Source: a virus
IMG/VR virus record: IMGVR_UViG_3300027754_000292
Span: 1-31,765 of that record
Direction: 5' to 3' (one strand)
Length of the DNA stretch: 31,765 nucleotides
Every line of letters starts with the position of its first letter. Position 1 is the stretch's first letter. The notes under the pieces were generated by a model, which made no database searches, was not told where the DNA came from, and saw only the letters and a program-made list of their open reading frames with translations. A program made the translations under genes and the position numbers. Positions 1-31,765 of this stretch are shown here, in pieces.

Positions 1-1419
1 CAGGTAGCTGCGAAGACTGTAGGTTTTGATATCGTTCCTGTTATCCCTATGTCAGGTCCAACTGGTATTCTGTCTTACTTAGACTACGTATACGCAGGTG
101 GTAAAGTAGGTGCTGCTGCTGCTAGTTCAGCTGCTGATCAGTTAGCTACTGCTCCTTCAATGATTAAATTCCCAGTTTACCAAATTGCTTCAGGTATCCC
201 TGGTGCTACTGGTGCTACTGGTGCTAATGCTACAACTTTCACAGTAGGTGCTACAGCTTCTATAAACACCACTTTACTTTTAACTTTCGTAGGTCTATCA
301 AGAATTGATGGTTTCCCTATCTTCCAAATCACAGGTATTGCATCAGGTACTCCCGTTGCTACTTATTTCAACGGTACTCCTTATCAAGTAGTTACTGGAG
401 CTGGTGGATCAGGATTCTACACTCAAAACTCAGCTGGAACTGCACAATTAGTTAAAGCTTTAGAAGATCACATCCAAGGTTATTCTGGTGCTGGTTTCAA
501 CAACGACCAAGCTTACCAAGGTCCTTACGTTGATGGTACTAAAACTTACAACCCAATGTTAAGAGGTGTTGGAGAATCTACTTACTACAACTCAATGGGT
601 CTTTCGACTTTCACTAAGTTCGTAGAAGCTGAAACTTTCCAAGTTGCTGCTTCAGTTACAACTGAGCAAATTCAGGATCTTAACAAACAATTCGGTATCG
701 ATGTTATTTCAATGATCGAGAACGCATTGGTTAATGAGGTTTCTCAAGCAATCAACAAACACATCCTTTCAAGATCATTTGCTTTAGGATGGTCTAACCA
801 CGTACAATTCTTAAGCGTAGAAAACCAAAACCTTAACCTTAACTTAGTTATTGGTGGTGGTGCTGGAACTACAGCTGCTTACGTTAAGAAAGACGACACT
901 ACATCTACAATGGTAATCCCTGCAGGTCCTGCATCAGGAGGATATGAGAACTTATCAACTTTACAAAGAAGATTATTCTCAAGAATTCTTGCAGCTGGTA
1001 ACGTGGTAGCTAACAGAGGTAGAAGAGGTCCTGCTAACTTCATCGTTACAAACGCTGCAGTTGCAAGTGCACTTCAAGATATCTCTCAATTCACTTTCGC
1101 ACCATTCTCTAACACTTTAACTCAAAACAATGGTACTTTATACCCTGTAGGTTCGCTTGCTGGTATGACTGTATATGTTGATCAAAACATGAGCTACAGT
1201 GATACAAGAGTATTAGTTGGAAGAAAAGGTGGAGACGATGAACCAGGTATCAAATTTATGCCTTACATGATGGCAGAGTCTATTCAGACTATCTCTGAAG
1301 GAACAATGTCACCTAAGATCGCAGTTAAATCTAGATACGCATTAGTTGAAGCTGGTATGTTACCTGAAACTATGTACTTAACATTCTTTGTTAACGTACC
1401 TGCTGGTGGTTTAGCATAA
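1..1419 (+). CDS. Major capsid protein, gp23-like (5' end missing)
   Basis: The reading frame is open from base 1, so the gene starts upstream. The ATG at 49 is an internal Met inside the conserved VIPMSGPTG segment, which matches the gp23 family motif around 'MTGPTG'. After an Ala/Gly/Thr-rich insertion (about bases 110-480) the fold resumes with FTKFVEAETFQVAASVTTEQ and QDLNKQFGIDVISMIENAL, which parallel the T4 gp23 segment in which the subunit helix is followed by 'AELSNILSTEV'. The C-terminal part (VLVGRKG, PGIKFMPYMM, MSPKIAVKSRYALV) matches the gp23 ending 'QPKIGFKTRYGM'. It forms the hexameric head lattice. In T4 the N-terminus is removed by the prohead protease; that part is outside this window. 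Codon use (GGT, GCT, ACT, AAC, TTC) is visibly more biased than in neighbouring genes, as expected for the most abundant virion protein. A terminator follows 18 bases after the stop. Confidence 0.93.
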   Translation, partial: QVAAKTVGFDIVPVIPMSGPTGILSYLDYVYAGGKVGAAAASSAADQLATAPSMIKFPVYQIASGIPGATGATGANATTFTVGATASINTTLLLTFVGLSRIDGFPIFQITGIASGTPVATYFNGTPYQVVTGAGGSGFYTQNSAGTAQLVKALEDHIQGYSGAGFNNDQAYQGPYVDGTKTYNPMLRGVGESTYYNSMGLSTFTKFVEAETFQVAASVTTEQIQDLNKQFGIDVISMIENALVNEVSQAINKHILSRSFALGWSNHVQFLSVENQNLNLNLVIGGGAGTTAAYVKKDDTTSTMVIPAGPASGGYENLSTLQRRLFSRILAAGNVVANRGRRGPANFIVTNAAVASALQDISQFTFAPFSNTLTQNNGTLYPVGSLAGMTVYVDQNMSYSDTRVLVGRKGGDDEPGIKFMPYMMAESIQTISEGTMSPKIAVKSRYALVEAGMLPETMYLTFFVNVPAGGLA

Positions 1420-1437
1420 TCTAACTCACGCATAATT

Positions 1438-1468
1438 AAAACCCTAGGATTTATCCTAGGGTTTTTTT
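1438..1468 (+). terminator. Rho-independent terminator after the capsid gene
   Basis: An inverted repeat, AAACCCTAGGAT and ATCCTAGGGTTT, is separated by a very short loop and followed by a run of seven T. It lies just after the capsid stop codon and before the next promoter-like element, so it should isolate the very strong capsid transcript from the downstream genes. Confidence 0.88.
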
Positions 1469-1498
1469 GTGCTTCCTGGTTAAGAATAAAAATTCCAA

Positions 1499-1510
1499 TT
1501 GGATATATAC
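1499..1510 (+). promoter_or_regulatory. Candidate phage late promoter element
   Basis: The sequence TTGGATATATAC lies between the capsid terminator and the ATG at 1536. The same core, GGATATATA, recurs upstream of the genes at 8521, 10414 and 22920. Its position at the head of transcription units suggests a promoter read by a phage-modified polymerase, comparable in role to the T4 late box TATAAATA. No -35 element is obvious. Confidence 0.6.
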
Positions 1511-1535
1511 AATATAAAAAAAGTATTGTTTTGTA

Positions 1536-2684
1536 ATGAAGAATCTACCATCTTTTAATGATTTTAAAAAATACGAGTCTCTGATAGAAACTGTAGACCG
1601 TGAACTTAGTGAGGAGTTTGCTTCCCTAGAAAGATCAGAACCTAATCACACAGTAAACGAAGGCATCTTCGGAGACTACCTTAAAAATTCACTTTCTAAG
1701 TTTTTCTTAGGCTCTTTATCTAGGGTAGGAATGATCGATAAGGCAAGAAAGCTTCTTGTAGATTTAGAAATTGATGCTATCGAGAAAAGAGCAAATTTCG
1801 AAGAAAATATTGAAAAACTAGAATCTGAAATAGATGGTTTGAGTTCAATAAACGACAAGGGAAAAATAAGCTCTGTCGAAAGAGAAAGGGAAGTTAAAAC
1901 AAAAGAGTTTGAAACTTTCATTAAGTCGCATTCACTTAAGATAAAAAAAGCAAAAGATTTCGTCTCTAAGGTTATTGATAATAACACTAGAAGGAGGGAG
2001 TATTACGAGGCAGGAAGAGCAGACGATGAAATTGCATTAGCTGAACTTGAATATAAATTGGCTAGAGATAAAGCTGACGACGTAGACATCAAGAAGTTTC
2101 AGGATAAGATTAATGCTAAAAAGAAAGAAGCAGAAGAGAAAGCTCAGAATCTGAAAGATCAAATGGATAAAAAATCGGAAGAAGAAAAGAAGGATAATGG
2201 ACCCGATACGGAGGACCTTTCCTTAGATTCGGAAAAGGAAAAGAAAAAGGTTGCGGGGAGAAGAGGAAAAGATATCATCGAGAGAAAAAAGGAACTTGAA
2301 AAAGATATTGCTGATTTAAGAGCAAATATCGAGAGAAAGTTAACAGTATTGGAGAAAAGAATAGGTGCTAATCCTGATAAGGTTAGCAAATCTTACATAG
2401 AAAAATCTAAGATTGAATTACTTGAACTTAGCTCAGCTTTGGATTCTAAGAAAAATCTATTAAAATTATTCAGGAATCTAGGCAAAACTGAATCTGATAT
2501 AGATAAGACATTAAGCAAGGAGCAAGAGTTCACAAAGTTAACTAATATGATAAATCAAGGAATAGCTGATGGTGAAGATGCAAACTCAGGAACTAAGAAA
2601 ATAATTTCTGATGTATTCGTTACTCCTTCGGGTAATATTGACGCCAGTAAATTAAGAACTGCAAAAGATAAACTAAACAACTAA
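1536..2684 (+). CDS. Putative internal head protein, coiled coil (paralog of next gene)
   Basis: The 382-aa product is rich in Lys and Glu and is predicted by eye to be mostly coiled coil (about residues 60-330); no enzyme motif is seen. The N-terminus SFNDFKKYESLIE resembles the T4 internal-protein leader MKTYQEFIAE. A second candidate prohead-protease site, VNE|GIF, lies at residues 40-45; cleavage there would release a mature N-terminus GIFGDYLKNSLSKFF. A central block (VIDNNTRRREYYE, about bases 1965-2010) matches VISDNKRVRIYWE in the next gene, so the two look like tandem duplicates. It is the first gene of a four-gene unit between two terminators, directly after the capsid gene. An internal or core head protein is the best guess. 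A scaffold is an alternative, although the T4 scaffold gene lies upstream of gene 23. The role is inferred, not recognised by family. Confidence 0.55.
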   Translation: MKNLPSFNDFKKYESLIETVDRELSEEFASLERSEPNHTVNEGIFGDYLKNSLSKFFLGSLSRVGMIDKARKLLVDLEIDAIEKRANFEENIEKLESEIDGLSSINDKGKISSVEREREVKTKEFETFIKSHSLKIKKAKDFVSKVIDNNTRRREYYEAGRADDEIALAELEYKLARDKADDVDIKKFQDKINAKKKEAEEKAQNLKDQMDKKSEEEKKDNGPDTEDLSLDSEKEKKKVAGRRGKDIIERKKELEKDIADLRANIERKLTVLEKRIGANPDKVSKSYIEKSKIELLELSSALDSKKNLLKLFRNLGKTESDIDKTLSKEQEFTKLTNMINQGIADGEDANSGTKKIISDVFVTPSGNIDASKLRTAKDKLNN

Positions 2685-2686
2685 GT

Positions 2687-3622
2687 ATGACTTTAAAATT
2701 TAAAGAATGGGACAGCTTAAATGAAGCTGGCATATTCGACACTATAAAAAACTGGCTAAGTGGAACTTTTGGTGGAAGTATAGAATCACTAGATAAATTA
2801 GCTAATGAGTACAGATCAGCAGAGCTTGAATATGTTGAAAAATGGGAAGATATTAACGTGGAGATTGATAAGTTAGATCTGGAAAGATCCCAAACCAAAA
2901 GCGATCCTGCAGAGATAAAAAGAATCGATCGTTTGATTCAAAGAAATAATGAGTTAATGGATGCTCAGTCTAGATCTCACGAGAAGAAGACGGAAAGCAT
3001 ATTCACTAAGGTTAGAGATGTCATAAGCGATAATAAAAGAGTTAGAATATATTGGGAAAAGCTTAAAACAAAAGTTGATGCTGATATAGCTGAGGAGATG
3101 TATAAGAGAGCTAAAAACCTAGCAGATTCTTCGCTTTCTGGATCATTATACTCTAAATATAAAGCAGCATTATTAAAAGCTAAGCAGAAAGATATTGACT
3201 TCAGAAATAAGTACGGAAACCTGATGACTAAAGACATTGAAGCAGGGGAGAGATTTAAGGATAAATCAGGATCAACTAAATCAACATCAGGTCCAGATAA
3301 TTATACTAAATCAGGGAATGAAAGCGATGCCTCGTTTGAATTCATAGCTAAACTTCCTTTAGTCGAATTTACAAATGCTATAAAAGAATACGTTCCAGCT
3401 CAAGGAAAAAAACTTGTTTCTTTCCTTTTAAAAGAGAGGAACGACAGATATGTTGCTATGGATATGGAAAGGGACATCCTAAATAAAGAAGTTGAAAATT
3501 CAGCCAGTCCGGATCAAGCAAGAGAACTAGCTTCTAAAAGAATAAAGGAGATTAGAGAGAAGTATATGGATGAGATAAGAGATCTAAGATCTAAAATAAC
3601 AATTGCTAGAAAGTATGCTTAA
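2687..3622 (+). CDS. Putative internal head protein with capsid-targeting leader
   Basis: The 311-aa product starts two bases after the previous stop. Its N-terminus LKFKEWDSLNE|AGIFD has the layout of the T4 capsid-targeting sequence (MKTYQEFIAE|A): an aromatic, an acidic residue and another aromatic, then L-x-E with a small residue after the cut. Cleavage after Glu13 would leave AGIFDTIKNWLSGTF, an amphipathic-looking helix very similar to the mature N-terminus predicted for the upstream paralog. The body is charged and helical (about residues 40-120 and 240-305) with a low-complexity Ser/Gly/Lys linker (about 185-210). No catalytic motif is visible. Packing into the head, and perhaps ejection with the DNA, is inferred from the leader and the location beside the capsid gene. 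Confidence 0.55.
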   Translation: MTLKFKEWDSLNEAGIFDTIKNWLSGTFGGSIESLDKLANEYRSAELEYVEKWEDINVEIDKLDLERSQTKSDPAEIKRIDRLIQRNNELMDAQSRSHEKKTESIFTKVRDVISDNKRVRIYWEKLKTKVDADIAEEMYKRAKNLADSSLSGSLYSKYKAALLKAKQKDIDFRNKYGNLMTKDIEAGERFKDKSGSTKSTSGPDNYTKSGNESDASFEFIAKLPLVEFTNAIKEYVPAQGKKLVSFLLKERNDRYVAMDMERDILNKEVENSASPDQARELASKRIKEIREKYMDEIRDLRSKITIARKYA

Positions 3623-3887
3623 ATATAGAGAATTCGTTATTAACGAGGAAGACAGCGGGGAGACCAAAATACAGGGAATAAAAACAACTCTTTCCCAAAA
3701 ATTTGATGCAATTAAAAATGCTAAGAATTCTAAAAAACCTGGAGATACTGCTTCAGAGATAGCAAGTATAAACCAACAGGCTGGAATATATCAGGAAATA
3801 TCGGTTTTGATGAAAACGCTTTCAGCTGAAATACAAAAGAACAATACGGGTAAGGATGCTGCTGGGCCTAAAGAAAATATATACTAA
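3615..3887 (+). CDS. Small putative internal head protein with capsid-targeting leader
   Basis: I chose the ATG at 3615 rather than the in-frame TTG at 3603, because the ATG gives the leader MLKYREFVINE|EDS. This is almost a residue-for-residue match to the T4 internal-protein leader MKTYQEFIAE|A, with K-Y-x-E-F-[VI] followed by [IL]-x-E. The start overlaps the end of the previous gene by 8 bases, so translation is probably coupled. The mature part would be about 79 residues, polar and helical (Lys, Ser, Ala, Gln), with no recognisable domain. Size and composition are like T4 IPI, IPII and IPIII, which are packed in the head and injected into the host. Function beyond packaging cannot be read from the sequence. 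Confidence 0.6.
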   Translation: MLKYREFVINEEDSGETKIQGIKTTLSQKFDAIKNAKNSKKPGDTASEIASINQQAGIYQEISVLMKTLSAEIQKNNTGKDAAGPKENIY

Positions 3888-3901
3888 AAGATTAATAAAT
3901 T

Positions 3902-6379
3902 ATGAACAATAATCCATATATTCACAATCAGGTAGCTAAACAGCTATTAGAAGGGTATTATAGTAAGCTATTAGAAAATGAACAAGTAGATTCTTTGCTT
4001 GTTAAGGTTTGCGATAATGCTTTGAATGCTTTCAAGATATTAACCTTTGACCTAGCTCCTAAGAGAGATAGAAATCCCGATGTTATTAGACTTAAGCTTT
4101 CTGATGTTGCAAGTTCTAAAACTGTAAAATCTTTAACCGCTAAATTGATCGACTACGCAGACGATAATGATCTAGCAAATTCTAAATATGCTGAAGCTAA
4201 AAGACTGTATCTAGAGAGCTTATATAAATTTGCTGAAGCACTTGATAGGACTTCGGAAATTTCTAAATCTAAAGATGATGTTATATTTAAGCAGTTTAAG
4301 ATGGCTACAACTAAACTTCAGAATTCTATAGACAATATAGCTAAACAAGCAGAAGAAGAAGCTGAAAAGCTAAATGACAGCGAAGGATTTGAATTTGATG
4401 ATATACTAAATGAATCTATTTTCACTGGGTATAAAAGAAGAGTTGATAATCTAAAAAAATTACTTACTAATTTAATAAGTTCTTCTGAGGGTAAAGATCA
4501 AAAATCAGGATACGGAAGGGATTGGAAAAGAACATTTTTAGATCTTGACGAGAAGAGAAAGACTTTAGATAATACAGATGGTGGCGACAAGGATAGAAAA
4601 ATGCTTGAAGAATTAGAAAAGCAAGTTGATAAATTCCAAGAAGAATTTAACAACACTATGATCCAAACAGCAAATAGGTCTTTACAAAAATTAGAGGATG
4701 ATGAAGAAGTTTATACAACATATTCTGATGTTACTAATTTAGTTAGTCAAGCACTAGATCTTATGACTAGAGCAAAGACACAGTATGGAATAGCGGTTAG
4801 GGTTATCAAGGATGAAAATGAGGTTAAAGAAGTAGAAACTGCTAAAGCTATTTTTCCTTTAAAAAGAGGGGATTCAGATTCTGATAAGAAGATAAAAGGA
4901 AGCGGATTAATCTTTGCTATTCAAACTGCACTTTGTGACGGTATAACTTCTGCAGGTAAGCTGATAAAATCTAAAGGAGGTCCTAATGGAAAATATGGCC
5001 CAGCTACAACTTCTGTTATCTCAACTATCCAAAAATTATCAGGTAATAAAAATGCAAGTGGTCAGATAGACCAAGCATTGTTAACTGATATAATTGCTTC
5101 TGATTGGGTTTCAGCTAAGAATAGGAAAGCCATTAATGCAGCTTTGCACATGATAGGAACAAAAATGCATGAGAGCACATCTAATTCAGGATATGTTAAA
5201 AGTATTTCTGAATTATTCTCTAGTGTTAATGAGGGTAAAATCATTATCAACAATTCTGACTTCGAAAAGGAGCTAGCTGTTCAATACAAAGCTCAAGTAG
5301 CAATAGCATCTCCAGAAAAATCATCTGGATCATCTGATGCAAAATCAGCGTCAGGAGTACGGGGATTAGCTAAAAAGCTTAGATCTGAGTATAATATAAA
5401 AGTGGAGTCTGAGGATTTTGTTAAGCAGGACGGATCTCTTAAATCATCCTACAGCACAGAATTTATAAAAGATTGGAATTTAGCTTTAGATAAAGCTAAA
5501 CCAGCGGAAGAATTTTCATACTTTTTTGCTAAAGGTGCAGTTTATAATATCAACCTAGGGTCATCGTCATTAAAAACCCCATGCAACTGGAATAAATGGG
5601 CAGAGACTAGACAGATTAAAACACTAGGTAACGAAGACGCAACGGAATTTCTTAGAAATTATCTTAAAGGCTGGACAACATTTGGTATGATTAGACCCCA
5701 GTTTAGATATGATGGTATAAAACAATTAATTAATAAAAATTCAGATAATGATGATCTAGATCTTTCCGGACCTTTTGAAATGATGGAATCGTCTATCAAG
5801 AATAAAGAAATTCCTTTTATTGATTATGATAATCTTAAGAGCGATATATCTAGAGCTTTCAATATTGCTTTACAAAAAAGTGACAGAAGCCCAGATTTAG
5901 GTAAGGAAGAATTTGTTGCTATCAACAACTTCCTCGTAATGATAGCTAACTGTGTTACCTTCGATGGAAGCAAATTTGTAAGCTGTATAAAATGGATTAA
6001 TGATAATGTTTTAGGATCTTCTACAGCTAAAAGAATATCTAAGGATAGTATATTTGGTCTAACTGAAGATGACTCGGACAGCGGACCTTTATTAACTTAT
6101 GCAGGATCTAAAATCATTGTAGGTGAGTATGATGATATTAAGAAAAGGAAAACAACTTCAAAAAGACAGGTGTCATCTGCACTTGAGGGAATTGGTACAT
6201 TGAGTAACATGAAAGGGTCTGATAGTGGAATAAAAAACATACTAGGTAATAACTGCTATTATATAGCTGCTGACATTTATCCTAGCATAGCAACACACGT
6301 TAAAAGAATGAATTCAACTTCATTCGATGAGATACCCCAGCAATCACCTTTTAAATGCGTCAACATTGACGCAAAATAA
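3902..6379 (+). CDS. Large putative internal or ejection protein with PG-binding-like segment
   Basis: This 825-aa product is not recognised by family. Residues 1-160 are helical and charged. A candidate prohead-protease site, ILNE|SIFTGYKRR, lies at residues 168-180 and resembles the NE|(A)GIF sites of the two upstream paralogs, so the first 171 residues may be a removable propeptide. Residues about 180-300 are again helical. Residues about 350-400 (SKGGPNGKYGPATTSVIS, then Q-x-L and G-Q-I-D) follow the pattern of the peptidoglycan-binding domain PF01471 (G-x-x-G-x-x-T-x-x-A-V-x-x-F-Q...G-x-x-D). The C-terminal 400 residues show no motif I know. It ends the four-gene unit and is followed at once by a terminator. 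A head-packaged protein that meets the cell wall on ejection is a plausible inference. A large structural head protein is the alternative. Confidence 0.45.
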   Translation: MNNNPYIHNQVAKQLLEGYYSKLLENEQVDSLLVKVCDNALNAFKILTFDLAPKRDRNPDVIRLKLSDVASSKTVKSLTAKLIDYADDNDLANSKYAEAKRLYLESLYKFAEALDRTSEISKSKDDVIFKQFKMATTKLQNSIDNIAKQAEEEAEKLNDSEGFEFDDILNESIFTGYKRRVDNLKKLLTNLISSSEGKDQKSGYGRDWKRTFLDLDEKRKTLDNTDGGDKDRKMLEELEKQVDKFQEEFNNTMIQTANRSLQKLEDDEEVYTTYSDVTNLVSQALDLMTRAKTQYGIAVRVIKDENEVKEVETAKAIFPLKRGDSDSDKKIKGSGLIFAIQTALCDGITSAGKLIKSKGGPNGKYGPATTSVISTIQKLSGNKNASGQIDQALLTDIIASDWVSAKNRKAINAALHMIGTKMHESTSNSGYVKSISELFSSVNEGKIIINNSDFEKELAVQYKAQVAIASPEKSSGSSDAKSASGVRGLAKKLRSEYNIKVESEDFVKQDGSLKSSYSTEFIKDWNLALDKAKPAEEFSYFFAKGAVYNINLGSSSLKTPCNWNKWAETRQIKTLGNEDATEFLRNYLKGWTTFGMIRPQFRYDGIKQLINKNSDNDDLDLSGPFEMMESSIKNKEIPFIDYDNLKSDISRAFNIALQKSDRSPDLGKEEFVAINNFLVMIANCVTFDGSKFVSCIKWINDNVLGSSTAKRISKDSIFGLTEDDSDSGPLLTYAGSKIIVGEYDDIKKRKTTSKRQVSSALEGIGTLSNMKGSDSGIKNILGNNCYYIAADIYPSIATHVKRMNSTSFDEIPQQSPFKCVNIDAK

Positions 6380-6382
6380 ATA

Positions 6383-6412
6383 AAACCCCGATTTTAATAA
6401 AGATCGGGGTTT
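6383..6412 (+). terminator. Rho-independent terminator after the 825-aa gene
   Basis: The arms AAACCCCGAT and ATCGGGGTTT are separated by an A/T loop of about nine bases and followed by further T. It closes the four-gene internal-protein unit. Confidence 0.85.
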
Positions 6413-6438
6413 TTCGTGCTTTCCCCGTACTAATTTAT

Positions 6439-6446
6439 TATATTTG
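6439..6446 (+). promoter_or_regulatory. Candidate host-type -7 promoter box
   Basis: TATATTTG fits the Bacteroidota sigma-factor -7 consensus TAnnTTTG and lies just after the terminator. The expected TTTG-like -33 element about 19 bases upstream is poor (TTTTCG). Initiation a few bases downstream would place the TTG at 6444 inside the promoter and favour a later start for the kinase gene. It differs from the GGATATATA element used elsewhere in the window. Confidence 0.35.
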
Positions 6447-6464
6447 CTAGGTGGAACATGTGCG

Positions 6465-7049
6465 ATGTTCCTCCATAAAAAGAAATATATGGTATACGTA
6501 TTCGAAGGCCCAAGAAATTCAGGCAAGACATTTTTATCTGAATATATCTCAGAATCTTTTAGCATCCCAAGATTTCAGTTTAAGTTTGCCAATTTCTTTG
6601 CCGACTTAAATCTAAAAAGTGAGGATAGCAAAGAAGCACATGCATTTTCATTAGGTAAAGAGTTTATGCTTATGCAGTTAGCAAAGGACATCCCCGGGGA
6701 ATCATTCATACATGATAGAGGAATATTAACTGTCTTAGTGTGGGGATTGCTTGAGGGTAGAATAACAGAAGACGAAGCTAGGGATCAAATAGGGATAGTT
6801 AAGAAATACTCACTTCTTGACGAGATAACTATAATCTATATAAATGGTGAAAATCCAGATAAGTCCGATAGAAGCAAAGATCAGTGGGATCACATTGATG
6901 GAGATACAAGAGAAAGAGACACTTACGAGAAAGTAATATCTATGTTTCAGGAAGCTGGACTTCATAAAATATGGACAATTACAAATAAATTTGACGATCA
7001 ATCAGTGAGCAATATTAGTTCAATGTTTGAGGATATACTTTTTAATTAA
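6465..7049 (+). CDS. P-loop (deoxy)nucleotide kinase-like protein
   Basis: The frame extends upstream to a TTG at 6444, but that codon is inside a likely promoter box, so I use the ATG at 6465. The ATG at 6489 is equally possible and begins right at the fold (MVYVFEGPRNSGKT). Walker A is GPRNSGKT. A HDRG motif (FIHDRG) corresponds to the DR[YG] substrate-binding motif of thymidylate and deoxynucleoside kinases. An Arg-rich stretch (DRSKDQWDH, then DTRERDTYEKV) is the expected lid. At about 187-195 aa it has the usual size of a small nucleoside monophosphate kinase. It probably phosphorylates a nucleotide for phage DNA synthesis, but the exact substrate cannot be told. Six bases separate it from the asparagine synthetase gene, so the two form an operon. 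Confidence 0.6.
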   Translation: MFLHKKKYMVYVFEGPRNSGKTFLSEYISESFSIPRFQFKFANFFADLNLKSEDSKEAHAFSLGKEFMLMQLAKDIPGESFIHDRGILTVLVWGLLEGRITEDEARDQIGIVKKYSLLDEITIIYINGENPDKSDRSKDQWDHIDGDTRERDTYEKVISMFQEAGLHKIWTITNKFDDQSVSNISSMFEDILFN

Positions 7050-7055
7050 AAAAAC

Positions 7056-8462
7056 ATGTGCGGAATATTATTAACAACTAGAGCGGATAAACATCCTGAA
7101 ATTTTAGATACGATAAAACATAGGGGAATTGAAAGATCTGTAGAGGAACTTGATAAGATTACATTATGTCATCATAGATTGCCTATACAAACATCCGATG
7201 GTGACGAATGGAATCAGCCAAGAGAAGTTTCTCCCGGTGTGTATTTGATGTTCAATGGGGAAATATTTAATTATGACAGGAATACATTTTCTTCTGATAC
7301 GGAATATTTATGCAGTTTATTCAGCGGATATAAAGGGGGAAATCTAGAATTCTTTGCTGCTGCATATTTACCCCATATACAAACATGGGATGGATTTTGG
7401 GCGGTAGTAATATACGATTCTAATAAAGGAAGTGTAATCGCATTTACTGATCCATTGGGAAAGAAATGCCTTTATAAGAATGATCTTGGTGAGATTTGTT
7501 CGGAGATCAAGGGTCTTACCACTGTATTGGATGAGCTAGACGAAACCTATATAAGTGCTATCAGAAAATGGGGTTACAATAAGGACAACAGAACACCGAT
7601 TAAATCGATTAAAAGGATTCTACCTAATACGTTTTATTTTTATAATATAGCGTCTCCTCTATTTGAACAAACATATGGTCCTTATTACAGAACATGGGAA
7701 TCACCAATATCCGAACTAGAAGGTGCAGATTACGAGACACACATGAGTTGGCTGTGGGATAAGATGTTTGAGAGCGTAAAAAATAGACTTGTCTCTAAGA
7801 ACTACCCAATATCACTTTTGGTATCAGGGGGTCTTGATTCTTCGATTATAGCAGGGGTACTAAAAGAAATGAATGCCAAGGTTACGTGGTTTACTATAGA
7901 GAATGGGGAAACACCGTTTGTAAACGATTTAAGCGCACATTTAAGCACTTCTGTCAATTTTCTAGACTATAGTATGGATTCAAGTAAGAATGCTCTTATA
8001 TACACGCTATGGAATGAAACACCGGTGGATTTAGGATCAGTGATCCCGCAGTATCATTTATTTGAGGCAGTTAAGAAAGAATCTGGTTATAGAATAGTTT
8101 TAAGTGGTGATGGATCTGATGAGCTATTTGGAGGATATTCAAGAATACATGAATATGACTCCCAGCAATCTGATGTATTTGATGAACTGTCTTATTATCA
8201 TTTACCTAGATTGGATAAGATGTCTATGGCTCATACTCTAGAGCTAAGAAGCCCCTTCTTAAACCTTGATATAGTTAGATTTGCTTTACATCTTCCGCTC
8301 GAATGGAGAACTGATAAAAAGATTCTAAAAGACACATTCGGACCAATGCTTCCCGACTCTGTTGTCAATAGGAAGAAAGAGGCATTAAAAAATCCAGAGA
8401 TCAAGGAGGATAAGCTTAAATACAGACAAAAAGCTGTGGATCTTTTTCTGGACAACATATAG
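7056..8462 (+). CDS. asnB: Asparagine synthetase (glutamine-hydrolysing), AsnB family
   Basis: AsnB makes Asn from Asp, ATP and glutamine. The N-terminal class II glutaminase domain is complete: Cys2 after Met1 is the nucleophile, Arg41-Leu42 and Asn67-Gly68-Glu69 (FNGEIFN) bind glutamine, and Asp112 lies in WDG. FTDPLGKKCLY at 130-140 matches the family 'RDPxGxKPLY' turn. The synthetase domain has the ATP pyrophosphatase loop SGGLDSS (257-263), SGDGSDELFGGY (350-361) and LDKMSMAHTLELRSPFL (386-402). Length is 468 aa against about 554 in E. coli AsnB; the shortage is spread over linkers and the C-terminus, and all catalytic motifs remain, so it looks active. A phage-borne auxiliary metabolic gene; it could meet Asn demand during infection. 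Members of this family also amidate other carboxylates, so a modified substrate cannot be excluded. Confidence 0.92.
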   Translation: MCGILLTTRADKHPEILDTIKHRGIERSVEELDKITLCHHRLPIQTSDGDEWNQPREVSPGVYLMFNGEIFNYDRNTFSSDTEYLCSLFSGYKGGNLEFFAAAYLPHIQTWDGFWAVVIYDSNKGSVIAFTDPLGKKCLYKNDLGEICSEIKGLTTVLDELDETYISAIRKWGYNKDNRTPIKSIKRILPNTFYFYNIASPLFEQTYGPYYRTWESPISELEGADYETHMSWLWDKMFESVKNRLVSKNYPISLLVSGGLDSSIIAGVLKEMNAKVTWFTIENGETPFVNDLSAHLSTSVNFLDYSMDSSKNALIYTLWNETPVDLGSVIPQYHLFEAVKKESGYRIVLSGDGSDELFGGYSRIHEYDSQQSDVFDELSYYHLPRLDKMSMAHTLELRSPFLNLDIVRFALHLPLEWRTDKKILKDTFGPMLPDSVVNRKKEALKNPEIKEDKLKYRQKAVDLFLDNI

Positions 8463-8489
8463 CATACCCCTTGGATTAATAATTCTTCT

Positions 8490-8501
8490 GTGGATATATA
8501 G
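8490..8501 (+). promoter_or_regulatory. Candidate phage late promoter element
   Basis: GTGGATATATAG lies in the 58-base gap after asnB and 20 bases before the ATG at 8521. It shares the GGATATATA core with elements at 1501, 10386 and 22879. It would allow the 8521 gene to be expressed late, apart from the kinase and asnB genes. Confidence 0.55.
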
Positions 8502-8520
8502 ATAAAATAAAAGAATATAG

Positions 8521-9183
8521 ATGTCTAGAATTATTAAAAATTTTGATTCATTTTCGGATGGAGAAACAAACGAATCATTCCAGTTTAGCGATTTAGGCGG
8601 ATTCTTTAATGGCTTACTTGGATTTGCCGGAGAGGGTCTAAGAAAAACTATAAAGCAAAAGGTTGCTGCTAAGTTAATGGAACAGATTGGTGTTGAAGAA
8701 AACTCCAATATGTCCGTTATAGTACAGGAAGTTGTAGATCAGATTCCGATTGAGGATTACCCTGAATTATTAACAGGGGAAAAAGCTAACGTTGATTATC
8801 TTGCTCCGCTAATGGCAAAAGCTTTACAAGAGTTTATACAAAGAAAAGGTTTGGATAGTTTAGCTACCCAAATGGGTATAAAACCTACCGGATGGCTTTA
8901 CTCAACATTGAGAGAAGGATTACAATCAGAAAAAGGAAAAGCTATAATTGAGAACGCATTAATAGAAGCATTCGGAGGACCAGGAGCAAAAGGATCTGTC
9001 GGAAGAGATGCTTTAGCATCACTAAGTGATACCGACAAAAATCAGCTTTCTAGTATTGCAAGAGATAAGGCATCACAATTCTACGGAAACCCTAGCTCTG
9101 CATCACAATCGAATTCTGATAAAGGAGCAATGGATTATCTTTCAACTTTCTGGAATTCTTTGACTGGAAAAAAAGAAGCTTAA
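8521..9183 (+). CDS. Putative head-packaged protein with capsid-targeting-like N-terminus
   Basis: The 220-aa product is not recognised by family. Its N-terminus IIKNFDSFSDGETNE|SFQF repeats the aromatic-acidic-aromatic then NE layout of the putative capsid-targeting leaders at 2687, 3615 and 10859; the predicted cut is after Glu18. What follows (FSDLGGFFNGLLGFAGEGL) is Gly/Phe-rich and amphipathic, and the rest is helical with a Gly/Ser-rich C-terminal third (about 150-205). It has its own late-promoter-like element and is followed 17 bases later by a second small gene. Delivery into the capsid is an inference from the leader; no enzymatic motif is visible. Confidence 0.5.
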   Translation: MSRIIKNFDSFSDGETNESFQFSDLGGFFNGLLGFAGEGLRKTIKQKVAAKLMEQIGVEENSNMSVIVQEVVDQIPIEDYPELLTGEKANVDYLAPLMAKALQEFIQRKGLDSLATQMGIKPTGWLYSTLREGLQSEKGKAIIENALIEAFGGPGAKGSVGRDALASLSDTDKNQLSSIARDKASQFYGNPSSASQSNSDKGAMDYLSTFWNSLTGKKEA

Positions 9184-9200
9184 TATTAAAAACTAAAAAC

Positions 9201-9545
9201 ATGAATATACAAAACGTAACACAAAGGGAAATCTTAGATTTTAAGAAGTTTCTTTCAAAAGTGCATGATAACACATACAAACCTCTTTCTGGTGAAAATC
9301 AGACAGGCGAGATATCTTCAAAATCAGGACAATCCAAAATAAAAAGAGAACCAGCATACGATTATGCAGGATATGCAGATGCAGTTTTTGCTAAGCAATC
9401 TAAAATAGATTCACCTGGTTATAGAATAGATCTCAACGGGAAACCCGGTATGATGGATGTAGCAGGATTTGGTAATATTGCTAATATGGATACTAATGAG
9501 TCTTTAGATAACAATTCTTTTATTAAAAGACTAAATAATTTTTAA
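9201..9545 (+). CDS. Small hypothetical protein
   Basis: The 114-aa polar protein belongs to no family I recognise. The N-terminus REILDFKKFLSKVHD has an aromatic-charged-aromatic pattern loosely like the putative packaging leaders, but there is no clear [IL]-x-E site directly after it (a weaker candidate is LSGE at about residue 32). The middle is Ser/Lys-rich and probably disordered, and the C-terminus has Gly/Met/Asn-rich segments. The ATG sits behind an A-rich leader (AACTAAAAACATG) typical of this genome. A bidirectional terminator follows 18 bases after the stop, so it is the last gene of its unit. Confidence 0.45.
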   Translation: MNIQNVTQREILDFKKFLSKVHDNTYKPLSGENQTGEISSKSGQSKIKREPAYDYAGYADAVFAKQSKIDSPGYRIDLNGKPGMMDVAGFGNIANMDTNESLDNNSFIKRLNNF

Positions 9546-9563
9546 AAAGAATAACTCTATAAT

Positions 9564-9587
9564 AAAAAGAGCCAATAGGCTCTTTTT
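9564..9587. terminator. Bidirectional terminator between convergent genes
   Basis: The arms AAAAAGAGCC and GGCTCTTTTT flank a four-base loop (AATA). The outer A run on the left arm and T run on the right arm make it a good terminator on both strands, fitting its place between the plus-strand gene ending at 9545 and the minus-strand gene ending at 9597. Confidence 0.87.
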
Positions 9588-9596
9588 TTGTGATCT

Positions 9597-10325
9597 TTAT
9601 ATCCCTATATGTTCTATGAATTTCTCTTTAGCTAACTTATAGATCTCTGATGTTTCTTCAAAGTTCTCGTATATTTCAACAACATAGAATTTAGGCGAGT
9701 ATTTATTATCTGTGTTTATTTCATTTAGTATCTCATGGTAGATATACTCATAGTTCAATGAGAAGAATGAATTTTTTAGGTGTATTTTTTTTAAAATTGA
9801 AACCTCCTTTTCTCCATCTGGCGTTTCCATTCTAACGTTTGATTTAAAGAAATAATTAAGTAGTTTATCTGTTACCATATTTCTGATAATAACTATCCCT
9901 GAATTTACTAGATTATCCGCGTCATCAAATTTTGATTGAATTCTAAATATTTTTATTTTAGATTCTTCTTCTTTTAAAATGTCCAGACATATCTCCGAAT
10001 AATCATATAATGTATCCAGTGAGTCTTCTATTATAATATTTAGTGTTTCCCTTTGCTCTGGTAGAAGATTAATAAGGACAAAAGAATTGATATATTCTCT
10101 GTCCTCTTTTCCTAGAGACTTCTTGACTGATTCACTAATTATCTTATCCTTTCTAAATTCGTTTAGTATTTTTACAATCCGTGATATTTCTTTCATTATA
10201 GGGTAACAATTTTCCTTGTTTAACCCCTTACTCGTTTCTTTTAAGTAATCTAATAGCACATACTCTTTGTGCTCCGGATCTATAGGCTCTCTAAGGAACC
10301 ATATAGGACTTATGCTCTTTGACAT
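9597..10325 (-). CDS. Hypothetical protein, the only minus-strand gene
   Basis: The 242-aa product is not recognised. It is acidic/basic mixed, helical in the first half (residues about 25-130), then a mixed alpha/beta C-terminal half; no signal peptide or membrane segment is seen. The start ATG at 10325 is followed by SKSISPIWFLREP. Its transcription runs against every other gene in the window. It is bounded by a bidirectional terminator at its 3' end and by divergent promoter-like boxes at its 5' end, so it is a self-contained cassette inside the late region. It might be an early or constitutively expressed accessory gene; nothing in the sequence fixes a function. Confidence 0.6.
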   Translation of the reverse strand: MSKSISPIWFLREPIDPEHKEYVLLDYLKETSKGLNKENCYPIMKEISRIVKILNEFRKDKIISESVKKSLGKEDREYINSFVLINLLPEQRETLNIIIEDSLDTLYDYSEICLDILKEEESKIKIFRIQSKFDDADNLVNSGIVIIRNMVTDKLLNYFFKSNVRMETPDGEKEVSILKKIHLKNSFFSLNYEYIYHEILNEINTDNKYSPKFYVVEIYENFEETSEIYKLAKEKFIEHIGI

Positions 10326-10350
10326 ACCCTTATTATTTAGTTAGTATACT

Positions 10351-10364
10351 TAATTATATATTCC
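10351..10364 (-). promoter_or_regulatory. Candidate promoter for the minus-strand gene
   Basis: On the minus strand the sequence reads GGAATATATAATTA and ends 26 bases before the ATG. It is the late-type core with one extra A, or simply an AT-rich -10 box. It is arranged back to back with the plus-strand element at 10384. Confidence 0.35.
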
Positions 10365-10383
10365 TGCTATTAAAAATAGTAAA

Positions 10384-10395
10384 TTGGATATATAG
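10384..10395 (+). promoter_or_regulatory. Candidate phage late promoter element
   Basis: TTGGATATATAG is nearly identical to the elements at 1499 and 22877 (TTGGATATATAC). It lies 18 bases before the GTG at 10414 and should drive the long tail gene run that follows. Confidence 0.6.
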
Positions 10396-10413
10396 AAGAA
10401 AAATCTAACAAAA

Positions 10414-10854
10414 GTGGGAAGAATTTACGACTATTCTGCATTTAGCTCTTCTAAGAAGGGTAGTTCTAGAGGTGATTACTCATTTGGCACGGAACTAAAA
10501 TATATTGAAATCGATCTTTTTAACAGACCAGAGGAATATAGCGACATTGACGATTCTAAAGCTTTTATTGAATATAGCATTGATCTGATAATTAAAAAAT
10601 CAGGTATTGATGATTTCGTATTTAATATCGATCTAATAGAGCTAGAGTTTAGCGTGGATGATTATCCGAACGAGCATAAACAATTTGATATAGATTTGAT
10701 ACCGGGCAAAACAATAGATTATAGCCAACTTAATGTGGAAAAGCTTGCTAGTGTAATGCCTACTTATCCCAGTAATTTATCCATTGATATGAATAAATCT
10801 ACGGATCCAAAGAATTTTAAAATCACGGTTTCTTTTGGAAACGATAACGTATAA
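10414..10854 (+). CDS. Hypothetical protein, first gene of the tail run
   Basis: The 146-aa acidic protein starts with GTG; no in-frame ATG lies between the promoter-like element and this codon. Residues 1-25 are Ser/Gly-rich (YDYSAFSSSKKGSSRGDYSF). The rest alternates beta-like hydrophobic stretches (YIEIDLF, FVFNIDLIELEFSVDD, FKITVSFGND), which suggests a small beta-sandwich. No family is recognised. It leads the gene run that contains the baseplate genes, so a minor virion or assembly role is possible but unproven. Confidence 0.5.
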   Translation: MGRIYDYSAFSSSKKGSSRGDYSFGTELKYIEIDLFNRPEEYSDIDDSKAFIEYSIDLIIKKSGIDDFVFNIDLIELEFSVDDYPNEHKQFDIDLIPGKTIDYSQLNVEKLASVMPTYPSNLSIDMNKSTDPKNFKITVSFGNDNV

Positions 10855-10858
10855 TAAT

Positions 10859-11776
10859 ATGGTATTAGGATTTAAAGATTTTCAGAAGAATAAAATTAAC
10901 GAGGGTCAATCTTACCAGATCCCGGGGATTAAAGATTCGTGGGACGGTGGTTATATTATATCCGCAATTGATTTAACAGCTGGAGAAAAGGAAGTACCCT
11001 CAGATAAAATAATAATTCCTAAGAAAAATGGAACATCTATAGCTATATGCTATGTCGATTCAGATGGCAAAGAATCTGATCACGTTTGGATACCCAATGA
11101 CGCAATTTCATTTAAAAAAGATGCTGATGGTGCTATAATAGAATTAGACTTAGATCCGAATAAGAAGTGGATATCAAAAGAAGATAACAAATCAAGAATG
11201 GATGACTTTATCGAGGAATTTGCAAATCACTTAGAACATTCAAAAACCACAGGACAAGATAGAATAAAACAAAATGCACAAGACGATGTAGAATTGCTTA
11301 TGGATCTGATAGGTATACCTGGTTCCATAGAATCATTTGAATCCTGCGGTGATTATATTTGGGATGCTACACTAGATAATGGAATGCTTATCGAGATATC
11401 AAAGAGATCTAAAGATGATCTTTTATCTGAATTTAAAATATATCTAAATTCTAGCGATCATCATCCTTGTGTTTATATAAACAACGATTCTCTAAATAAA
11501 AAAACCTCTTTTAAAATTCAAGATATGGGCATAATTACAGTTCCCTGTGGTTTTAGCGATGTAAAAAATCCAGATCCTTATATTAAATATTTAACTAGGA
11601 GAGCAATGGATATACAGAGCAATTCTGATGAGGAGTCTTTACTTAACCACTATAAAAGATCCGTAGATTCAGGATCTCAAGACAGAGAGATGCTAAAAAA
11701 TATAGCTTCATTACTTTCCGAATTCATCGACAAAAGAAAAGTTGAAGAGATCTCTGCAAAAATGCCAGAAGAATAA
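10859..11776 (+). CDS. Putative head-packaged protein with capsid-targeting leader
   Basis: I chose the ATG at 10859, four bases after the previous stop, over the upstream in-frame TTG at 10835, which overlaps the previous gene. This start gives MVLGFKDFQKNKINE|GQSY, matching the T4 internal-protein leader layout (F-K-D-F then I-x-E and a small residue). The predicted cut is after Glu15. The mature part, about 290 aa, begins with a beta-rich region (about 20-110), continues with an acidic helical stretch (about 115-165) and a mixed domain (about 165-250), and ends in a helical tail. No known family or catalytic motif is seen. It is far from the other leader-bearing genes, so it is a good candidate for an injected effector. 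That role is inference. Confidence 0.5.
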   Translation: MVLGFKDFQKNKINEGQSYQIPGIKDSWDGGYIISAIDLTAGEKEVPSDKIIIPKKNGTSIAICYVDSDGKESDHVWIPNDAISFKKDADGAIIELDLDPNKKWISKEDNKSRMDDFIEEFANHLEHSKTTGQDRIKQNAQDDVELLMDLIGIPGSIESFESCGDYIWDATLDNGMLIEISKRSKDDLLSEFKIYLNSSDHHPCVYINNDSLNKKTSFKIQDMGIITVPCGFSDVKNPDPYIKYLTRRAMDIQSNSDEESLLNHYKRSVDSGSQDREMLKNIASLLSEFIDKRKVEEISAKMPEE

Positions 11777-11821
11777 ATACGTAAACCGAAACAAAGACTC
11801 TTCTGATTTCTACAATTAGGT

Positions 11822-12091
11822 ATGGAGATAGATGAGAATTTTGTTTTACCCTATGGGGAAAGACTTACTTTAAGTAAGATTCCAGGGTATTCTGCGGTAG
11901 AGTATTCCCGGCATCCAGATAAGGATCTAGATAATATAATAGAGGTCTGGAAATATGATAAGAGAAAAAGTAAAAAAGGTGAGTCCTCCTGGATAACCAC
12001 CGGAGATCTTTATAGCAACATAAGATCCCTCGGTGAATTATATAACCAAAGTACTTTAGAAACAATTACTAAAAAATCTGATAAAAAGTAA
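11822..12091 (+). CDS. Small hypothetical protein
   Basis: The 89-aa polar protein starts with ATG at 11822 after a 45-base gap. It has two short beta-like segments (YSAVEYSRH, IIEVWKYDKR), a Trp-containing SSWITTGDLYSNIRSLGELY stretch and a Lys-rich C-terminus. Nothing identifies a family. It is packed four bases ahead of the next gene, in the same direction as the tail genes. Confidence 0.45.
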   Translation: MEIDENFVLPYGERLTLSKIPGYSAVEYSRHPDKDLDNIIEVWKYDKRKSKKGESSWITTGDLYSNIRSLGELYNQSTLETITKKSDKK

Positions 12092-12095
12092 AGCT

Positions 12096-12764
12096 ATGGG
12101 GATATTATCTTCATTATTTAATAAGGGGAATAAAAAAAAGAAAAAAATGGAAATAAGTGAACAAACAATAAATGATGCTCGCTCACATTATAGCTCATTT
12201 GATTACCAGTGGATCAAAGGGGATGACATTGGAATCGATGAAAAATACAAGGACATCGTATTAAATGGAGATATTTCATTTATAGAATTTCAGAGCGGGA
12301 AAAGAATAAATTCAGAGCTTCTTAATGAGTATGTGATTATGCTACCCGCACAACTTGCACAGGTCATTCCCGTTAATAATCAGCAGATTCATACGAGACC
12401 GAATGAGCAGACAACGGTTACATCCATCATATACGAAGATTCTAAAATCTCACAAAACGATTCTCCGATATATAAGCTACTGAAGAAACAGAAAAAGAAC
12501 ATGGTTGATGTTTCAATTAAAATAAAATTGAATCTTCCTCCTAAGGATCTTTATACAGTTTTATCAGGTTCTTTTGAAGATGCGGAAAGAGAAATTATAG
12601 ACTTTGTTTTAGATGGAGTAGATATAGAGGATATTAAAGCTTCTCTGGCTGATTCTATTAAAAAGTCTTATTACGAAAAGGTGGAAAAATCTAAATCTCC
12701 TTCTCCTGGAGCATCAGATAAAAGAACATTAGTAACAAATAATAAAGAAACTGACAATGAATAA
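12096..12764 (+). CDS. Hypothetical protein with basic N-terminal patch
   Basis: The 222-aa protein is not recognised. It begins MGILSSLFNKG followed by a run of Lys (residues about 11-17), which might contact DNA, RNA or membrane. A beta-containing central region (about 50-110) precedes a helical C-terminal half, with a probable disordered Ser/Pro tail (SKSPSPGASDKR). Its end overlaps the Nudix gene by eight bases (ATGAATAA), so the two are translationally coupled. Position in the tail run suggests an assembly factor, for example a tape-measure or hub chaperone, but the sequence does not prove it. Confidence 0.45.
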   Translation: MGILSSLFNKGNKKKKKMEISEQTINDARSHYSSFDYQWIKGDDIGIDEKYKDIVLNGDISFIEFQSGKRINSELLNEYVIMLPAQLAQVIPVNNQQIHTRPNEQTTVTSIIYEDSKISQNDSPIYKLLKKQKKNMVDVSIKIKLNLPPKDLYTVLSGSFEDAEREIIDFVLDGVDIEDIKASLADSIKKSYYEKVEKSKSPSPGASDKRTLVTNNKETDNE

Positions 12765-13344
12765 CCCTGAGGAAAAAATACTTTTAACAACCCCAAGATT
12801 CGATGTTGTTGAGATAGACGGTAAAATAGGAATAAGATCAACAGTAGAATCTGTAGTGATTTTACCTTTTATTACTGACGATCAAGGACTACCCTTAATG
12901 CTAGGAGTTCTTAAAGAAAAAAATCCTTTTAGGGAAGGTGGATATTCGATTAGCCTAATATCAGGTACCGCAGAAGACGAAGATCCGGACTTCCTAGAAA
13001 CAGCTAAAAGAGAGCTAAAAGAAGAGTCAGGATTTGATATTGATGATAACACTAAGTGGCACTTTTTAGGCACGGTAACGGCCTCTAAAATGGTGGATGC
13101 GGAGCATCCTTGCTTTGGTGTTGATGTCACTGGAATAGAAAGGGGTACTCCTACGACAGATGGGACAGAATCGGAAAGATTATCAGAGTTCATTTTCATT
13201 CCTGCTAACTACGTGGTTAAAGCAAAAGACGTATTTGTCCCTGCAATATTTTTAAAACTTTTTAAGTTTGTAGTTGGCATGGATCTTTATAATAGAGACG
13301 ATTCAACTTTTGGTAAATCAAAAGGATTTAGCGTAGATATCTAA
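12757..13344 (+). CDS. Nudix hydrolase
   Basis: The 195-aa protein carries a Nudix box at about residues 70-93: Gly70, then RELKEESGF with Arg85, Glu86, Glu89, Glu90 and Gly92 as the metal-binding core. The spacing between the first Gly/Glu and the REL core is slightly longer than in the textbook G-x5-E-x7-REUxEExGU. The surrounding beta strands (VESVVILPFITDD, PLMLGVLKEKNPF, HFLGTVTASKMV) fit the Nudix fold of the ADP-ribose pyrophosphatase type. Such enzymes cleave nucleoside diphosphates linked to another group. T4 also encodes a Nudix protein (NudE), but here the gene sits inside a tail gene run and overlaps an unknown gene by eight bases. The substrate cannot be predicted from sequence. 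Confidence 0.75.
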   Translation: MNNPEEKILLTTPRFDVVEIDGKIGIRSTVESVVILPFITDDQGLPLMLGVLKEKNPFREGGYSISLISGTAEDEDPDFLETAKRELKEESGFDIDDNTKWHFLGTVTASKMVDAEHPCFGVDVTGIERGTPTTDGTESERLSEFIFIPANYVVKAKDVFVPAIFLKLFKFVVGMDLYNRDDSTFGKSKGFSVDI

Positions 13345-13360
13345 AATAAATAAATTATAA

Positions 13361-13639
13361 ATGGAAAATAGAAGAGAGAGAAGAAAGCTACTCAGACAGT
13401 TTGGTTTACTTAAGCCAAATAAACAATTTTCACATTTTTCCAGCATAGAGGCAGGAAACGAGATTCATAGACAAAATTTACAGGATATGAAGAATCAACA
13501 GATAATCAATCAGAAGAAAGAAACACCTAATAGCATTGTAGATAACGAAATATTTACCTACCGAAACGAATCCAACGAATATGATAGCTTTCATTCGATG
13601 CTATTAAGCAAAGATTGGGACAAAATAGAAAATAGTTAA
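13361..13639 (+). CDS. Small hypothetical basic protein
   Basis: The 92-aa protein has a strongly basic N-terminus (MENRRERRKLLRQFGLLKP) and a polar, Gln/Asn-rich remainder that ends acidic. It could bind nucleic acid through the N-terminal helix, but no family is recognised. It starts 16 bases after the Nudix stop and ends two bases before the next gene, so it is part of the same run. Confidence 0.45.
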   Translation: MENRRERRKLLRQFGLLKPNKQFSHFSSIEAGNEIHRQNLQDMKNQQIINQKKETPNSIVDNEIFTYRNESNEYDSFHSMLLSKDWDKIENS

Positions 13640-13641
13640 TA

Positions 13642-13971
13642 ATGGATAAAGGAACTAATGTTAATTTTTATATCTCCAAGAACTCTCCAAAAGAAGCAAG
13701 GAAAAGATCAAATTTTTCTTGCGATTTCTATGTTATAGACATAACCAAAATAATAAGGGATCTTGGGTATGAGACGATTAATCTAAATCCAGAATCAGAA
13801 TTTATACTAAATCATTCAATTCGTAATAAAATAACTCAAGGAATATATAGTAACAAGTGTGATAGTATACTTGTTTGCTATAGAAACATGCCTCCTGACT
13901 TTAAATCAAATTTGGAGGAGTTTCTTGAGGAATTCCCAGAAACAATAGATTATGCTATCCACAATTTGTAA
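13642..13971 (+). CDS. Small hypothetical protein
   Basis: The 109-aa protein alternates beta-like (VNFYISK, CDFYVIDITKII, SILVCYRNM) and helical segments, so it is probably a small alpha/beta domain with three Cys residues (two in strands). The pattern loosely recalls part of a P-loop fold, but no Walker A is present. It is followed 20 bases later by the 623-aa structural gene. No function is assigned. Confidence 0.45.
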   Translation: MDKGTNVNFYISKNSPKEARKRSNFSCDFYVIDITKIIRDLGYETINLNPESEFILNHSIRNKITQGIYSNKCDSILVCYRNMPPDFKSNLEEFLEEFPETIDYAIHNL

Positions 13972-13991
13972 AAAAATAGTGATAGCTAAAA

Positions 13992-15863
13992 ATGCCAGCA
14001 GATAAGCAAAAGATTGGTTTACTCTATGAAGCAACGCTTCAGGGTACTGCTAATGATATTATATCGGAAGCAAGCAATCTAGGTTCTAATAATCCATATA
14101 AGGGTCCAACTGCCAGGAGTTTATTCTACGAGGCTTCTAAGAGGAATCCTGGAAAATATGGGCAATATCTTTTTTATTCTCTAGGAAGCGGGGGAAACGA
14201 TTTCATTGATGCTTATTACAGATCAGAATCTTCCGACTATAACACTAGGGTATCTTCAATACAATCTAAAAATCCAACAGCGGGTTTTCTTGTTAGAGAA
14301 ACTGCAACATTCGAATCAGTAGCCGACGTGAACACTGGAATATTAAGTGGTCTTCTTGGTAGCGTTGAGGGATCAATAATAGGCGGACTTTCTGCACCTT
14401 ACTACTGGAAAGACTTCTTGTACTGTAAATACTACGGTACTATCCCGAATAACTATATGATAACCCTGAGAAGATTTCCCACACCAGTTTTGGATAATCT
14501 TTCTGTACCTGGCGAAAAGAATAGTATTAAAAGCAGCGAATCATATCATGCAGGGGGAGCAGGAAGACCTGTTGCACAGGCAGTTACCTGGTTTGGAGGT
14601 AATACGGGAAATGCTCTAACCGAGCTTATTACATTTAGTACAGGCATAGCATGGAACCCCAGTTCCCAAGGTGCTGTATTAACACAGGAAGCTTTTTCGA
14701 AAGGATTTTTCCAAGACGGCCCAATTAAATTTTTTGGCGGCGCTATGCAGAAAATATCTGAAGACATGGGTAATGCTTTTGATGCGACTGCAGCTCTTTC
14801 TGAAGGAATCATGATTGCAACTGACGAGGATGAAACAATATCTAAGGGTATAAGAGCTAAGGGGCTAAGAGATCTTGCTAAGGAAAGAGCTGGTATAATG
14901 GGGGAATATATCTGGACCCCTGTTGATGTTGTTACCGATGGGTATACCAGAGGTACAGGTCTTAGTTTTACGTGGGATGGATTAAGCCTAATATTTGAAT
15001 ATGAATTAAGTTCTATAGGTGAGGTTAATAGTAAAGCTGCTTTTTTGGATTTAATGGGTAATCTTTTATCGATCGGTACAAATTATGGTAATTTTTTAAC
15101 TCCGGATATTAGATATAACAGCAACTTTCCTGCCATAGGATTTCCTGGTGGAGATGAGGGGCTTCAAGAATACTATAAAGATCCTATGGGATGGTTACTT
15201 ACCTATGGATCCAAGATAGCTAACGTCACAGGGGGTAGCGATTCATCGGAGACACCAGAAACTGTAGGTGGAGACCAAGGGGGAACCGACGAGGCATCGA
15301 TTGCTAAGATAAAAGAGATCTATACAAGATTGGGTAAAAATTCAGGAAATAATATATCAGATACACTAGCAGAAATAACAAATGCTTTAGGCGACGATGC
15401 TTCTAGATTCTTGAAAACAGCTATGACTGGTGAATTTATAGAGAAGTACCAAGCACCTTTAAGCTTTTTAACAGGAGCACCAATAGGAGAATGGCATGTA
15501 GTTATAGGCAATCCATGTAATCCTATTGCAATGATTGGAAATTTAATATGCGAGGGTGTTACTATTGGATTTGGTGACACGCTAGGACCTGATGATTTTC
15601 CAACTACTATGAAAGCAACATTCACACTCAAACACGCAAGAAGCAGGGAAAGGGGTGAGATTGAAAGCATATTCAATAGAGGGGACGGAAGACTTTATCA
15701 TAGCACTCAAAAAACATCTGCTAACTTACAAAGCTTTGGTGCATTTGCTGATGTAGCAGGAAACGTACTTAGCGAGGATACCCCGGATCAAGCATTATCG
15801 ACCGGCTTATGGAATAGCCAGATTGACAATTTACCTGATACTTTAGGTCCGGAAGGAAATTAA
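13992..15863 (+). CDS. Large tail or baseplate structural protein (unassigned)
   Basis: The 623-aa protein is not recognised by family name, but it opens the block that contains LysM-like protein, hub and spike. It is rich in Gly, Ser and aromatic residues, as virion proteins usually are. The C-terminal part (about 485-580: GEWHVVIGNP, IGNLICEGVTIGFGD, TMKATFTLKHARSRERGEI) has the strand order and 'pxGxWhxxIGNP' look of tail-tube-like folds. A tube-initiator or hub-adaptor role (in the place of T4 gp48 or gp54) is therefore conceivable. The middle has a helical segment (about 250-310). An acidic Gly/Ser linker (about 412-435) separates the two halves. The assignment is inferred from context. 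Confidence 0.55.
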   Translation: MPADKQKIGLLYEATLQGTANDIISEASNLGSNNPYKGPTARSLFYEASKRNPGKYGQYLFYSLGSGGNDFIDAYYRSESSDYNTRVSSIQSKNPTAGFLVRETATFESVADVNTGILSGLLGSVEGSIIGGLSAPYYWKDFLYCKYYGTIPNNYMITLRRFPTPVLDNLSVPGEKNSIKSSESYHAGGAGRPVAQAVTWFGGNTGNALTELITFSTGIAWNPSSQGAVLTQEAFSKGFFQDGPIKFFGGAMQKISEDMGNAFDATAALSEGIMIATDEDETISKGIRAKGLRDLAKERAGIMGEYIWTPVDVVTDGYTRGTGLSFTWDGLSLIFEYELSSIGEVNSKAAFLDLMGNLLSIGTNYGNFLTPDIRYNSNFPAIGFPGGDEGLQEYYKDPMGWLLTYGSKIANVTGGSDSSETPETVGGDQGGTDEASIAKIKEIYTRLGKNSGNNISDTLAEITNALGDDASRFLKTAMTGEFIEKYQAPLSFLTGAPIGEWHVVIGNPCNPIAMIGNLICEGVTIGFGDTLGPDDFPTTMKATFTLKHARSRERGEIESIFNRGDGRLYHSTQKTSANLQSFGAFADVAGNVLSEDTPDQALSTGLWNSQIDNLPDTLGPEGN

Positions 15864-15873
15864 TTAATATAAA

Positions 15874-16464
15874 ATGGCATTAATAATAGACACCATCACC
15901 CAGAATAAATCAGTATTCAATCCTCAAACTGATTTGAATACAACGGGAACCTATGGTATATGGGATTTAACTAAAGCTTCTATAACATATAAAAACTTAC
16001 CTGTATCGATAGCTTCTTTCTTTATTGTTACCGAGTATTATCAAATGAGACCAGATCTAATAGCAGCTATTAAACTGGGAGATCCCGGTATGGTTGGGTC
16101 GCTATTAAAGTTTAATGCAATAGGTAATCCCTTTGCTTTAAAGGAGGGTATGGCTTTAGCAATCCCTGATGCCAGTACGGTAAAGGAAACTTTTAGGGTT
16201 AAGAAAATACAGAATCAGCAGGTTACTTCTAATACAAATACAAATCCTAATAACGTATTCAAGAAAAATCAGGAGCAGAAAAAATTTAAAGTGAGTGACG
16301 GCAGAAAGAAATTTTTACAGGATAAAATAAAAAATAAGCCCGAGCTTAATCTTCCACCTAATGTATTACAACCAGGGGAAAAGACAATATTAAAGGAAAA
16401 AGGATTCTTTGTATTCGCTCCGAATGCTGGCGGAGGAGGATTCAATAGACCGCAGACAAGCTAA
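15874..16464 (+). CDS. LysM-like baseplate protein (gp53 / Afp7 class)
   Basis: The 196-aa protein has a LysM-like segment at residues about 40-100: a strand ending in FFIVTEYYQMRPDLIAAIKLG, then LLKFNAIGNPFALKEGMAL and IPD, i.e. the 'N-x-IxNPF-x-L-x-x-G-x-x-LxIP' signature seen in T4 gp53-type wedge proteins and LysM adaptors of contractile injection systems. The C-terminal half is Lys/Gln/Asn-rich and probably extended. It lies directly before the hub gene, the same order as LysM adaptor, hub and spike in P2-like phages and injection systems. It should glue the hub to the wedges rather than bind peptidoglycan. Confidence 0.65.
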   Translation: MALIIDTITQNKSVFNPQTDLNTTGTYGIWDLTKASITYKNLPVSIASFFIVTEYYQMRPDLIAAIKLGDPGMVGSLLKFNAIGNPFALKEGMALAIPDASTVKETFRVKKIQNQQVTSNTNTNPNNVFKKNQEQKKFKVSDGRKKFLQDKIKNKPELNLPPNVLQPGEKTILKEKGFFVFAPNAGGGGFNRPQTS

Positions 16465-16470
16465 AGATAA

Positions 16471-18030
16471 ATGGAAAGAGATTCTATAATTATATCTAGT
16501 TCAGCACTAAACAACATGAAGCTGGACGAGCTAGTTCAGACTGACCTTGCTAACGGAGCTAGTGATGTTAATTCATTAAGAAGTTCAGGGGAAACTGCAG
16601 AAAAATCTACGGGATTAAATGTGCCGTTTATTTCGATTAATGGTTATAATATTTCGCTATATCTTACTAAATTTGACATGGATCTTGGTGGGTTTATGCC
16701 AGTCATCAGATTTTCTTTTATTGCAGCTGAAAGCATATTTATATCAGTGAATTACCCTAAAGATGGAGACATAGTTTCTCTCTACATGAGAGCACCTGGT
16801 GATTACTATAAGCCAATAAGAATGGATTTTAATATACTAAATGTTGCTAGTGATGTATCGAGTAAATACTCTGAATCTGGAAGTGATCCTGAGGGGAAGG
16901 GTATTAATTTAAGATTTAATATAGTTGCAGAATGCAGAATACCCGGAATTTACACAAACCGAATAAAATCATTCAGTAGTTTAAATTCACACGATACTCT
17001 GCTTGAGGTCTCGCAAGATTTGAATCTGGGATTTTCTTCTAATGATAAATCGCTAGCGGATAAAATGACTTGGATATGTCCAAATTATTCTTATTATGAT
17101 TTCATACAGGAGGTTTCACTTAGATCTTATAAAGACGACGATACTAGCTTTTATGATTGCTGGATAGATCCTTATTATAATCTTAATTTTGTTAACCTTG
17201 GATCTCAATTTGCATTTGATAAAGATCCTAAAGCAGAGGCTAGGATTTTACCTGGATATACCTCGGCGGGTAATAAAATAGATGCTGCTCTTCCGGAGGG
17301 AACCGCACCAACAGCTCAAACTGTACCTTTGGTTATAACTAATAGGGTAGGATTTGGCTTAGTGCCTTATTTTATAAATGGATATACCTTAACCTCTAGG
17401 GCAGGTAATAATGTAAATCGGAGTGGTTATATTACCGACATAGGATTCTATGACGAAAATACAGAAAATGATGATCCTGGTCAAAAATATGTTAGCTATC
17501 CAATAGAGTCAATTACAGCTGAGCATGTTGGTGTAGGAGCTATTCTACAAAAAGGTAGAGCCAGAGGAAATGAATACAAGGAAGAAAAAAGAAGAGAATG
17601 GCTTGGAGTATTAAATACCCAGGTTTCTGATAATGGTGGTGTTCATAAGAATTACCTTCATGCTAAATATCAGAATCTTATAAATATAAACGATTGCACA
17701 AAGCTAACACTAGAAGTGGAGCTTACTGATTTCTTTCCTGGAATCTATAGGGGTCAGGTTATCCCTGTAGCTATTTACGTTTCGAGCGGAGGCATAAGAC
17801 AACAGAATGTTGGAGATCTACCTAATAAAGAAAATAATACCTCAATGAGCCCAACTAAAGATGAGTTTTTGTCTGGTAATTATGTCGTTTTCTCTATGTC
17901 AATATATTGGAACAGAGGAAGTGCGGGAATGAAGCAACATTTAGTATTAGCTAAAAGAACATGGAAAGCTAACTCTTCGGGAGCTGCTCCTAAGGCATTC
18001 CCTATTTCTATTCTTAAAAATGAAGTTTAA
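16471..18030 (+). CDS. Baseplate hub protein, gp27-like
   Basis: The 519-aa protein shows the layout of gp27/gpD hubs. A first beta domain (residues about 50-150: PFISINGYNISLYLTKFDMD, then FSFIAAESIF) carries a DGDIVSLY strand typical of the family. A second domain starts with SHDTLLEVSQDLNLGFSS, then MTWICPNYSYYDFIQEVS and FYDCWIDPYYNLNFVNL, matching the gp27 helix plus 'FxW.D.x.x.NxxD' strand. The C-terminal beta part (LTLEVELTDFFPGIYRGQV, LSGNYVVFSMSIYWNRGS) corresponds to the ending where hub proteins describe the path from spike to tube. It is longer than T4 gp27 (391 aa). It forms the trimeric ring on which the spike (20607) is mounted. Confidence 0.68.
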   Translation: MERDSIIISSSALNNMKLDELVQTDLANGASDVNSLRSSGETAEKSTGLNVPFISINGYNISLYLTKFDMDLGGFMPVIRFSFIAAESIFISVNYPKDGDIVSLYMRAPGDYYKPIRMDFNILNVASDVSSKYSESGSDPEGKGINLRFNIVAECRIPGIYTNRIKSFSSLNSHDTLLEVSQDLNLGFSSNDKSLADKMTWICPNYSYYDFIQEVSLRSYKDDDTSFYDCWIDPYYNLNFVNLGSQFAFDKDPKAEARILPGYTSAGNKIDAALPEGTAPTAQTVPLVITNRVGFGLVPYFINGYTLTSRAGNNVNRSGYITDIGFYDENTENDDPGQKYVSYPIESITAEHVGVGAILQKGRARGNEYKEEKRREWLGVLNTQVSDNGGVHKNYLHAKYQNLININDCTKLTLEVELTDFFPGIYRGQVIPVAIYVSSGGIRQQNVGDLPNKENNTSMSPTKDEFLSGNYVVFSMSIYWNRGSAGMKQHLVLAKRTWKANSSGAAPKAFPISILKNEV

Positions 18031-18063
18031 AAAATAAGATAAATATAAAAATTAAATCTATTA

Positions 18064-20604
18064 ATGTCACTAGGAGCAACAGATAAATTAAGGAGTCTAT
18101 TTTTAAAAGGCTTTAAGCTATCCAAACAAGGAAAGTACGAGGATCCAACATATCTTGGATTTAAAATAGTGATAGATTTCGGTACACTCCCAATAAGAGA
18201 TGACGACGGTCTTCCTCCCAGTCCTCTTTTTAGAGAAACATCATATATTCCTAGTGGATTTAGCTCAGATAATCCTTTCGGCCAACCGCAGTATTCCTAC
18301 AGGACTACACCAAATGGAGCTATCAATTTTTATTCTGCAACATCATATCTAAGAGAAAGGGAGGCACAATTTCCTAGGGGAGGAAAAAGATCAGATATGC
18401 TTATACAGTTTAAAAATAGTTTAACTGACTTACTTAATAATTCACCTTGGTTTTTACAGACAATATCAGGATTAGATCAATTATCTTTGGTATCAAGAAA
18501 GGGATTTGCTGCTGAGTCTGGTAGTGAATTTAACTCACAAAGAACTGCAAGTAAGGCTTTAGAGTTTACCACATTGGAGTCTCTAAATTTGAGAATGAGT
18601 GCTCTTGCAGATCTATATAATCAGGCAACTTTTGACTATGATAATATGAGAGAGTTAGTTCCAAGAAACCTTAGAAAATTTACTATGTATATTTTCGTTT
18701 CTGAAATACGTAATTTTTTCAAGACATCTAGACTTATAGGATCTTCTGCTGCTTTAACTACGATAGACAATTTAACATCGATGCTTGGATCCGGCAATAA
18801 CCCAGGGACAAACATAGGAGATGTTGCGGGTGAACAGAATAGCGAAAATAACGGGGGATCATCAGACACAAATCCTGCAAGCGGATTTAATTCGTTTGTA
18901 GGTAATGTCCTAGATAGGGGTGGAGTAGATAATGATTTGTCTATGTTTAGAAATCAACAAGATCAATCGGGCATAAAGCCGGTTATAGTTTTTGAGTGCA
19001 GAAATTGTGAATTCGATTTCAGCGAGAGCACAGCAATTCCAACTGAGATCAGTGCGGGTTCAGACATAGCAACACCAGTAGGACAGAAATTCAGAATTAT
19101 AGTAGGTAGGGTCAGAATGAGAAACCAATATCCAAATATCAGACAAGACGGTAAGCCGATGATTCTTGGTGATAGTTGGGACGGAGCTAGATCATCGGTT
19201 CAGAGAAATCCTAGTAATTTAGGTAGTGATATTCTTTCTATGGGGGGTGAGCTATTAACTAACTTTTTAAGTAATTCACTAAATGATCTTATTAACGAAG
19301 GAGTTGCAAGCTTCATAAAACCTAATGTTGCTGGCTTAGACTCACTAGCCCTTGGTAACATATATAGCTTGAATCCTTCCCAGGTATTAGGTAATTTATC
19401 ATTTAACAGTGCTCAGCAATTCTTGGATCAACTAGGTAATGTTAATGCTGGATTCAAAAAGACAGAGCTACCTAATCCACAAACAGCAGGTTTAGGTGGT
19501 CCGCCACAGAGAGTTTATAAAAAAGTATCAGATGACGTATATGGTAAAGTACCGGGTCAAGATTTAGGTGTTAGCAGCGTATCTGGTATTCAAGGTAGGG
19601 TTTACCCTGCACCCGGGGGAGACTCATACACGAGTGTACCCGGACCTGATTTAGGAGTTCCTGATAGAGTTTATACCGCACCAGTGGGTGATGCTTACAA
19701 CGAAGTACCTGGTACAGATTTGGGTGTACCAGGAAGGGTATATCCTGTTCCCACGGGTGACGTCTATGCTACTGTGCCTGGGACTGATTTAGGTGTTCCT
19801 GATAGGGTATATCCTGTTCCCACTGGTGACGTCTATGCTACTGTGCCTGGAGCAGACTTAGGAGTCCCCGATAGGGTATATCCCGCACCTGGCGGGGACG
19901 CGTACACTAGCGTACCTGGAACAGACTTAGGTGTACCAGATAGGGTTTATACTAATCCTGGTGGAGACGTTTATAGTGATGTACCAGGAACTGCTCTAGG
20001 TGTTCCCGATAGGGTTTACACTAATCCAGGTGGAGACGTTTATAGTGATGTACCAGGAACTGCTCTAGGTGTACCCGATAGGGTTTACACTAATCCAGTA
20101 GGTGATGCTTATTCCAACGTTCCCGGATCTGACCTAGGTGTACCCGATAGGGTTTATACTAATCCAGGAGGTGATGCTTATTCCAACGTTCCTGGATCTG
20201 ATCTAGGTGTACCTGATAGAGTTTATCCCCAAATATCAGACGATGTATATCCACCTAATCAAAATCCAATACCACTCACTGAACAAAAGGTTTATCCTGA
20301 TGCTGTAAAAAATTCAAATCAAACAACTATAGAAGCAGGACCTGTTTATGCACAAACACAAAAAATTGCTTCTAATGGGGAACTTAGAGATGCAGTAAAC
20401 ACATTCACTACAAAGCCTAATGCAGTTTACCAAAAATCTGAAACGGAGAGTAGAAAATCAAGGGGAGATATAGGAAAAGCCTATCCGAACACGAGCGGAG
20501 ATTTTATAGTCGAAAACCCTTTAGATATGGGAAATTTAAAATCGAAAGATAAGTATAATATTAGCACAGGTGGGATGAATCCTAGTCCTGAAAAATTTGA
20601 ATAA
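18064..20604 (+). CDS. Baseplate-associated protein with nine 23-residue repeats
   Basis: The 846-aa protein starts with a globular region (residues 1-480) containing DPTYLGFKIVIDFG, NSPWFLQTISGLDQL and KFRIIVGRVRMRNQY; I do not know a named family. From residue 512 to 718 it carries nine contiguous 23-residue units, consensus RVY[PT]xPxGDxYxxVPGxxLGVPD, preceded by a degenerate unit (from residue 483) and followed by shortened ones. The C-terminal 100 residues keep the VY-rich flavour (KVYP, PVYAQ, NAVYQK, KAYPN). Encoded between hub and spike, it is most likely a tail-tip structural protein. The repeats may form an extended or flexible stalk. Pro, Gly and Asp at fixed sites argue against a coiled coil. 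Whether it ends up in the mature virion cannot be told. Confidence 0.6.
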   Translation: MSLGATDKLRSLFLKGFKLSKQGKYEDPTYLGFKIVIDFGTLPIRDDDGLPPSPLFRETSYIPSGFSSDNPFGQPQYSYRTTPNGAINFYSATSYLREREAQFPRGGKRSDMLIQFKNSLTDLLNNSPWFLQTISGLDQLSLVSRKGFAAESGSEFNSQRTASKALEFTTLESLNLRMSALADLYNQATFDYDNMRELVPRNLRKFTMYIFVSEIRNFFKTSRLIGSSAALTTIDNLTSMLGSGNNPGTNIGDVAGEQNSENNGGSSDTNPASGFNSFVGNVLDRGGVDNDLSMFRNQQDQSGIKPVIVFECRNCEFDFSESTAIPTEISAGSDIATPVGQKFRIIVGRVRMRNQYPNIRQDGKPMILGDSWDGARSSVQRNPSNLGSDILSMGGELLTNFLSNSLNDLINEGVASFIKPNVAGLDSLALGNIYSLNPSQVLGNLSFNSAQQFLDQLGNVNAGFKKTELPNPQTAGLGGPPQRVYKKVSDDVYGKVPGQDLGVSSVSGIQGRVYPAPGGDSYTSVPGPDLGVPDRVYTAPVGDAYNEVPGTDLGVPGRVYPVPTGDVYATVPGTDLGVPDRVYPVPTGDVYATVPGADLGVPDRVYPAPGGDAYTSVPGTDLGVPDRVYTNPGGDVYSDVPGTALGVPDRVYTNPGGDVYSDVPGTALGVPDRVYTNPVGDAYSNVPGSDLGVPDRVYTNPGGDAYSNVPGSDLGVPDRVYPQISDDVYPPNQNPIPLTEQKVYPDAVKNSNQTTIEAGPVYAQTQKIASNGELRDAVNTFTTKPNAVYQKSETESRKSRGDIGKAYPNTSGDFIVENPLDMGNLKSKDKYNISTGGMNPSPEKFE
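19597..20217 (+). repeat. Nine in-frame 69-bp tandem repeats
   Basis: Units start at 19597, 19666, 19735, 19804, 19873, 19942, 20011, 20080 and 20149. Each encodes 23 residues starting RVY and ending LGVP[DG]. Neighbouring pairs are the most alike (units 3/4, 6/7 and 8/9; units 6 and 7 encode identical peptides), which shows growth by local duplication. No frame is broken. Confidence 0.93.
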
Positions 20605-20606
20605 TT

Positions 20607-21308
20607 ATGCCAAGTGAAAAAACATACCTTGGTAAGGTGGTTGATATTGAAGATCCACTTTACCAAGGAAGAGCAAAAATAGAAGTTTTTGGTATATTTG
20701 ACGGTATTCCTTCTGATGATTTGCCCTGGGCAGAACAGATTGCAGGTTTATCTTTTGGCGGAGATTTCGGCGGAGGCAACATAAGCATACCTAGAGTAGG
20801 CTCTGTCGTAGCAGTTCATTTTGAGGATAATAATTATTACAAGATAAGCTATCACTATATTAAGGAGATTTCTAAGGATCTTATGACAGAACTCAAGGAG
20901 GATAATTCATATGAGGGTACACATGCTTTAATTTATGACTCGGAGGCTCAACCAGGAACTCTGAAGATGATATACACAAGAAAAAAAGGTCTTGTTTTTC
21001 AACTCGGTGATGCAACTATTCAACTTGATACACAAAATGCTGGAACGGATAAAGAGAAACTTAGAATAGTTTTAAAACTGAATGATGACGAGGTTAGAAT
21101 GGAAAAACAAGGGGCAAAGCAAAAAGTGATTGTAAAATCTCAAAATATAGAGCTGGGGGAAGCCGCTATAGAGAAACTAGTTTTAGGAAGCACCTTTCTA
21201 ACTTTCTTTAATGCCCATACACACCCAACTGGGGTAGGACCTTCTGGTGTACCTATTGTACCTATGACAGATCCTCAGCATTTAAGTCAAGTATCTAAAA
21301 CCAAATAA
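20607..21308 (+). CDS. Central baseplate spike protein (gp5/gpV-like, no lysozyme domain)
   Basis: The 233-aa protein starts two bases after the previous stop. Residues 5-90 form the OB domain of gp5/gpV/VgrG spikes (YLGKVVDIEDPLYQGRAKIE, LPWAEQ, IPRVGSVVAVHFEDNNYYK). Residues about 105-195 are a run of short strands (LKMIYTRKKGLVFQLGD, IQLDTQ, KVIVKSQNIELGE), fitting a trimeric beta-helix. The end NAHTHPTGVGPSGVP with His204 and His206 is the HxH tip motif that binds an iron ion in P2 gpV-type spikes. T4 gp5 has a lysozyme domain between OB and helix; it is absent here. It pierces the outer membrane when the tail contracts, mounted on the hub encoded at 16471. Confidence 0.85.
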   Translation: MPSEKTYLGKVVDIEDPLYQGRAKIEVFGIFDGIPSDDLPWAEQIAGLSFGGDFGGGNISIPRVGSVVAVHFEDNNYYKISYHYIKEISKDLMTELKEDNSYEGTHALIYDSEAQPGTLKMIYTRKKGLVFQLGDATIQLDTQNAGTDKEKLRIVLKLNDDEVRMEKQGAKQKVIVKSQNIELGEAAIEKLVLGSTFLTFFNAHTHPTGVGPSGVPIVPMTDPQHLSQVSKTK

Positions 21309-21310
21309 CG

Positions 21311-22846
21311 ATGCCAGCAAATTGGAGTTCTTTTATAACTAATGTTTCTAATAAGCTTTCTGGACAATCGATTCAGGGACCTTATGATCCTGCAGGAAAG
21401 GATGTCGATGATTTTGCAACATATCTTGCGGATCAATATGTTTTAGCTGTAAACAATAAGGCACAAACACCGTTTGGTAACTTACACCGGAAGGGGAATT
21501 CAGAATTATTAAAGACTGCATTTTCGAAAGCTTTTAAATTGCTTGAGAGCGAAAAATCACCTACATTAGAGAAGAAATTAAAAGATCCTAAATATGAGGA
21601 TCTAAAAGAGCCAATTCCGCTCATTGATATTGAGGAGTATCTGGATAAATTTGATCTTGAATTTTTAGCATGGGCAGAGTTAAACGGGGCAAGTATACCT
21701 GATTTTACATATTCAATATTTTTCTCACAATTTCCAAATTTTCCAAAGACAAGGAGTGGGCAAGTTTTAGAAATAGCTAGAAGAATAGTTCAAAAATATG
21801 ACGGAACATCAGATTATATACAATGGTTATATGTAATAGGATTCGATCCTAGCTATTCTGATTGGACAAAGGAAGTTGTAGATAAATCTATAGAGATTAT
21901 AAAAAGCATAGGAACTAGCAGCGATAAAAAAATAGGGGATTTTAAGAATCTTCGTAATATTAACATATCTAAGGAGCTATTTCAGGAGGAGCATATTAAT
22001 GATCCGCAGAGGATTCCTAATTATATGGTAATGGATTTTATAACTAAGTTCACTTATGATAAAAGGTATGATAGTGGGCTATTCAAAAAATTAAAAATCT
22101 TGAGCAGCGATTATTATACTGATGACGAGATAAATTCTGGAGATGAATATTATGATACTGATGACGAGATAGATGCCAATATAGATGAGGCTTTTAAAGT
22201 AAGCAATATACTAACTAATGCTAATCTAGACAATCTCTTTGGTGGTAAGATTGATGCTTTTGGAGTAGGCCAGTTAGATTATCTAGTTAAAGGGTTATCT
22301 ACAGGATCTGAGCTTTATTCGGAAATAGTAAACACATCTGATGGTATATCTGAATCTAAGGCTATAGAATATAAAGCAGAGGCAGAAAGATTCTTGGAGC
22401 TAAAAAGAAGATACATACAGGAATTAATAGATGCTGCAATTGCTGCTGCAAATAGATCTTCGGTGGAAGATGAGGCTAATCCTAATGATCCTTATAATAT
22501 CATGGCTAAGGGGATTTCAGCTTATTGGGCATCTACAATACAACAGCCATTTTCTGCAAATCCTCCTGTACCCCCTTGTGTAATCCCTCTACCCTTAGGT
22601 GGTTTATATACACCGATTTATTACGGAAGTCGAAAAAGACTTGCTGATTATCTCAGAAGAGCATTTAATACAGGAAAAATTTTTAAAACAATACCAGAAA
22701 GAAGAATCAGTGCTATCGCAGTTTCTAGTGCTCTAGCTTTCTCCTTTGCAGCCAATATGCTTGAGTTTAAGCTAATTTATAACGGAGGTGTACCAACCCC
22801 TGGTGGGCCTGCTCCTATGGTAGGTTTTGTTCCGGTAGTTTTTTAA
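21311..22846 (+). CDS. Unassigned tail-region protein
   Basis: The 511-aa protein starts two bases after the spike stop, so it is translated with it. It is largely helical. A very acidic segment at about 275-300 (DDEINSGDEYYDTDDEIDAN) contains a near-repeat of YDTDDEI, and there is a Pro-rich stretch at about 415-440 (PPVPPCVIPLPLGG). The last 60 residues are hydrophobic and Gly/Pro/Ala-rich (VSSALAFSFAANMLEFKL). No family is recognised. Candidates by position include a baseplate hub cap or a tail-tip chaperone. It is the last gene before the S1-domain unit. Confidence 0.5.
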   Translation: MPANWSSFITNVSNKLSGQSIQGPYDPAGKDVDDFATYLADQYVLAVNNKAQTPFGNLHRKGNSELLKTAFSKAFKLLESEKSPTLEKKLKDPKYEDLKEPIPLIDIEEYLDKFDLEFLAWAELNGASIPDFTYSIFFSQFPNFPKTRSGQVLEIARRIVQKYDGTSDYIQWLYVIGFDPSYSDWTKEVVDKSIEIIKSIGTSSDKKIGDFKNLRNINISKELFQEEHINDPQRIPNYMVMDFITKFTYDKRYDSGLFKKLKILSSDYYTDDEINSGDEYYDTDDEIDANIDEAFKVSNILTNANLDNLFGGKIDAFGVGQLDYLVKGLSTGSELYSEIVNTSDGISESKAIEYKAEAERFLELKRRYIQELIDAAIAAANRSSVEDEANPNDPYNIMAKGISAYWASTIQQPFSANPPVPPCVIPLPLGGLYTPIYYGSRKRLADYLRRAFNTGKIFKTIPERRISAIAVSSALAFSFAANMLEFKLIYNGGVPTPGGPAPMVGFVPVVF

Positions 22847-22876
22847 AAAATTACGGACTTTTAAAGGAACTTAAGC

Positions 22877-22888
22877 TTGGATATATAC
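22877..22888 (+). promoter_or_regulatory. Candidate phage late promoter element
   Basis: TTGGATATATAC, identical over 12 bases to the element at 1499, lies in the 73-base gap before the ATG at 22920. No terminator precedes it, so read-through from the spike genes is also likely. Confidence 0.58.
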
Positions 22889-22919
22889 TAAGATTAATAA
22901 CTTCTTAAACAAAAAAAAC

Positions 22920-24110
22920 ATGATCGATTTATCATCAAATAAAACACACAACCCGGACGATTTTAACTGGGACGTAGAGAATGGCAGAAAACCAAACACT
23001 AAACTAAAAAGGATTCCTAGTGGATCTAAAGTCTATTGCCATGAGCCTTATGCTCAGGAACTATTAGATGCTTATAATAATTATTTCGGAGAGGTTTCGG
23101 GAAATGTGAGTTTATCTAAAGATCTTGACGAGGGTAGCATTTACCCATGTAAGGTCGTTAGTGTTACTGAGACAGAAGCACTAGCACAAACAAGCACAGG
23201 GCAAACAATTTACATAGATCTTAAGAAGGAGAGAAAAGACGCTGACAAATTAAAAATAACTGACATATCTTTCAATCCAGGAGATGTATTACAGGCTAAG
23301 ATTAGAAAAAGCGGGGGAGTATACTCAGGTTCTGTTGTTGAATATTACATACACAGCCTTAGAGTTGAATTATTCGAACAGATTAAGAAGGAGTCTAGTG
23401 CATACCTGGTTAAGATAGAGAGCATTAATAAGGGTGGATATATTGTTGATCTATCTGGTATTAAATGTTTCTTACCTGGATCTTTGGCTGCTGCTAATAG
23501 AATTACTGATTTTGAATCTTATATAGGTAAAGAATTACATGTAATGATTGAAGGATACATTGAAGCTAAGGACATCTTTATCGTTTCTTATAAGAAATAT
23601 CTTAATAAAATTATGGAAAGCAAGATTCAGGAATTGGATCTTACTAAGAAATATAAAGGATATGTTACTGGAACAAGCAACTTTGGCGTATTTGTTGAAT
23701 GGGAAGAGGTTTATACTGGACTTATACACAAAACTGAATTCAGCGAGGATAACTCAATTACTAGTGTAAATCCTGGTGATGAGATCGAATTTTACGTTAA
23801 GGAGATTAAAGACAATAACAGATTAACATTAACTCTAGAGAAACCTCTAGAAAGAAACGTTATTATACACGATCTTGATAAACAAATCAAGGACGGAACA
23901 TGCGAGCCAATTGAAGCAAAAATTAAACACAAGAGAAAAAATGGTATTCTTATTGATCTTGTAGCATTTGGTCTTATGGCTCTTATCCCTCAGGAGAGAA
24001 TTGGTAAAAAAACCAATAATCTTAAACCCGGGGACGATCTACTAGTTACGGTTTATCAAGTTGAACCCGCTAGCGGAAAAATTTTCGCAGAGCCGGTAAA
24101 TGAGCGATAA
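22920..24110 (+). CDS. S1-like protein with four OB (S1) domains
   Basis: The 396-aa protein consists of a 70-residue leader and four S1-like repeats: about 71-143 (YPCKVVSVTETEALAQ, FNPGDVLQAKI), 159-225 (YLVKIESINKGGYIVDLSG, CFLPGS), 241-308 (KKYKGYVTGTSNFGVFVEW, YTGLIHKTEF, VNPGDEIEFYVKEI) and 327-393 (IEAKIKHKRKNGILIDL, LMALIPQERI, LKPGDDLLVTVYQV). The third is a textbook S1 domain with the NFGVFVE and GLIH motifs. Bacterial ribosomal protein S1 has six domains and brings mRNA to the 30S subunit. A shortened version in a phage could help phage mRNAs be translated, act on RNA stability, or compete with host S1. The promoter-like element upstream marks it as late. The gene overlaps the next by 11 bases. 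Confidence 0.83.
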   Translation: MIDLSSNKTHNPDDFNWDVENGRKPNTKLKRIPSGSKVYCHEPYAQELLDAYNNYFGEVSGNVSLSKDLDEGSIYPCKVVSVTETEALAQTSTGQTIYIDLKKERKDADKLKITDISFNPGDVLQAKIRKSGGVYSGSVVEYYIHSLRVELFEQIKKESSAYLVKIESINKGGYIVDLSGIKCFLPGSLAAANRITDFESYIGKELHVMIEGYIEAKDIFIVSYKKYLNKIMESKIQELDLTKKYKGYVTGTSNFGVFVEWEEVYTGLIHKTEFSEDNSITSVNPGDEIEFYVKEIKDNNRLTLTLEKPLERNVIIHDLDKQIKDGTCEPIEAKIKHKRKNGILIDLVAFGLMALIPQERIGKKTNNLKPGDDLLVTVYQVEPASGKIFAEPVNER

Positions 24111-25506
24111 TAGAACACATTTTGATAAGCTCCATGCTCTTAGCTCTTCGGTAATAGGATTCGAGTTTGAATTCTATACCAATATGCTAAAGGGCAGAAC
24201 AGCTGAATCCCTTTCCAAGCTAATAAACAAAAAAGTAGTGGTATCCGAAAGGTACCACTCTAATATTGTTGTGGATGCCAGCACATGTAAGCTAGAACCA
24301 GATTATTCCGGAGGGAGCAAAATGATGGAGTTCATTACTGGTCCACTACCTTATAATGAAGCTATTACTATATTAATTAAAGTCCTTAATTGGATAGACG
24401 AAAATGGTTGGACGACAGATAGATGTGCATTCCAATTCTCTGTTAGCTTTGACAAGTTCAGGAAAGAAGTTAAGGATAGGATAGAAAATCTAGACAAGTT
24501 AAAATTTATATTAGGATTTGATGAGAATTTCATCTATTCTAAATTTGGAGATAGATCTAAAAATGTTTATGCTAAATCTATAAAAAGAGTGGTTCCTAGG
24601 AATAGATTTTCTATGATCGAAAATCTAACTACTATTGATCCCAAAATGTTTAAAGTTCCAGAGGACAAATACTACGGGGTAAACTTCACAAAAATACCCA
24701 AGGGATATTTAGAATTTAGATATCTTGGTAATCGTGATTACCAAAAGAAAAGCAAAGACATAAGAGAGATTATAGATTATGTGATTCTTTACCTTTATGA
24801 CTTGCTTAGCCACAGAATATCAGGATACTCAAAAGATGACCTTGCTAAGCTTCAGAGTATGATGAATCAGTATACTAAGGTTGTTAGATCTTTTAGTGAT
24901 CCTGATTTCTTCTTTAGAAATTACCCCGATTTCCATATTTTTGTAGATCTTAAAGGATGGGACGAGAACATAAAAACATACTGGTCTGTTATCAGGGATA
25001 AAATATTTGATATAATCGTTGAGGGTAACGTTACCTCTGGGTATTTTAATTATGACACTACCACAGGAAGATGCCAATTAAAAGACGCTAGAAGTAGAGA
25101 GGCTTTGGAACTCAAAGATATTGATTTGATCCTTTGCGACATAAAGAATGGTATAATAAAAAACTGTAATATTTACAGCTCCAAGATAAAAAAATCCTCA
25201 ATAGAGGAATGCTATATAGTTAATGATACTATAGTTACATCTTCGAAGATCAAAGACTGCGTTGTTGATTTTGGAAACGAACTTGAAGATTGCTTTATTG
25301 ATTGCGAAGGCAAAAGTATTAACTGTAAGATAAAAGATGGAGTTCTAAGGGCTGGTGAGATTGGTGAAAATGCTGACGTAAGTAAGGAGACGCTGAAAGT
25401 TAAAGGCTGGGAAGATTTCAGAAAGGAAAGGTTCGTTACTGATAAGAGATTAAAAGATCTAAATGATAGATACAATAATTTAAGATTTGGTAACATGAAC
25501 TTTTAA
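24100..25506 (+). CDS. Amidoligase-like enzyme with C-terminal beta-helix-like tail
   Basis: The 468-aa product overlaps the S1-like gene by 11 bases (coupled translation). Residues 1-240 fit the putative amidoligase family (PF12224, glutamine synthetase / GCS-like fold): GFEFEF at 20-25 (ExE metal ligands), LEPDYSGGSKMMEFITGPL at 65-83 (strand with EF-x-x-GPL), FQFSVSF at 111-117 in the place of the usual HxHxS strand, and YLEFRYLG at 203-210. Such enzymes form amide bonds using ATP. The usual His residues of the HxH strand are not seen, so activity is uncertain. Residues about 340-425 are Cys/Ile/Asp-rich short repeats (CDIKNGIIKNCNIYSSKIKK, IEECYIVNDTIV), which look like a beta-helix. The substrate is unknown: cell wall, a protein, or a nucleotide-linked compound. 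Confidence 0.55.
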   Translation: MSDNRTHFDKLHALSSSVIGFEFEFYTNMLKGRTAESLSKLINKKVVVSERYHSNIVVDASTCKLEPDYSGGSKMMEFITGPLPYNEAITILIKVLNWIDENGWTTDRCAFQFSVSFDKFRKEVKDRIENLDKLKFILGFDENFIYSKFGDRSKNVYAKSIKRVVPRNRFSMIENLTTIDPKMFKVPEDKYYGVNFTKIPKGYLEFRYLGNRDYQKKSKDIREIIDYVILYLYDLLSHRISGYSKDDLAKLQSMMNQYTKVVRSFSDPDFFFRNYPDFHIFVDLKGWDENIKTYWSVIRDKIFDIIVEGNVTSGYFNYDTTTGRCQLKDARSREALELKDIDLILCDIKNGIIKNCNIYSSKIKKSSIEECYIVNDTIVTSSKIKDCVVDFGNELEDCFIDCEGKSINCKIKDGVLRAGEIGENADVSKETLKVKGWEDFRKERFVTDKRLKDLNDRYNNLRFGNMNF

Positions 25507-25522
25507 AAATAACCGCTAAAAG

Positions 25523-26299
25523 ATGACAGAAGAAGAATTAATACAAGAAATAGAAGACGCACTTTCTTTTAGCTGTGCCCTTCCATATAATCTAAATCAG
25601 CAAGAAACAAAAAGAATAATCAAAAGAGCCAAAGCATGGTTTTTTGATAACTATCAGTATGCCGTCGAGGATAGGGTTTTTATTTTGCAAAATGAAATAT
25701 TCAGACATCCTGAATTCAGAGCAACTCGACAAATAAAATTACCTGAATCTATTATTAGCATATATGATGTTAGAGAAGTTGGTGGCTCCGGTATATCTGG
25801 TAATCCTGATAGGGATTTTGGTGATTCTAAATTACTTGGATCTGAATTATTGCTTTCACCTTTTGTTGGGGATAACCTAGTTTATCGTACTGTTATGTAC
25901 TCATATTTCGATTTAGCTAAAGCATATTTATTAGAGACTTTTGCTTTTAAATGGAATAAAAATAGCAAAAAATTAACCATTCTGGGTAGGGATCCTGGTA
26001 GATCCGGTAAAGGCCAACTTGCTCAGGGGTTTGGTGTTGGTGGTACTGATGTATCTGTTAGATGCTTTGTTGCACTAAATGACGATGATCTTTTTGCAGA
26101 TGAGCTTTTTGTTAGATATTGCATTGCTAAATCTAAAATAGCATTAGCAAACATGCTTTCTGTATTTACCTATAATTTACCTGGTGGTGTTCAGATAAAC
26201 GCTTCTGATATCAGAACAACAGGAGAAGCTGAATTACAAGAAGTTATGGATATGATTAATGGTGAGAACACTCCTTCATATTTTTTACAGTGGAATTAA
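25523..26299 (+). CDS. Probable neck protein, gp13-like
   Basis: The 258-aa protein fits the T4-type neck protein gp13 by pattern. The N-terminus TEEELIQEIEDALSFSCALP and QQETKRIIKRAKAWFFDNYQ matches the opening helices of the family (short helix, loop, helix ending in 'AL..Y..YH'). The end RYCIAKSKIALANMLSVF, then LPGGVQINASDI and TGEAELQEVMDMI matches the 'Al.k..l...L.kF....LPGG..idg..I...g..Ei..l' ending that I remember from gp13 proteins of T4-like and cyanophages. The family assignment rests on motif memory, not on alignment. gp13 joins the head portal to the tail. In T4 it lies next to gp14 and gp15, so the position between an amidoligase and gp25 is a rearrangement. A terminator follows. 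Confidence 0.55.
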   Translation: MTEEELIQEIEDALSFSCALPYNLNQQETKRIIKRAKAWFFDNYQYAVEDRVFILQNEIFRHPEFRATRQIKLPESIISIYDVREVGGSGISGNPDRDFGDSKLLGSELLLSPFVGDNLVYRTVMYSYFDLAKAYLLETFAFKWNKNSKKLTILGRDPGRSGKGQLAQGFGVGGTDVSVRCFVALNDDDLFADELFVRYCIAKSKIALANMLSVFTYNLPGGVQINASDIRTTGEAELQEVMDMINGENTPSYFLQWN

Positions 26300-26312
26300 A
26301 ATAAACATTAAC

Positions 26313-26349
26313 AAAAAACCCCTAATTTTTTATAAATTGGGGGTTTTTT
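26313..26349 (+). terminator. Rho-independent terminator after the neck gene
   Basis: The arms AAAAAACCCCTAATTT and AAATTGGGGGTTTTTT (one G-U pair) flank a short A/T loop; the T run follows directly. It separates the S1/amidoligase/neck unit from the baseplate wedge unit. Confidence 0.87.
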
Positions 26350-26374
26350 GTTTACGTTCGTCGTGTTTAAAACC

Positions 26375-26388
26375 AGAGATATATAATA
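26375..26388 (+). promoter_or_regulatory. Candidate late promoter element, variant
   Basis: AGAGATATATAATA lies between the terminator and the ATG at 26402. It matches the recurrent element except that the first G of GGATATATA is A. Its place right after a terminator supports the call. Confidence 0.45.
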
Positions 26389-26401
26389 TGAAAAATTTTC
26401 T

Positions 26402-26773
26402 ATGAGAGAGATTTATAACAGGGATCCACTAGACCCAAGCTACAACCCCTACCAGATCGAAACAACCGATCCGGTAGAAATTTGCGTTGGCCAATTAAAA
26501 ATGATACTTCTTACTAATAAAGGTGAAGTACTTGGCGACACTAAATTTGGGCTTAATCTAGAGGAGCTTATATTTAGTTTAAATCTTTCCGAATCTAGCA
26601 TTAGAAATGAATTGGATTTGTTTTTAAAAACATATATTCCTCTTTTCAGAAAGCTAGGTGGATCTTATGACCTTAAATTTTATCAGGGAACAGAGAGAGA
26701 CATAGCAACTATAGATTTTAAAATACCAGCTAACGGGGGTTTAAGTCCTCTAGTTACATTAAGAATAACCTAA
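26402..26773 (+). CDS. Baseplate wedge protein gp25-like
   Basis: The 123-aa protein matches the gp25 / lysozyme-like baseplate family (PF04965). VEICVGQLKMILLTNKGEVL at about 24-43 and DTKFGLNLEELIFSLN at 45-60 are the family core (I...I..lL.T.kGErv..peFG..l...lFe). The C-terminal strands (DLKFYQGTERDIATIDFKIP, SPLVTLRIT) complete the fold. Length fits T4 gp25 (132 aa). It sits at the wedge-to-sheath junction and helps to start sheath assembly. A ten-base gap separates it from the gp6-like gene; the neighbouring order gp25, gp6/J is conserved in contractile phages and injection systems. Confidence 0.85.
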   Translation: MREIYNRDPLDPSYNPYQIETTDPVEICVGQLKMILLTNKGEVLGDTKFGLNLEELIFSLNLSESSIRNELDLFLKTYIPLFRKLGGSYDLKFYQGTERDIATIDFKIPANGGLSPLVTLRIT

Positions 26774-26782
26774 TATACAGAA

Positions 26783-28507
26783 ATGAATATTTTTAAGAAA
26801 AATAATATCCTGATTAATGGTCTATTAAACGACACGTTTTCTTTCCTGCAGGACACGTATAACCAAACAACAAATCTCTTTACCGTAGCATCTGCTTGGG
26901 GACAGATTCTTTTCGTTTTGCAAAACCTTTCGCAGATGATTCTGTATTTTATAGAGGATTCAATAACGGAATTAAATATAGAACAAGCAACTAGAGATTA
27001 TTCTGTTAGGAGTTTAGCTAGAATAGCCGGCTATGATCCCGGAAGAGCAAGTACTGCACAAGGTGAAGTAACATTATCCTGGAATAGAAGACAATCAGAT
27101 ATAGGGGGAAGCGCGGTTATAATCAACAACCATGCACAAATAAGATGTCAGGAAAATGGTAAATTATATTCTTTAGTTTTTGGATCTTCAAGGGTAACTA
27201 TTCAACTTAGTGGTAGTCCAAGCCCGCTTAGAGTTAAAGTAGCACAGGGGGATTTTATTAGTTCTGTAGTAACCGGAACTGGAAACGCTTTGCAAAGTTT
27301 TAATCTTCCGTCTTCCGCTGGATCTTACCTTGACCAGTTCTATGTTGATGTTTATGTTAACGAGGAAAAATGGAGAAGATATGATTCATTATATGATATT
27401 CCTTTAAATGGAAAGGGATTTATTGTTAGAACAGGAATACAGGAAGGACTGGATGTTTATTTTGGAAATTCTAATTTTGGTATGGTTCCGCAAAGAGGCT
27501 CGAGAATAAGAATAGAATATCTTCAGACATCAGGAGGATCAGGAAACGCTATTTCCACTAAGGAAAAACCTCTAACTTATAAATTGGTTACCAGCGGAAC
27601 AGATTTATTTGGAGCTGAGGTAGATCTAAATGAGTATATAGATGCTCTTAATGCTATAGATCCTTCTTTCGGAACCAATCCAGAAACTACAAATCTAATA
27701 AGATTGGTTGCACCAAAGACCAGCAGATCTTTTGTTTTTGCCAATGCGCAAAATTACGAAGTTTTTCTAAATAAACTTGGTATATTCTCTCAGATTCAAG
27801 CATTTTCCACATTTGATGATGATTATCTTGATGATGATAACGTTGTTTATATTTTCTTAGTTCCCGATATAACTTTAAATATCTCTTCTAATGAGGATTA
27901 TTTCGATATTCCAGTATCAGACTTTTTACTTAGCACTAACCAGAAAAATAAGATAATAAATCTTATTGAGGATTCAGGGTCTATGATCGCAACAACTGTT
28001 GTTAGAATAGTTGAACCTCAAATTAAAAGATATGTTGCAAACGTGGTAATTACTATGTTTGAAGGGTATGATCCGGAGACAATAAGACAAGCTATAAGAA
28101 AGAAAATTTCCGAGTATATGCTAAACCTAAAAAGAAGAGATTTCATTCCTAAATCTGATATAATAGCGTTAGTTGAATCTGTTGATGGAGTAGATTCGGT
28201 TTCTTTCTATTTTGTAGGTGAAGCTAATGAAAAAAATCAAACTCTACTTAGAAGTTTAACCAACGTTTCAGCTGCTCAGTTACAAAACCAGGTTGGACTC
28301 AATGAATTTGGAGATATTGTAATAGGTAGAAATGACTTGGTTGTTTTAAGAGGAGGATGGACCGATAGAAATGGTACAGATTATCAACAGGGAATCATTC
28401 AGGGTAAACCCGGAGCTCTTAATGTAAGTATTGCTAAAATAATACCCATGAATTTTAACATGTCTCTAAATGCTGAAATGAAATCTCAACTTATAAAAAA
28501 TAACTAA
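26783..28507 (+). CDS. Baseplate wedge protein gp6-like (baseplate J family)
   Basis: The 574-aa protein has the gp6/J layout. Helical N-terminus about 10-70; then QATRDYSVRSLARIAGYDPG at 68-87 followed by ASTAQGEVTLSW, the diagnostic stretch where 'R.lA...G' precedes 'A.g.v.f'. A beta-rich middle follows (about 90-260), and the end about 395-500 (DIPVSDFLLSTNQKNKIINL, VVRIVEPQIKRYVANVVIT, IRKKISEYMLNLKRRDF, ALVESVDGVDSVSF) matches the C-terminal J domain. T4 gp6 is 660 aa. It forms the ring that keeps the wedges together. Its stop overlaps the next start by one base (TAATG). Confidence 0.8.
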   Translation: MNIFKKNNILINGLLNDTFSFLQDTYNQTTNLFTVASAWGQILFVLQNLSQMILYFIEDSITELNIEQATRDYSVRSLARIAGYDPGRASTAQGEVTLSWNRRQSDIGGSAVIINNHAQIRCQENGKLYSLVFGSSRVTIQLSGSPSPLRVKVAQGDFISSVVTGTGNALQSFNLPSSAGSYLDQFYVDVYVNEEKWRRYDSLYDIPLNGKGFIVRTGIQEGLDVYFGNSNFGMVPQRGSRIRIEYLQTSGGSGNAISTKEKPLTYKLVTSGTDLFGAEVDLNEYIDALNAIDPSFGTNPETTNLIRLVAPKTSRSFVFANAQNYEVFLNKLGIFSQIQAFSTFDDDYLDDDNVVYIFLVPDITLNISSNEDYFDIPVSDFLLSTNQKNKIINLIEDSGSMIATTVVRIVEPQIKRYVANVVITMFEGYDPETIRQAIRKKISEYMLNLKRRDFIPKSDIIALVESVDGVDSVSFYFVGEANEKNQTLLRSLTNVSAAQLQNQVGLNEFGDIVIGRNDLVVLRGGWTDRNGTDYQQGIIQGKPGALNVSIAKIIPMNFNMSLNAEMKSQLIKNN

Positions 28508-29037
28508 TGGATAACTATTCACCATTTTTTCCGGACCTTAAGAAAGGAATAAACTATACCGTTGCTGGGATAAAACCGCAAACGAATAACACTACTTTCT
28601 ACGATGCTAAGGATTTATACCCAACAGCAGAACTTGCTTCCGAAAGATCTTATAATATAGGATGCTCTGGATATAGAAGAATTCTTTCTAGCGGTTTAGG
28701 AGAATATAAATATGCACCTTGCTCTGATATGCTGCAATATAAAACTATTATGAAATTAATGCCAAAAATTCCAGTAGAAAGAAGGTACTATGAATTTGAT
28801 CCCACCCAGAATATCTATGATATAAGAGATAGCTTTAATGACAATCTCTATAACGGATTTGATTATAAAGATCAGTTATTAAAAAGATCTTTATCTAACG
28901 TTCTTTATAGAGATCCGATCAAAGAGGGAATACTCGGATATTTTAATAGGGTAGTTTTTGGTCTAGTTGAAACGACCAAACAGATTAAGAATTTTATTAA
29001 TTACACGGTTAAAAAAAATAATAAAAGGGTTTTTTAA
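28507..29037 (+). CDS. Hypothetical baseplate-region protein
   Basis: The 176-aa protein is translationally coupled to gp6 by a TAATG overlap and ends three bases before the giant wedge gene. It is Tyr/Asn/Asp-rich (PTAELASERSYNIGCSGYRR, YDIRDSFNDNLYNGFDYKDQ) and basic at its C-terminus (TVKKNNKRVF). No family is recognised. Because it is encoded between gp6 and the large gp7-like protein, a small wedge component is the natural guess. Confidence 0.5.
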   Translation: MDNYSPFFPDLKKGINYTVAGIKPQTNNTTFYDAKDLYPTAELASERSYNIGCSGYRRILSSGLGEYKYAPCSDMLQYKTIMKLMPKIPVERRYYEFDPTQNIYDIRDSFNDNLYNGFDYKDQLLKRSLSNVLYRDPIKEGILGYFNRVVFGLVETTKQIKNFINYTVKKNNKRVF

Positions 29038-29040
29038 AAT

Positions 29041-31765
29041 ATGTCAGAATTTTTCTATAGAAGGCTTAATTTTTATGATAAGACTGGAAGTCCGCTAAAC
29101 TTTGACTACATTGGGGCAACAGGTCCTAGTGAACTTGATCAAAAGTTTACGTACGTAACTTCATCATCGGTTTCTTCAGAGGGCCAGATATCAGTTAGTC
29201 AGCTGGACAGTAATCCATCTTATATCGATTTGAATATAGCTGATGTAAATGGATTTAACATTGTAGCTTGGGGTGATTCGATAAACAGCGCTATACTTAA
29301 TGGTGCAGATGTATACATTGAAGGTAGAATAGCAAACCAGGGGGAATTTGAAGCTAAGATATCATCTGTTGTAAATAATTCAACATATTTAAGGGTTAAC
29401 TTTGAAGTCGATACTATTAATGGGCAAAGATTGATAAGTCTAAATAATCAAATTTATTTTAATGCAACTTATTCTAACAGACCTGGCGGATATTTTAAGG
29501 GTAACATATATTTTGATCCGGTTTCCTCCGGACTTTACGAGAACCAGCAGATATTCATAGTTCAGACGCTTAATAACTCAGGCAATCTAGAATATGGACT
29601 CCCTCATACAGGAGCCACCGGAGCTACTGCTGGTAAATGGAGATCCCGATGGTATAATGATAGCTATGGTGAAACTGACGTATCTGAAATTATATTCACA
29701 TACAAGATAGAAGACCAACTCGAAGGTGGAGATGGACAGCCTTTAATAGTTAGCTACCCCAACCTGGTCTATAATGTGGATGCCAGTCCTACTGACAGTC
29801 TTTCTGGTAATGGTTATGTTTCAACATCTTTAATAAATTCGGAGGCTTTATCAATAAATGTTGCTATTAATGCAACTGACTTAGCATCTAATATCTATGA
29901 GAGAAAATTAATCATAGAGGATATTAGTACAGGCACGCCTGTGAAAATAATCGAGATGGATTTTTATGGCGAAATAGTCGGTGAGGATGAGAGATTTAGT
30001 GTCATGTTAAAAAACATGGGTAGAGCTTTTTACCAGGACGATTCAATTATACTAAGAGATCATGATCCTTCTGAACCCCTTCCAAATTACCTAGAAATAA
30101 ATGATAAGAGGAAAGAGTTATTAATAGCAGGAGAGGAGATATTTCCTTACATAGGAAGTTACAAGGGTCTAATCAATGCAATCAGATTCTTTGGATATCA
30201 GGATTTAAGAATAAAAGAATATTGGCTAAACCTACAATACCGGAGTGCAAGATTAGAATCACCACTACAACAGAATAAGCAATTCCTCAATGCGATAAAA
30301 AGACAGCAATCTGGAGGATATACCCAGAGTTATTCGATAGGAGATGTTTTAGACAATCCAAATTCGGGTAAATATAAATTGGTTCAAACTTATGGACCAA
30401 ATGCTGATGGACAATATGTTCTTGATGTTTCCTCTGATACCACAATTCTACCTAGCAGAACGTATAAAAAAACCTCTTTATTCGGTCTATATTATGATAT
30501 AAATAAAACCACGGGAAATGATTCAGATTACGGGTATCCTGAAGTTGTTGATAATTTTAAATTTACTCAAGAGGAAGTTCTTATAAAAATGTTTGCCCTT
30601 AAGGAAAGGCTTAAGAGAGATTATTTACCACTTAATGCAAGAATCATTGATATAACTGGTGAGGGTATTTATTTCAACGTTTATAATACTAAGGCATGGA
30701 CAGATGTCATGCAAAGACCTGATATTGAATCGGGGTTTTATACTGACATTAAGGTTACCCCGGATTTTGGATTTATCGAGGATCTTAGAAATTTTTCTAC
30801 TAGACCTTTAAGCACTTCTATACAGACACCTTCTTCATATTACAATAAGTTTGATGCTTACGTGGAGGTGTCGGGAGGAACAGGAAGTGCGCTTTATATA
30901 GCTGGACTTACCGGACCAACTGGATTAAATGGACCTAACCCGGTATTAAATATTAATGCTGGTAATACCTATGAATTTAGTATTTCCCCAGCAGAATTTG
31001 ATTTTTATATAACAACCGATCCCGGACTTTCCCAGGTGGACCCATTAGGTATAATTAACAATGGTGTTACATCAGGGGGTCCTAGCTTAATTTGGAATGT
31101 AACACCACAGCAGACATCACCTGTATATTATTATTCTTCCACCAATAAAGCCCTACTTAATGGGATAATAGAAGTTGCACCGGCGGAGATTTCGGATTTG
31201 GGAAATATAATAGATCCTTTATCCAATCAGCAATTATACACGGTTACACAGAATGATTCTATGTTGAATGCAATCACTAATTTCTATGATCTCAAACAGA
31301 ACGGTGAATTGCTTGAACTGGGGGATGGAAAATATGATCCACCAGCTTATACTGATCCAACAACAGGATTAATTTACGATACACCTTTGGGTATGCCAAT
31401 AGTATTGGAACTTATTTTAGATAGATGGACTTGGGACGAGCTGAATATAAATTGGTCGTCCATTCTTATTCCTGTATTTAAAGTTGGTAGCAGAGTTTTA
31501 TACAAGCCAACAAACATATTCGGTAAAGTAACAGCTGTTAGTTATTCCACCGGTATCTATAGTGTTTTCCTTGATAACTCAACGACAGTAAACACAGACG
31601 AAGCATCATTATTCTCAACCATACAGAATTATTCTTTACTTAACTGGAGAAACGTAGATTTCTCTAACATGGTTGATATTGAGTGGATAATAAATAAACC
31701 AGCAACACAACAAGGAAGCCCTTATAATTTCCAATTTAGAGGGTCTATACTGGACTTTTATACCT
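29041..31765 (+). CDS. Giant baseplate wedge protein, gp7-like candidate (3' end missing)
   Basis: The frame starts with ATG at 29041 (MSEFFYRRLNFYDKTGSPLN) and stays open to the window edge, giving at least 908 residues. The first 300 residues are beta-rich. A helical core at about 340-400 has NDKRKELLIAGEEIFPYIGS, then GLINAIRFFGYQDLRIKEYW, and at about 500-560 EEVLIKMFALKERLKRDYLP followed by IIDITGEGIYFNVYN. These segments resemble conserved parts of long wedge proteins near gp6 in T4-like phages. Order and size suggest the gp7 position (T4 gp7 is 1032 aa). Short Gly-rich triplets (GATGPS, GATGATAG, GLTGPTGLNGPN) recur. The gp7 call rests mainly on order and size. Confidence 0.55.
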   Translation, partial: MSEFFYRRLNFYDKTGSPLNFDYIGATGPSELDQKFTYVTSSSVSSEGQISVSQLDSNPSYIDLNIADVNGFNIVAWGDSINSAILNGADVYIEGRIANQGEFEAKISSVVNNSTYLRVNFEVDTINGQRLISLNNQIYFNATYSNRPGGYFKGNIYFDPVSSGLYENQQIFIVQTLNNSGNLEYGLPHTGATGATAGKWRSRWYNDSYGETDVSEIIFTYKIEDQLEGGDGQPLIVSYPNLVYNVDASPTDSLSGNGYVSTSLINSEALSINVAINATDLASNIYERKLIIEDISTGTPVKIIEMDFYGEIVGEDERFSVMLKNMGRAFYQDDSIILRDHDPSEPLPNYLEINDKRKELLIAGEEIFPYIGSYKGLINAIRFFGYQDLRIKEYWLNLQYRSARLESPLQQNKQFLNAIKRQQSGGYTQSYSIGDVLDNPNSGKYKLVQTYGPNADGQYVLDVSSDTTILPSRTYKKTSLFGLYYDINKTTGNDSDYGYPEVVDNFKFTQEEVLIKMFALKERLKRDYLPLNARIIDITGEGIYFNVYNTKAWTDVMQRPDIESGFYTDIKVTPDFGFIEDLRNFSTRPLSTSIQTPSSYYNKFDAYVEVSGGTGSALYIAGLTGPTGLNGPNPVLNINAGNTYEFSISPAEFDFYITTDPGLSQVDPLGIINNGVTSGGPSLIWNVTPQQTSPVYYYSSTNKALLNGIIEVAPAEISDLGNIIDPLSNQQLYTVTQNDSMLNAITNFYDLKQNGELLELGDGKYDPPAYTDPTTGLIYDTPLGMPIVLELILDRWTWDELNINWSSILIPVFKVGSRVLYKPTNIFGKVTAVSYSTGIYSVFLDNSTTVNTDEASLFSTIQNYSLLNWRNVDFSNMVDIEWIINKPATQQGSPYNFQFRGSILDFYT

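What the first reader, a model, noticed from the sequence alone, without database searches (positions are those of the whole stretch)
1536..11776. Family of T4-like capsid-targeting leaders on five scattered genes
Seen: N-termini MLKYREFVINE (3615), LKFKEWDSLNE (2687), MVLGFKDFQKNKINE (10859), IIKNFDSFSDGETNE (8521) and SFNDFKKYESLIE / TVNE (1536) share an aromatic, an acidic residue and another aromatic, then [ILVT]-N-E followed mostly by a small residue. Established: T4 internal proteins start MKTYQEFIAE, which targets them to the prohead and is cut after Glu by protease gp21; the cleaved proteins are injected into the host. Inference: this phage packs at least five unrelated proteins in its head with a shared leader, a set of candidate injected effectors with no recognisable domains. 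The leader could be used as a search key across the genome for further cargo.
Basis: partly seen in the sequence, partly recalled or inferred. Interest (0 to 1): 0.86.

Follow-up and report, generated by a model that had tools for sequence, protein, structure and literature searches.

The report
Giant phages' shared capsid-delivery tag
Five genes in this giant-phage fragment begin with a short tag that looks like the one phage T4 uses to load proteins into its head for injection, and near relatives appear to put the same tag on dozens of unrelated proteins, which would make the tag a way to list what such phages inject into bacteria.

Summary
All five N-terminal leaders are present. A leader model trained without the nearest whole relative (G001, 348 kb) finds 54 of its 421 ORFs at score 12 or more, against 1.3-2.7 expected; phiKZ gives 0 of 349. 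The same model recovers all three T4 internal proteins (but not T4 Alt or gp23). In 26 orthologues of the 2687 protein only the two aromatics and the Glu of the leader are invariant; a review of T4 work (PMC9026906) places capsid targeting at residues 4 and 7 and processing at 8 and 10. A gp21-type protease (Pfam S77) lies in 18 of 18 relatives searched, and their capsid propeptide ends SLNE|S in 75 of 75 complete N-termini. A promoter-like word, GATATATA, precedes 107 of 137 unit-heading leader genes against 132 of 902 others, and also tail, portal and protease genes. Corrections: 1536 and 2687 are paralogues; the three genes next to the capsid gene are conserved and more likely core proteins than effectors; packaging, cleavage and injection are inferred. 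I rate it a new variant of a known kind: the T4 capsid-targeting system expanded to tens of tagged genes per genome in uncultured jumbo phages.

The parts
1..1419 (+). 3' part of the gp23-like major capsid gene; contig begins inside it
   Evidence: Pfam Gp23 E 1.7e-38. In relatives the N-terminal propeptide, missing here, ends HYHSLNE|SAGAY in 75 of 75 complete copies.
1502..1509 (+). GATATATA promoter-like word upstream of 1536
   Evidence: Read directly; enrichment.
1536..2684 (+). leader gene 1, 382 aa; paralogue of 2687
   Evidence: paralogy; orthologues in 70 of 80 loci.
1536..1661 (+). long leader of 1536 with two candidate cleavage sites, SLIE18 and TVNE42; TVNE42 is equivalent to SLNE13 of 2687
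2687..3622 (+). leader gene 2, 311 aa, predicted helical coiled coil
   Evidence: model; 26-sequence alignment.
2687..2725 (+). leader MTLKFKEWDSLNE, cut predicted after E13
   Evidence: Invariant leader columns F5, W8, E13 in 26 sequences; leader low confidence in the model.
3615..3887 (+). leader gene 3, 90 aa from the ATG at 3615 (longest ORF opens with a TTG at 3603)
   Evidence: 24 of 24 orthologues keep the leader pattern.
3615..3647 (+). leader MLKYREFVINE
8493..8500 (+). GATATATA upstream of 8521
   Evidence: the latter for the same gene in G001
8521..9183 (+). leader gene 4, 220 aa
   Evidence: leader pattern in 26 of 45 orthologues.
8521..8574 (+). leader MSRIIKNFDSFSDGETNE
10387..10394 (+). 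GATATATA upstream of 10414, the gene just before leader gene 10859
10859..11776 (+). leader gene 5, 305 aa
   Evidence: leader pattern in 20 of 20 orthologues.
10859..10903 (+). leader MVLGFKDFQKNKINE
   Evidence: E15 invariant in 8 aligned sequences; residues 1-19 have pLDDT below 50 in the model, the only such segment.
26378..26385 (+). GATATATA upstream of gene 26402, in the tail/baseplate gene block
   Evidence: the latter for the same gene in G001, 275234

Best explanation
The leaders are capsid-targeting sequences of the T4 type. Two aromatic residues three positions apart would bind the growing prohead core and bring each tagged protein into the head. A [L/I]-x-E site behind them would be cut by the S77 (gp21-type) prohead protease, which would also cut the capsid protein at SLNE|S, leaving the cargo free in the head with the DNA and, by analogy with T4, able to enter the host on infection. 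Shown here: the leader, its conservation, its presence on more than a hundred homology clusters in six relatives, its recognition of T4 internal proteins, the protease in relatives, and a promoter-like word shared with virion genes. Inferred: packaging, cleavage and injection. Within the window, 1536, 2687 and 3615 are most likely conserved core or internal head proteins; 8521 and 10859 are candidate internal cargo. Tagged genes elsewhere in the genome (25 of 62 ORFs in the 100-140 kb part of G001) are the likelier host-directed effectors.
For: Enrichment with cross-fitting and controls. A model that never saw T4 scores its annotated IPI 12.0, IPII 17.9 and IPIII 17.9; these are three of six T4 ORFs (of 265) at 12 or more. 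Invariant F5, W8 and E13 in 26 orthologues, an alignment that does not use the model, matching the T4 assignment of targeting to residues 4 and 7 and processing to 8 and 10 (PMC9026906, passages read). S77 protease over cut-off in 18 of 18 relatives; head maturation protease, PHROG 207, E 2e-37. Capsid site HYHSLNE|SAGAY in 75 of 75 complete N-termini. G001 leader genes have leader-bearing best homologues in 103 of 140 cases (47 of 70 at under 45% identity), non-leader genes in 6 of 797. Leader low-confidence in both models. GATATATA within 90 nt upstream of 107 of 137 unit-heading leader genes against 132 of 902 non-leader ones (Fisher p 1e-50). Promoter-first: 54 of 77 ORFs opening 11-15 nt after GATATATA carry the leader.
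Against: I found no virion proteomics for this clade, so no cleavage or packaging is shown. The leader is not kept in every orthologue (34 of 54 for 1536, 26 of 45 for 8521; 37 of 140 G001 leader homologues score below threshold). The model misses T4 gp23 and Alt, which are also cut by gp21. Some hits look false: the RNA-ligase-like family around G017 126811, and T4 Soc at 14.3. Glu at the cut site cannot be counted from the model's own hits, since shuffled sequences that pass show it too (44 of 58). A sampled part of Lak-A1, which has the protease, shows no clear leader set (3 of 183), and PTm1 neither, so protease and leader do not always go together. GATATATA also precedes a DNA-helicase gene and is missing before some tail genes, so 'late promoter' is an inference.
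Confidence: 0.87

Rival explanations
1. The leader is a T4-type core-binding tag, but most tagged proteins act only in head assembly (core or scaffold parts that are degraded or kept) and are not injected effectors.
For: 1536, 2687 and 3615 lie directly behind the capsid gene and are conserved in many relatives; 2687 is predicted as a long coiled coil; T4 IPIII affects head assembly and gp67 and gp68 are core proteins (PMC9026906).
Against: 75 of 111 mainly-leader clusters occur in only one or two of the six genomes, unlike a fixed assembly part, although non-leader clusters are spread alike (476 of 694). Several tagged proteins match enzymes with no obvious assembly role: RimK, adenylate kinase, DnaQ-type exonuclease.
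Confidence: 0.35
2. The leader directs proteins to some other place (an infection compartment, the membrane or the replication site) and is not cut.
For: No cleavage has been measured; the residue at the site varies in some members (P1 is not E in 22 of 126 clusters).
Against: The model recognises the T4 internal proteins; the site has the same form as the capsid protein's own, and its Glu is invariant in 26 orthologues of 2687 and 8 of 10859; the promoter-like word is shared with virion genes.
Confidence: 0.08
3. Chance or N-terminal composition of AT-rich phage genes.
For: Each element alone (aromatics, NE) is common; 'NE' alone is barely enriched in G001 (61 against 46-50).
Against: Combined pattern 54 of 421 against 1.3-2.7; 0 of 349 in phiKZ and 0 of 172 in the Flavobacterium phage MaF61 at 12 or more; link to an upstream DNA word.
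Confidence: 0.01

Closest known systems
Phage T4 internal proteins IPI, IPII, IPIII and their capsid-targeting sequence, with protease gp21
   Same: Short N-terminal leader with two aromatics three apart and a hydrophobic-x-Glu cut site; S77 protease; capsid protein with a propeptide ending at the same kind of site. The annotated T4 IPs are recovered by a model built from these phages.
   Different: T4 has three IPs plus Alt, as listed in PMC9026906. Here 24 to 68 ORFs per genome score 12 or more in six relatives. Leaders are longer with a variable linker and mostly N or F before the Glu. The protease is part of an open frame of 654 to 681 residues, where the T4 frame has 218.
Ejection / inner-body proteins of phiKZ, 201phi2-1 and SPN3US
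   Same: Many head proteins packaged, cut by a prohead protease and ejected (PMC5694885 and PMC13282480, passages read).
   Different: Their propeptides are mostly long (SPN3US about 79 to 161 residues in the passages read, one of 20). phiKZ gives no hit at 12 or more with this leader model. [quoted passage not shown]
Sphingomonas phage PAU internal capsid proteins (gp142, gp154)
   Same: S77 protease; a shared N-terminal leader with LYE or LNE on many genes, two of them annotated 'internal capsid protein'. Capsid protein 585 to 520 residues by N-terminal sequencing (PMC5646251 Table 1, part 1 of the section read), within one residue of ALME64|N.
   Different: The leader is MKT-x-x-x-LYE..., without the aromatic-x-x-aromatic core; the models here find only 10 and 4 of 288 ORFs.
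Polyvalent proteins and virion-packaged conflict proteins (PMC5512222)
   Same: Proteins delivered with phage DNA at the start of infection.
   Different: Those are multidomain proteins recognised by domains; here mostly small proteins are recognised by a leader. 'Capsid targeting' does not occur in that text (passages read).

Membership tests
T4-type capsid-targeting sequence (CTS) | N-terminal aromatic pair three residues apart (T4 residues 4 and 7, targeting) | tested here: met
   F5 and W8 invariant in 26 orthologues; F/Y and F/Y/W dominate both positions in models trained on two separate genome sets.
T4-type capsid-targeting sequence (CTS) | hydrophobic-x-Glu processing site (T4 residues 8 and 10) | tested here: met
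   E13 invariant and N12 nearly so in 26 orthologues; E15 invariant in 8. Over clusters P1 is E in 104 of 126 and P3 is L/I/V/F in 106 of 126, but the model selects for this. Sequence only; cleavage not measured.
T4-type capsid-targeting sequence (CTS) | gp21-type S77 prohead protease in the same phage | tested here: met
   18 of 18 relatives over Pfam cut-off. Not in the window, which starts inside the capsid gene.
T4-type capsid-targeting sequence (CTS) | capsid protein propeptide ends at the same kind of site | tested here: met
   HYHSLNE|SAGAY in 75 of 80 loci; in the other 5 the ORF as called begins further in.
T4-type capsid-targeting sequence (CTS) | tagged proteins are in the mature virion, cleaved | not testable with these tools
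   No proteomics for this clade was seen in the listings of the searches made.
T4-type capsid-targeting sequence (CTS) | tagged proteins enter the host with the DNA | not testable with these tools
   Inference from T4.
T4 internal proteins IPI-III as protein families | mature part homologous to T4 IPs | tested here: not met
   No Pfam or PHROG match at or below 1e-3 for the five window genes; no direct comparison with the T4 IPs was run. Filed as CTS-bearing proteins, not as IP homologues.

The most novel reading that the evidence does not exclude
The clade uses a delivery code built of exchangeable cassettes: a promoter-like GATATATA word placed so that transcription would start at or near the ATG (sharp peak at -12, which would give a leaderless mRNA), then a ~15-residue capsid address with a protease site, then any cargo. 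Genes become injected effectors by acquiring the cassette front. About 50 effectors per phage, including ribosome-modifying (RimK-like), nucleotide-kinase and exonuclease cargo, would be delivered at the moment of infection.
Probability: 0.4. Interest if true: 0.9.

Novelty: new variant of a known kind. Interest (0 to 1): 0.82.

Why it matters
Little is known of what giant phages inject; one 2026 review names Tad1 as so far the only anti-defence protein described in jumbo phages (PMC13282480, passages read). A leader that can be read from sequence turns this into a list: more than a hundred candidate families across six genomes, most of them probably without a known domain, to test against host defences and host machinery. 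It also links a targeting mechanism dissected in T4 to uncultured jumbo phages, and suggests a tag for loading proteins into very large capsids. Ten searches of the open-access library listed no title or abstract that reports this leader family in jumbo phages; subscription papers are mostly not covered, and only passages of some listed papers were read.

Tried and rejected
Chance composition: rejected by interior windows, shuffles, phiKZ and MaF61. Glu at the cut site as evidence from model hits: withdrawn, because shuffled N-termini that pass the model show it almost as often (44 of 58 against 104 of 126). Higher turnover of tagged genes: not seen (75 of 111 leader clusters and 476 of 694 others in one or two genomes). 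Extension to Lak megaphages: not supported in the 200 of 541 kb sampled (3 of 183 ORFs with code 15). Tenacibaculum phage PTm1 has the protease but no clear leader set (4 and 3 of 294). Fold of 10859: no PDB match at E 0.001 or better; the second model (2687) was not searched. RNA-ligase-like family (G017 126811 and relatives): scored as leader, but its NEKMDG looks like the ligase nucleotidylation motif (recalled) and a weak RNA_ligase match exists; treated as a false positive though it remains in the counts. By-eye reading of two cargo proteins (G007 164039, G009 277462) as ADP-ribosyltransferase-like was not supported by Pfam (0 families).

Limits: ORFs are mechanical longest-ORF calls; G007 and G012 are close relatives by their leaders, so their counts are not independent; contigs such as G008 and G017 may be incomplete; the GATATATA word was found by k-mer enrichment on the same genes on which it is then counted, as the reverse test. 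The class between scores 8 and 11 was left out of that count (16 of 34 unit-heading genes with the word). Two control words overlap the real motif (ATATATAG 20 of 37 with leader, TATATAGA 3 of 9); the six others gave 0 or 1. Family tables show the first 25 of 34, 63, 44 and 151 families.
Full report
What the window is. The 31,765-base record begins inside a gp23-like major capsid gene (Pfam Gp23 E 1.7e-38) and carries head and, further on, tail or baseplate genes of a T4-related virus. The capsid part finds 160 relatives in IMG/VR, of which 80 were kept, several on contigs of 230 to 434 kb. The nearest named phages by capsid protein are a 462-kb uncultured phage (43%), Prevotella Lak megaphages (44%) and Tenacibaculum, Flavobacterium and Sphingomonas phages. 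I therefore worked mainly in whole records of relatives: G001 (348 kb; capsid part 97% identical to the window's), G007, G012, G009, G008 and G017. A described lineage of large aquatic phages with predicted Bacteroidota hosts and a prohead protease among its core genes, the moraphages (PMC12619734, abstract and passages read), may be related; I did not test this.

The observation. The five leaders are as described. A simple pattern count is far above interior and shuffled controls in G001 (20 of 376 against 3.5 and 2.9) and in the first 400 kb of G007 (16 of 483 against 2.5 and 3.5). I then fitted a two-block model (core of eight residues, variable gap, cleavage block of five). Trained on five relatives without G001 it scores 54 of 421 G001 ORFs at 12 or more (interior 2.7, shuffle 1.3). 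Trained on G001 alone it gives 68 of 609 (G007), 51 of 624 (G012), 37 of 470 (G009), 32 of 346 (G008) and 24 of 280 (G017), against 0 to 3.3 expected. phiKZ gives 0 of 349 and MaF61 0 of 172 with both models; PAU gives 10 and 4 of 288, PTm1 4 and 3 of 294. Among G001 ORFs without a homologue in the training genomes, 16 of 122 pass (0.4 and 0.8 expected). At threshold 11, cross-fitted, 289 of 2750 ORFs carry the leader and fall into 133 of 1267 homology clusters. In the window the five genes score 11.0 to 19.5 with the model that did not see G001; of 22 other genes scored only 9201 (11.0) and 10414 (8.7) exceed 5.6.

Is it the T4 leader? The model trained only on uncultured relatives, given two padding residues so that the short T4 leader fits, scores six of 265 T4 ORFs at 12 or more: IPII and IPIII at 17.9, gp61.1 (54 residues, MKTFKEFIKE) at 17.7, Soc at 14.3, e.7 at 13.7 and IPI at 12.0 (names from the record's annotation). 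gp23 scores 2.5 and Alt is not among the hits. [quoted passage not shown] another states that capsid targeting depends mainly on residues 4 and 7 and processing on residues 8 and 10 (PMC9026906, passages read). In 26 aligned orthologues of the 2687 protein, down to 38% identity, the only invariant leader columns are F5, W8 and E13, M1 and N12 are nearly invariant, and the linker between W8 and N12 changes length. Taking one leader per cluster, P1 is E in 104 of 126, P3 is L, I, V or F in 106, P2 is N in 54 and F in 24, and P1' is S, A or G in 80; this describes the set but is not independent evidence, because shuffled sequences that pass the model have E there in 44 of 58.

Protease and substrate. 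The S77 prohead-protease model is over its cut-off in 18 of 18 relatives searched, in open frames of 654 to 681 residues. In L001 the gene lies directly before the capsid gene and matches PHROG 207 (head maturation protease, E 2e-37). The length suggests that protease and scaffold are fused, as the PTm1 annotation 'prohead core scaffolding protein and protease' also says. The capsid propeptide ends HYHSLNE|SAGAY in all 75 loci where the N-terminus is complete, 5 of 80 being cut short. For PAU, a distant relative, N-terminal sequencing gave a mature capsid protein of 520 of 585 residues (PMC5646251 Table 1), within one residue of ALME64|N.

The five genes. 1536 and 2687 are paralogues whose similarity begins at the cleavage site, so TVNE42 is the likely mature boundary of 1536; its leader is long, with a second site at SLIE18. 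The leader pattern is kept in 53 of 55 (2687), 24 of 24 (3615), 20 of 20 (10859), 34 of 54 (1536) and 26 of 45 (8521) distinct orthologues, against 9 of 49, 0 of 41 and 0 of 23 for the neighbours 3902, 9201 and 10414 and 0 to 3% in interior windows. In structure models the leader is low-confidence: for 10859 residues 1-19 are the only segment below pLDDT 50 (mean 77, pTM 0.47, eight sequences); for 2687 the first two blocks are 42 and 51, with a helical coiled coil behind and further weak stretches at 150-153 and 181-211 (mean 76, pTM 0.39). No PDB fold matched 10859. Because 1536, 2687 and 3615 are conserved behind the capsid gene (70, 67 and 29 of 80 loci), I read them as probable core or internal head proteins; 8521 and 10859 remain candidate cargo.

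The wider set. In G001 the tagged genes are scattered, with a dense stretch at 100-140 kb (25 of 62 ORFs) and none in the 240-280 kb and 320-348 kb parts. Of 111 mainly-leader clusters, 47 occur in one genome, 28 in two and 14 in all six; clusters without leader are spread alike (316, 160 and 84 of 694), so turnover is not higher than for other genes. A G001 leader gene has a leader-bearing best homologue in 103 of 140 cases, a non-leader gene in 6 of 797. An alignment of 101 representatives (of 116 available, from 133 clusters) gave the consensus MxxIKxFxxFxxxxE. Over these 101 proteins 34 Pfam families match at 1e-3 (25 shown). Matches found by protein: a RimK-like ATP-grasp protein (G001 202577, E 2.3e-32; its cluster is tagged in six of six genomes), a DnaQ-type exonuclease (G007 103412, 3.9e-9), an AAA_5 ATPase (G007 21670, 2.4e-7), peptidoglycan-binding (G001 58551, 5.9e-12) and OmpA-like (G007 206881, 1.1e-7) proteins; 11 of the 20 proteins scanned singly had no match at 0.01. 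An adenylate kinase match (3.6e-40) is, by its P-loop, probably the family of G001 217032, also tagged in six of six.

An independent mark. The word GATATATA lies within 90 nt upstream of 107 of 137 unit-heading leader genes in six genomes and 132 of 902 non-leader ones (score under 8); for inner genes 41 of 152 and 49 of 1460 (Fisher 1e-50 and 8e-21). For the 289 leader genes the distances of its first six bases peak at -24 to -34 (83 sites) and, very sharply, at -12 (36 sites). Starting from DNA alone, 77 ORFs open 11-15 nt after GATATATA and 54 carry the leader at 11 or more; several others read as leaders by eye. Of 28 G001 non-leader genes with the word, the 24 scanned match tail sheath, tail fibres, portal, head protease and virion structural proteins, but also a DNA helicase and a pyrophosphohydrolase. 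Of 78 unit-heading genes without it (120 residues or more), the 75 scanned match DNA polymerase, ligase, topoisomerase, clamp loader, UvsX and a sigma factor, but also tail fibres, a baseplate wedge and a minor coat protein (both tables capped at 25 families). I read GATATATA as this clade's late promoter element, by inference. In the window it precedes 1536, 8521, 10414 and 26402.

How it most likely works, and limits. Tagged proteins are made late, bind the prohead core through the aromatic pair, are cut by the protease after Glu when the head matures, and stay in the head with the DNA; entry into the host is by analogy with T4. None of these steps is measured here. Lak-A1, sampled over 200 kb, shows no clear leader set although it has the protease, and PAU uses a different leader. 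The aromatic-pair code seems to belong to the clade of the window and to T4, with LR756500 also carrying it (13 of 251 ORFs in 200 kb, against 0.8 and 3.7).

Novelty. The mechanism is known from T4, and the review already suggests that the leader may be a way for T4-like phages to take various proteins into their capsids. New here, as far as the listings of the open-access searches show, are the scale (tens of tagged genes per genome), the clade, and the coupling with a promoter-like word.

Noticed in passing
L192-L200 (T4), T4 position 18966-19130: T4 gene 61.1 (annotated hypothetical) starts MKTFKEFIKE, a capsid-targeting-like leader scoring about as high as IPII and IPIII.
   Followed up: no
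L201-L211 (phage PAU): PAU has its own shared leader, MK[TSG]xxxLYE..., on 14 ORFs by eye (for example 113313, 106051, 112994), two annotated 'internal capsid protein' and one 'scaffolding'. No chance expectation was computed.
   Followed up: partly
G001 and five relatives, upstream of leader genes: GATATA peaks at -12 from the ATG (36 sites over 289 leader genes), which would give leaderless mRNAs; in at least five G001 cases it stands, by eye, right behind a terminator-like hairpin and T run (21233, 104203, 109017, 111306, 119892).
   Followed up: partly
window 3902-6379: The 825-aa protein has no aromatic-pair leader but hydrophobic-x-Glu sites near its start (QLLE|G, KLLE|N) that recur in relatives, and an internal DDILNE|SIFTGYKRR; it may be another processed head protein.
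   Followed up: no
window 10414-10854: Gene with a GATATATA word upstream and no leader; GTG start; lies just before 10859.
   Followed up: no
window 18064-20604: Protein with many imperfect repeats of about 22 residues (VPGTDLGVPDRVYTNPGGDVYS-like).
   Followed up: no
window 6444-8462: A P-loop kinase-like gene (weak AAA_14) and a gene that by its start (MCGIL...) looks like asparagine synthase (not scanned) sit inside the head gene block.
   Followed up: no
G001 104203, 109490, 111306, 112205, 214194 and relatives: Largest tagged family: 24 of 28 members with leader in six genomes, several paralogues per genome with a shared WLDKC motif, no Pfam match at 1e-3 for the member scanned.
   Followed up: no
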